From contig JAPLHP010000084.1 in assembly GCA_026389585.1 (NCBI GenBank), forward strand, positions 1 to 38,361: a stretch of 38,361 bases of DNA, given 5' to 3'. Below, one piece after another: positions 1-38,361 of this stretch; positions within the stretch are counted from its first letter, which is position 1, and every line of letters begins with the position of its first letter. This DNA is from Chloroflexota bacterium (GTDB lineage Bacteria > Chloroflexota > Dehalococcoidia > UBA2247 > RBG-13-53-26). The notes beneath the pieces were generated by a model that ran no database searches, had not been told where the DNA came from, and saw only the letters and a list, made by a program, of their open reading frames with translations. Position numbers and translations under genes: made by a program.

Positions 1-1
1 T

Positions 2-655
2 GTCATCCGCATCGCCTACCAGACGCTGGCCGCTGTCTTGGGCGGAGCCCAGTCCATACACGCCAACGGCTACGATGAAGCGGTGTGCCTGCCGACGGAA
101 CAAGCCATGCTGCTGGCCATTCGGACTGAGCAGATAGTGGGGCTCGAGTCCGGCGTTACCAATACCATAGACCCGCTCGGAGGTTCCTACTATGTTGAGT
201 CCCTGACCAATGAGATTGAGAAGAGGGCATGGGAGTATATCAAGAAGATCGAAGACCAGGGCGGTCTTTTGAAGGCCATCACCAATGGATGGATTCACCG
301 GGAGTACAAGCAGGCCATAATTGACTACGACCACAAACTGAAGTCCGGCGAACTTACCATTGTGGGCGTCAACAAGTTCCGCCTCGATCCGGACAAGGTG
401 CCCTACAAGGTGCCCATCTTCAAGTCAGATCGTACCTCCGTCGAGTTTCTCAAGCAAAGGATCAAGAAGCTCAGAGAGACCAGGGACAAAGCCAAGCACG
501 CCCAGGCCATGAAGAAGCTGGACGAAGTCCTCCGCAGCGACGCCAACTCTGTCCCGGCTATCAATGAAGCGGTGGAAGCACACGCTACCCCTGGAGAGTT
601 GGGGGCGGCTGTGATGAAGGTCTACGGCAAGTGGACCTACCCGATCGGTGTCTAG
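2..655 (+). CDS. Acyl-CoA mutase (methylmalonyl-CoA mutase type) large subunit, 3' part
   Basis: Only the C-terminal part of the catalytic (TIM-barrel) subunit of a B12-dependent acyl-CoA mutase is present; the gene is open at the left edge, in the frame starting at base 2. The reading frame gives RIAYQTLAAVLGGAQSIH, then NGYDEAVCLPTEQA and a DPLGGSYYVE motif, all characteristic of the mutase barrel and its C-terminal segment. There is no fused B12 domain: the chain ends at the stop and the B12 domain is the next gene, so this is the split, two-subunit form seen in archaea and in 2-hydroxyisobutyryl-CoA or ethylmalonyl-CoA mutases. The residues that separate these substrates lie upstream of the window, so the substrate (methylmalonyl-, isobutyryl- or 2-hydroxyisobutyryl-CoA) cannot be decided. 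Family assignment is secure. Confidence 0.93.
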   Translation, partial: VIRIAYQTLAAVLGGAQSIHANGYDEAVCLPTEQAMLLAIRTEQIVGLESGVTNTIDPLGGSYYVESLTNEIEKRAWEYIKKIEDQGGLLKAITNGWIHREYKQAIIDYDHKLKSGELTIVGVNKFRLDPDKVPYKVPIFKSDRTSVEFLKQRIKKLRETRDKAKHAQAMKKLDEVLRSDANSVPAINEAVEAHATPGELGAAVMKVYGKWTYPIGV

Positions 656-671
656 GGAAGGAGAAGAAGCA

Positions 672-1088
672 ATGACTCAGAAGAAAGTCAGAGTTCTAAT
701 GGCCAAGCCGGGGCTGGAGGGTCACTGGCGCGGATTGATTTCCGTCAGCCAGGCTTTCAAGGACGCCGGCTTTGAAGTGGTATACGGTGGCAGCATGCCT
801 CCGACTGAGATCGCTGCGACCGCTCTTCAGGAAGACGTTGACATAGTGGGCCTCAGCATACTCTGCTCCAACTATATGGAGCTGGTCACCGAGGTCATGA
901 AGGAACTCAAGGCCAAGAAGAAGGATGATGTGATCGTCATATTGGGTGGCATCATCTACGAGGATGATTTTGATGCACTCCACAAGATGGGCATCGATGG
1001 GATATACATCCCGGGCACTCCTCTGGACGATATAGTGGCCTCGGTCCGCCAAGTCATTACCCGGGGCAAGAGGAAGGTTACCAGGTAG
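672..1088 (+). CDS. B12-binding small subunit of acyl-CoA mutase
   Basis: This 138 aa protein has the flavodoxin-like cobalamin-binding fold of the methylmalonyl-CoA mutase C-terminal domain. It shows the AKPGLEGHWRG stretch (lower-ligand His18), a VGLSILCS strand with the S-x-L motif, and a VILGGIIYEDD stretch with the GG motif that contacts the nucleotide tail. The usual DxHxxG motif is present as E16-x-H18-x-x-G21, a conservative Asp to Glu change. I chose the ATG at 672 because an AAGGAG-type site sits about 10 bases upstream; a possible start at 648 would overlap the end of the mutase gene and add a residue stretch with no family match. It lies 16 nt after the large-subunit stop, so the two are co-transcribed and form one holoenzyme with adenosylcobalamin. 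Confidence 0.93.
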   Translation: MTQKKVRVLMAKPGLEGHWRGLISVSQAFKDAGFEVVYGGSMPPTEIAATALQEDVDIVGLSILCSNYMELVTEVMKELKAKKKDDVIVILGGIIYEDDFDALHKMGIDGIYIPGTPLDDIVASVRQVITRGKRKVTR

Positions 1089-1099
1089 GATTGCCCACC

Positions 1100-1142
1100 G
1101 GGAGTGCGTTATCCAAACTGCCCCTATGGCGGGCTCACTCCC
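1100..1142 (+). terminator. Stem-loop after the mutase operon
   Basis: A perfect 7-bp stem (GGGAGTG at 1100-1106 with CACTCCC at 1136-1142) encloses a second small GC-rich stem. It sits directly after the B12-subunit stop, where an operon end is expected. No T-tract follows, so it may be a 3'-end stabilising hairpin or a Rho-dependent end rather than a classic intrinsic terminator. Confidence 0.4.
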
Positions 1143-1184
1143 ACATCTATAGCAAAGTTGCTAAGCAATCTCACTTCCTGAAGT

Positions 1185-1214
1185 TTGACACTTAGAACAA
1201 GCCTATCTTATACT
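1185..1214 (+). promoter_or_regulatory. Near-consensus sigma-70 promoter of the ACS operon
   Basis: TTGACA at 1185-1190 and TATACT at 1209-1214 are separated by 18 bp. Transcription would start near 1221 and leave a leader of about 370 nt before the cdhB-like gene. This is the only strong promoter-like sequence I found upstream of the 11-kb co-directional gene run that follows. Confidence 0.7.
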
Positions 1215-1218
1215 TAAA

Positions 1219-1587
1219 CTGTAATCAGCTTCTAGACTCAATCTCTGGACTCAGTTTTTGTAACTAGCGAGGAAGAAATATTGGTGCCGACTGCGGCTGT
1301 AAAGCAAGGCCACATACTGGGGTCTGATTACAGCGAGTTTGTTTCGACTATAGCTGGAGTCCAGGTATCTGATCCTTCAACTAGTTTTCTCCGACCTGAC
1401 TGCACCTGCGATTCTATATACTATTCCGGGAATGTTTTGATTCCTGCCAAAGGTGATCATGTGTGGGGATGGTAAGGTTTTGAGACTATCGGGTTTCAGT
1501 GCAAGCTGTGGTATCGGACGGAATGTCTTACTGTTGATAGGCTTATCCATAGTTTATCCTTGTGGTCTATAATCGAGGAGGGAGTGA
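1219..1587 (+). promoter_or_regulatory. Long structured 5' leader of the ACS operon
   Basis: This gap between the B12 subunit and the cdhB-like gene contains no convincing gene. Near its start CTGTAATCAG (1219-1228) is the exact reverse complement of CTGATTACAG (1324-1333), which would close a roughly 115-nt domain; a GCCG-ACTG-CGGC mini-hairpin lies inside it. A weak 64-codon TTG reading frame (1281-1475), preceded by GAGGAAG, overlaps the leader and could be a leader peptide, but it has no recognisable features. I see no cobalamin-box consensus. The region could be a riboswitch or attenuator, or simply a long untranslated leader. Confidence 0.35.
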
Positions 1588-2058
1588 ATGAGCGTAAAGG
1601 ATCCATTGTGGTTGGCAAAACATCTACATAGCAGGAAAAGGGTCCTGATCATGGCTGGTGCCCTGTGCGATCAAATAGATCTGGAGGGCAAGAGCTTATT
1701 GGATTATGTAGCAGAGATATCCAAGAAGATAAATGCGCCCATTGCTGCTACGGGGAATACGGTTAATGGTTTGAGACAAAGAGGCATCGATACAAAAAAG
1801 GCATGGGCGATCGAAATGGTGAATTTCACGCGCTATGACTGGAAGCACCCTATCATGAATGGAAAACCTGAAATCATGGTCTTCATAGGCTATAGCCCGA
1901 CACTTGCCAGCAACCTGGTCTCCGCGGTCAAGGATGTGGAGACTGTTGTGCTGGGCAATACGTGTGTTGATGAGGCGACTTACTCTCTTCCTGATACCAC
2001 CAGCTTCAAGGCGTGGCAGAAGGAACTGACGGATTTGATCCAGGCACTGGGGAAATAA
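1588..2058 (+). CDS. cdhB: Acetyl-CoA decarbonylase/synthase epsilon-like subunit (CdhB family)
   Basis: This 156 aa protein resembles the epsilon subunit of the archaeal ACDS complex. It starts with a short helix, then KRVLIMAGALCDQ, APIAATGNTVNGL, a PEIMVFIGYSP strand and a C-terminal helix. This is the Rossmann-like (DHS/TPP-central-domain) fold of CdhB, slightly shorter than the roughly 170 aa typical of methanogens. In ACDS, epsilon binds the alpha (CODH) subunit and is thought to help electron transfer with FAD or other carriers. The ATG at 1588 follows a GGAGGGAG site. It is the first gene after the leader and 9 nt before the next gene. Its presence supports an archaeal-type complex architecture for the downstream CdhC/CdhA-like genes. 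Family call from remembered sequence patterns; fairly confident. Confidence 0.78.
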   Translation: MSVKDPLWLAKHLHSRKRVLIMAGALCDQIDLEGKSLLDYVAEISKKINAPIAATGNTVNGLRQRGIDTKKAWAIEMVNFTRYDWKHPIMNGKPEIMVFIGYSPTLASNLVSAVKDVETVVLGNTCVDEATYSLPDTTSFKAWQKELTDLIQALGK

Positions 2059-2067
2059 TAGCGCGAA

Positions 2068-2637
2068 ATGAACGATCAGGCTGCGATACCGAAGGAGCGG
2101 GTCAGTGACGGTGAGTTCCGGCACTACGTGTTCAGTGTGTCGGAGGTGCGCGCTGAGGCAGAGCGATTTCTGGGGCAAGCAGGATACGAACTGAAGCCTC
2201 CAAAGTACATTGGCCTTGTTCAGCCTGATTTTCGAGCAAAGCGCAAGACGAGCAGTGGTACCTTTGAACTTGTTGGGATGGTGCGTGACAATCTGGATCA
2301 GGCAGTCGAGGCGCTTATCAAGCTGGCTGCCGTAAAGGCTGCCAACCGTGATGTTGATTGTGTCCTGGTGCTCCCCCCCGTAAATGAGTACCTCTTGATT
2401 GAATGGCTGACAGAGGAGAGCGGGCGATGGTACTTTGGCCTGAAGGACTGCAAACTCGTGGTGTGGTTCTGCAATCCGGACAATAAGACAACGATATGCG
2501 TTATTGGAGCGCCGGCAGACAGGGACTTTCAGAAGCACTTCTATATGAGTACGATGAGTTTCGATGACTACATGTCCATCAGAGCGTCTCACCTCATTAA
2601 AGAGAGGCTTCTGGCAGAAGAAGAGGAAGAAGACTAG
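2068..2637 (+). CDS. Unknown protein, ACS-cluster associated (type A)
   Basis: I do not recognise this 189 aa protein. It is soluble, without signal peptide or membrane segments, and ends in an acidic tail (AEEEEED). Its middle and C-terminal parts line up by eye with the unknown protein encoded at 18885-19691. Shared elements are a helix before a GY-x-L turn, an F-x-L-x-x-x-VR strand, a helix rich in L and A, a D-x-x-LV-x-P strand and loop, and a P-x-x-RD-x-x-K-x-F-x-M motif near the end. The alternating hydrophobic strands and helices suggest an alpha/beta fold, perhaps nuclease-like or Rossmann-like, but I see no clear catalytic motif. It sits 9 nt after cdhB and 54 nt before the SDR, so it probably belongs to the same transcript. 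Confidence 0.8.
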   Translation: MNDQAAIPKERVSDGEFRHYVFSVSEVRAEAERFLGQAGYELKPPKYIGLVQPDFRAKRKTSSGTFELVGMVRDNLDQAVEALIKLAAVKAANRDVDCVLVLPPVNEYLLIEWLTEESGRWYFGLKDCKLVVWFCNPDNKTTICVIGAPADRDFQKHFYMSTMSFDDYMSIRASHLIKERLLAEEEEED

Positions 2638-2691
2638 GCCGAAGAAGGCCTTCTAAATCAATCAAAAAATACTCTTGAGGAGGAGGTGAGA

Positions 2692-3612
2692 ATGGCTAAA
2701 CATCTGGAAGGCAAGAATGCTGTGGTCACGGGCGGAGGCCGGGGCATAGGAAGAGCAGTGGCATTGGAATTGGCCAGGAATGGCGCCAAGGTAGTCGTAT
2801 CTGATCTCGGCGGCAGCGCGGCTGGAGAAGGCGCGGATGCGACGCCGGCGCAGCAGGTGGCAGATGAGATCAAGAAGGCTGGTGGGCAAGCGGTTGCCAA
2901 TCATGATAACGTCACCGATTTCGCTGCGGCAGAGCGGATCATCAAGACATGCGTGGACAACTTCGGCAGGATAGACATTCTGGTCAACTGCGCCGGTATT
3001 CTGCGTGATCGCATGATCTTCAACATGACGGAACAGGAGTGGGATGCCGTCATCGCGGTTCACCTGAAGGGCATGTTCAACATGTGCCGCCATGCCTCCA
3101 AAATGATGAGGGAGCAGAAGTGGGGGAGAATTGTTAGTACTACCTCTGATGCCTGGCGAGGTGCCCCGGGGCAGCCCAACTACAGTGCTGCCAAGGGTGG
3201 CATTGTAAGCCTCACCTACACCATGGCGGGAGAGTTGGGCAAGTATAATGTGACTGTGAATGCCATTGCTCCAATAGCAGCTACCAGACTGACGATGAGT
3301 GATGAGGTGAAGGCGAGATTCACCAGGGCTCTTGAAGCGGGCATGATGAACAAGGAACAGTATGAGGATGCAATAAACATGCCCGGGCCGGAGTTTGTGG
3401 CCCCAATAGTGGCCTACCTTTGCACGGAAGAGGCAAAAATCATCAATGGTAAGGTTATCGGGGTCAGCGGTGGTCGCGTGGCTATCTATACCAAACCATT
3501 CGAGATTGCTGGCCTCCATAGGCAGCATAGGAAAGATGGTGCCTGGACAGTGGACGAGCTGATCAAGTTAGTCCCCGGGACTTTGATGGCTACACCATTG
3601 GTCATGATGTAG
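2692..3612 (+). CDS. Short-chain dehydrogenase, hydroxyacyl-CoA dehydrogenase-like
   Basis: This 306 aa NAD(P)-dependent oxidoreductase has a classical SDR fold: the nucleotide motif TGGGRGIG near residue 16, an NCAGILRDR stretch, and the Y-x-x-x-K catalytic pair in PNYSAAKGG. The position 13 residues before that Tyr, usually the catalytic Ser, is Thr with a Ser next to it. The SDLGG segment, the spacing, and the TIAP-like NAIAP and NGKVIGVSGG segments resemble the dehydrogenase part of the peroxisomal multifunctional enzyme type 2 (HSD17B4), so a 3-hydroxyacyl-CoA substrate is likely. The ATG at 2692 follows a strong GGAGGAGGTG site. Its place between the mutase genes and ACS suggests oxidation of a 3-hydroxyacyl-CoA to a 3-ketoacyl-CoA; this substrate is an inference. 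Confidence 0.9.
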   Translation: MAKHLEGKNAVVTGGGRGIGRAVALELARNGAKVVVSDLGGSAAGEGADATPAQQVADEIKKAGGQAVANHDNVTDFAAAERIIKTCVDNFGRIDILVNCAGILRDRMIFNMTEQEWDAVIAVHLKGMFNMCRHASKMMREQKWGRIVSTTSDAWRGAPGQPNYSAAKGGIVSLTYTMAGELGKYNVTVNAIAPIAATRLTMSDEVKARFTRALEAGMMNKEQYEDAINMPGPEFVAPIVAYLCTEEAKIINGKVIGVSGGRVAIYTKPFEIAGLHRQHRKDGAWTVDELIKLVPGTLMATPLVMM

Positions 3613-3638
3613 TTTTCGATCTCAAGGTGGATTTAACT

Positions 3639-3672
3639 TCGGCGCACTGTGGTCTAAGGCACGGTGCGCCGA
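3639..3672 (+). other. Strong stem-loop between SDR and ACS1
   Basis: An 11-bp stem with one G-U pair is formed by 3639-3649 and 3662-3672 around a 12-nt loop. No T-tract follows on either strand, so a plain terminator is unlikely. It could be an RNA processing or stability element that sets the ratio of SDR to ACS. Confidence 0.5.
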
Positions 3673-3782
3673 GATGCAGTTGTCTGGAGGAACTGGCCTG
3701 TTTGAGAAGGCGCTTGTCTAAGGGTCTTCTCAAGCGTGGCACAGTCTGGGATATGTATGGAGCTATGTAGAAGGAGGTCAAT

Positions 3783-5147
3783 GTGAGTGTTGCGGAAAGT
3801 GCCGAGATAAAGATACCAGCCGGAAGAGAGTATCAGTTGCCGACCGACCCTGATCATCTGTGGGATGGGTTGAGGGATATCGGGTTGGGTATAAGATGGG
3901 TAGCTGAGGTAAAAAAGGTCGACATGCAAATTGAGCTGTCGGGGCCAAAGTGGGAATACAAGAGTTACACCATCCTTGAGATCGTAGAAGAACCGGGGAA
4001 GGTCAGGAATGGCATAGTTAACCTTGTTGGCCCAGATATACATGAAGTCCCGCCTGGGAGCTCTTTCCCTATGGCATGGGACATCAAGGTCTATGGCCAG
4101 GGGATAACCCAGAGACACCGGGAATACATTGAAAGACAAATGGCCATGTCATTACATGGCATAGAGGGCTATATGGCCTTTGGCTCATTCCAGGCCCCCT
4201 GGATGCGCTTCAGCAAGGCTATCGTTGGCCGACTCACCTTTGCGAAGCTGTGCCAGGTCATACATGCCTACGTCAAGACCGTTGTCCCGCAGGTGGAGGC
4301 GATGGAGTTCCGCTGGATCATTGCATCGGAGGAAGTTGGTGGCCTCAAGCTGATTGAGCCACTCTACAGGTTGGGTATTCAGAGGCTGAAGGCGCAGGAA
4401 CTGTCGGTCTCTCTTGAAGATGGTGACGTGGATATCTTCTATGGCTGCACTATCTGCAAGTCGCTGGCCCCCAACCACGTGTGCGTCATTACACCGAGCC
4501 AGATACCGTACTGTGGCATCCTCTCCTATAATGGAGCACAGGTGACGGTGGAGCTTGATCCGGAGGGCTATATCTTCCGAATGCGCAAAGGCGAGTGCAA
4601 AAATGAAGAAAAGGGCAGCTACACCGGTGTGGATGAGGCAGTCTACGAGAGGTCTAATCATCAGATAAAGCGTGTGAATGTCTTCAGTGCCATAAAGTAT
4701 CCTACTACCAACTGCGGTTGCTTCGAAGGGGCGGCATTCTATATTCCTGAGGTAGATGGACTTGGCTTGGCTATAAGACGGTACATTGGGGTAACTCCGT
4801 TGGGCATAAAGTTCTCGCGTCTGGCTGGCATGATTTCAGGCGGCTCTCAGAACCATGGAAATAAGGGCGTATCCATGCGGTCCATGCAAAGCAAGACCTT
4901 TCTCAAGGGCGATGGGGGTTGGAGCAGGATAGTGTGGATGCCCGCCGATTTGAAGAAGGAAGTCGCGGAATACATTCCCGAAGAAATCTACGATAAGATT
5001 GCCACTCAGGAGGATACTGTTGATCCTATCGAGCTGAAGGAGTTTCTAAAGAAGAAGAAGCACCCGATAGTAGAGAAGTATTGGAAGAATGGCGAACCCC
5101 AGCCACTGAAAGTACCATTACCTGGAGCGAATTGGCCCGACGAATAG
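3783..5147 (+). CDS. cdhC: Acetyl-CoA synthase beta subunit, copy 1 (CdhC type)
   Basis: This 454 aa protein is the short, archaeal-type ACS that lacks the N-terminal CODH-docking domain of acetogen AcsB. ACS joins a methyl group from a corrinoid protein, CO and CoA to make acetyl-CoA at the Ni-Ni-[4Fe4S] A-cluster, or runs in reverse. All A-cluster ligands are visible: C222-x2-C225-x8-C234-x9-C244 hold the cubane and bridging Ni, and C311-G-C313 holds the distal Ni. The conserved APNHVC stretch is intact. The residue equivalent to the gating Phe (Phe512 in Moorella ACS) is Leu228. The GTG at 3783 is set 5 nt from an AAGGAGG site; the ATG two bases upstream is out of frame. Zinc-finger gene follows after 16 nt. 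A diverged second copy starts at 8290. Confidence 0.93.
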   Translation: MSVAESAEIKIPAGREYQLPTDPDHLWDGLRDIGLGIRWVAEVKKVDMQIELSGPKWEYKSYTILEIVEEPGKVRNGIVNLVGPDIHEVPPGSSFPMAWDIKVYGQGITQRHREYIERQMAMSLHGIEGYMAFGSFQAPWMRFSKAIVGRLTFAKLCQVIHAYVKTVVPQVEAMEFRWIIASEEVGGLKLIEPLYRLGIQRLKAQELSVSLEDGDVDIFYGCTICKSLAPNHVCVITPSQIPYCGILSYNGAQVTVELDPEGYIFRMRKGECKNEEKGSYTGVDEAVYERSNHQIKRVNVFSAIKYPTTNCGCFEGAAFYIPEVDGLGLAIRRYIGVTPLGIKFSRLAGMISGGSQNHGNKGVSMRSMQSKTFLKGDGGWSRIVWMPADLKKEVAEYIPEEIYDKIATQEDTVDPIELKEFLKKKKHPIVEKYWKNGEPQPLKVPLPGANWPDE

Positions 5148-5163
5148 CCTTTGGAGGTGGACT

Positions 5164-5379
5164 ATGGGAGAGAAGACCTGCGGTGTTTGTCAGAAGAAGG
5201 TAGCGGAGTTTGCATGTAGTGTGTGTGGCGCACCTCTGTGTGCAGAGTGTGTTCGAGAGGTAGCCATAGAAAACCCTGGTCAGAGAGTTCTGGGTGTATT
5301 AACCAGCCCTTTGAAGTCCGGAATGAAGAAGCAAAAAGTATGTGAGAAATGCATGAAGGAAGTGGACTTCGTTGAGTAG
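5164..5379 (+). CDS. Small zinc-finger protein, ACS-associated, copy 1
   Basis: This 71 aa protein carries eight cysteines in a treble-clef or B-box-like pattern: C-x2-C, then C-x2-C, C-x2-C and a final C-x2-C near the C terminus, around a PGQRVLGVLTSPLKSGMKK stretch rich in basic residues. It likely binds two zinc ions or an Fe-S centre; the Cys pairs fit either. Its position between ACS and the CODH-like gene is repeated exactly in the second module, which argues that it acts with them, for example as an assembly factor, a small structural subunit or a metal-handling adaptor. I know of no counterpart in the classical archaeal ACDS or acetogen operons. Function not assigned. Confidence 0.85.
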   Translation: MGEKTCGVCQKKVAEFACSVCGAPLCAECVREVAIENPGQRVLGVLTSPLKSGMKKQKVCEKCMKEVDFVE

Positions 5380-5655
5380 AGTAGCTCCTTCTTGCTGTTG
5401 TTTTAGTGACCCTGTAATTCACAACAAGTCACTAGATTGCCGGGAAGCTTATTTGCCGGTGTATTTACTTTCTCAAGGTTCTTAAAGACGAAATTCAGTG
5501 GTATTTTAAATACGACATTGAAGAATATCTCGGCGCACTCTGCAGTGAATATCGGGAATATCTGCCAGGTGAATAGAGGATACGTGTGTTCTGAATCGGT
5601 CATCAATTGTTTGTTCTGCTGACTCAATTAAGCGATATCTGGGAGGGAGAAAGCT
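5380..5655 (+). promoter_or_regulatory. AT-richer gap inside module 1, possible regulatory region
   Basis: The corresponding gap in module 2 is only 41 nt, so some 235 nt are extra here. It contains the inverted repeat TAGTGAC / GTCACTA (from about 5405), and three copies of GAATATC at 5523, 5547 and 5556. A weak promoter-like pair (TTAAAG, 17 bp, TTTAAA) lies in the middle. No open reading frame in it looks real. An internal promoter or a decayed sequence are both possible. Confidence 0.3.
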
Positions 5656-8163
5656 GTGAAAGATAAGAGAATTGCTCATGTCGGATCTCTGGAGGTCGAT
5701 ATCAGCACAGTCGTGCGTGACCCGCGCGGTCATGAAGACGAAATTGTCGAGATAATGGAGAACGACTTTGTTGAGGGCCGCCATAGTAATTTTGGAGGGC
5801 GGATAACTCTGCTGCCCGATGCAGCAGACATAGCGGAACTGGATTATGCTCTGCTGAACAGGTATCCACCGTTATACACTCAGCCCAAGGGAGTTTGCAC
5901 TGACTGTGGCCTGGGCCCCTGCAACTTGAAAGAGGATCAGGGAAAGTGCGGACTGGATATGGACGCTTTCCAGGGCAGGTTAAGCTTGCGCAAAGCATGC
6001 CGGGGTTGTATGACTCAACTAGTGGCCAGCCGACAATTGCTGAACTATGCTCTCAAACGCTGGCCAGAGGATACGCCTGTCAGCATGGGTGAGATTCTCG
6101 GTATCTCGGATCATGCTCCTGCCATAAGCGTATTATCCGGGATACACGTAAAGACTTTAGGGGATCTTAACAGAGCGCTTTCTTATGGAGAGGAACAGCT
6201 GGCCAAGCTCTTTCAGGCGAGTTATTCGGGCACTGGAACTGCGGTGAATTTTGAAAGCATGGTGCTGCATGCCGGGTCTGTTTTGCTCCTCACCATGGGT
6301 GTGGCTGAGATGCTGAAGATCTCCTGCTATGGCTTTATCAGTGCTGCCAATCAGCCACTGGATGGGATAGAACAGTTTCCTCCTGCTACTTTAAGTGGTG
6401 GATGGGCATCCATGGAGAGTGGAAAGCCTGTTATAGCCTTTGTTGGGGATGACTTCCTGCCGGCATGGTGTGCCATCGATCATATGAAGCAGAACGGTGT
6501 GACGGAAAAAATTGAGATATGCGGCATGGGTTCAGCCGGTGATGACATAGTGAGATTCTACGATAGGTGCCGGATCGTGGCCCCGATGGTGAGGGCGCCA
6601 AAGGCGATCAGGAATGGCCTGTTTGATGTGGTTGTAGTCAGTCCAGGCTGTATTCCCCTGGACATTCTATCCCAGGCGGAGCGTGTTGATAGCAAGGTTA
6701 TATGGGTTGGGCACAATGGAATCAGCAATCTAGTGGATAGCACGGATGAGCCATCAGACAAGATAGTAGAGGCCTTACTTCATGGAGAAAAGGCAGTCTG
6801 GATCAGGGATGTAGAGAAGGCTGGTGAGGTGGCGGTGAAGTTGGCACAGAAGGTAAAGAGAAGCGGTAATTACATTATCTCTGACGATGAAGCAATGAAG
6901 CAGGCAAAGGGCCACAAGCAGGATTGTGATATTTGTTCCAGTGTCTGTCCTAATGGGTTGCCTGTGTCCAGGGCAGTCAGAGAATTGAGTAATGGTGACT
7001 GGAAGGGTTTCTTCGAGGTGGAGAAGGGATGCAATTTCTGCGGCAAATGTGATGAGGCCTGCCCCAGCAAGGTTAAACTGCGCGATGTCATTGTAGCTGC
7101 CGAAAGAAAGCAGGCCGGCACCGATAAATTCACAATGAGGCCAGGCAGGGGGCCGATATCCATAACTGAGCTGCTGCAATCTGCTTTCGCAGTAGGCTGG
7201 GGCAGCATACCAGCTATGGTGACCATCTTTGGTTGCGGCGATGCTAAGAAGGAGGAGATTGCCTGGCTAGCCAGTGAGTTGCTTAACGGCGGTTGCATGG
7301 TCTTTGTGGCAGGGTGTGCCGGAGCTGAAGTGGCTCGATCTTTCAGCCAGGCGAAGAAGAAGTACCTCTTTCAAGAATATGCTGGCACTTGTGCCTCGAG
7401 AAATATTGTGAATTGCGGCAGTTGCTCCGCTATTTGCCATGCTGTTCCGATGTATCTCATGCTGCGGCCTTCTGGTGGCATTCCTCTGTTTGGCAATATA
7501 CCGCCGCTGGGAGATTCCATCAGTCTTGGTGGTGCTCAGTCTGTGATCATGTGGGGGGCATTGCCGGACAGGATGTATGCGGTGGCGGCTGCCTGGGCCC
7601 GGCTTGGATCAACGGTCATTGTAGGGCCTGCTTCATCCTCAGGATGGAACCGCTACCTGGTTGGTGATAGATATGATCGCAGCAAGTGGTGGGTCTATCA
7701 TGGTGAGACGGGTAAGAGGCGTGAGGTTGAACCAGTAAAGGAACACTGCATTGTGCCCGTGGAAACTAAAGAGGAAGCGTTGACTATGCTGGCAAGGTCT
7801 GTGTTGAATGTAAGGGACTACAGAGAGAGCCGGGCTACTCACCTGGAGGTGATGATTGACTACTTTGAGCGCTTCTATCGGCAGCTGCCGGAGGATTGGC
7901 CTCTCTTTGTGAGGTCGGATTTCGAACTGCCGCCGAGATACAGACGACGTATGGTCAATCTCCTGGAATCCGAGTATGGATGGGAGACTGAAGGTGTGAA
8001 GGTTAAGAGGGCAAAGAATAGAGATGGCAAGCTAATGACCATGTCTGAGTTCGCAGCTACCTATGGGATGGAGCAAGGGATATATACCACAAGGCTTCGC
8101 ACCCAGTTACCCCTGCGTCTCAGGGGTGTGGCTGATGAAGGCAAGTCTAAAAATCGGCCGTAA
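5656..8163 (+). CDS. CdhA/CODH-like Fe-S protein with altered C-cluster, copy 1
   Basis: This 835 aa protein is related to the alpha subunit of archaeal CO dehydrogenase (CdhA, about 800 aa). B-cluster cysteines C81, C84, C89 and C98 are intact. A ferredoxin-like insert holds C424, C427, C431 (with H420 where copy 2 has Cys) and C459, C462, C465, C469. For the C-cluster, the cubane cysteines (C332, C527, C554) and the Ni ligand Cys (C590, GSC) are present. The pendant-iron His (GHN in CODH) is GDD at 264-266, and the Cys of the GxCC motif is replaced by GS at 292-293. Proton-relay histidines after C118 read Q121, A124, Q127, and the catalytic Lys is R639. Normal CO/CO2 conversion is therefore doubtful. 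The GTG at 5656 follows GGGAGGGAGA. Mapping of ligands is from memory of the family. Confidence 0.88.
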   Translation: MKDKRIAHVGSLEVDISTVVRDPRGHEDEIVEIMENDFVEGRHSNFGGRITLLPDAADIAELDYALLNRYPPLYTQPKGVCTDCGLGPCNLKEDQGKCGLDMDAFQGRLSLRKACRGCMTQLVASRQLLNYALKRWPEDTPVSMGEILGISDHAPAISVLSGIHVKTLGDLNRALSYGEEQLAKLFQASYSGTGTAVNFESMVLHAGSVLLLTMGVAEMLKISCYGFISAANQPLDGIEQFPPATLSGGWASMESGKPVIAFVGDDFLPAWCAIDHMKQNGVTEKIEICGMGSAGDDIVRFYDRCRIVAPMVRAPKAIRNGLFDVVVVSPGCIPLDILSQAERVDSKVIWVGHNGISNLVDSTDEPSDKIVEALLHGEKAVWIRDVEKAGEVAVKLAQKVKRSGNYIISDDEAMKQAKGHKQDCDICSSVCPNGLPVSRAVRELSNGDWKGFFEVEKGCNFCGKCDEACPSKVKLRDVIVAAERKQAGTDKFTMRPGRGPISITELLQSAFAVGWGSIPAMVTIFGCGDAKKEEIAWLASELLNGGCMVFVAGCAGAEVARSFSQAKKKYLFQEYAGTCASRNIVNCGSCSAICHAVPMYLMLRPSGGIPLFGNIPPLGDSISLGGAQSVIMWGALPDRMYAVAAAWARLGSTVIVGPASSSGWNRYLVGDRYDRSKWWVYHGETGKRREVEPVKEHCIVPVETKEEALTMLARSVLNVRDYRESRATHLEVMIDYFERFYRQLPEDWPLFVRSDFELPPRYRRRMVNLLESEYGWETEGVKVKRAKNRDGKLMTMSEFAATYGMEQGIYTTRLRTQLPLRLRGVADEGKSKNRP

Positions 8164-8289
8164 GTAAATACGAACCCCCCGCCAGGTTCTGTACCCTGGC
8201 ACGATAGCACGTTGGGAATAGGGGTTTCTGAACATAGAAACCGGCTGTGTTGTGCTTGTCAATATAGGTTCCACGAAAGGGGTATACAA
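8164..8289 (+). other. Intergenic stem-loop region between the two modules
   Basis: The 126-nt gap contains a 6-bp hairpin GCCAGG (8181-8186) with CCTGGC (8195-8200), itself flanked by imperfectly complementary GAACCCCC and GGGGTTTC segments. No T-tract follows. No promoter of note was seen. It may serve transcript processing between the duplicated modules. Confidence 0.35.
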
Positions 8290-9657
8290 ATGGCTATTCC
8301 AGAGGAAGAAGCAGTATCCAAACTCCCACCGGGAAGGATATTTCAGTTGCCGACCGACCTGGATCACCTTTGGGACGGGCTGGATGACGTCGGGCTCGGT
8401 CTAAGGTGGTTGAGTGAGGTGAAGAGAGCTGACATGCACATTGAGTTGGGTGGGCCTAAGTGGGACTATAAGATGTTCTCCATCTTCTACATTGAGGAAG
8501 ATCCGGAGAAGGTCAAGGATGGCGAAGTCAAGTTGATCGGCCCGGACATTCCGGAAGTGGCACCAGGTACCTCATTACCCGGTGGGTTTACGATAAGGAT
8601 CTATGGTAAACAATTGACTCAAGCACATCAGGGCTATGTATCCAGACAGATAGGAACTGCGCTGCAAGGCATAGAAGGATTCATGCTCTTTGGAACGCCA
8701 GATGCTCTGTGGATAAGGATAAACAAAGACGTGGCTAACAGGTTGACCTTTGCCAAGATATCTCAGTTTTGCTATGCCACCGCGAGAACGCTGCTCCCTC
8801 AGGTAGATGCCATATCATTCTTCTGGGCCATAGGGGCTCCTGAAGTCGGTGGTGTTGAGATGCTAAACCCGCTGGTTACCTGGGCGAAGGAGAAGTTGAA
8901 GATCATAAGTGCTAAGGAGCTCTACGATGACGAAGACGTAGATACCTTCTACGGTTGCACGATCTGCAAATCCCTGGCGCCAAATCATGCCTGTGTCCTT
9001 ACGCCAAGCGCGCTGCCTTACTGCGGCATCATTGGCTATGATTCGGCTAGGGTAACAGCAGAAATAGACCCGGAAGGGTATGTTTTTACTATTCCTAAAG
9101 GTGAATGCTTGGATGCGGAGAAAGGGCATTACACGGGAGTCGACCAGGCCATATGGGAGAAATGCAATCATCTGGTAAAGCGTGTGAACATCTACAGCAG
9201 CATAAACTATCCGACTACCAATTGTGGGTGTTTTGAGGCAGCATCTTTCTACATACCAGATGCTGATGGTATCGGTCTGGCTATGCGGCGCTATACTAAG
9301 ATGACACCGCTCGGTGTCAAGTTTTCCACTTTGGCAGGTATGATCTCCGGTGGGGCTCAAAATCATGGGTTCAAGGGATTGTCGATTGCCGGTATGGCGA
9401 GTAAGAACTTTCTGCGAGGAGACGGCGGTTGGAACAGGGTAGTCTGGATGCCTGCGGATTTGAAGAGGGATATCGCGGATGTGATTCCAGAGGAGGTCTA
9501 TGACAAGATTGTCACCGAGGAAGAGACTATCGATCCTCTGGAGCTCAAGGAGTTGCTCCGCAAGAAAGGACATCCAATAGTAAAGATGTTCTGGAAGAAT
9601 GGCGAACCCCAGCCATTAAAGTTGCCGCTTCCCGGTGAAGACTGGCCGGATAACTAA
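8290..9657 (+). CDS. cdhC: Acetyl-CoA synthase beta subunit, copy 2 (CdhC type)
   Basis: This second 455 aa ACS aligns with copy 1 almost without gaps apart from one extra N-terminal residue. The A-cluster ligands are all kept: C223, C226, C235, C245 and the C312-G-C314 motif. The gate position is again Leu (CTICKSLAPNH). It differs from copy 1 at many surface positions and carries extra cysteines (for example C161), so it is a diverged paralogue rather than a recent duplicate. I chose ATG 8290, which follows an AAAGGGG site by 7 nt; the frame is open from 8212, but that extension (MGIGVSEHRN...) has no counterpart in copy 1. Expected role: acetyl-CoA formation or cleavage with the neighbouring Zn-finger and CODH-like proteins. 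Confidence 0.93.
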   Translation: MAIPEEEAVSKLPPGRIFQLPTDLDHLWDGLDDVGLGLRWLSEVKRADMHIELGGPKWDYKMFSIFYIEEDPEKVKDGEVKLIGPDIPEVAPGTSLPGGFTIRIYGKQLTQAHQGYVSRQIGTALQGIEGFMLFGTPDALWIRINKDVANRLTFAKISQFCYATARTLLPQVDAISFFWAIGAPEVGGVEMLNPLVTWAKEKLKIISAKELYDDEDVDTFYGCTICKSLAPNHACVLTPSALPYCGIIGYDSARVTAEIDPEGYVFTIPKGECLDAEKGHYTGVDQAIWEKCNHLVKRVNIYSSINYPTTNCGCFEAASFYIPDADGIGLAMRRYTKMTPLGVKFSTLAGMISGGAQNHGFKGLSIAGMASKNFLRGDGGWNRVVWMPADLKRDIADVIPEEVYDKIVTEEETIDPLELKELLRKKGHPIVKMFWKNGEPQPLKLPLPGEDWPDN

Positions 9658-9678
9658 ATTTAGATTGGGGGAATGTTT

Positions 9679-9897
9679 ATGGAAAAGATGTGTGATCTAT
9701 GCCAAAAAAGGGTAGCGCCGTGGACATGCCATGAATGTGGCATCGCTTTGTGTGACGAATGTGCCCGTGAGGTTCGCATTGATTCCACCAGACCGGGCCA
9801 GAGAATGATGGGCCGGATCACCAGCCCCATGAAGTCAGGGGTGCAGAAACTAAAGGTCTGCGAGAAGTGCTTCAAGGAAAAGGAGTTTCTCGGATAA
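9679..9897 (+). CDS. Small zinc-finger protein, ACS-associated, copy 2
   Basis: This 72 aa protein is the paralogue of the protein at 5164-5379. It keeps the eight-Cys pattern (CDLC, CHEC, CDEC, CEKC) and the PGQRMMGRITSPMKSG segment. The conserved segment between the third and fourth Cys pairs, rich in G, S and K, may be the interaction surface. The ATG at 9679 is preferred over the one at 9673 because it leaves 7 nt after the GGGGGA site and starts at the same place as copy 1. It lies 21 nt after ACS copy 2 and 41 nt before the CODH-like copy 2. Confidence 0.85.
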   Translation: MEKMCDLCQKRVAPWTCHECGIALCDECAREVRIDSTRPGQRMMGRITSPMKSGVQKLKVCEKCFKEKEFLG

Positions 9898-9938
9898 GAG
9901 GTACCCTTTTCTGGTGATGGTTGCTGAGGAGAGAAGTA

Positions 9939-12425
9939 ATGGAGAAGAAGAGGATTGCCCATGTAGGGCCTCACAAAGTTGACATAAGTGAAGTGGTGCG
10001 TGATCCCCGTGGTATTGAGGATATAGTCACGGAGATACTGGAGAAAGACTTTGTTGGGAGCCGCTATTCACAATTTGGGGCGTGGTTGAGTATCTTGCCC
10101 GACGCGGCGGATATCGGGGATTGGGATCGCACTCTGCTGGAAAGATATGTGCCGCTATATACCCAGTTTCAAGGCACGTGCATTGATTGCGAGTTAGGTA
10201 CTTGCAGTCTCAAGGCAAGCCAGGGCAAATGCGGATTAGGGATGGATTCGTTTCAAGGCAGGCTGAGTTTGCGCAAGGCCTGCCGTGGCTGTATGGGCCA
10301 GATGGTAGCTACTCGTCATTTGTTGAACTATGCATTGAAGTTATGGGATGAAAGCAAGGCTGTCAGCATGGGTGAGCTCTTGGCCATGTCAGATGCCTGT
10401 CCTCCTGTAGGCACTTTGAGCGGCATCTATGTGAAAACCCTCAAGGACTTGAACAGGGTGCTCTCATACGGAGAGGCGCAGTTGGCTAAGCTGATGTCTG
10501 CGAGCTATTCAGGCACCGGAACAGTGGCGGATTTTGAAAGCATGGTGATGCACGCTGGTTCTGTTCTGCTTCTGGCTATGGGAGTGTCTGAGATGATTAA
10601 GGTCGCTTGCTTCGGCTTTACGTCAGCCGCTAACCATAAGATTGATGAACTGGAGAATTTCCCGCCGGCCAACGTGGTTGGAGGATGGTCGTCCATACAG
10701 GAAGGAAAGCCGGTAATCGCCTTTGTCGGCGATGATTTTCTGCCGGCATGGTGTGCCATAGAGTATCTCAAGCAGAATGAATTGTTGGACAAAGTCGAGA
10801 TATGCGGTGTTGGCCCTGCAGGTGATGACGTGGTGCGCTTCTATGACAAGTGCCGCATAATTGCTCCGATGGTGAAGGCGGGCAAAGCTATCAGAAATGG
10901 CGTCTTCGATGTGGTTGTAGCTGCGAACGGATGTATTCCTTTGGATCTACTATCTGAAGCGGCAAGGGTGAAGAGCAAGTTCATATGGGTAGGAGCGCAG
11001 GGAGTTGGCGATCTGGTTGATAAGACTGATGAACCTCTGGATAAGATAGTGAGTGCCCTGGTTGATGGTGAAGAGGCAGTTTGGATTAGAGATGTTGAGA
11101 AGGCTGGCCAGGTAGCAGTCAAGGTAGTCCAGCAAGTGAAGGGAACACGGAAATTTATTCTAAATGATGAGTTGGCAGTTGAGCAGGCTAAGAAGTGTAA
11201 GGATGATTGTGATCTTTGCTCTATCGCTTGCCCCAATAGCTTGCCATTATCAAAGGCGGTCAGACTGTTACGCGGCGGTAACTGGGATGGTTTCTCAGAG
11301 GTGGAGGGAGGGTGCTATTTCTGTGGAAAGTGTGAAGAGGCTTGCCCGGCTGAAGTGAGGCTGCGGGACATAATAGTAGCGACTGAAAGGAAACAAGCGA
11401 GCAAGGACAAATTCATTATGAGAGCGGGAAGAGGTCCTCTCCCCCTCACTGAGATACTGCAGTCGGCTTTTTCCATGGTCTGGGGTAATGCTCCCGGTAT
11501 CGTGGTGATAGCGGGTTGTGGTGATGCTCACCGCGATGATATCGGATGGCTGGCTCAAGAATTAACCAGACGAAACTGCATTGTCTTCGTGGCTGGATGT
11601 GCTGGTGCTGAGATTGCCCGCAACCACAACGAAAGGAAGGGCAAGTATATTTTTGAGCAGTACCTGGCTTCTATTGAGCCACGATCTCTCATCAACTGCG
11701 GTGGCTGCACCGCAGTTGCCCTGGCGAATAACATGTATATGTACTCGCGTGCTGCCGGAGGCATTCCTCTCTATGGGGGCATACCAGAGGTAGGCGAAGG
11801 GTCACTTTATTCTACCTTCACGTTGCTTGTATGGGGTGCTCTGCCTGACAGGATGTATGCAGCAGCAGCAGCATATGCCCGTCTTGGGATAAGGGTTGTA
11901 GTGGGTCCGGCTTCAGGTTGGACTTGGGGTCGCTATTTGCCTGGCAATAGGTATGATCGGAGCAAATGGTGGGTCTATCATGGAGACAATGGTAGTAAGA
12001 GAGAAACCGAACCTATTCCGGAGCATTTTATTATCCCCGTGGAAACCAAAGAGGAAGCGCTGACCATGATGCCCCACACTTTCTTCAGTACATCTGAGAT
12101 GAGGGAGGGTCGGGCTGCTCGTCTTGACCTGCTTATTGAGTTGTATCGGCTGTTCTATGGCCAACTTCCCGATGATTGGAACTTGTTGGTGAGGTCCTAT
12201 TTGGATATCCCGACGAGACACAGGATCAGATTGGTTAAGCTGCTTCGGGATGAATATGGTTGGGAAGGCGATGGATTGAAGATTACCAAGGCCAGGAATC
12301 GTGATGGGAAACTGTTAACCCTGTCGGAATTCAATACCAGCTACGGTATGGAGCTGGGAAGATACCACTGCAGACTGAAGAGGCTGTTGCCAAAGAGTGT
12401 GAAAGATAGAGAAAAGGGCAGTTAG
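9939..12425 (+). CDS. CdhA/CODH-like Fe-S protein with altered C-cluster, copy 2
   Basis: This 828 aa paralogue of the protein at 5656-8163 aligns with it without gaps for over 600 residues (31 of the first 50 residues identical by my count). B-cluster C81, C84, C89, C98 and both ferredoxin-type clusters (C420, C424, C427, C431; C459, C462, C465, C469) are complete. C-cluster cubane and Ni cysteines are C332, C527, C554 and C590, the last in a GGC rather than GSC context. As in copy 1, the pendant-iron His is replaced (GDD 264-266) and its Cys partner is lost (GP at 292-293); the catalytic Lys is R638. Of three relay histidines only H127 remains. The ATG at 9939 matches the start of copy 1 and follows GAGGAG. 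Its stop overlaps the stop of the convergent gene. Confidence 0.88.
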   Translation: MEKKRIAHVGPHKVDISEVVRDPRGIEDIVTEILEKDFVGSRYSQFGAWLSILPDAADIGDWDRTLLERYVPLYTQFQGTCIDCELGTCSLKASQGKCGLGMDSFQGRLSLRKACRGCMGQMVATRHLLNYALKLWDESKAVSMGELLAMSDACPPVGTLSGIYVKTLKDLNRVLSYGEAQLAKLMSASYSGTGTVADFESMVMHAGSVLLLAMGVSEMIKVACFGFTSAANHKIDELENFPPANVVGGWSSIQEGKPVIAFVGDDFLPAWCAIEYLKQNELLDKVEICGVGPAGDDVVRFYDKCRIIAPMVKAGKAIRNGVFDVVVAANGCIPLDLLSEAARVKSKFIWVGAQGVGDLVDKTDEPLDKIVSALVDGEEAVWIRDVEKAGQVAVKVVQQVKGTRKFILNDELAVEQAKKCKDDCDLCSIACPNSLPLSKAVRLLRGGNWDGFSEVEGGCYFCGKCEEACPAEVRLRDIIVATERKQASKDKFIMRAGRGPLPLTEILQSAFSMVWGNAPGIVVIAGCGDAHRDDIGWLAQELTRRNCIVFVAGCAGAEIARNHNERKGKYIFEQYLASIEPRSLINCGGCTAVALANNMYMYSRAAGGIPLYGGIPEVGEGSLYSTFTLLVWGALPDRMYAAAAAYARLGIRVVVGPASGWTWGRYLPGNRYDRSKWWVYHGDNGSKRETEPIPEHFIIPVETKEEALTMMPHTFFSTSEMREGRAARLDLLIELYRLFYGQLPDDWNLLVRSYLDIPTRHRIRLVKLLRDEYGWEGDGLKITKARNRDGKLLTLSEFNTSYGMELGRYHCRLKRLLPKSVKDREKGS

Positions 12426-12919
12426 TCTTCCTCGTCCTCAGTTTTCTCTGATTTTACGAGGTCAAGTGCGCTGAAGGGGCATTTTTCAGGACATAGGTTA
12501 CAGATATCAAGGCCCGGTACTGCGCGTTTACAGCTTGACCATTCTACTACGTTAAGATTGCCGTCTATTACCTTAATGACTGGTGGTACGGGAGCGCGCT
12601 GAGAGAGCCTGCCGCCGGAAGTGATAGTGGTAAGTGCTCTATTGCAGACGGCGACGCAATCACCGCAACCGGTGCATCTCGACCTATCAATGACGTGATC
12701 TGTCCCTTTGATGCGCTCTCCTTCCCCCAACATCTCCTTCAGCATATTGTATGAATCACGGAATTCTTCCTTGAGAAGGAGAGGGCAGTCAGTCGGCTTC
12801 TTATTCCTGCTTATGAGGTCGAAGGCAAAGGCATAACACGTGGGAGAACCACAGAGCTTACAATTGGTACGTGGCAATAGCCTGTATATCTGGAGCGGTT
12901 GAAGATCTTTCTTAGGCAA
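12422..12919 (-). CDS. Three-cluster Fe-S protein with CdhE/AcsC-type N-terminal domain
   Basis: This 165 aa protein has twelve cysteines in three groups. The first (C20-x2-C23-x4-C28-x16-C45) matches the 4Fe-4S domain found at the N terminus of the corrinoid protein large subunit AcsC/CdhE (NCKLCGSPTCYAFAF). The second is a classical ferredoxin motif (C82, C85, C88, C92), and the third is C130, C140, C143, C147. It is likely an electron carrier between the FwdB/D-like pair and another redox protein. The TTG start overlaps the end of the fwdD-like gene and is 4 nt from AGGAGG. Its stop TAA overlaps the stop of the convergent CODH-like gene. A full corrinoid protein or CdhD gene is not in the window. 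Confidence 0.85.
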   Translation of the reverse strand: MPKKDLQPLQIYRLLPRTNCKLCGSPTCYAFAFDLISRNKKPTDCPLLLKEEFRDSYNMLKEMLGEGERIKGTDHVIDRSRCTGCGDCVAVCNRALTTITSGGRLSQRAPVPPVIKVIDGNLNVVEWSSCKRAVPGLDICNLCPEKCPFSALDLVKSEKTEDEED

Positions 12920-13313
12920 CTTTCCTCCTGACCAGGAGGTCTGAGGTCGGGGTAATATTCTTTTCGGTCGGCATGGCTGTCACATCTATCATCTTAAGGT
13001 TTGGCAGTTGCGATACCGATGGATCGTAGCTTCCCAGGTAGTTAGAATATAGGCTGGACGGCATATGGCCTATGCCTTCTTCGATAGCGGTTTCTGATTT
13101 TACTGTCACCACCACGGAGCCTGATTTGCCTTTGAGCTCGATAGGGGCGCCATTCTTAAGCCCCAGCTTTTTCAGATCAGTCGCGGATAGGTGCACCACG
13201 GCAGACTTGGTCTGATATTCATCGCCCAATCCATCTCTCTGCCTGGCAATCGCTTGGTGGATGTCGTCATAGGTCACGATGGTCAGACTAATACCTTGGT
13301 TAGATGAATCCAT
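12912..13313 (-). CDS. fwdD: Formylmethanofuran dehydrogenase subunit D-like (molybdopterin-binding)
   Basis: This protein of 133 aa resembles FwdD/FmdD, the domain that completes the molybdopterin-guanine-dinucleotide pocket of formylmethanofuran dehydrogenase. It has the double-psi beta-barrel pattern: AVVHLSATDLKKLGLKNG, followed by PIELKGKSGSVVVTVK and an EGIGHMPSSLYSN segment. The ATG at 13313 overlaps the stop of the fwdB-like gene (TGATG) and follows GGGAG, so expression is coupled; a TTG directly upstream (13316) is the alternative. Presence of this domain implies that the pair still binds a pterin cofactor, in contrast to the degenerate FhcB of methylotrophs, which lacks a D partner. 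Confidence 0.82.
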   Translation of the reverse strand: MDSSNQGISLTIVTYDDIHQAIARQRDGLGDEYQTKSAVVHLSATDLKKLGLKNGAPIELKGKSGSVVVTVKSETAIEEGIGHMPSSLYSNYLGSYDPSVSQLPNLKMIDVTAMPTEKNITPTSDLLVRRKVA

Positions 13314-14536
13314 CAAATGCTCCCTGCCAGTTGTTTCAGGACTTCTTCCTCAGTAGGATTATCTATCTTCTTTGGGCCGGCTAATGCTACTTCATCCCCA
13401 TCCATTCTTATCATTGAGCCGCCGTATTCTACACCGGGCAGTGCTGTTGGTATGACCACATCAGCGGAGATCGTGGTGGGTGTACGGAAGTGATCCAGAC
13501 AGATGACGTTTATGCCCTGCAGATTCTTTATTATGGACTGAGGCAGGGCTGAAAACGGATCTGAACCCACTATTAGCACACATTCGGGGACACGGTTTCT
13601 TATTTGTTCCAATAAGGAGAACTCACTTCCGTGAGAAATGCCGCCGGCGAAGCTTATGCTATTAACATATCCCGTCTGTTTGTAAAGCGATTGATGGAAT
13701 CCTCTCATGTTGGCTGCTGCTATCATGGGAATTACAGCAATCCTAGTCGACTGACTGAATGTATGTGCCATCTCGCTGAATGAGATGAGATCATTGTCAA
13801 GAGAGTAGATCAGGCCGAGACCGCAGAAGATCGCGCAAAAGCGAGACTTTACCACCATCTCTCTGAATTTTCTGGCTTCATCATGTCCATCCTGTCCCTC
13901 ATCGAGTATGGCATTGATGAATTCCTTATCTTGTCCAGGCCTGATTCTGAAGGACGGCTTACACATTGCGCTCAACTCCGTCTGTCTAACCTCGACGCAG
14001 CTTAGTGTTACCTTGGGAAACCATCCGGCGGGATTGTAATCAGCATAAGCATAGTAAGTGTACTTCGAAAGGTGCCTCGGGTGGGTGTGGGGAGGATTGG
14101 CACCCCAGTAGATTAGCAGGTCTGCCTTATCTTTTACTTCGGAGAGAGAGCATGTTGGCAGATCCTCGGTAAGGATTTTATGCATCATGGCACCGTATGA
14201 AAAGGATGAGGCGTCATCGATCGTTCCACCAAGCCTTTTTGCCAGCTCGATGGCAACCGCCTGTGATTCTAAAGTCGAATTATCAAGACCAAAGACGAGG
14301 AGATTCTTTGCCTTGGAAAAGAGGTGCACTGCCTCTTGAATGGCTTCTCCCAAAGAGCGCCTTTGGCCTCTAATGAGGGCTTCTGCCCGACGCTGTGGAT
14401 CAAAGCTGGAACGAAGATAGGCCGCCCCCTTGGCACAGGCGTTCTCGATACGGCCCAGATTGGCACCGTCGATCTCAACCCGGATATCGTCGCATAGACA
14501 ACCGCATGCGGTGCAGACCAAGCTCTGAGAGCTCAA
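13313..14536 (-). CDS. fwdB: Formylmethanofuran dehydrogenase subunit B-like, metal-ligand Cys replaced
   Basis: This 407 aa protein resembles FwdB/FmdB, the molybdopterin subunit that reduces CO2 to formate in methanogens. The N-terminal 4Fe-4S site is intact (C8, C11, C15, C34; CTACGCLCDDI), and the WGANPPHTHPRH stretch is a family signature. The tungsten/molybdenum ligand Cys118 and His119 of methanogen FwdB fall on S113-Y114 here (DDASSFSYG), so the metal would have no Cys ligand. FwdA, FwdC and Ftr are absent nearby. The TTG start is preceded by GAGG and the next gene overlaps. Role is open: a formate- or formyl-related redox step, or a Fe-S/pterin scaffold. The ligand mapping is from memory. 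Confidence 0.82.
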   Translation of the reverse strand: MSSQSLVCTACGCLCDDIRVEIDGANLGRIENACAKGAAYLRSSFDPQRRAEALIRGQRRSLGEAIQEAVHLFSKAKNLLVFGLDNSTLESQAVAIELAKRLGGTIDDASSFSYGAMMHKILTEDLPTCSLSEVKDKADLLIYWGANPPHTHPRHLSKYTYYAYADYNPAGWFPKVTLSCVEVRQTELSAMCKPSFRIRPGQDKEFINAILDEGQDGHDEARKFREMVVKSRFCAIFCGLGLIYSLDNDLISFSEMAHTFSQSTRIAVIPMIAAANMRGFHQSLYKQTGYVNSISFAGGISHGSEFSLLEQIRNRVPECVLIVGSDPFSALPQSIIKNLQGINVICLDHFRTPTTISADVVIPTALPGVEYGGSMIRMDGDEVALAGPKKIDNPTEEEVLKQLAGSI

Positions 14537-14653
14537 TTGAAGACCTCACTCAACATTGCGGATATCACCTGTAGGCCTGATGATTTGTTTCGAACCTTCA
14601 CTATAAGTTGCAGATTGAATGACCTGTCCAATGAGATACTCACTTGGTGAGCT
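14537..14653 (-). other. Gap with small hairpin between MoxR-VWA and fwdB-like genes
   Basis: Just after the MoxR-VWA stop there is a 5-bp hairpin (CTCAC-CAA-GTGAG). Further on, TTGGAC and TATAGT are 20 bp apart, a poor promoter spacing. An internal start for the Fwd-like genes is possible but weakly supported. Confidence 0.25.
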
Positions 14654-16864
14654 TTATGAATACGAAGTGCGAGCTACTGCTGCCTCTTCGACCAGGGTGG
14701 CGGGCAGTTCCTCAGGTCCGACGAGGTAGATTCTCCCCTTCCCTACTTTAGCAATCCTTCTCATCAACTCTGGATCGGCGGATCGCTGGTTGATACAGAC
14801 GCAGGAAATTGTAATACCTCGGCGAGCTACCCTGGCGGCTTGCCTGAGGGCGTACTTCTGTGGGGATGGATGGGGTGCTGTTGCATCGCCATCAGATATG
14901 AGGATAATATGCTGTTTTGCTCTTCCCTTGGGGTGATGTTCCAGCAATTCACAGGCCTTCATCAAACCGTAGCCGATGTTGGTAAAAGCGTTCTCATGTA
15001 GCTCGAGTTCAATTACCCGGCGAGTCACTCTGTGAGGGCTGGCGGTTAGATTGACGACAATATCAGCCAGGTTGGAGAATGAGACCACTGCCACCCTGTC
15101 TTTATAGGCAGTCGCGGCCAGAGAAAGAGCCATCGCGCTTTGCTTGGCGAACCAAAATTTCTCGATCTGCAACATAGTGCCAGAGACATCGATCACCAAG
15201 ACAATATCCATTCTAGTACGGATGTCTTTGATATTGACGATAATATCCTCTCTGGTGATGTATTGTCTTCGGTGGCGGATTGCCTCTCTCATGGTATTTC
15301 TGAAGGATATGTCGCGGTATTTGTCCCCGAAGCGATAGTGGCGCATCCCCACCACTCTGCCCTCGCCCAGGCTCAACTTCTTACCCGAGCTGTGCTTCCC
15401 ATATCCATATAGATAAGCTCCCTCGTCCAACCGCGGTGTCAACTTCTCCAATAGCATGTTAATGCCACGCTGGCTGAGCATCCAGCCGCTGCTGGTGCGT
15501 TCCAGGATATCTTCCTTCTCCAGAAATTCAAGGGTTTTGGCCAGCGCTTGCTGTTCTATAATCTTGGCTATTATTTCCTTCTCTTTTCTGTATTCTTCAA
15601 CTTCCTTAAGCAACTCATCATCGAGATTATCGGCTTTGTATCGTTCCGGGTAGAGCTCTGGCAAGCGACAGGCAATCTCTCTGTATAGCTGGGCCAGCTT
15701 GGAGTCAGGGAATCGTTTGATTCTCCTTAGCAGTAGATCAAAGGAGCCATATTTCAGAGGTTTCCTGAACTTATCTTCCCGGACGATCTCCTCGATCAGG
15801 GCCAGAACATCATCTTTGGTCAGGGTAGCCAGCTGTTCCCTGGCTTCATGTTTGCCGGTTACCTTCTCGACAACTTCCTCAACAATTCGCTCTCTCTTCC
15901 CGGGCAGATCGACCTCCGGGGCCAGTTTAAGGCGGTGGGGCAGCGAGACTGCTGCTGCGACAGAAAGTCTTCTATCGGCGTCCTCGTATTCCTCCAATTC
16001 AGGGAAGTGGGATAGAAGCTCAGCATTTCTAATCATGCCGCGCGTTCCTACCCCCCTTTCTACCTCGCTGTGTCTTCTTGTCTCGTTGACTATGCGAATT
16101 GCCTGCTCAAGAACTGGCTCGGCTAAGGTTTCTATATCACGGCCGATGTGGGTAAGAACAATCCTCTTTTGCTTATCAAGATCGTCAACGTAGTCAAGGT
16201 GGATAACATCAAAGTTGTCTAGCAAGTCCAGTGGTAATGACTTTAGTGCTCCCTCTCCGCCAGTGGCTACTACCAGGGTATCCAGTTTGATCTTTTGTTC
16301 CAACACGCCAATGGTTATTGTTCCATCTTGGAGCGCATACATAACTGCATTGAGCACTCGCTCAGGGATTCTATCGATGAAATCAATCAGCAATATGCCT
16401 CGATTAGCCCGCAACAGTTTTCCGGGCAGGAAAGCACGAGGAGAGCAAATACCTTCCTTGAAGGCTATTTCCGGATCAAGGTCTCCGATCAGATCTTCAA
16501 CCGTTAACCCTCCGCTTCCTTGTATCTTCACCAATCTTCTAGCCGCAGGGAGGATGGTGCTGTGAAGTATTTCACCTCGCTTTTTCCTGTCTATACACCA
16601 GGGGCAGGGATCATTTTGGGGAAAACAATGTAGGGGGCAGCCCTCTACTACCTCAATATCATTCAGAATAACAGATAGACTGTTGGCTAAGCTTGTTTTA
16701 CCACTTCCGGGGGGGCCAAGAATAAGCAGGTGGTGTGCACTGCAGAGGCTGCTTAACAAGGCCAGTTTCTTCGCATCTTCTATTTGAAGATCATCAAAGA
16801 CTGACCGGCTAAACTGGTCAGTGCCTATTCTGTCTAAGGTGGTAAGGATTTCTTCCAGAAGCAA
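14654..16864 (-). CDS. MoxR-type AAA protein fused to VWA domain, degenerate ATPase centre
   Basis: This 736 aa protein joins an N-terminal AAA+ domain of the MoxR/Mg-chelatase-I type to a C-terminal von Willebrand A domain. Walker A (GPPGSGKT, 50-57) and a zinc-binding insertion (C76, C80, C87, C90) are intact. The catalytic Glu of Walker B is Phe (D161-F162), the sensor-1 Asn is gone (TGGEG, 201-205) and the LLDRFD arginine is Asn (LLDNFD, 214-219). The VWA MIDAS is complete as D559-x-S561-x-T563 with a later ISDGDATA loop. MoxR-VWA pairs insert metals or remodel metalloenzymes (CoxD/E, Mg-chelatase I/D, NorQ/D). The TTG start is weakly supported. It lies between CooC and the FwdB-like gene. 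Confidence 0.88.
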   Translation of the reverse strand: MLLEEILTTLDRIGTDQFSRSVFDDLQIEDAKKLALLSSLCSAHHLLILGPPGSGKTSLANSLSVILNDIEVVEGCPLHCFPQNDPCPWCIDRKKRGEILHSTILPAARRLVKIQGSGGLTVEDLIGDLDPEIAFKEGICSPRAFLPGKLLRANRGILLIDFIDRIPERVLNAVMYALQDGTITIGVLEQKIKLDTLVVATGGEGALKSLPLDLLDNFDVIHLDYVDDLDKQKRIVLTHIGRDIETLAEPVLEQAIRIVNETRRHSEVERGVGTRGMIRNAELLSHFPELEEYEDADRRLSVAAAVSLPHRLKLAPEVDLPGKRERIVEEVVEKVTGKHEAREQLATLTKDDVLALIEEIVREDKFRKPLKYGSFDLLLRRIKRFPDSKLAQLYREIACRLPELYPERYKADNLDDELLKEVEEYRKEKEIIAKIIEQQALAKTLEFLEKEDILERTSSGWMLSQRGINMLLEKLTPRLDEGAYLYGYGKHSSGKKLSLGEGRVVGMRHYRFGDKYRDISFRNTMREAIRHRRQYITREDIIVNIKDIRTRMDIVLVIDVSGTMLQIEKFWFAKQSAMALSLAATAYKDRVAVVSFSNLADIVVNLTASPHRVTRRVIELELHENAFTNIGYGLMKACELLEHHPKGRAKQHIILISDGDATAPHPSPQKYALRQAARVARRGITISCVCINQRSADPELMRRIAKVGKGRIYLVGPEELPATLVEEAAVARTSYS

Positions 16865-16882
16865 TTTGTATATCGTCCGACT

Positions 16883-17644
16883 TCAACTGTAGCCCAGGAT
16901 CTTCTTGCAGATTTCATCTATCGCAATGGATGCTGGAGAGTCTTTTGGGATCTCGGTCACAGGTTTGCCCTGGCCATCAAACTGTGCGACCAGCGGTTCA
17001 AAGGGAACATAGGCTGCTATCTCAAGCCCGTTTTCCTTGGCCAGTTCGTCTACGCGAGACCTGTTTTCCTCCGTCACCCTGTTGGCCACTATCAGGATGG
17101 CGCCAAACTCGATATTGAGCTCTCTTGATATCTCCACAATTCTCTTAGCAGTTTGAATGGCATTTTTTGTAGGATCAGTAACCACCAGCATGATGTCAAC
17201 ATCCCGGGTAGTGCGCCGACTAAGGTGCTCCAGCCCTGCGTGACAGTCGATTACAGTGAAATCATAACCCCTTGCTCTAGTGTCTATTACCTGTCGGACG
17301 ACGTGGTTGACGGCGCAGTAGCATCCCTCACCTTCCGAACGCCCCATTACCAGTATGTCGAATTGAGGGAACTCCTCGATAGCTTCATGGAGGGCCAGCT
17401 CCAGGTGTTCTTGTTTGGAACTTGTCACCTTGCTACGAGCTGGTGCATTGATAATTGCCTCCCGGCTCTCTCCCACGTTCTTGGTCACTGTTACACCAAG
17501 GGCCTGGGGGAGGTTGGAATCCGGGTCGGCATCAATTGCCAGTACGCTACCGTGCTCGGATAGCTTCTTTACCAGCATGCCTGACACAAAGGTCTTCCCT
17601 ACTCCGCCCTTTCCGGAGACTGCAATAGCAAGTCCTCTGCTCAT
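16883..17644 (-). CDS. cooC: CooC-type nickel-insertion ATPase for CODH/ACS
   Basis: This 253 aa P-loop ATPase of the MinD/NifH-like family has the deviant Walker A motif GKGGVGKT (11-18), the IDADPDSNLPQALG strand and loop typical of CooC/AcsF, and the metal-binding C108-x-C110 motif (GEGCYCAVNH). CooC dimers bind Ni(II) at the CxC pair and deliver it to CODH or, as AcsF, to ACS. Finding it next to ACS genes supports assembly of Ni in the A-cluster. The start ATG at 17644 follows AAGGAAAG and lies three bases after the MoxR stop, so translation is probably coupled. Confidence 0.92.
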   Translation of the reverse strand: MSRGLAIAVSGKGGVGKTFVSGMLVKKLSEHGSVLAIDADPDSNLPQALGVTVTKNVGESREAIINAPARSKVTSSKQEHLELALHEAIEEFPQFDILVMGRSEGEGCYCAVNHVVRQVIDTRARGYDFTVIDCHAGLEHLSRRTTRDVDIMLVVTDPTKNAIQTAKRIVEISRELNIEFGAILIVANRVTEENRSRVDELAKENGLEIAAYVPFEPLVAQFDGQGKPVTEIPKDSPASIAIDEICKKILGYS

Positions 17645-17646
17645 GA

Positions 17647-18681
17647 CTACTTTCCTTCCAGAACGCTATTCACCAGTTCATTGATCAGATTCAGTGGGTC
17701 ATCGTAGAACTTAGACTCAGGCGATGGCTTGATTCTACTACCAAGAGAGGAAGAGGCCATATCCCGTATATCATCTATATTTGCTTCAGATCGGTTTTCC
17801 AGCTTTGCCACAGCCTGTACCTTCTCATAAAGCGAAAGTGTAGCCCTTACACTAGCGGCTTGATCCATCTCCTTTGACCAAGGCTCTTCACGTGTAGCTC
17901 GTACCAGGGTAACCACGGCATCAAGTACTTCATCCGGCACTTTTACATTATCAATCCTGAGCCCATATCGGACTACTATCTCCTTCTCTTTTTCCAGAGA
18001 TTCAGGATAGCCCATCTTGACCACATCAAATCTGTCGAGAAGGACATCGGAAAGCTCCTCGACCCCAGCCCGTTCTCTTGGGTTCATAGTAGCTATCATC
18101 ACAAAATCAGCCGGGTAGTCTACGTCGTAAGGCCCTATCGTCGCGATGCCCTCTTCAAGAACCTCTAATAGAGCATTTTGAAGTTTCTCTGTAACCCTGT
18201 TAAGTTCATCGAAGAAAACGATCCCTCGATTGCCCTTGAGCAATTTCCCTGGCAAGAATGCCCGATAGTCCTGAGGACCATACTTGAAAGCCTGGGTTGG
18301 ATCGATATCTCCCAAAAGGTCCTCAGCAGTAAGGTCAGGAGAACCCTGCAACCTGACGAACCTTTGCTCACCAGGAATCATAGTGGACTCCAGTTTCTCA
18401 CCAGTGGAAGCTTTTGCCTTGCACTGTGGGCAGACAGGCTGTTCCGGGTGGCAATGGTAAGGGCAACCCTTCACCACCTTTATGGGAGGCAAAGCTGCTG
18501 CTATATGCTTGGCGAGAGTAGTCTTGCCAACTCCAGGCGGTCCCTCAATCAGCATGTGATGGCCAGCCAGCAATGACGCAAGTATCCTCTTCTTGGCATC
18601 ATCCTGGCCCACAATGACTGAAAGCATGTCATTCCCATCAGCCACAGATTTCAGGATCGCTTCTCTTAGTCCCTCAATCAT
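17647..18681 (-). CDS. MoxR-family AAA+ ATPase, intact, with zinc-type insertion
   Basis: This 344 aa AAA+ ATPase has a complete active centre: Walker A GPPGVGKT (residues 47-54), Walker B FFDELN, sensor-1 ATMNPRE and the LLDRFD arginine. An insertion CPYHCHPEQPVCPQC holds four cysteines in the same pattern as in the fused MoxR-VWA protein, so the two AAA domains are paralogues and may form mixed rings. I infer that this protein supplies ATP hydrolysis and the VWA fusion supplies target binding in a metallocofactor insertion step for the ACS/CODH-like complex. I chose ATG 18681 after AGGAGG; a GTG one codon upstream is the alternative. It is the first gene of the leftward operon; a weak promoter (TTGGTT, 18 bp, TATACT) lies just upstream. 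Confidence 0.9.
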   Translation of the reverse strand: MIEGLREAILKSVADGNDMLSVIVGQDDAKKRILASLLAGHHMLIEGPPGVGKTTLAKHIAAALPPIKVVKGCPYHCHPEQPVCPQCKAKASTGEKLESTMIPGEQRFVRLQGSPDLTAEDLLGDIDPTQAFKYGPQDYRAFLPGKLLKGNRGIVFFDELNRVTEKLQNALLEVLEEGIATIGPYDVDYPADFVMIATMNPRERAGVEELSDVLLDRFDVVKMGYPESLEKEKEIVVRYGLRIDNVKVPDEVLDAVVTLVRATREEPWSKEMDQAASVRATLSLYEKVQAVAKLENRSEANIDDIRDMASSSLGSRIKPSPESKFYDDPLNLINELVNSVLEGK

Positions 18682-18819
18682 CACTCCTCCTGGTTAAGAA
18701 GTATACTATACAATCTTAATCTGAACCAATCAGGAGTGATTGCTTGGTGGGGGTGGTTGCTGAGTATCAGGAGGCTTTTCTGGGTTGGTGGATGAACTGA
18801 ATATTGGTGCTTTGACGCT

Positions 18820-18848
18820 TTGACCATGTGGATAGTGATTGCTATAAT
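18820..18848 (+). promoter_or_regulatory. Sigma-70 promoter of the second unknown protein gene
   Basis: TTGACC at 18820-18825 and TATAAT at 18843-18848 are separated by 17 bp. The predicted transcription start is near 18855, which is inside the longest open frame starting at 18828, so the real start codon must lie downstream. Confidence 0.7.
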
Positions 18849-18884
18849 GGCCTCGTGGCACGAACAAATGGGGTCCCCGCTAAG

Positions 18885-19691
18885 ATGTTGACGGTAGGTG
18901 AAGTCAACAGTACTTTTGCTGAAAAGGGAGTAGATATTAAGCTGCCGTTGCCCACCCACTTTTTGGTAAAGGATCTGCAGGTTCTTGAGAGAAGGAAAGT
19001 CCCGGGTGGAGTGGGGCTACTCTTGAGGGTAGAGTTCATAAATGATAATGGGGAGGAAGTTACCGATCTGTTTCACTGTGAAGGAGGGGTAAAGGTAGAG
19101 GGTAAAAGGAAGACTGAAACAGCAGAGATTCAGCAGCCACCCCTGACAGACCTGCTGCCCCTGCGCTCGAAAGAGGAATTTGAGAGTGATGATGAGGTGA
19201 AGTCCTATTTGAAAGAAGCGATCAGTCACCTGCTGCAGGATAAGGGGTACCGACTTGGTGAGCGCAACGATGTTGATTTGTATTTTGAGCGGCAGGAGCA
19301 GGGGTTCTTTGTTAGTCTGGCAGTACGGTGTGACGAGTCACTCCTTGAAAAGGCGAAGATATTAGTAGAACTAAGGCAGAGGCATGGCGTTGATAATGAG
19401 TATGGCCTGATAGTCCCAGCCTTTCAGGATTCTCTGGGGGTTCCGCTTCTAAGTCAGGAGCGCTGGATGTTGAGAAACCAGGAGTTCCTGGCAATAAATC
19501 GGATCGGGATCTATGCTGTTGATAATTGGAATCCCAATCTGCTCTATGCTTTTACTATTCACCCTTCCCCAAGAGATCTCAAGAAATACTTCATGACTAC
19601 GGGACCTAAGTGGTCTCTGGTTCGTAGCCGCTATGTTCTGGGCAGATCTAAGAAGAAGGCGGCTGGTCTTGAGTCTCCATCGGATGGTTAG
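18885..19691 (+). CDS. Unknown protein, partner to the ACS-cluster protein (type B)
   Basis: I do not recognise this protein (268 aa from the ATG at 18885). Its last 150 or so residues resemble the protein encoded at 2068-2637, including GYRL, F-x-SLAVR, a leucine-rich helix, LIVPAFQD, and PSPRDLKKYFMTT. The N-terminal 80 residues form a basic, beta-rich segment of their own. A promoter at 18820-18848 overlaps the 5' part of the open frame, so the frame start at 18828 is excluded. GTG 18855 at the predicted transcription start would give a leaderless message, and ATG 18885 has only a weak ribosome site. It is transcribed away from the MoxR-cooC operon and towards clpC. Confidence 0.75.
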   Translation: MLTVGEVNSTFAEKGVDIKLPLPTHFLVKDLQVLERRKVPGGVGLLLRVEFINDNGEEVTDLFHCEGGVKVEGKRKTETAEIQQPPLTDLLPLRSKEEFESDDEVKSYLKEAISHLLQDKGYRLGERNDVDLYFERQEQGFFVSLAVRCDESLLEKAKILVELRQRHGVDNEYGLIVPAFQDSLGVPLLSQERWMLRNQEFLAINRIGIYAVDNWNPNLLYAFTIHPSPRDLKKYFMTTGPKWSLVRSRYVLGRSKKKAAGLESPSDG

Positions 19692-19747
19692 GGACAAAGG
19701 CAGTATGACCTGTGATAAAATGAAGTGGGAGCCTGTCAGGGATCGGT

Positions 19748-19773
19748 AGCAACAGTTATTGACTTTTGTTGCT
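19748..19773. repeat. Inverted repeat upstream of clpC
   Basis: AGCAACA (19748-19754) and TGTTGCT (19767-19773) form a perfect 7-bp dyad around a 12-bp spacer, about 80 bp before clpC. It does not match the CIRCE or CtsR operators, so its role as an operator is only possible. Confidence 0.3.
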
Positions 19774-19853
19774 TTGCCCCCTGCAGCAAAACCAGACGGA
19801 AACGGGATGTTATATTTCTTTCCTAAAATAATCTAAGGAGTATTCTCAGAAGC

Positions 19854-22280
19854 ATGACATCTATGAAACCAGAGAGGTTGACGGAGCAAGCCCAACAGGC
19901 GCTAGATGTTTCACAGGAGCTTGTCAGGCGCTATCGACACAGCCAGTGGGATGTTGAGCATGTGTTGTTAGCCCTATTGGAGCAAGAGGACAGCCTGACA
20001 GCCAAGATAATGAAGGAGCTTGGGGTGGCTGACGGGGTAGTGAAGCAGCAGGTAGAATTGGTTTTGGAGAAGGCACCAAAGGTCACTTATGAAAGTGCTC
20101 AAATCTATAAAACCCCGCGCATCGCTCGTCTTCTGGAGTCCGCTGCGGCTGAGGCAGACAGGCTGAAGGATGAATTCGTCGGCATTGAGCATCTTCTTAT
20201 TGCTATAGCCATGGAGCCAAATGGAGAAGCAGCGCGTATTCTCAGGTCGGCTGGTGTGGATCAAGAGGGTATTTATCGGGCTCTGCGTAATGTGCGGGGA
20301 AGCCACAGGGTTACTGATAGGAGAGCTGAGAGCAAGTACCGTAGCCTGGAGAAATACGGACGTGATCTGACGGAGCTGGCGAGACAGAGCAAGATAGACC
20401 CCGTAATCGGCAGGGATGACGAGATTCGCCGGGTAATGCAGATCCTATCTCGGCGCACTAAGAATAACCCCATAATCATTGGTGAAGCTGGAGTAGGTAA
20501 GACTGCTATCGCTGAAGGTCTGGCTCAGAAGATTGTTGCTGAGGATGTTCCTGATTCATTGAAGAACAAGAGGATGATTGCCTTGGATATGACCTCTCTG
20601 GTGGCTGGCAGCAAGTTTAGAGGCGAGTTTGAAGACAGGCTTAAAGCTGTGATTGACGAAGTACGCCAATCCAACGGAGAGATTATCCTTTTCATTGACG
20701 AATTTCACACTGTGGTTGGGGCTGGAGCGGCTGAGGGGGCTATAGATGCCAGTAACATACTCAAACCGGCGCTTGCCAGAGGGGAGCTTCGGTGTATAGG
20801 GGCCACTACCCTGAATGAGTATCGGGAGTATATTGAAAAGGACAAGGCTTTGGAGAGGAGGCTTCAGCCTGTATTTATCGAACAACCCAGTGTTGAGGCT
20901 ACGGTAGAGATGCTTCGGGGGCTTCGACCCAGATATGAGGCGCATCACAAGATTGAGATCGCTGATTCAGCCCTTAGCGCTGCTGCCAAGTTATCGCACA
21001 GGTATATCACTGATCGGTTCTTGCCTGACAAAGCCATTGACCTTATCGATGAGGCAGCCAGCAAACTTCGCATTGACTTGGAGAGTGCGCCACCACCGGT
21101 AAAGAAACTGGAGCAGGAACTCAAGCATTTGACCAACGAGGAAGAGGCGGCATCGCAACGGCGGGACTATCAGCGTGCTGCTGAGCTTAAGTCACAAATG
21201 TTGCGACTCGATGAAGAGTACAAAGAGGCCAGGAATGCATGGCTCCAGAGCAGGAAGATTGACCGTGTCGTGGATGAAAATGACATTGCTGAACTCGTTT
21301 CTAAATGGACTGGAATACCGCTTTCTCGCATGCTGGAGAGTGAGTCAAAGAAGCTGGTCCATATGGAGGAAGATCTCCATAAGAGGATCATCAATCAGGA
21401 AAGAGCTGTGGCAGCTGTTTCGGGAGCCATTCGGCGGGCTAGAGCCGGACTAAAAGATCCGAAGAGGCCTATTGGCAGCTTTATCTTTCTCGGCCCTACA
21501 GGGGTGGGTAAGACAGAATTGGCCCGTGCTTTAGCAGAGTTTCTATTCGATGATGAAAATGCTTTGGTGCGCCTGGATATGTCAGAGTACATGGAGAAAC
21601 ATGCTGTCTCGAGGCTTATTGGTGCCCCACCGGGGTACGTTGGGTATGATGAGGGAGGACAACTCACTGAATTGGTACGTCGTCGTCCCTTCAGGGTTAT
21701 TCTTTTTGATGAGATTGAAAAAGCTCACCCAGACGTATTCAATATAATGTTGCAGATTCTGGAGGACGGGCGATTGACTGATGGACATGGCCGAGTTGTG
21801 GATTTCAAGAATGTTGTAGTCATAATGACCAGCAACTTGGGCACACAAGAAATACAGCGTCAGAGGATTGGCTTTCGTCTGGAGAAAGAGCTTGATCAGG
21901 AACGGTTACGGCAGACAATCAGCACTGCTCTGAAGCAGACATTCCGGCCTGAACTCCTTAACAGGATAGACGAAATAATTATCTTTGATTCACTGACTGA
22001 GCAGCATCTTCAGCAAATCATTGAGCTGCTGCTAAAGGAAGTGCAGAAACGGCTTTCTGAGCACAGGATAACAGTCGAGTTGAGTGAGTCCGCCAAGGCG
22101 TGGCTTATTAAGGAGGGCTATGACCCTGTCTATGGTGCAAGACCATTGCGGCGGGCAATTCAGCATCATGTAGAAAATCCGCTTTCTAAAAGAATCCTGG
22201 ATGGTGAATTTGTAGAGGGGGATGTTGTCTTGGTTGACTCTGTGCCGGATGGGCTGACGATTACGAAGAAAAGTGTTTGA
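19854..22280 (+). CDS. clpC: ClpC-type AAA+ unfoldase
   Basis: This 808 aa Hsp100 protein unfolds substrates for the ClpP protease. It has the Clp N-domain repeats (about 1-150), the first AAA module with Walker A GEAGVGKT (210-217) and Walker B ILFIDEFH, a short middle region with a UVR-like motif ([15 protein letters not shown]), and a second AAA module (Walker A GPTGVGKT around 550, Walker [11 protein letters not shown]). The short middle domain and UVR motif separate it from ClpB. Length is normal for ClpC. Two close ATGs (19854 and 19863) are possible; an AAGGAG site lies 13 nt before the first, longer than usual. DTD follows after 6 nt. Confidence 0.93.
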
Positions 22281-22286
22281 TGATCG

Positions 22287-22730
22287 ATGAGGGTATTGCT
22301 GCAGCTGGTGACCCGGGCCTCTGTTAGTATTGATGGAGAAGAAGTAGCCCGGATCGGCAAGGGACTGGTGTGCCTGGTGGGTGTAGCTCAGGGAGATACG
22401 GAAAGCGATGCACGATTCTTGGCCGGGAAGGTAGTTAACCTCCGTATATTCTCAGACGAGGCAGGCAAATTCAATCTCTCACTGGTGGATGTCAATGGAG
22501 AACTGTTAGCGGTGAGCCAATTCACACTGCTAGCTGATGCTCGCAAAGGTCGACGACCCAGCTTCACTCAGGCAGCATTGCCAGTTGAGGCTGAAGCTCT
22601 ATTCAACAAGTTTGTGGAACTGGCGAGGGCTACGGGCCTAAGAATAGAGACAGGGCGATTCCAGAAGCACATGCTGGTGGAAATCTACAATGACGGCCCG
22701 GTTACCATTCTCCTCGATAGCAAGTTGTGA
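22287..22730 (+). CDS. dtd: D-aminoacyl-tRNA deacylase
   Basis: This 147 aa protein removes D-amino acids wrongly attached to tRNA, in the cytoplasm as a homodimer. It carries the two family signatures: SQFTLLAD for catalysis, and the C-terminal [11 protein letters not shown] containing the Gly-cisPro motif (GP) that enforces chirality. Length is typical (about 145 aa). The ATG lies 6 nt after the clpC stop with a poor ribosome site, so translation is probably coupled to clpC. It converges on rpoC with only 17 nt between the ends and a small GATAGC/GCTATC hairpin across its stop. Confidence 0.97.
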
Positions 22731-22747
22731 GAAGCTATCAAGTTAGG

Positions 22748-25700
22748 CTAATTTGATTCCTCTGAAATATCCCCTGTGGCAGCAGCCTGTAACTGGGGCT
22801 CAGCCTGGCCCTCAAGTTCTACTGGCTTGCTCATCATTTCTTCTTGTATCTGTAGGACTTCTTCTTGCTTAGTAAGCTGACCTTGTAAGGCCTGTAAGTC
22901 TTCCGGTTTGAGACAGCGAGCGGGGATCAGTCTCCCTATAATCACGTTCTCCTTAAGCCCTAGGAGTCTATCCACCTTCCCGTTTATGGCTGCCTCTGTG
23001 AGTACTCGAGTGGTCTCCTGGAAAGAAGCCGCAGCCAGCCAGCTATCCGAATTGAGGGCAGCCTTTGTTATCCCTAAGAGGGCGGTCTGAGCTGTGGCTG
23101 GTTCGCCTGCTTCAGCTACCACTCTAGCGTTGATATCTTCAAAGGCGAAGCGATCTACCAGGTCTCCGGGAAGCAATTCAGTATCACCAGGGGAATCGAC
23201 CCTTACCTTTTGTAGCATTCGGCGGCCAATAATCTCGATATGCCTATCATTGATGGTAACTCCTTGAGAGCGATAGACTTTCTGTATTTCGTCTACAAGA
23301 TATCGCTGCATAGCTTCGCGTCCTTTGATACGCAGGATGTCCTGGGGATTAGCGTGGCCGTCAGTAAGGAGGTCACCGGCCTTCACATGGGAACCATTTA
23401 TTATTTTAATATTTGATATAAAAGGAATGATGTATTCTTCCTCTTCCTTTTCCTCATAGCTGATGATGAGGTTGTTGCCTTCAATATTTACCTTGCCACT
23501 CACAGGAGCTAACAGGAGGGGAACTGGTGATGACACATCTGCTTCTTCTTCAGCCGAGGCTGTTGAGGATTGCTTGGCTAAAACTGTTCCTACATCTACC
23601 CATTCACCGTCGCTGACCTGCGGTTCTGTACCGGGGGGCAGAGGGTATTCGTTACGATATAACTCAGAGTTGGTAATCCTTATTTTGTAACCTTCTTCGG
23701 TGGGTAAGACCTCTGCCACACCGTCGATTTCGGAAAGGATAGCTTGCCCTTTTGGTATTCTTGATTCAAAGAGCTCCTCTACTCGTGGCAATCCGGTGGT
23801 GATATCCAAACCCAATACCCCGCCGGTGTGGAAGGTACGGAGTGTTAGCTGTGTTCCTGGCTCTCCAATACTCTGGGCGGCGATAATGCCGACTGTGGTA
23901 CCCTCGTCTGCCAGGTGACCTTTGGAGAGGTCATTACCATAGCAGGACTGGCAGATGCCGACCCTTGACTGACAGCTAAGTGGCGACCTGGCGTAAACCT
24001 GACTTATTCCTGCTGAGACAATCTGCCTTGCCTTCTCCTCGGTTATTTCCTCATTTCGATCTACGATGGCCTTCCCGTCAGAGGGGTCAGTTACTGTGGC
24101 TGCGGCCAAGCGTCCTACTATGCGCTCAGAAAGATGAGGCAGGAAACTGTCTTTGGACTCTGTGCACCAAATACCAGAAGTTGTGCCACAATCCTTCTCA
24201 GTAATGATGACATCTTGAACAATGTCTACAAGGCGTCTGGTAAGGTAGCCCGCATCTGAGGTTCTCAAGGCAGTATCTGCCAGTCCCTTGCGGGCGCCAT
24301 GTGTAGAGATAAAGTACTCCAGAACGGAAAGTCCTTCGTTGAAGCTGGACTTGATGGGAAACTCTATGATCTTACCCGAAGGATCTGTCATCAAGCCGCG
24401 CATGCCTGCCATCTGCCTTATCTGAGAGAGGTTGCCTTTTGCTCCCGAGGTTGCCATCATGTAGACCCCCCCGTAGCGATCCAATGATTGTGAGACAAGG
24501 TCAGTGATTTTTTCAGTGGCCTGTGTCCACTGGTCCACTGTGCCGCTATACCGTTCCTCATCAGTGATTAGTCCCCGATAGTGCTGGTCTTCTATTTGAG
24601 CAATGACCTTTTCAGCCTCCCGGAGAACCTGAGTTTTTTCTTGCGGTACCTTTACATCGTTAAGACTGATGGTGGTACCTGATTTGGTGGCATATCTGAA
24701 TCCCAAATTCTTGATATTGTCAGCCATAATAGCGGTATCTACATTGCCTACTAGTTTGATGCAGTCTGCGATAAGCCGCTTCAGACGTGTCTTGTCTACT
24801 GTTTCGTTAATGAAACCAACTTCTTTGGGCATAATGCTGTTAAAGATAATCCGTCCCACGGTTGTCTTGATACGCTTTTGCTGATCATGGTCATGCATCC
24901 GTACTTCGATCTCTGCACCCAGGTCAACGATGTCCAGGTTGTAGGCCAACTCCGCTTCGCTAAAGCTACCGAAAGATTTTCCCTCCCCTTTGCCCCCTGG
25001 CTTGAGGGATGTCAGGTAATAACAACCGAGGACCATGTCAAGAGTTGGCGCTACTGCAGGTTCTCCGTTGCTAGGCAAGATCATGTTGTGGATACTGAGC
25101 ATTGATTTTCTGGCCTCCATGACTGCAGCCCTTGATAAGGGAACATGTACAGCCATTTGGTCTCCATCGAAGTCCGCGTTAAAGGCAGTGCATACCAGAG
25201 GATGAAGTTGAATAGCACTGCCTTCGATTAACACAGGCTCAAATGCCTGAATGCCAAGTCGGTGCAATGTTGGAGCTCGGTTGAGCAAAACCGGCCTTTC
25301 TTTAACGACTTCTTCTAAGATACTCCAGATTTCCGGTCTTGCTCTCTCCACCATTCTCTTCGCACTCTTGATATTGGTAGCAAGACCCTGTTGTACCAGG
25401 CGAAACATGAGAAATGGTTTGAAGAGTTCCATGGCCATGCGCTTGGGCAATCCACACTGATGAAGCCCCAGTTCAGGACCCACTATTATTACTGAGCGCC
25501 CGCTATAATCGACTCTCTTGCCCAGAAGATTCTGGCGGAAACGTCCCTGTTTGCCTCGAAGCACATCTGATCGTGACTGCAAAGGTCGGTTGCCTGCACC
25601 AGTAATAGCCCTTCTTTGTCTCCCATTGTCGATAAGAGAATCCACTGCCTCTTGCAGCATCCTTTTTTCGTTGTGGATAATTATCTCGGGGGCACCTACG

Positions 25701-26644
25701 TCCAACAGCCTTCGAAGGCGATTATTCCGGTTGATTACCCTTCGATAAAGATCATTGAGATCGCTGGTAGCAAATCGTCTCCCATCTAGCTGTACTATGG
25801 GTCGTAAGTCAGGGGGCAGAACGGGGAGGATGGTCAAAATCATCCATTCTGGCTTGTTGCCGCTGCGACGGAAAGCTTCAACTACCTGTAATCTCTTAAT
25901 GGCTTTCTTCCGTCGTTGTCCTGAGGCAGAAATGAGCTCCTGATGTAAGGCTTCATGGAGTTCTTCCAGATGAAGCTTGCGAAGGATGGTCAGGATAGCT
26001 TGAGCACCCGAATCTGCTTCGAAGAAGGTGCCGTGTTTCTTTTTGAGTTCGCGGTATTTGCCATCCGTAAGCAGTTTCAGAGGACGCAAATCCTCTATCT
26101 CTTCAATCTCTTCCTCGATTTCCTTCTCTAACCGAATCCGCTCCTCGACATTGACATCTTCCTTTTGGGATATCTGCTGGCGCTCTTCCTGCAGTTGCTG
26201 GATCAGTCTTTGTTTTGGCTCTTCGTCTACACTGGTTATGATGTACTGGGCAAAATAGATGATACGCTCTAGACTGCGTGGTGAAAGGTCAAGGAGTAAT
26301 CCTATTCTGCTCGGTATCCCCTTCAGGAACCAGCTATGAGCCACCGGGGCGGCCAATTCTATATGACCCATGCGCTCCCGGCGCACCTTGGAGAGAGTAA
26401 CCTCTACGCCACACCGATCACAGCGAATACCCTTGTAGCGTACCTTCTTATATTTCCCGCAGTAGCATTCGAAGTCCTTGGTGGGGCCAAAGATCCTTTC
26501 GCAAAAAAGTCCATCTCTCTCTGGTTTCAGACTACGGTAATTTATAGTCTCCGGCTTTGTTACCTCACCCCAGGACCAGCTTTTAATCTGCTCTGGTGAG
26601 GCAAGAGAGATTCGAATTCCGCTAAGGCTATCGGCACTAAACAA
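22748..26644 (-). CDS. rpoC: RNA polymerase beta' subunit
   Basis: This 1298 aa protein is the beta' subunit of bacterial RNA polymerase. The N-terminal zinc site ([19 protein letters not shown]), the Mg-binding active-site motif NADFDGD at about residue 488, the [13 protein letters not shown] zinc site and the LRTFHTGG stretch are all in place. No large lineage-specific insertions were seen. The start is TTG at 26644, 7 nt from an AAGGAGG site, and the protein begins with the canonical region leading into the zinc site. It lies 47 nt after rpoB, in the same transcript. Confidence 0.98.
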
Positions 26645-26691
26645 AGCGTTGCCTCCTTGGAAATGCAGTTTTAATTGTGCTTATGCTGTGG

Positions 26692-29600
26692 TCAGATCTT
26701 CTCTTCGCTGAACAAATCTACTGATAATCCTAGACTCTGTAGTTCGCGGACCAGAACGTTGAAGGATTCTGGCAGTCCTGGAGGATACACATCCTCACCC
26801 TTGGTGATAGCTTCATAGGCTTTAGCTCTTCCAGCGATATCGTCGGACTTGATGGTGAGAAGCTCTTGGAGGGTGTGGGCAGCTCCATAGGCTTCTAGTG
26901 CCCAGACCTCCATCTCGCCAAAGCGTTGTCCTCCGAATTGAGCCTTACCTCCCAATGGCTGTTGTGTGATCAGGGTGTAAGGACCTGTAGAGCGAGCATG
27001 TATTTTATCCTCCACTAGGTGGATTAGCTTCATCATATAGACATATCCCACTGTTACAGGCTGATCAAATGGCTGACCAGTGCGTCCGTCGTAAAGTATG
27101 GTTTTACCGTAGATCGGTGGAGAAACGGACCTTTCTTTAATCACCTTCTCTACTTGTTGTTGTATCTGTTTATCAGTGAGTCCTTCAGTTGAAACCTCCA
27201 GTTCTTTAAGCCAGAGGCGAAGGCATACCAGAGTAGCTTCGGAGGTGGAATCCTGGCTGAATACCTTATCGCCATCGAAGCCCTGAGTTTGAAGCCATGT
27301 TTTTGCCTTTGCAAGCCTCTCCTCGGGGTTAGAACCATCGTTGCTGGAACCAGCTTGGCGGATAATCCAAGCTCTTGCCAGTGCATTCTCAATCACCGCC
27401 GTATCAGCTCCCTCAAATACAGGGCAGTCGACCTTGAGGCCAAGCTCGTGGGCGGCCCAGCCAAGGTGGGTCTCGAAAATCTGCCCCAAATTCATTCGGG
27501 AGGGTACTCCGATAGGATTGAGGATGATATCAACGGGTGTGCCGTCGGGCAGGAAGGGCATGTCTTCTTCAGGCAGTATACGACCTATAACACCCTTATT
27601 GCCATGCCTGCCGGCCAGTTTGTCTCCCTCTGAAGCCTTCCTCTTTTGGGCAATCCATACCCTTACCAGCTTGCTGACGCCCTCCTGTAATTCATCACGG
27701 TTGGTAAAAATTCTTACCGCGATTACCAATCCCTTTTCACCGTGAGGTACCCGAAGAGAGGTGTCTTTTACTTCCCGGGCTTTCTCACCGAAGATGACTC
27801 TGAGGAGCTTCTCTTCGGCACTCAACTCGGTTTCTCCCTTGGGGGTGATCTTCCCTACCAGAATGTCTCCTGACTCAACGGTGGCACCGACTTGTATAAT
27901 CCCATCGTCATCTAGCTGGCGAAGACTCTCTTCCCCCACATTGGGAATGTCTCTGGTAATTTCCTCGGCACCCAGCTTGGTCTCTCTTGCCTCAACCTCA
28001 CACCGTTCAATGTGGATTGAGGTAAATTTATCGTCTTTGACCAGCTTCTCTGAGATTATAATTGCATCTTCGAAGTTGTATCCTTCCCAGCTCATGAAAG
28101 CACAAAGCAAATTTTGCCCCAGTGCCAGTATTCCATCATCAGTGGCTGAGCTGTCGGCTAGTACCTGACCTGGGTGAACCCTGGAGCCTTTGCTTACAAT
28201 GGGATGTTGGTTGACACAGGTTCCTTGGTTAGTGCGCATGAATTTCGTCAGGGGATAAACATGTTCTTCGCCGCTATCACTTCTGACAACGATCTGGTTC
28301 CCGGTGGCAGAGACAACCTCACCGTCGCTGTCGGTCAGGATCAACTGCCCACTATCTCGGGCCACTTGCTGCTCTATCCCTGTTCCCACTATCGGAGACT
28401 CAGAGCAAAGCAAAGGCACTGCCTGGCGCTCCATATTGGATCCCATCAGCGCTCGGTTAGCATCATCATGTTCCAAGAAGGGAATTAGGGAGGCAGATAT
28501 ACCTACTATCTGTTTTGGGGAAACGTCCATAAGGTCGACGTTCTCAGGGGCCTCTGAAAAGAATCGTTCCCCTTTTCTCACCTCGATTTTGCTCTCGTTG
28601 AATTGGCCATCAGACCCGATGGGGGCATTGGCTTGCGCGATGACATAGGCCTCTTCCTTATCAGCCGGAAGGTAGACAATCTGGTCAGATACGAAAGGCA
28701 GCACCTTCACATCTCTTGGTGATAGCCGGGATATTTGCTCGGCAATCTTAGGGGTGATACGCGCTCCATTTTTAGCAATTTGATGGCCATCGTCGTCAGA
28801 TATCGGCTCTCTGAGGGTCCTATTTCGCAACTCCTCTGGCGTATTTCTTACCTCTCGGACTACTTTTCGATATGGAGTCGTTATGAAACCATATTCATCA
28901 ATGGAGGCGTAGGTAGCCATGGAACTTATCAGGCCGATATTTGGCCCTTCAGGTGTCTCAATAGGACAAATCCTGCCGTAGTGAGAATGGTGAACATCAC
29001 GGACCTCGAAGCCAGCCCGTTCTCTTGATAGTCCTCCGGGCCCCAGTGTTGACAGACGACGTTTATGGGTTAATTCCGCCAGGGGGTTAGTCTGATCCAT
29101 GAATTGACATAACTGGGAGCCACTGAAGAAGTCCCTTATTGCGGTATTTATAGGTCGGGTATTGATGAGGGCATTTGGTGTAACAGTTTCAGGGTCAACG
29201 ATGGTCATGCGTTCCTTTACCATTCGCTCGAGGTTCAGAAGGGCAATATGGAACTGGTTCTGAATTAGTTCACCGACGGTGCGCAGTCTTCGATTGCTCA
29301 GATGATCAATGTCATCAGGTGCTTCCAGTCCATTGTTGACCATGATAATGTGATGTACTATGGCTACAAGGTCTTCTCGGGTGAGGGCAGAACTACTATG
29401 GTTATTCCCTGATGCCTCTTGCCCCAGCCTCTTGTTGAGCTTGTAACGGCCGACCTTGCCCAGATTATAGTGTCTGGGGTTAAAGAACAGGTTGTCCAGT
29501 AAGGTCTTGGCATTGTTGATATTAGGGAGATCTCCGGGGCGCAGACGTCTGTGGATTTCGAGTATAGCCTCAGTTTCGTTCTTGATAAAAGAGTCCTGTT

Positions 29601-30288
29601 TAGCGCTAGCTGCAATGAAGGAGTGGGCTGGATTTGTATCTACATCTTTGAATAGCTGGAGTAAATCCTCGGTGCCGGCATAGCCTACAGCGCGCAGGAT
29701 GGTGGTGACAGGGAATCGCCTCTTACCGTTTACCTTCACCCAGATGACATCCTTGGTGGTGGTTTCAAAATCGAGCCATGATCCGTGCTCTGGTATGAGC
29801 TTTCCATAGCAGAGTTCACGCCCGCTTGCCACATCTGTCTCGCTAGTAAGGTAGAGGCCTGGCGAACGGATCAATTGGCTTACTACTACTCGCTCTGCCC
29901 CATTGATAATGAAGGTACCGTCAGGGGTCATTAATGGTAGATCAATTATGAAGATATTCTGTTCTTTAACTTCTCCTGTCCCTTTAACTACCAACTGAAC
30001 CTTGGCATAGAGTGGTGTGGCATAAGTCAGGTCACGTTCCCGGCAATCCAATATCGAATTCTTTGGCGGTCCGAACTCACAGTTGAGGAAACGCAGTTCA
30101 AGCCGTGCACCAGTCAGGTCCTTGATAGTCAGGTCCTGGAAAAGCTCTCTCAGCCCCTGCTCCTGGAACCTGCGGAAGGAGTTGAACTGTATTTGGATTA
30201 GGTTGGGTATTTCTAATACGGGTGAGGTTTTGGCGAACGATTTTCTGGCGATGCTTTGTGTCTGGGAAACAATATTAGTAGAAGTCAA
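26692..30288 (-). CDS. rpoB: RNA polymerase beta subunit
   Basis: This 1198 aa protein is the beta subunit of bacterial RNA polymerase. Recognisable blocks include the rifampicin-pocket region ([20 protein letters not shown], then [10 protein letters not shown]), the [20 protein letters not shown] stretch and the C-terminal beta clamp region with [20 protein letters not shown]. Its rif-pocket residues look wild-type. The TTG start at 30288 leaves 12 nt after an AAAGGAG site; no better start is in frame. Downstream of a consensus promoter with a leader of about 135 nt. rplJ/rplL, the common upstream partners of rpoB, are not present here. Confidence 0.98.
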
Positions 30289-30592
30289 AGCTTGTACACA
30301 CTCCTTTGCTGGCTTTAATGGGCATAGTGTGCCTCATAGTAACAAATTAAAACAAAACAGGACACACCTATACCAAGATGGAAACACTTAATGAGGAACA
30401 ATATTGCATAGAACGCAAGTGCAAAAAATTAGTATAGCGCACTGTCCAATCTATGTCAAATAATTGTTGTACTCGGTGGATGTTCTACGATTATGACAGG
30501 GGTTAAGCTAAACCCTGTTTGGTTTTGAATAAATCTGCTTCTTGCTGTATGGTCTCCACCAACCATTAGTGAACTTGACCTGGGAGGGAACA
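30289..30592 (-). other. rpoB leader and fdhE-rpoB intergenic region
   Basis: Apart from the rpoBC promoter, the gap holds an imperfect inverted repeat at 30497-30517 with one bulged base. It lies between the fdhE stop and the promoter and has no T-tract on the minus strand; on the plus strand the following bases are T-rich, but nothing is transcribed towards it that I can identify. No gene is evident. Confidence 0.4.
30431..30459 (-). promoter_or_regulatory. Consensus sigma-70 promoter of rpoBC
   Basis: On the minus strand TTGACA (30459-30454) and TATACT (30436-30431) are exactly 17 bp apart. Transcription would begin near 30424 and give a leader of about 135 nt before the rpoB start. Confidence 0.85.
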
Positions 30593-31441
30593 CTAGACAG
30601 ACTTGTATCCCTTCTCTGTTGCTTGCCTATCCAGGTCTGAGGTAAGGATTCTTTCTAAGGGCAGTAATACCTCTGAACCTGTCTTCCGCAGATCGATAGC
30701 CTTGATATAGCTCTGGCACTTTTCACAGGTATATATGCGATATAGTTCATCGTCGTCAGTGAGATAGGCAAGGGCATCATGATCCTGGGTGCCGCAGCTG
30801 GAACACTGCAATCGCTGGAAAAGCCACTGTGTGTCGCAGCGAGAGCACATTAACCACCTTGCTCCCTGGTCTTTATCCAGGGAGGCGAAATCCGGGTTGC
30901 CTCCGCAAACCGGGCAGTTCTTGCGCCGCCATATTTCCTGTTTGATTAACTTCGACAATGCTTCGGAGTGAGCCATCAGGAAAGGACGGAGGGTAGCCTG
31001 AATAATATTGGACAGAAGCTTCTCGCTGATGTGATTTTGTGCAGCGATAGGTGACAATGAGTGCCCTTGATACCAATCCCTGGCCGATTGTTGGAGTAGC
31101 GGGGTGTCAGAGGCGATGTTTCCCAGGGCTTTGGTATCTCTGCGGTTATCGCTGTTGTGTTCGGTCAGGATGAGAACGGCTGCCCGGAACAGATTTTGCA
31201 CTGTAGGCCAGTCTAAGGGAAGCTCTTCGAACTTCAGCAGGGGAATGCCTTGGCTTAGCTGGCTGAGAGCGGCTTCTTTGGTCAGGTCAGGCTGCTGAAC
31301 AATAAGGCGAGACCTGGCCTCACTTTGAAGACGAAGCAGCTTCTCGTAGGTCTCGATAACAGGGGGCAGCGAGCCATTCCTTTGTGCCCACTTCTCAAGT
31401 CTTTGCAGGATCTTGCTATCGTCTGATCTCTCCATGGCCAC
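30593..31441 (-). CDS. fdhE: Formate dehydrogenase accessory protein FdhE
   Basis: This 282 aa protein resembles FdhE, the rubredoxin-like factor needed to activate Tat-exported formate dehydrogenases. Its C-terminal half holds four CxxC pairs (CPVCGG, CSRC, CSSCG, CEKC) that would bind iron or zinc in a rubredoxin-like manner. The N-terminal half is helical. The GTG at 31441 is preferred because an AAGGA site lies 7 nt upstream; an in-frame ATG two codons later is the alternative. It follows the fdh operon terminator, so it may be transcribed at lower level by readthrough or from its own start. Confidence 0.92.
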   Translation of the reverse strand: MAMERSDDSKILQRLEKWAQRNGSLPPVIETYEKLLRLQSEARSRLIVQQPDLTKEAALSQLSQGIPLLKFEELPLDWPTVQNLFRAAVLILTEHNSDNRRDTKALGNIASDTPLLQQSARDWYQGHSLSPIAAQNHISEKLLSNIIQATLRPFLMAHSEALSKLIKQEIWRRKNCPVCGGNPDFASLDKDQGARWLMCSRCDTQWLFQRLQCSSCGTQDHDALAYLTDDDELYRIYTCEKCQSYIKAIDLRKTGSEVLLPLERILTSDLDRQATEKGYKSV

Positions 31442-31560
31442 TGGGTTTTCCTTTTGCCAGTCTACCAGTCTCTTGGGTTCATTTCAAAGGAATTTATATA
31501 AATGTGGTACATAGATGACTTTTGTTGAAATACTAGCATCCGTGTTGGAGATAGGGTTCA

Positions 31561-31599
31561 ACAAAAGCAATAAAGGCCTGCGGTCTAACCACAAGCCTT
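31561..31599 (-). terminator. Intrinsic terminator of the formate dehydrogenase operon
   Basis: On the minus strand, 31599-31573 forms a 12-bp stem (two G-U pairs) with a TAG loop, directly after the nrfD-like stop, and is followed by TATTGCTTTTGT. This is the clearest rho-independent terminator in the window. It separates fdhA-fdhB-nrfD from fdhE. Confidence 0.85.
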
Positions 31600-31614
31600 C
31601 ATTACTTGTCTTAG

Positions 31615-32823
31615 TTACTTGTCTATAGGGCCTACGATGCTCCCGGCCTCGGTTGTAGCAGCTTTATCTGGCTTGTGCTCTACGGACTCTTCATGATGCT
31701 CCGCGATGGGCAGGAAGCGGTTGGCCAGCATGAAGACGATGATGCCGCCGGAGACGAGACCTATCGAGACGGCGAACTCCTGCCAGCTAGGGAAGTAGGT
31801 GTAGCCCGGGCGTGGAGGTAGCTGTATCAGGGTAATGTTGAAGCGGTTGAACACCAATCCGCCGATCACCAGTAGCGCACTGCAGAACAAGCCTGTCCTG
31901 CTCTGTCTCACCTTGGGCATTGAGAACAAGACCATAGGGAGAATCACGCCGAGAATAACCTCAGCGAACCAGAAGACGTTGGCTGGGTACTCGTTGCCAA
32001 GGGCCTTCAACTCGTTGAAGTGTGGCCATCCGGCGAATACTATGTCTCCGACCTTCAGTGCCAGGTAGACACCCAGGATGTAAGAGACAATCTTGCCCAG
32101 GCCGCTGAGGACTTCCAGTTTCACCTGGTGGCCGAAGGCCTTGCCGCTGAGAGTGGACTCTAAGATGACCATGGCTGGCCCTACGGCTACTGCCGAGACG
32201 AAGAAAAGCAGGGGCAGGATAGGTGTGTACCACAGGTGGTTGAGTGTGTTGGAAAACAAGAGCGACATCGATCCCAGGGAATTCTGGTGACCGGTGGAGA
32301 TCACGATGCCGGCGATGATCAGGGGGATCTGGATCATTCGGATGAACTTCAGGGGAATGCTCCAATTGAGCTTCTCAAAGACAGCCGGGCTTATCTCCAA
32401 TGCCAACACGGCGGTGTAGAGCATCACGCACCAGCCCACTTCATATAGAGGAGAGTGGATGTTCGGGTTGAAGATCATCTTCCATATATACCAGGGTTGT
32501 CCGAGGTCGACCAGGAGGGCGAAGACAACCAGCAGATAGCCCAGGAAGGCAGTGAGGATCGCAGGCCTCACCACAGGGTGGTACTTTTCCAGGTGGAAGA
32601 TGTAGACGATGGCTGCCAGGGTGAATCCGCCTGCCGCCAGAGCTACCCCGCAGTAGAGGTCAAAGCCGATCCAGATTCCCCAGCCACGGCCGTCGCTCAT
32701 GTTGCTGATGAATCCGAGACCCTTGGCGTAGCGTACCACTGCCGTTGCCAGGAAGATGACCACCAGGAGGGCCAGGAAGAGGGTGCCGACGGGTAGTCTG
32801 CGTTCTTTCTGTGGTGTTGTCAT
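31615..32823 (-). CDS. nrfD: NrfD/HybB-type membrane subunit of formate dehydrogenase
   Basis: This 402 aa integral membrane protein has nine or ten hydrophobic segments and belongs to the NrfD/PsrC/HybB family, which passes electrons between a periplasmic Fe-S subunit and the quinone pool without heme. Family-like stretches include GWGIWIGFDLYCGVALAAGG and STGHQNSLGSM. The start ATG at 32823 follows AAGGAGGGG by 7 nt; the frame is open 10 codons further upstream but this would overlap fdhB for longer. The gene overlaps fdhB slightly. An NrfD anchor instead of the cytochrome b FdnI type is the arrangement also seen for the formate-dehydrogenase-like OmeA/OmeB proteins of Dehalococcoides. Confidence 0.9.
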   Translation of the reverse strand: MTTPQKERRLPVGTLFLALLVVIFLATAVVRYAKGLGFISNMSDGRGWGIWIGFDLYCGVALAAGGFTLAAIVYIFHLEKYHPVVRPAILTAFLGYLLVVFALLVDLGQPWYIWKMIFNPNIHSPLYEVGWCVMLYTAVLALEISPAVFEKLNWSIPLKFIRMIQIPLIIAGIVISTGHQNSLGSMSLLFSNTLNHLWYTPILPLLFFVSAVAVGPAMVILESTLSGKAFGHQVKLEVLSGLGKIVSYILGVYLALKVGDIVFAGWPHFNELKALGNEYPANVFWFAEVILGVILPMVLFSMPKVRQSRTGLFCSALLVIGGLVFNRFNITLIQLPPRPGYTYFPSWQEFAVSIGLVSGGIIVFMLANRFLPIAEHHEESVEHKPDKAATTEAGSIVGPIDK

Positions 32824-32827
32824 CTCG

Positions 32828-33652
32828 TCACCCCTCCTTCTTCTCGTGCTCACCAGCGGCTATCTTCTGGCGACGTTTGGTATACCAGTAGGCGCCAGCC
32901 ATAAGGACTATCACGCCCGCGGCGTAGTAAGGGAGGGCGCCCATAGCCTTGCGAGCGTTCCTGGGCACAGATTCATTTGTGACATTGGGGAAGTCCAGAT
33001 CCTGGAAATCCACCGGTGAGATGTACATCCAGGAGGTACCTCCTGCCTCTTTCTCCCCATAAACGCGGTCAACGTACTTGTCCGGCGACGCCTCAATGCG
33101 GCGATGGGCCTCTTCGATGGCCTGTTGCCGTTCATCAAAAATCTCAAGAGCACCGGTCGGACAGGCCGTCACACAGGCCGGGGAAAGGCCGCCATTCTGG
33201 CGGTCAGCACAGAAGGTGCACTTGCGTATCCAGGGCGATGGCCTGTCCCATTGATACGTGGGTATTCCGAAGGGGCAGGCGACCATGCAGTACCGGCAGC
33301 CGATGCACTTGGCTTGGTTGTATAGCACTGCTCCCGTTTCCTCGTCCCTCCTCAGCGCGCCCACAATGCAGGCTGTCTCGCAAGCCGGATTCAGACAGTG
33401 CATGCACTGGATCTTGGCAAAGGCCCAGTGGAGATCGTAGCCATCGCCGATCTCCCGATAGCGCATGAAGGTGAAGGTGCGGGCGGAGAGCTGCGTCTTT
33501 CCCTCAATCCCTCCCGTGATCTCTACTCCGTTATCGGACTCCTTATCCGCTGAATTCTTATTCCAGCTCTTGCAGGCCACTGAGCAGGCCCTGCATCCTA
33601 TGCACCTGTTGCCGTCGTAAAGTACAGCTTTTCCTTTCTCAGATTCAGACAT
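32828..33652 (-). CDS. fdhB: Formate dehydrogenase iron-sulfur (beta) subunit
   Basis: This 274 aa protein is a four-cluster ferredoxin subunit of the FdnH/HybA/NrfC type. Sixteen cluster cysteines fall in four groups: C17-C20-C23-C27 at the N terminus, CMHCLNPACETAC, CIGCRYCMVAC and CTFCADRQNGGLSPACVTAC. A single hydrophobic segment near the C terminus (ALPYYAAGVIVLMAGAYW) anchors it in the membrane. It passes electrons from the catalytic subunit to the NrfD-type subunit. The ATG overlaps the stop of fdhA (ATGTCTGA), so translation is coupled. There is no signal peptide; it probably travels with the Tat-exported catalytic subunit. Confidence 0.94.
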   Translation of the reverse strand: MSESEKGKAVLYDGNRCIGCRACSVACKSWNKNSADKESDNGVEITGGIEGKTQLSARTFTFMRYREIGDGYDLHWAFAKIQCMHCLNPACETACIVGALRRDEETGAVLYNQAKCIGCRYCMVACPFGIPTYQWDRPSPWIRKCTFCADRQNGGLSPACVTACPTGALEIFDERQQAIEEAHRRIEASPDKYVDRVYGEKEAGGTSWMYISPVDFQDLDFPNVTNESVPRNARKAMGALPYYAAGVIVLMAGAYWYTKRRQKIAAGEHEKKEG

Positions 33653-36600
33653 TTGCCGCCTCCCTTGCCACCAGCTTCTCTATGTTGCATAGGAAACCCT
33701 TGTATTCTGGTATGGAAGTGTTGGCGTCTCCCACATGGGGGGTGAGGATGTTGCCGCTGTCGCCAGTGACAGTGCCACGTCCTGCATAGCCCCAATGCCA
33801 GGGGATGCCGATCTGGTGAATGAGATGATTTCCATCCACCACTATACCTTGGAAGCGCTTGGTGACTATGGCTACTGCTTCGATCGATCCACGGGCTGAC
33901 GTAACCTTGACCCTGTCTCCGCTCTCGATCTTTGGAACAAGGGAGTCGGCCAGATCCTGACCAAGCTCCACGTACATCTTCGGCATCAGTTCCGCCAACC
34001 AGGGCAGGTTTCTGGTCATGATCCCCGTCTGCCAGTGCTCGGTGCAGCGGTAGGTAATGGCAACATGAGGAAATAGGACGACTGTGCCGCGGTCGTTCCT
34101 GAACTCTCCGATGAATGCCGCCGGGTCATATTGCTGTTTTGACATCAGATTTGTGATGGGGCTCTCCCATGGCTCGTAGACTTCCGGAATTGGGCCGTCC
34201 TTTAGAGGGGTACCTCTCTCTCCGTAACCCCATAGTTTGCCCACGCCATCAGAATTCATGATGAAGGGGAGTCTCTTTTCGCTGCCTAGTGCCTTTATGG
34301 CCTTTCCGCCGCCGTCTTCGATGTCGCTGCCGATTTCCCAGGCGCCGTTCCAGCGGAGCACGGGGCGGTTGGGATCCCATGGTTTGCCCTGCAGATCAAC
34401 TGAGGCGCGGTTATAGATGATGCGGCGGTTCCTCGGCCAGCACCAGGCCCAGTTGGCATACAGCCCGATCTGTTTCTCGGATTCACCCACCACCACCACT
34501 AAGGATGTGTCCTTCCAGTCACGCTTCTTCGCCTTGTTTATGGAATCGATGCCGTTTACCACGGTGATAAGTTCAGGATGGTCTAGCTTGTCGGGATCCA
34601 AAGCCTTGTTGTACTGGCCGCAGAATAGCCAGTTGCCTGAGGAGGTCTTCCCGTCTTTTTGCAGATCGTTGAACCAGTCGATTAACTCTCCTTTGGCATA
34701 GCTGCTCCGGGCTACTGTGCCTGGTGTTATACCAGGTATGTCAAAAGGTTCCAGGGCGTAGCCGTTGATCTCCCTGGCTACGAAGTCCGCATCAGCTATG
34801 TCACCATATGGCCAGTCCAGCTCGAGGATTGGCTCAGGAGCCTTCCCACCTTCTTCTTTGTAGAGATCTTGAATCTTCTTCATGAGTTGGCTCATGATGT
34901 CCAAGTCAGGCAGGGCTTTGCCTGGCGGCAGAACTGCTCTGTAGCGCCACTGAACCCAGCGGCCGCTGTTGGAAACGCTGCCCTCCTTTTCGAAGGAGGC
35001 AGCAGCGGGCAACAGGAAGACTTCAGTATTGATATCGGCGGGCGTGACTCCGGGTCTCTTCCAGAACGTGGCAGTCTCGTTTGTCCAGACATCGCTGATT
35101 ACCAGCCACTTCAGTCTTCCCAGGGCCTCACGCGCCACTTTGGAGTTGGGGCCACCCGATGCCGGGTTCTGGCCCCAGACCCAGAGCCCGTCAATCTTGT
35201 CATTACCCATTGCCTCAATCAGGCCGAGATGGGTGTAGTTGACGCCGCTGGCTTTTCCCTTGGGCAGGTAGTGGTAGCTGACTTTGGGGTCAGTGTCGGG
35301 CCACCATGCCTTGAGCAGGCTCACCATATATTTGGGGGCGTTCATCCACCAGTTCACCGTCTTTGTCCCGGCAAGCCCTGGCGGTGGATTGATAGCTTGC
35401 GGAGTAACCCTGCCAAGATAGCCTAATGGGGGAACTGCAGTCGCATCTCCCAACAATATGTCCGTATCGCTATCGTTTGACACCTTGAGATAACCGGGCA
35501 AGATGTGACTGAGTAAGCCCATGTCGGTCGAACCTTGAACGTTGGACGTGCCGCGCAGGGCGTTAATGCCGCCGCCGGCAATGCCCATGTTGCCCAAGAG
35601 GAGTTGAAGAATAGAGTATGCCCTTATGTTCTGGGTGCCAAAGGTATGCTGCGTGGCGCCCATGGCATACATAATTGTTCCCGCCATATTCTTGGCGCCG
35701 GTTTTGGCATACTCGGAGTAGACCTGCTTCAATTTGTCCGCTGGTATACCGGTAATCCGTGGAACCATCGCGTTATCGTCATCATAACTGTACCGTTTAT
35801 AGTGCCTCCACAGGAGCTTGAGCACGCAATACTCGTTCAGTTCTGCCCAGGCGGTTTCCTCATCATCCGTCCTGTTTGTCCAGTCACTCCAGTCTAGTGT
35901 GAGGAGCTTTGCTTCGGCTGTGGCATTGGGCACGCTGGCATATTGCCAGGTGGCGGGGTCATATTTATTGTTAGTGCTATCCCAGCCACTGAACAGCCCA
36001 TCCTCGCCAGGCAGCTTTATGCCGTTGTTGACGATATAGGCGGCATTGGTGTACTGCGAGACGTACTCGATATTGTAGTTCTGCGGGTTCTTCCGCATGT
36101 CCTCTAGGACGTAGTAGATCATACCGCCTATGAAGGCGATGTCCGTACCCGCTCTGATCCGGGCGAAGATATCAGCCTTGGAGGAAGTGCGGCTGAAGCG
36201 CGGATCGACATGGATAATCTTCGCCTTCCGTTCTTCCCTCGCTTTGAGCACCCACTTGAAGGATATGGGATGGTTCTCTGCTGCATTGGAACCGATGATC
36301 AGGACACAGTCGGCGTTCTTGATGTCAATCCAATGATTGGTCATTGCCCCTCTACCGAACGACTCTGACAGAGCCGCAACTGTAGAGGAATGTCACAACC
36401 GGGCGCAGTGTTCCAGGTACACCACACCGAGGGCTCGACTCATCTTGGCCAGGAGGTAGCATTCCTCATTGTCCAGCTCTCCGCCGCCAAGCGAACCCAT
36501 TCTCTCATTGCGGTTGACGGTTTTGCCATTCGCATCGACCGCTATGAAATTGTCATCCCGGGTTTTCTTCACCCTGGCGGCAATTTCATTCAACATCCAG

Positions 36601-36983
36601 TCCCAGTCTTTTTCCACAAATTCGCTGCTCCCAGGGGCCCTGTACAGTGGCTTGGTCACCCTTTGATCATTGGGTTCACCGTCCACTTCATGAATCTGGT
36701 ACATGGCCATACCCTTGGGACAGAGCGAACCCAGGTTGATGGGGTGGACTGGATCCCCCTCTATCTTTATGTGCTCCTTGCCTTGCTCGTCCTTCCAGGC
36801 TGCTACTATGGCCCCGCAGCCGACGGAGCAGTAACAGCAGATGGTGTGCGTTTCCTTGACTGGCGGTTTCAGCGTAAACTTTTGTGCGGCCATCGCTGGC
36901 AGCTCGGGCAGAGCACTCAAAGCCACAGCAGCAACCACGGCTGTCCCCGATAGCTTCAGGAAGTCTCTGCGGTCTAGTTCCAC
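33645..36983 (-). CDS. fdhA: Selenocysteine-containing formate dehydrogenase catalytic subunit (Tat-exported)
   Basis: One 1112 aa protein is read through an in-frame TGA at complement 36393-36395, which I read as selenocysteine (residue 197). The N terminus has a Tat signal (RRDFLK, then a hydrophobic stretch ending at PAMA). The first 4Fe-4S site is C49, C52, C56, C88 (CYCSVGCG). The sequence before the TGA (EHCARL) and after it (HSSTVAALSESFGRGAMTN) matches the FdnG active-site loop, in which Sec ligates Mo/W and is followed by His. The bis-MGD domains and a C-terminal molybdopterin-binding domain follow. GTG 36983 follows AGGAGG by 7 nt. It oxidises formate to CO2 on the outer face of the membrane. 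The stop is not a frameshift: the frame, loop and hairpin are intact. Confidence 0.93.
36349..36395 (-). promoter_or_regulatory. SECIS-like hairpin with UGA selenocysteine codon
   Basis: The UGA at 36395-36393 is followed at once by a hairpin inside the coding sequence. The outer stem is a perfect 7-bp CCTCTAC (36388-36382) with GTAGAGG (36355-36349). The upper stem is 6 bp (36375-36370 with 36366-36361) and has a GTC loop about 23 nt after the UGA, within the bacterial SECIS range. An alternative upper fold exposes a GG in the loop. It should recruit SelB for Sec insertion. Confidence 0.8.
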
Positions 36984-37029
36984 GTGTCGTCCTCCTTTCT
37001 ACTGGGTTATAGGGTCGCAATCAAGTACC

Positions 37030-37063
37030 AAAAAGGGCAATTCAATATTTATCGAATTGCCCT
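37030..37063 (-). terminator. Terminator-like hairpin in the fdhA leader (possible attenuator)
   Basis: A perfect 10-bp stem (AGGGCAATTC with GAATTGCCCT, 37034-37063, 10-nt loop) is followed on the minus strand by a run of five T counting the last stem base. It ends only 47 nt before the fdhA start and sits some 330 nt after the end of the preceding minus-strand gene, so attenuation of fdhA is as plausible as termination of that gene. Confidence 0.55.
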
Positions 37064-37161
37064 GCCTTACCTGCTCCGGTGTTCTTATCATGTTGTCTTG
37101 GCTAGTTTTCCCATCCAGTTCCGAAGGCCACCACCTCAGATGCCTTGATCTACGCTGCTTT

Positions 37162-37178
37162 ACACAAATACTTTGTGT
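37162..37178. promoter_or_regulatory. 17-bp palindrome, candidate operator upstream of fdhA
   Basis: ACACAAA (37162-37168) and TTTGTGT (37172-37178) are perfect reverse complements around TAC. It lies about 180 bp before the fdhA start and just downstream, in the fdhA direction, of a TATAAA-like sequence. The pattern suits a dimeric repressor or activator; it is not an FNR or CRP consensus. Confidence 0.4.
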
Positions 37179-37396
37179 GCTAACTGAATTTATAGATAAA
37201 TTGTAACAGGTCGCCTTTTCGGAAGCAAACAAATCCATATTGTGCTGGATGAACTGCATTGAATGACCTTTGGGTTGCAGGCGATTTTGCGGCGGGTTTG
37301 ATCACCTTGTGGAGGATGATAAGAGCGGGAAGTGCAATTTCAATGATCTGGGAATCCCTGGTCTGAATTAAAGTGTCAATCGACCCGCACTGTATT

Positions 37397-37798
37397 TCAG
37401 GGGGATGGTTTATTTTGTGCGTGGTCTTGTGGCGACTGTAGATACTCAGTGCCCCATATCTCTATCTGAGCACCGGGGTGTTGCTGCTGCAGAGACTGTT
37501 TAATGTTGTTGCGGTCATTCTCATTCTGGATTATTTCTACTTTGGAAACGGGTGGTGCGGTCCCCTTGCCACGTATGTGTCTCCTGACCAGATAGCCGGG
37601 CACCTGAATGTAACCCCAGTTTGCTCCGGCACCACAGCATGGCCTTTCCAGACAGGCGTAACCCAATATGTAGAGAATCTCTCGGCCGTTATAGGTTAGG
37701 ACGTGTTCTTCCGTGGGGATGTAATAGCCAGCGCGGCCCTGTACGTCCTCACCTAATTCGGGATGGATAAACTCTATTACCCAAGTGTTTTTGTCCAC
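37397..37798 (-). CDS. Unknown protein with Cys-rich centre
   Basis: I do not recognise this 133 aa soluble protein. Its centre has a CLERPCC motif (C49, C54, C55), preceded by an ELGEDVQGRAGYYIPTEEHVL segment, and it has a variable, Q/N-rich C-terminal third. The GTG start at 37798 follows GGAGGG by 5 nt, which supports it as a real gene. It lies upstream of the fdh operon on the same strand, separated from it by the 413-nt leader. The three cysteines could bind a metal, but no family was identified. Confidence 0.65.
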   Translation of the reverse strand: MDKNTWVIEFIHPELGEDVQGRAGYYIPTEEHVLTYNGREILYILGYACLERPCCGAGANWGYIQVPGYLVRRHIRGKGTAPPVSKVEIIQNENDRNNIKQSLQQQHPGAQIEIWGTEYLQSPQDHAQNKPSP

Positions 37799-37918
37799 CT
37801 TAGCCCTCCATAAATCATTAGCCTTGCATTTATTATTCGCCCTGGGCTATACTTCTACCCTTCAAATCGAGGCGTCGGCATCTCACGCCTCTTCTACTCA
37901 CGAAGGGAGGCTCCCCTC
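37799..37918. other. Divergent intergenic region before the recombinase gene
   Basis: This 120-nt gap separates the unknown protein gene (leftward) from the recombinase gene (rightward). It holds a short inverted repeat, AGGCGT / ACGCCT (37870-37890), that could be an operator. No clear promoter was picked. Confidence 0.3.
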
Positions 37919-38361
37919 ATGACCCCGATCAACATCAATGCTGTTGTTGCCCAGCTCCAGGCGCTTGAACCCAGGCACCAGGAAATCATCGCCGAGCTCA
38001 CAAAGGCACTCGCAGCTACCACTCAAACCAAAATTTCCATGCCCCTTCCCACATGGATCGACCCATGGTGTCAGCACCTCACCAACAAGGGCCGCAGCCC
38101 TCACACCGTTCGCAACTATGCCCAACTCACCCGCCCCTTCGTCACCGCTTTCCCGTGTCCCACGCCTATAGACCTCGACACCTGGCTGACACTCCGACGC
38201 AATAAGGTCTCTCCATCCACACTCTGCAACTTCGCCGCCGGACTCCGCAATTTCTTTGGCTACCTGGCCGAGAGAGGAATACCAGCCATGACACCCAAAG
38301 ACGTGCCCGTTATCACCGCCATCAGGAAACGACGCAAAGCGCCACCGCCAGAGGACGTCGC
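37919..38361 (+). CDS. Tyrosine recombinase (integrase family), N-terminal part, truncated by window edge
   Basis: This frame is open to the right edge (147 codons visible) and starts with ATG at 37919, 8 or so bases after GGGAGG. After an N-terminal helix (residues 1-35), a segment beginning WIDPWCQHLTNKGRSPHTVR and continuing with a helix-turn-helix of the SAM-like core-binding domain is typical of phage and XerC/D-type integrases: a W, then GRSPHTVRNY, then ...PSTLCNFAAGLRNFFGYLAERG. The catalytic R-H-x-x-R-Y domain lies beyond the window, so activity cannot be judged. Third codon positions are strongly C-rich compared with the genes around, a sign of recent transfer. Confidence 0.8.
   Translation, partial: MTPININAVVAQLQALEPRHQEIIAELTKALAATTQTKISMPLPTWIDPWCQHLTNKGRSPHTVRNYAQLTRPFVTAFPCPTPIDLDTWLTLRRNKVSPSTLCNFAAGLRNFFGYLAERGIPAMTPKDVPVITAIRKRRKAPPPEDV

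Follow-up and report, generated by a model that had tools for sequence, protein, structure and literature searches.

The window analysed here is an entire contig of 38,361 bases (G000:C84) from a Chloroflexota genome of 1.93 Mb that is 95% complete. It carries two divergent CdhA paralogues, which we term CODHx, interleaved with two genes for CdhC-type acetyl-CoA synthase (ACS) beta subunits, termed ACSx. In keeping with the initial annotation, which had the CODH-like proteins working next to an ACS, the order on the forward strand is ACSx copy 1 (3783..5147), CODHx copy 1 (5656..8163; 835 aa), ACSx copy 2 (8290..9657, with the ORF listed from 8212) and CODHx copy 2 (9921..12425; 834 aa as listed, with an ATG six codons in). 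Upstream on the same strand lie the 3′ part of a gene for the large subunit of a B12-dependent acyl-CoA mutase, truncated at the edge of the contig (38..655), the B12-binding mutase small subunit (648..1088), a CdhB/epsilon-like subunit with a weak match to TIGR00315 (1588..2058), a conserved DUF189 protein without a Pfam or NCBIfam match (2068..2637) and an SDR dehydrogenase (2686..3612). The reverse strand then encodes a 165-aa CdhE-N-like [4Fe-4S]/ferredoxin protein (12422..12919), an FwdD-like molybdopterin-binding protein (12912..13316), an FwdB-like protein (13313..14536), an AAA+/VWA chelatase-like protein with a CoxE-like VWA domain (14654..16864), a CooC-like P-loop ATPase that is probably a Ni-insertion factor (16883..17644) and a MoxR-type AAA+ ATPase (17647..18684). 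These are followed on the forward strand by a conserved 287-aa protein weakly related to DUF189 (18828..19691), the predicted structure of which is of low confidence (pLDDT 59.5). Further along the contig, the gene for a formate dehydrogenase alpha subunit (33645-36983, reverse strand) has a single in-frame TGA at the usual selenocysteine (Sec) site (RL-TGA-HSSTVAAL).

A recurrent gene module was found in records titled Desulfobacterota/Deltaproteobacteria, Nitrospinae and Chloroflexota; it comprises MoxR, the CooC-like ATPase, ACSx, the VWA/AAA+ protein, CODHx, the epsilon-like subunit, DUF189, the FwdB-like and FwdD-like proteins, the CdhE-N-like ferredoxin and the second protein weakly related to DUF189. 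Within the family to which the window belongs the genes run mutase, epsilon, DUF189, SDR, ACSx1, CODHx1, ACSx2 and CODHx2, with the remainder on the opposite strand. The epsilon-like gene adjoins CODHx in other phyla too and the DUF189 gene is part of the module in several, while the SDR gene is kept in the Chloroflexota family only. The mutase adjoins CODHx in this family and, separately, in Desulfobacterota with CODHs of group A-6 (see below), and mutase and SDR are both absent from the core module at Nitrospinae-titled and Syntrophaceae loci. Full-length mutase orthologues find their best solved match in 2-hydroxyisobutyryl-CoA mutase (4r3u) and, in a hand alignment, have no Arg at the place of Arg207 of MCM. 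The FwdB-like protein of the window falls outside FwdB proper, scoring 314 bits against the TIGR03129 cut-off of 327.8, and it has FSYG where other lineages have the Mo/W-ligand motif FCHG or FCQG, so the window lineage has also lost the expected Mo/W-ligand Cys. In Desulfobacterota, FwdA-like amidohydrolases are recurrent neighbours.

The two CODHx copies have open reading frames, share 62% identity by alignment and match the CdhA model TIGR00314 over its full length with 458 and 463 bits, both under the equivalog cut-off of 781 bits, against 1076 bits for a canonical CdhA encoded on another contig of the same genome; a canonical CdhC likewise lies elsewhere in this genome. A predicted CODHx structure of moderate confidence (pTM 0.71, mean pLDDT 67.5) has its best PDB matches in 8riu, 9c0t and 3cf4 (Z 34-38), above all CooS-type CODHs, and hybrid cluster proteins were absent among the structure matches listed for this model. 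By fold and full-length homology CODHx is a clade A CdhA, and alignments and model together show a predicted CODH fold with the Cys residues of the B- and F-clusters and the four Cys of the cubane/Ni site.

Residues were assigned with the canonical CdhA of the same genome as reference, and PDB alignments to 8riu, 9c0q and 3cf4 put the same CODHx residues at these sites. The initial annotation had proposed that both copies keep the four cubane/Ni cysteines and lack the pendant-iron motifs, and both statements were confirmed by alignment to canonical CdhA and to PDB alpha subunits. The B-cluster Cys are retained (C81/C84/C89/C98), as are those corresponding to Cys333/446/476/526 (C332, C527, C554 and C590 in copy 1; C338, C533, C560 and C596 in copy 2). 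The pendant-iron ligand His261 is replaced by Asp (D265 in copy 1, D271 in copy 2), and Cys294-Cys295 by G292-S293 in copy 1 and G298-P299 in copy 2. Alignment likewise bore out the proposed exchange of the catalytic Lys563 for Arg (R639 and R644) and of relay His residues for Q121 and A124. The D-cluster cysteines are gone as well, and copy 1 also lacks the first E-cluster Cys. CODHx shares with the canonical CdhA of methanogen ACDS (3cf4, 9c0t) and of Ca. Ethanoperedens (8riu) its fold, length, B-cluster Cys, four cubane/Ni Cys and an epsilon-like neighbour, but at about 25-28% identity it lacks the pendant-iron His and Cys, the catalytic Lys and His, and the D-cluster.

This pattern had been presented as previously unknown, which does not hold, since an identical signature is already tabulated as group A-4 of clade A by Inoue et al. 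2019 (PMC6344411; representative OIP92259). According to that paper, the group has Asp for the His, Pro for the first Cys, the second to fifth Cys kept, and Gln and Arg at the acid-base positions; it has no D-cluster, possesses E- and F-clusters, occurs in bacteria only and is associated with ACS subunits, the catalysis being left to be examined. Copy 2 fits the tabulated signature exactly, and copy 1 differs by Ser for Pro and by the one missing E-cluster Cys; on these residues we assign the window proteins to group A-4. The Syntrophaceae record CG2_30_49_12 (L069) may be the source of OIP92259. The consulted sections of the paper do not describe a module with MoxR, VWA, Fwd and DUF189 proteins, ACS-CODH pairs in tandem, mutases or a TGA-containing ACS. 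The substitution signature is therefore not new; its setting in this module with a TGA-containing ACS partner is new as far as we found. A literature search also returned no Dehalococcoidia CODH paralogue. Group A-6, as tabulated in the same paper (PMC6344411; representative OIP30420), resembles CODHx in keeping the four Cys, in having its pendant-iron ligands replaced (Asn, Ser) and in its ACS neighbours, but differs from the window proteins in a mostly kept His relay, Leu for Lys, and Asn or Phe in place of Asp. A more distant parallel is CODH-V of C. hydrogenoformans (clade D, group D-1), a homologue of CODHs in which a C-cluster ligand is exchanged and which shows no interconversion of CO and CO2 (PMC13056359); unlike CODHx it is CooS-type, belongs to a different clade and is not paired with an ACS.

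The survey of homologues for the same substitutions that had been suggested found D265, R639 and Q121 in all 12 sampled A-4 members, from three nominal phyla, and the four cubane/Ni Cys in 25/25 full-length A-4, A-6 and 925-aa homologues compared; these counts are of related sequences, derived from MAGs or genome records, and do not represent independent events. These counts speak against a chance pattern and uphold the view that no assembly or sequencing error is involved. The ligands are absent, as had been stated, yet they have not merely been lost, because fixed alternatives stand in their place in this clade. Cys289, considered as a substitute pendant-iron ligand, was set aside because one A-4 member lacks it and its position varies in A-6. 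In both the CODHx and the ACSx tree, the root of which is not fixed, the x copies form one clade against the canonical copies, and window copies 1 and 2 part before the family diversified; the CODHx tree supports the earlier statement that the substitutions were fixed before the duplication. CODHx copy 1 is under purifying selection equal to that on canonical CdhA, with dN/dS of 0.054-0.065 (about 0.05-0.07) against 0.056, and ACSx gives 0.032-0.035; the CODHx values derive from copy 1 only, as dS of copy 2 is saturated.

Seven of nine sampled genomes of the family carry the CODHx/ACSx set, whole or in part; of the exceptions, G006 (68% complete) gave no match and G002 (72% complete) has the canonical copy only. 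CODHx also occurs in one genome each from a different family of the order and from elsewhere in the class, and a scan of named genomes added carriers in records titled Deltaproteobacteria, Syntrophaceae, Nitrospinae and Dehalococcoidia. Among 400 evenly drawn Chloroflexota genomes CODHx was present in the window genome only, which makes it rare, if old. Searching 395 Desulfobacterota genomes with a profile recovered three A-4-like members, a second group in about eight genomes with usually two copies each, and a longer form in two genomes. The second group, with Asn or Phe for the His and Leu or Ile for the Lys, equals A-6 by its residue pattern as tabulated. Viral contigs held no CODHx relative. 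Four CODHx homologues (L073, L075, L176 and L177), of which one pair is about 925 aa long, also lack the B-cluster Cys, so this electron wire is not universal. In G026, a CdhA beside CdhD, CdhC and CdhE (L057:10250-12544) has lost all C-cluster ligands, with Asn, Gly, Glu and Asp at the four Cys positions, and no second CdhA copy was seen in that genome.

Both window ACSx proteins have the CdhC/ACS C-terminal domains and all six A-cluster Cys (motif TTNCGCFE in copy 1), and are CdhC-type, scoring over the cut-off of NF003379 and just under that of TIGR00316. In nine ACSx genes from Desulfobacterota, a Nitrospinae-titled MAG and Chloroflexota, an in-frame TGA-GGN-TGA stands exactly at the two bridging Cys of the A-cluster Cys-Gly-Cys (N/S-TGA-GGN-TGA-F-E): L071:5421-6824, L067:5929-7329, L069:4221-5612, L054:1800-3203, L135:3625-5013(-), L171:7414-8781(-), L174:12579-13799, L181:6162-7532 and L132:3932-5305. 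Downstream of the TGAs, 9/9 carry ATCCCTCAGGTTGA[T/C]GGGAT, a SECIS-like hairpin with a GGU loop and a bulged U; third codon positions in the hairpin region are 0.8-0.9 identical among ten TGA genes, compared with 0.45-0.65 among Cys genes, and single-sequence fold z-scores for the hairpin are weak. Of six TGA-ACS genomes tested, five have a tRNA-Sec of over 70 bits and a SelB over cut-off, the exception being G059, which is 62% complete, and the Cys-ACS genomes G063 and G065 gave no SelB over cut-off. The TGA codons of these nine genes are likely read as Sec, which would make the product a Sec-Gly-Sec acetyl-CoA synthase; the rival reading is that UGA is decoded as Cys by a selC* tRNA-Cys of the kind described in PMC7609411. 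If Sec is inserted, a catalytic ACS subunit joins the selenoproteins, with two selenocysteines at the nickel chelate. A literature search found no Sec-containing ACS, and a two-Sec acetyl-CoA synthase is absent from the passages matching ACS in two prokaryotic selenoproteome reviews (PMC9312934, PMC13188914). The window ACSx use Cys despite the presence of SelB, tRNA-Sec and a Sec-type formate dehydrogenase in the genome; with the FwdB Cys lost as well, the chemistry of the window may differ from that of its relatives.

Two observations adjoin this subject. At L131, tRNASec-like genes with a GCA anticodon and an apparent U73 (1388-1486 and 7654-7751) lie just upstream of two ACSx genes of the Cys type, and the first ACSx gene of this pair still has the SECIS-like hairpin; from their sequence the tRNA genes are probably selC* tRNA-Cys, and such genes (G062) were rejected as proof of Sec at Cys codons because U73 and GCA match selC* tRNA-Cys (PMC7609411). 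One further ACSx (L098/L053; G059:C98) has TGA-GGG-TGC, a single TGA without the conserved hairpin, which may reflect Sec, Cys or decay.

CODH/ACS is among the oldest carbon-fixing machines, and to our knowledge all of its known chemistry concerns CO2/CO and acetyl-CoA. We are highly confident that CODHx, ACSx and the epsilon-like subunit form a separate, functional complex parallel to the canonical one, in favour of which we count the canonical CdhA and CdhC of the same genome. CODHx1 and CODHx2 would be the alpha-type subunits of this dedicated complex, their substrate face rebuilt, with the pendant-iron His replaced by Asp, the pendant-iron Cys gone, Lys changed to Arg and the relay His to Gln. 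The doubt already cast on canonical turnover stands: as neither the pendant-iron ligands nor the Lys and relay His survive, and as CODH-V offers a precedent (PMC13056359), CODHx probably does not carry out normal CO/CO2 turnover. Because the cluster Cys are kept under selection, the site would hold a [4Fe-4S] or Ni-[3Fe-4S] cluster that is redox-active but has no normal pendant iron, would neither make nor use CO2, and would supply its own ACS, in which the A-cluster ligands are complete, with electrons or a CO-level ligand. In the nine relatives, the TGA-GGN-TGA pair and conserved hairpin point to an A-cluster in use.

The ACSx reaction would most plausibly be acyl-CoA carbonyl chemistry, in which an acyl-metal bond is made or broken, on a non-acetyl acyl-CoA whose thioester group the adjoining B12 mutase would move. 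This is a guess from gene context, drawn from the recurrence of the mutase and from the ketone-activation cluster of Desulfosarcina cetonica and Desulfococcus biacutus (PMC7888143), where MeaB, B12 mutase and SDR occur together as they do, matched by gene type, in the window family, with a TDP-dependent enzyme in place of ACSx/CODHx; we hold the non-acetyl role to be tentative. Taken whole, the reading of a second CODH/ACS-like complex with a rebuilt alpha site and its own ACS acting on another acyl-CoA seems to us evenly balanced between right and wrong. Its most specific form, in which a novel complex makes use of acyl-metal chemistry at nickel on an acyl-CoA other than acetyl-CoA, is coupled to B12 acyl-CoA mutases, has its C-site converted to another redox or ligand task and in many relatives has a Sec-Gly-Sec A-cluster, is unlikely to be correct.

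The alternatives differ in what they make of the altered site. CODHx could be a catalytically silent alpha subunit that serves ACSx as scaffold, CO channel or electron relay, with CO coming from the canonical CODH; missing acid-base residues, pendant-iron ligands and D-cluster agree with this, and G026 illustrates that CODHs can persist without a C-cluster by keeping a CdhA devoid of C-cluster ligands next to CdhC. Silence would leave unexplained the invariance of the four Cys and of D265, R639 and Q121 across all 25 and all 12 sequences respectively, and the cluster Cys of CODHx are fixed whereas the CdhA of another genome (L022) has lost all C-cluster ligands, so we regard it as a minority possibility. 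The passive scaffold offered by the initial annotation accordingly fits less well than a redox-active site, cluster Cys and new site residues being fixed under strong purifying selection. Less probable again is that CODHx is still a CO/CO2 enzyme, its pendant iron carried with altered ligands on Asp265, perhaps with Cys289 or Asp296/297, and Arg639 standing in for Lys563. Asp can bind iron, D265 is invariant in A-4 and Cys289 is present in 11/12 members, but the D265 equivalent is Asn or Phe in A-6, the model predicts that C289 lies on a strand, four residues before the lost Cys, and no interconversion of CO and CO2 occurs with CODH-V of clade D (PMC13056359).

A role of the CODHx cluster in other small-molecule redox chemistry, either hybrid-cluster-like or in formyl transfer between an Fwd-like molybdo-enzyme and ACSx, draws on FwdB and FwdD as recurrent neighbours, joined in Desulfobacterota by FwdA-like amidohydrolases; the FwdB of the window has nevertheless lost its metal-ligand Cys, and we think this role improbable. 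Decaying paralogues or an assembly error could account for ligand loss alone, but are refuted by low dN/dS, conserved synteny and the same substitutions across many independent assemblies. If the preferred reading of a separate complex with a rebuilt site is true, a side branch of CODH/ACS that keeps the metal Cys, swaps the CO2 residues and has its own ACS would extend the same metal scaffold to other reactions. Group A-4, previously without an assigned role, now gains a defined set of genes and can be tested as a complex.

In-frame TAGs in CODHx homologues were considered as pyrrolysine codons and rejected, the one checked in the correct orientation (L017) being the terminal stop. The A-6 CODHs of Desulfobacterota (L170-L181) usually occur as two diverged copies per genome, some of them near TetR-like regulators, ABC-type binding proteins, acyl-CoA ligases and B12 mutases, and the pairs may be heterodimers within a catabolic regulon.

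Follow-up and report, generated by a model that had tools for sequence, protein, structure and literature searches.

The window, a 38,361-nucleotide stretch of a Dehalococcoidia genome (contig JAPLHP010000084.1), carries on its minus strand three consecutive genes for a FwdB-like subunit of 407 aa without the Cys, His and Arg of the metal site (13313..14536), a FwdD-like subunit of 134 aa (12912..13316), and an Fe–S protein of 165 aa (12422..12919), at exactly the positions given by an earlier, sequence-only reading of this DNA. On the plus strand lie two altered CODHs, CdhA1 (5656..8163) and CdhA2 (9921..12425), two CdhC-like (ACS) proteins with intact A-cluster cysteines (3783..5147 and 8212..9657, the latter matching NF003379 with E=2e-114), a CdhB (epsilon)-like subunit (1588..2058; TIGR00315, E=8e-9), and a short-chain dehydrogenase (2686..3612) that is linked in several genomes of family f1. 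Three further genes are found on the minus strand: an AAA/VWA (BchD/CoxE-like) protein that is a probable metal-insertion chaperone and is linked in relatives (14654..16864), a CooC/MinD-like probable Ni-insertion ATPase (16883..17644), and a MoxR/ChlI-like AAA ATPase (17647..18684). Two conserved plus-strand proteins are not assigned to a family and have no significant match to each other: u2068 (2068..2637), which adjoins FwdB in deep-lineage operons, and u18828 (18828..19691), which closes the deep-lineage operon. A repeat artefact was considered and rejected, since the region has one weak inverted repeat and no more.

The FwdB-like protein matches TIGR03129 over its whole length (E=1e-93; 314.2 bits, slightly below the 327.8 cutoff), and FwdB chains in the PDB match its sequence with E 7e-52. 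Its AlphaFold model (pLDDT 90.6) aligns to FwdB structures with Z 47–48, including 5t5i_B at Z 47. Thus, the HMM alignment and the superposition that the sequence-only reading had proposed as checks both point to a full-length FwdB/FmdB homologue by sequence and predicted fold, its bit score slightly under the cutoff; the equivalents of the Cys/Sec ligand, His119 and Arg288 are replaced by S113, Y114, and I272. Three alignments agree that S113-Y114, encoded by TCA TAC at 14195..14200 on the minus strand, occupies the position of the M. wolfei metal-ligand pair Cys118-His119, as had been claimed, and a check for Cys or Sec at this site found neither, with no in-frame TGA. All 79 canonical FwdB homologues have the ligand Cys and the His (100%). 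Moreover, the codon at 13721..13723 (minus strand) places I272 at the position of the invariant Arg288, a number obtained for M. wolfei by counting from His290; this residue is Arg in 79/79 canonical proteins (100%) and Ile, Val or Leu in 11/11 members of the clade.

The FwdB-like orthologues form a single clade within Dehalococcoidia, in which the loss is graded: Arg is gone from 11/11, His from 10/11, and Cys from 8/11, so that three retain the ligand Cys and one of them (L089) the Cys-His pair. In the aligned sequences, the feature common to the clade is therefore the loss of Arg288, and that of Cys is not clade-wide. The dipeptide at the metal position varies among Ser followed by Tyr, Trp or Phe, Gly-Leu, Cys-Gln, and Cys-His. 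Ser replaces Cys in seven of the eight genomes of the window's family, with an aromatic residue next to it in all seven, one member of that family (L092) has Gly-Leu, and the deep members have Cys-Gln or Cys-His. The clade-conserved Cys319 and Cys234 were considered as replacement ligands, but neither aligns with the metal site.

Such a loss of all or part of the catalytic triad makes catalysis of the formate dehydrogenase (FDH) type by this clade appear unlikely, to judge from the residues. That the protein is nevertheless a CO2 reductase or FDH with an unusual active site could be argued from the Cys-His pair of L089 and from position His290, where most members of the window's family have the Glu that is found in FDHs, but the absence of Arg288 from every member, of Cys and His from the window protein, and of FwdA for formate uptake makes it very improbable. 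The progressive loss of catalytic residues might also be taken as the decay of a non-functional gene set, which is hardly credible, since the frames are open in all 11 aligned copies, third codon positions consistently differ more than first and second ones, and the operon is kept across four families; the first two of these observations led us to reject a pseudogene.

Several features outside the metal site are retained. The N-terminal [4Fe–4S] motif (C8, C11, C13, C15 ... C34; 14435..14515, minus strand) is kept in 10/10 orthologues covering that region, and the nucleotide-side (cofactor-side) residues of FwdB are kept in the window protein, with W144, H152, H155, R184, D203, G239, G241, N276, D326, and P332 present in 11/11 orthologues and N147 as Asn or Asp. 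The FwdD-like partner, present in every locus, matches NF042908 (E=1e-10) and FwdD structures (AlphaFold pLDDT 89, Z 17–19). The third protein has three sets of four Cys each (20, 23, 28, 45; 82, 85, 88, 92; 130, 140, 143, 147), 12 in all, which are conserved in orthologues, and its first domain resembles the N-terminal [4Fe–4S] domain of the corrinoid Fe–S protein CdhE/AcsC (PF04060, E=1e-12; 4djd_C, E=2e-6). Both the FwdD-like and the Fe–S partner noted by the sequence-only reading are in place, and its statement that FwdA and FwdC are missing was borne out, with no match reaching the family cutoff in nine draft genomes (the window's and those of eight relatives). Compared with FwdB/FmdB plus FwdD (5t5i, 8rja, 7bkb), the window shares the full-length fold, the N-terminal Fe–S motif, the nucleotide-side residues, and the B/D gene pair, but has no Cys/Sec ligand, His119 or Arg288, no FwdA/FwdC, and a linkage to CODH/ACS instead.

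FhcB of the formyltransferase/hydrolase complex is likewise a FwdB homologue without the metal ligand and the catalytic His and Arg. However, FhcB is accompanied by FhcA, FhcC and FhcD (Ftr), has no FwdD, and has lost its cofactor-side residues: W144, H155, R184, D203, and D326 are absent from 5/5 FhcB controls and kept in 11/11 clade members. Membership in FhcB was therefore rejected against plasmid FhcB controls, on gene partners and residue losses alike, in keeping with the earlier view that this is not the FhcB type. The pterin of Fwd lies at the B/D interface (PMC11656701), and in the FwdD-like protein the Gly (Gly16) of the canonical GRT motif is lost in all orthologues and the Arg (Arg17) in all members of the window's family, so pterin binding may itself be gone. 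Together with the lost catalytic residues and the precedents of FhcB and Nqo3 (PMC10100899), this counts in favour of a pure, pterin-free scaffold that holds a complex together as FhcB does. Such a role seems quite unlikely, given that the residues gone from pterin-free FhcB are kept in every member and that FwdD is retained in every locus.

The sequence-only reading had also held that W or Mo would have no protein thiolate. The part that stands is that the window protein has no Cys or Sec ligand; the absence of a metal does not follow, because ligand-free and Ser-ligated enzymes exist in the superfamily. In DMSO reductase, the metal is ligated by Ser. The conserved cofactor-side pocket could instead be a live, altered metal site, with W/Mo on two pterins bound through Ser113-O, as in DMSO reductase, or by no amino acid, as in arsenite oxidase, and a different reaction performed for the ACS complex. 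AioA (arsenite oxidase) is active without an amino-acid ligand to the metal (PMC10100899). The cofactor is made, as the window's genome has seven molybdopterin oxidoreductase matches, one of them the window's own Sec FDH, and the retained nucleotide-side residues, the retained FwdD, and the Ser-aromatic pair of the window's family would also fit a new active site. Nevertheless, with Gly-Leu in L092 and Cys-Gln or Cys-His in the deep members, no single replacement ligand is conserved, and the FwdD losses also count against it, leaving a metallopterin enzyme of this kind somewhat unlikely.

The neighbouring CODHs are altered as well. In CdhA2, the C-cluster His is replaced by Asp and the first Cys by Pro, the four other C-cluster Cys are kept, and the acid-base His and Lys are replaced by Gln and Arg; CdhA1 has Asp, Ser, Gln, and Arg at the same positions, with Ser where A-4 has Pro. 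The literature already describes this alteration, in the uncharacterised structural group A-4 of the Ni-CODHs (Inoue et al. 2019, PMC6344411). CdhA2 has the A-4 pattern D-P-C-C-C-C / Q / R (PMC6344411 Table 2) and, like that group, is ACS-associated and bacterial, whereas FwdB/FwdD partners are not mentioned in the main text of that paper. Among 393 Dehalococcoidia genomes, the FwdB-like protein was found in exactly the 12 that have an A-4-type CdhA (12/12), which lies in one operon with ACS, and deep-lineage contigs are collinear as CdhC-ChlD-CdhA and CdhA-CdhB-u2068-FwdB-FwdD-FeS. A literature search retrieved no paper joining FwdB-like genes, CODH and Dehalococcoidia; the association with A-4 CODH is absent from the papers searched. 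The coupling with the altered CODH extends far beyond the window, to the same 12 genomes and their collinear operons, whereas the proposed "formyl/CO-like system" is without direct support: neither CO2-handling site is functional, which leaves the ACS A-cluster as the only intact C1 site. In the deep-lineage ACS copies, the distal-Ni cysteines are replaced by in-frame TGA codons that likely encode Sec (peptide NUGUFEA).

The FwdB-like, FwdD-like and 12-Cys Fe–S proteins are tentatively assigned to a second and divergent complex of the CODH/ACS type in Dehalococcoidia, as accessory subunits that mostly transfer electrons and have lost CO2 reduction and formate oxidation, a reading whose chances we place just short of even. 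A FwdB-like protein without its metal-holding and catalytic residues that always accompanies an altered CODH/ACS probably carries electrons within a complex not described before, rather than reducing CO2, as the Cys patterns and gene linkage suggest; the retained N-terminal Cys, cofactor-side residues and FwdD, the strict co-occurrence with altered CdhA, the collinear operons, and the CdhE/AcsC-like Fe–S domain argue for this role. Precedents exist. In Dehalococcoides, which is of the same class, the FDH-like large subunit OmeA has Ser in the place of Sec or Cys, is regarded as lacking FDH activity, and forms part of the electron-transferring organohalide-respiration complex (PMC5736913; PMC10772276). 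However, OmeA is of the FDH-N type and sits in a membrane complex, whereas the window protein is of the FwdB type and linked to CODH/ACS, the conserved block has no gene for a membrane subunit, and the protein does not belong to an OmeA-type CISM. ElpA, a member of the FDH family, has become part of an electron-transfer arm in the Elp-Hdr complex (PMC12350162; Z 29), but has lost the molybdopterin-binding domain, whereas the domains of the window protein are intact.

In the proposed physical complex, low-potential electrons would enter at the 12-Cys Fe–S protein and cross the N-terminal [4Fe–4S] cluster of the FwdB-like subunit, where the two pterins could serve as a structural or redox way-station, provided that the B/D interface still binds them. 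The electrons would then reach the A-4-type CdhA, the Fe–S clusters of which would hand them to the ACS A-cluster. A bolder version would be a new anaerobic C1 or acyl-CoA complex composed of ACS (with Sec in deep lineages), a CODH-like subunit without the unique-iron site, and FwdBD binding W/Mo-pterin via Ser or no protein ligand, performing new chemistry, which we regard as unlikely. If the complex were catalytic, it would represent an undescribed C1 or acyl-CoA metabolic step in a group of sediment bacteria. CODH and FwdB, both core enzymes of CO2 reduction, lose their active sites within one gene cluster with the ACS site intact, and the A-4 CODHs gain a consistent set of partners. It is rare for a pterin-domain protein to retain its cofactor pocket without the ligand, and the Cys-His, Cys-Gln and Ser-aromatic relatives are natural intermediates for testing the change of role.

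MCM genes were not found beside the cluster in G363, so the system as defined here leaves them out; they adjoin it in G000 and G388. A scan of contigs with short peptide patterns identified one clade member (L004) among the 80 loci kept, and other phyla may also have it.

Three genuine open reading frames, placed almost end to end on the minus strand, encode a FwdB-like protein (13313-14536), a FwdD-like protein (12912-13316), and an Fe–S protein (12422-12919) that combines a [4Fe-4S] domain of the CdhE/AcsC type with two more sets of four Cys. TIGR03129 aligns along the length of the FwdB-like protein with 314 bits, a little under the curated cutoff of 327.8, and FwdB chains in solved complexes match it with E values of 1e-37 to 1e-52. 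Its AlphaFold model (pLDDT 90.6) aligns over ~400 residues with 8rja_B, 5t5i_B, and 7bkb_H (Z 46.8-48.5), scores well below these with FhcB 6s6y_B and ElpA 8rvu_D (Z 29), and the predicted model of its partner adopts the FwdD fold (Z 17-19). Thus, reading frames, TIGR03129, and structural alignments, among them the superposition on 5t5i_B and other FwdB, bear out the FwdB/FwdD-like pair with an Fe–S partner proposed by the sequence-only reading, and alignments and codons (TCA TAC) likewise uphold its assignment of S113-Y114 to Cys118-His119 of M. wolfei FwdB. Cys-His occupies this metal-ligand pair in 79/79 canonical homologues, and I272 stands where the canonical PMRGHYN motif has its Arg, a residue exceptionless in canonical homologues (n=79). 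In M. wolfei FwdB, His290 is positioned near the metal (PMC11656701). Taking the H of the motif as this residue makes the motif Arg residue 288. Arg288 is the equivalent of the catalytic Arg of FDH, and S113-Y114 together with I272 therefore leave the window protein without the ligand and without either catalytic neighbour. The same chain carries two clade-specific Cys, C319 (10/11 members; Ala in canonical FwdB) and C234 (7/11 members; Gly in canonical FwdB).

FwdB-like orthologues (42-65% identity) are encoded by 11 further genomes of the same class, presumably Dehalococcoidia, since the relatives have small genomes of Chloroflexota character and L004 belongs to a Chloroflexi MAG. In the tree, a fully supported branch separates these proteins from 42 canonical FwdB. 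In the window's own family of eight genomes, the metal-site dipeptide is Ser-Tyr/Trp/Phe in seven and Gly-Leu in the other (G388), while among the four deep-lineage genomes G335 and G368 present Cys-Gln and G398, from the same order as the family, keeps Cys-His. At the Arg288 position, each of the 11 members that could be scored has I, V or L, the Cys-His one included. Rooted on canonical FwdB, the clade is most simply explained by loss of Arg, then His, then Cys. In FwdD, Gly16 is gone in all clade genomes, and the canonical Arg17, retained in the four deep-lineage genomes and absent in all eight of the family, was lost in parallel with the FwdB-like Cys.

An FhcB identity was rejected, in agreement with the earlier reading. 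Alignment with five plasmid-borne FhcB having FhcA/D/C neighbour genes revealed opposite retention: W144, H155, R184, D203, and D326 are absent in 5/5 FhcB and present in every clade member, whereas G125, R137, P291, and P303 are present in FhcB and almost always lost in the clade. Moreover, FhcB retains A and C partners without pterin (PMC10100899; PMC11656701), whereas the clade keeps FwdD and, as had been claimed, FwdA and FwdC gave no match over cutoff in the nine draft genomes searched. This complementarity suggests that the first residue set may serve the cofactor, and the second may serve contacts with A and C.

The window also holds two CdhA-like (CODH; CdhA1 and CdhA2) and two CdhC-like (ACS) genes. 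In both CdhA copies, the C-cluster His is replaced by Asp, the first C-cluster Cys by Ser or Pro, the acid-base His by Gln, and Lys by Arg, and the remaining four C-cluster Cys are intact. The unique iron of Carboxydothermus hydrogenoformans CODH-II is bound by His261 and Cys295; since both positions are replaced, the unique-iron site of the window CdhA is gone. CdhA2 fits the A-4 structural group (Inoue et al. 2019), putative CODHs with incomplete active-site signatures linked to ACS; the main text of that paper makes no mention of Fwd proteins (PMC6344411). Of 393 genomes surveyed in the class, the 12 with A-4-like CdhA (38-100% identity) are exactly those with FwdB-like, and ordinary CdhA alone (30-34% identity) occurs in 27 more; the nominal chance of this overlap, 4e-23, is overstated because the genomes are related to one another. 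Gene order in deep lineages is ChlI-CooC-CdhC-ChlD-CdhA on a first contig and CdhA-CdhB-u2068-FwdB-FwdD-FeS-u18828 on another, and this collinearity, with the shared genome set, supports the link to an altered CODH made previously. The conserved proteins u2068 (2068-2637, plus strand) and u18828 (18828-19691, plus strand), which adjoin FwdB and FeS in these operons, gave no match in Pfam or NCBIfam. Upstream of the cluster lie methylmalonyl-CoA-mutase-like large and small subunits (38-1088, plus strand), of which G388 has two pairs (L104). In G398, several A-4-like CdhA genes or fragments are found on contigs C82, C111, C30, and C73 (L122, L123, L124, and L101), and the altered CODH appears expanded there.

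The window's genome encodes a separate ordinary set of CdhA, CdhC, and CdhD/E, and the FwdB-like/A-4 system is thus not the housekeeping acetyl-CoA pathway. An FDH large subunit in the window (33645-36983, minus strand), a selenoprotein whose frame is interrupted at ARLUHSST by an in-frame TGA, carries the normal Sec-His, with Fe–S and NrfD-like partners at 31615-33652, and the genome encodes six more matches to molybdopterin oxidoreductases. This FDH is an internal control indicating that the organism produces ordinary metallopterin enzymes. The A-cluster Cys of ACS are complete in every copy of the family. Since both CO2-handling sites are disabled and these Cys intact, the likeliest role of FwdB/FwdD/FeS would be to deliver electrons inside an ACS-centred complex; from the observed residue states and gene linkage we infer complex formation, electron direction, pterin content, and the ACS reaction. 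The nearest precedent, from the same class, is the Dehalococcoides FDH-like protein with Ser at the Sec/Cys position, predicted to be inactive as FDH and a member of the organohalide-respiration complex (PMC5736913), which we read as the same protein as OmeA, the large subunit of that complex (PMC10772276).

The deep-lineage CdhC copies of this system are probably selenocysteine ACS, a subunit (ACS beta) not found in the portions consulted of two prokaryotic selenoprotein lists. In-frame TGA occurs at both distal-Ni Cys of the A-cluster in L135:3-3200 (plus strand, G335; YPTTNUGUFEA) and L136:3628-5169 (minus strand, G398; YSTTNUGUFEA), and only at the first in L137:5351-6769 (plus strand, G335; YPTTNUGCFEA). 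No tRNA-Sec over cutoff was found in G335, a genome 62% complete; one scored above cutoff in G398, and a predicted hairpin lies shortly downstream of the TGA site in each of the three loci.

Follow-up and report, generated by a model that had tools for sequence, protein, structure and literature searches.

An intact and a disabled AAA+ protein, linked to CooC, accompany divergent CODH-type complexes and probably help to load their metal

MoxR/VWA couples serve varied clients. In the window analysed here (38,361 nucleotides, the entire contig G000:C84 of the 1.93 Mb genome G000), two MoxR-like AAA+ proteins, one of them fused to a VWA domain and seemingly disabled as an ATPase, enclose a CooC-type protein close to genes for a CODH/ACS-like complex, and we wondered which client this set of three might serve. 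The three genes, termed I, CooC and D, head a minus-strand run that leads from 18684 down to 12422 through FwdB-like, FwdD-like and Fe-S protein genes, neighbours being separated, or overlapping, by no more than 117 nt. This run converges with a plus-strand run from 1588 to 12425, in which CdhB-like, u189 and SDR genes precede the series ACS1-CdhA1-ACS2-CdhA2. The parts of the locus are the following.

1588-2058, plus strand: CdhB (epsilon)-like subunit
2068-2637, plus strand: u189, a conserved protein with weak similarity to the C-terminal domain of u287
3783-5147, plus strand: ACS1 (CdhC-like), with the full set of A-cluster Cys ligands
5656-8163, plus strand: CdhA1, a divergent CODH alpha without the Fe1 His/Cys and the catalytic Lys
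8212-9657, plus strand: ACS2 (CdhC-like), with the full set of A-cluster Cys ligands
9921-12425, plus strand: CdhA2, a divergent CODH alpha with the residue pattern of Inoue group A-4
12422-12919, minus strand: Fe-S protein, with a CdhE-type FeS domain and ferredoxin Cys
12912-13316, minus strand: FwdD-like molybdopterin-binding domain
13313-14536, minus strand: FwdB-like protein, with Ser-Tyr in place of the presumed W ligands Cys118-His119
14654-16864, minus strand: D, 736 aa, a pseudo-AAA+ domain (about 20-337), a linker and a C-terminal VWA domain with MIDAS (about 553-713)
16883-17644, minus strand: CooC-type Ni-insertion P-loop ATPase, with a deviant Walker A and a CxC (GCYC), between I and D
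17647-18684, minus strand: I, a MoxR/ChlI-like AAA+ ATPase of 345 aa, with all catalytic motifs intact and a four-Cys insertion
18828-19691, plus strand: u287, whose C-terminal domain models like PD-(D/E)XK proteins

CooC thus lies between the pair, as the initial annotation had said; of the limits given there for the trio, the start at 14654 is exact and the end at 18681 falls 3 nt short of the end of I at 18684. The neighbouring u287 is divergent to I in the window and stands immediately upstream of I in Desulfobacterota. Pfam returned no match for u287 or u189, and Foldseek none below E 0.001 for u287; a second structure comparison of u287 gave 2ph7 (Z 11.2, rmsd 2.3, 112 aligned).

In the window, I carries GPPGVGKT, VFFDE, ATMNPRE and LLDRFD, and D carries GPPGSGKT as Walker A, LLIDF as Walker B (D161-F162), ATGGEG as sensor 1 and LLDNFD at the Arg-finger site. 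Direct reading and alignment bear out the earlier observation that the fusion lacks the Walker B Glu, the sensor-1 Asn and the Arg finger while its neighbour keeps all three, and Walker A and the four-Cys insertion (C-x3-C-x6-C-x2-C) were seen in both proteins, as reported. The VWA domain of D (60.9 bits with Pfam) has the complete MIDAS claimed for it, D559-x-S561-x-T563, T628 and D658, with Thr and not Ser as the third hydroxyl. Across the aligned relatives (27 D rows, L051 and L216 being one gene, and 21 I rows), the Walker B Glu is kept in none of the 26 readable D rows (24 Phe, 2 Met), the Arg finger in none of the 27 and the sensor-1 Asn in a single one of the 27, the D of G010. The Walker A Lys and the Walker B Asp are each present in 26/26 readable D rows, the sensor-2 Arg in 27/27 and the MIDAS residues in all 25 or 26 that are readable; every catalytic residue of I (Walker A, Walker B Glu, sensor-1 Asn, Arg finger) is intact in 21/21 rows. 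The division into a live and a dead AAA+ protein, first read from this one genome, is thus constant across the rows, and the pattern is common to Chloroflexota, Nitrospinae, Desulfobacterota and Alkanophagales. As the motifs are lost from D in several phyla, the loss is old and has been kept, and is not decay within one genome. Judged from these residues, the retention of Walker A, Walker B Asp and sensor 2 with loss of the Glu and the Arg finger would fit nucleotide binding without hydrolysis.

CooC adjoins I in all 21 I loci, and D follows I-CooC in 14 of the 18 that have room on the contig (both counted by hand); in three of those 14 (L031, L032, L041), ACS-like genes lie between CooC and D. 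The best solved-structure match of CooC is CooC1 (3kje, E 4.5e-21). It has the CxC of the metal site as well as the deviant Walker A, and the CxC is kept in 20/20 CooC rows. The other four of these 18 loci, in which D does not adjoin I-CooC, are L211 (Alkanophagales), L030 (G010) and two second clusters, L213 and L214. Four genomes with both D and divergent CdhA, G106, G107, G110 and G150, yielded no I; the contigs of G107 and G110 are long, and the D of G106, G107 and G110 belongs to the stand-alone type of L048-L053 or comes closest to it. An obligate I-D pair is therefore not valid everywhere: in these four genomes, either D acts alone or with another AAA+ protein, or I was missed.

Among 100 Chloroflexota relatives, D or I was matched in 12, and divergent CdhA (a match of at least 36% identity, fragments included) is present in 11 of these 12 and in 0 of the 88 others. 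In G002 (72% complete), D/I is present and divergent CdhA was not found. In a second set, 59 genomes related to one of the Desulfobacterota, D occurs in nine, and CdhA at 37% or more in the same nine and in 0 of the 50 others. The Fisher values of 8e-14 (Chloroflexota) and 8e-11 (Desulfobacterota) come from genomes that are not independent, and the same holds for another set of 10 D genomes, all with divergent CdhA, as seven of them recur among the nine Desulfobacterota. Four Chloroflexota genomes with canonical CdhA only (31-34%) are without D, as are four such Desulfobacterota genomes (32-33%). D/I follows divergent CdhA, and canonical CdhA does not track D/I. The proposed tie between the pair and an ACS/CODH-like complex therefore held when linkage was checked in related genomes of two phyla, with a shift in the likely client: the association tracks the divergent, alpha-like CdhA rather than ACS. 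The search for ACS-like relatives of this type found none in the D genomes G103, G104 and G106, fragmented MAGs that could hide one, which makes the alpha-like CdhA the more constant partner.

We compared 29 divergent CdhA rows (L044 and L140 being one gene) with a canonical reference, L098, and with alignments to PDB structures. None of the 29 rows keeps the C-cluster His (GHN in L098) or the catalytic Lys, the first Cys is kept in 0/28 readable rows, and the remaining four C-cluster Cys are kept in 29/29; divergent CdhA thus lacks the full canonical Ni-CODH set of His, five Cys and Lys. This pattern of loss is that of groups A-4 and A-6 in Table 2 of Inoue et al. 2019 (PMC6344411); the window's CdhA2 fits A-4 (D, P, C, C, C, C, Q, R), and the copies from Desulfobacterota are similar to A-6 (N, S, ..., H, L). 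That paper lists A-4 and A-6 in bacteria only, whereas here Alkanophagales carry variants too, and a word search of its main text found no mention of an ATPase, chelatase or von Willebrand protein. According to the selection described in a 2026 marine survey (PMC13240472), sequences with such Cys changes were not kept as Ni-CODH, on the grounds that the cluster of CODH-V, which is changed at Cys295, is a hybrid one without Ni. The four Cys of divergent CdhA could bind a [4Fe-4S] or a Ni cluster; as the Fe1 ligands and the Lys are lost, the cluster may be an ordinary [4Fe-4S] one, for which the subunit would not require nickel.

Together, these data suggest, with a probability of roughly two in three, that I and D are a remodelling pair similar to NorQD or Mg-chelatase that acts with CooC to load metal, probably nickel, into the divergent CODH/ACS-type complex. 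This reading builds on the motifs, their conservation, gene linkage and co-occurrence, and its client is taken from the genomics of MAGs. I would be the motor, an ATP-hydrolysing ring, and D a nucleotide-sensing adaptor that would bind nucleotide without hydrolysing it and grip the client through its MIDAS-bearing VWA domain, with CooC as the putative nickel handler. The three would open or hold the apo complex (CdhA of the A-4/A-6 type, the CdhB-like subunit and often ACS) for metal, most likely nickel. It is the CxC-bearing CooC, and it only, that favours nickel over an Fe-S cluster as the cargo. Mixed I/D rings are possible; Mg-chelatase has stacked rings, and such an arrangement fits as well. 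There are precedents for the single steps, as far as the cited work was consulted: the NorQD ring twists its VWA protein and opens the client for metal (PMC13036017), the AAA+ site of ChlD is allosteric, with Walker A needed most (PMC3789969), and CoxD/CoxE indicates that a CO dehydrogenase site can need an AAA+/VWA pair (PMC4240915).

The same genes could encode a general MoxR/VWA quality-control or assembly chaperone that serves subunit docking, the Fe-S protein or the FwdB-like protein and takes no direct part in inserting metal. The operon does include FwdB-, FwdD- and Fe-S-like genes, and L213 has a second I-CooC cluster beside FwdB/FwdD/FeS genes without D. Cys118 and His119 of FwdB, which we take to be its W-site residues, are rarely retained in the FwdB-like rows (Cys in 1/10, His in 0/10; Ser-Tyr in the window). 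However, the CooC that adjoins I at every I locus bears the CxC, and a chaperone of this general kind appears to us an unlikely, if credible, account.

Metal loading could also be aimed at the A-cluster, such that the pair activates the ACS-like enzyme, in an AcsF-type role with a motor, and not the CdhA-like subunit. The ACS-like genes that separate CooC from D in three loci point in this direction, and the A-cluster Cys set (CxxCx8Cx9C and CGC) is complete in ACS1 and ACS2; as ACS keeps all these Cys, it is expected to need nickel. Yet in G103, G104 and G106, where D occurs with divergent CdhA (and in G103 and G104 also with I-CooC), an ACS of this type was not found, though these fragmented MAGs could hide it. 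We therefore regard activation of the A-cluster, with the CdhA-like subunit left aside, as rather improbable.

In seven genomes, an ACS-like gene has TGA-GGN-TGA at the position of the window's Cys-Gly-Cys, the ACS nickel site (loci L041, L031, L029, L044, L134, L137 and L128). In the nine codons from +9, four divergent representatives share 48/54 synonymous comparisons, a value among the highest of 276 windows (maximum 45/50, in an overlapping window; mean 0.42), whereas six Cys-type ACS genes share only 42/110 there. A SECIS-like stem with nine pairs and a GG-bearing loop is predicted; as this stem hardly varies, it shows no covariation, and it was unmatched in Rfam, with one row far below threshold. 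Six of these genomes have a tRNA-Sec match at 74-82 bits, and in the seventh, G059 (62% complete), none exceeded the cut-off; equally strong matches occur in G000, G001, G004 and G005, whose ACS has Cys. In the portions consulted of two reviews of prokaryotic selenoproteins (PMC13188914, PMC9312934), only the CdhE-gamma (HgcA) type is named and no ACS beta, and our literature searches gave no selenocysteine ACS among the matches listed.

For both I and D, the best NCBIfam profile is TIGR02442 (cobaltochelatase-type), with scores of 117 and 120 bits where the cut-off is 779; in Pfam, AAA_3 is above its cut-off for I. In a tree of the AAA+ domain with 49 rows, including three MoxR and seven chelatase rows, D forms one clade (100/100) and I another (98/98), and the two group together against the MoxR and chelatase rows with a support of only 90/65; the TIGR02442 and BchI rows form their own clade, as do the three MoxR rows. 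This grouping agrees with the initial view of I and D as paralogues, but the four-Cys insertion has to be dropped as its proof: four Cys are also found there in five of six TIGR02442-type reference rows (L143, L144, L145, L146, L182; three in L142), so the insertion is no mark of the I/D pair alone. That I and D are a cobalt- or magnesium-chelatase pair for metal insertion into a tetrapyrrole, as the best profile and the shared insertion might suggest, is highly improbable and largely refuted, since CobN/ChlH (PF02514) was not found in 13 of 20 D genomes, G000 and all seven same-family Chloroflexota tested among them, the scores fall far below the cut-off, and the TIGR02442/BchI clade is separate.

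The metal-loading pair proposed here has likenesses in several known systems. With NorQ/NorD and CbbQ/CbbO it shares a hydrolysing AAA+ protein and a VWA/MIDAS partner, and NorQ and CbbQ are the best structural matches to the AAA+ part of the D model (Z 17.6, rmsd 3.6, 244 aligned). Foldseek with the D model placed NorQD chains first and BchI seventh; the model is weak outside the AAA+ part and its VWA domain weak in places (mean pLDDT 62.6). A search for D in plasmids gave a single weak BchI match. In contrast to these systems, the VWA partner here has its own disabled AAA+ domain, CooC belongs to the set, and the presumed client, compared with that of NorQ/NorD, is a CODH/ACS-type complex. 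The combination of an active I with a presumably non-hydrolysing AAA+ domain fused to VWA resembles ChlI/ChlD of Mg-chelatase, although most D genomes have no ChlH/CobN, and the Walker B Glu and the Arg finger that D has lost are still there in ChlD of Synechocystis (residues mutated in PMC3789969). CoxD/CoxE, as far as described in PMC4240915, likewise combines a BchI-like AAA+ protein and a VWA protein to build a CO dehydrogenase metal site, but there the enzyme is the aerobic Mo/Cu type, and VWA and AAA+ are on two different proteins.

AAA+/VWA machines have so far been linked to Fe (NorQD), Mo/Cu (CoxDE), Mg and Co sites, and literature searches, including word searches of PMC13056359 and PMC6344411, did not find one tied to a Ni-CODH/ACS-type enzyme. 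Tentatively, and with rather less confidence than in the metal-loading reading itself, we suggest that a dedicated AAA+/pseudo-AAA+-VWA/CooC machine might build a non-canonical metal site, a C-cluster that lacks the Fe1 arm, in A-4/A-6 complexes, some of which would have an ACS with the distal Ni on two selenocysteines. The D/I genes offer a concrete handle on the uncharacterised A-4 and A-6 CODH groups, and the disappearance of the ATPase residues of D in several phyla is a natural experiment. Overall, a CODH-like complex accompanied by D/I is found across several distantly related anaerobes.

In the acetyl-CoA synthase (ACS)-like genes of seven related loci, the Cys-Gly-Cys nickel ligands were replaced by TGA-GGN-TGA:

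L041, 9150-9158
L031, 2745-2753
L029, 4054-4062, minus strand
L044, 6057-6065
L134, 4856-4864
L137, 4178-4186
L128, 12349-12357

A SECIS-like, codon-conserved stem lies 3' of the triplet in these genes, and tRNA-Sec gave a strong match in six of the seven genomes.

Three further proteins are encoded in the window:

2068-2637, plus strand, u189, conserved companion of the CODH/ACS-like complex
13313-14536, FwdB-like protein, Cys and neighbouring His both missing
18828-19691, plus strand, u287, conserved companion of the CODH/ACS-like complex

The FwdB-like gene is retained as a cluster member; the missing Cys is the tungsten ligand in FwdB. Pfam searches returned no match for u287 or u189. The C-terminal domain of u287 is predicted to adopt a PD-(D/E)XK-like fold, and u189 aligned weakly with this domain of u287 (pairwise hhalign, probability 84%).

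In Desulfobacterota (L048-L053), a paralogue of the pseudo-AAA+/VWA fusion stands alone, with neither the intact ATPase nor CooC adjoining it in these gene neighbourhoods.

Alkanophagales, alkane-oxidising archaea, carry divergent CdhA-CdhB-ACS sets (L130, L131, L132); PMC10322722 terms their alkyl-CoM to acyl-CoA step unknown. At L124, L125 and L127, Peripla_BP_6 genes stand in runs next to divergent CdhA genes, joined at L124 and L127 by genes of the methylmalonyl-CoA-mutase type, which hints at an acyl-CoA role.
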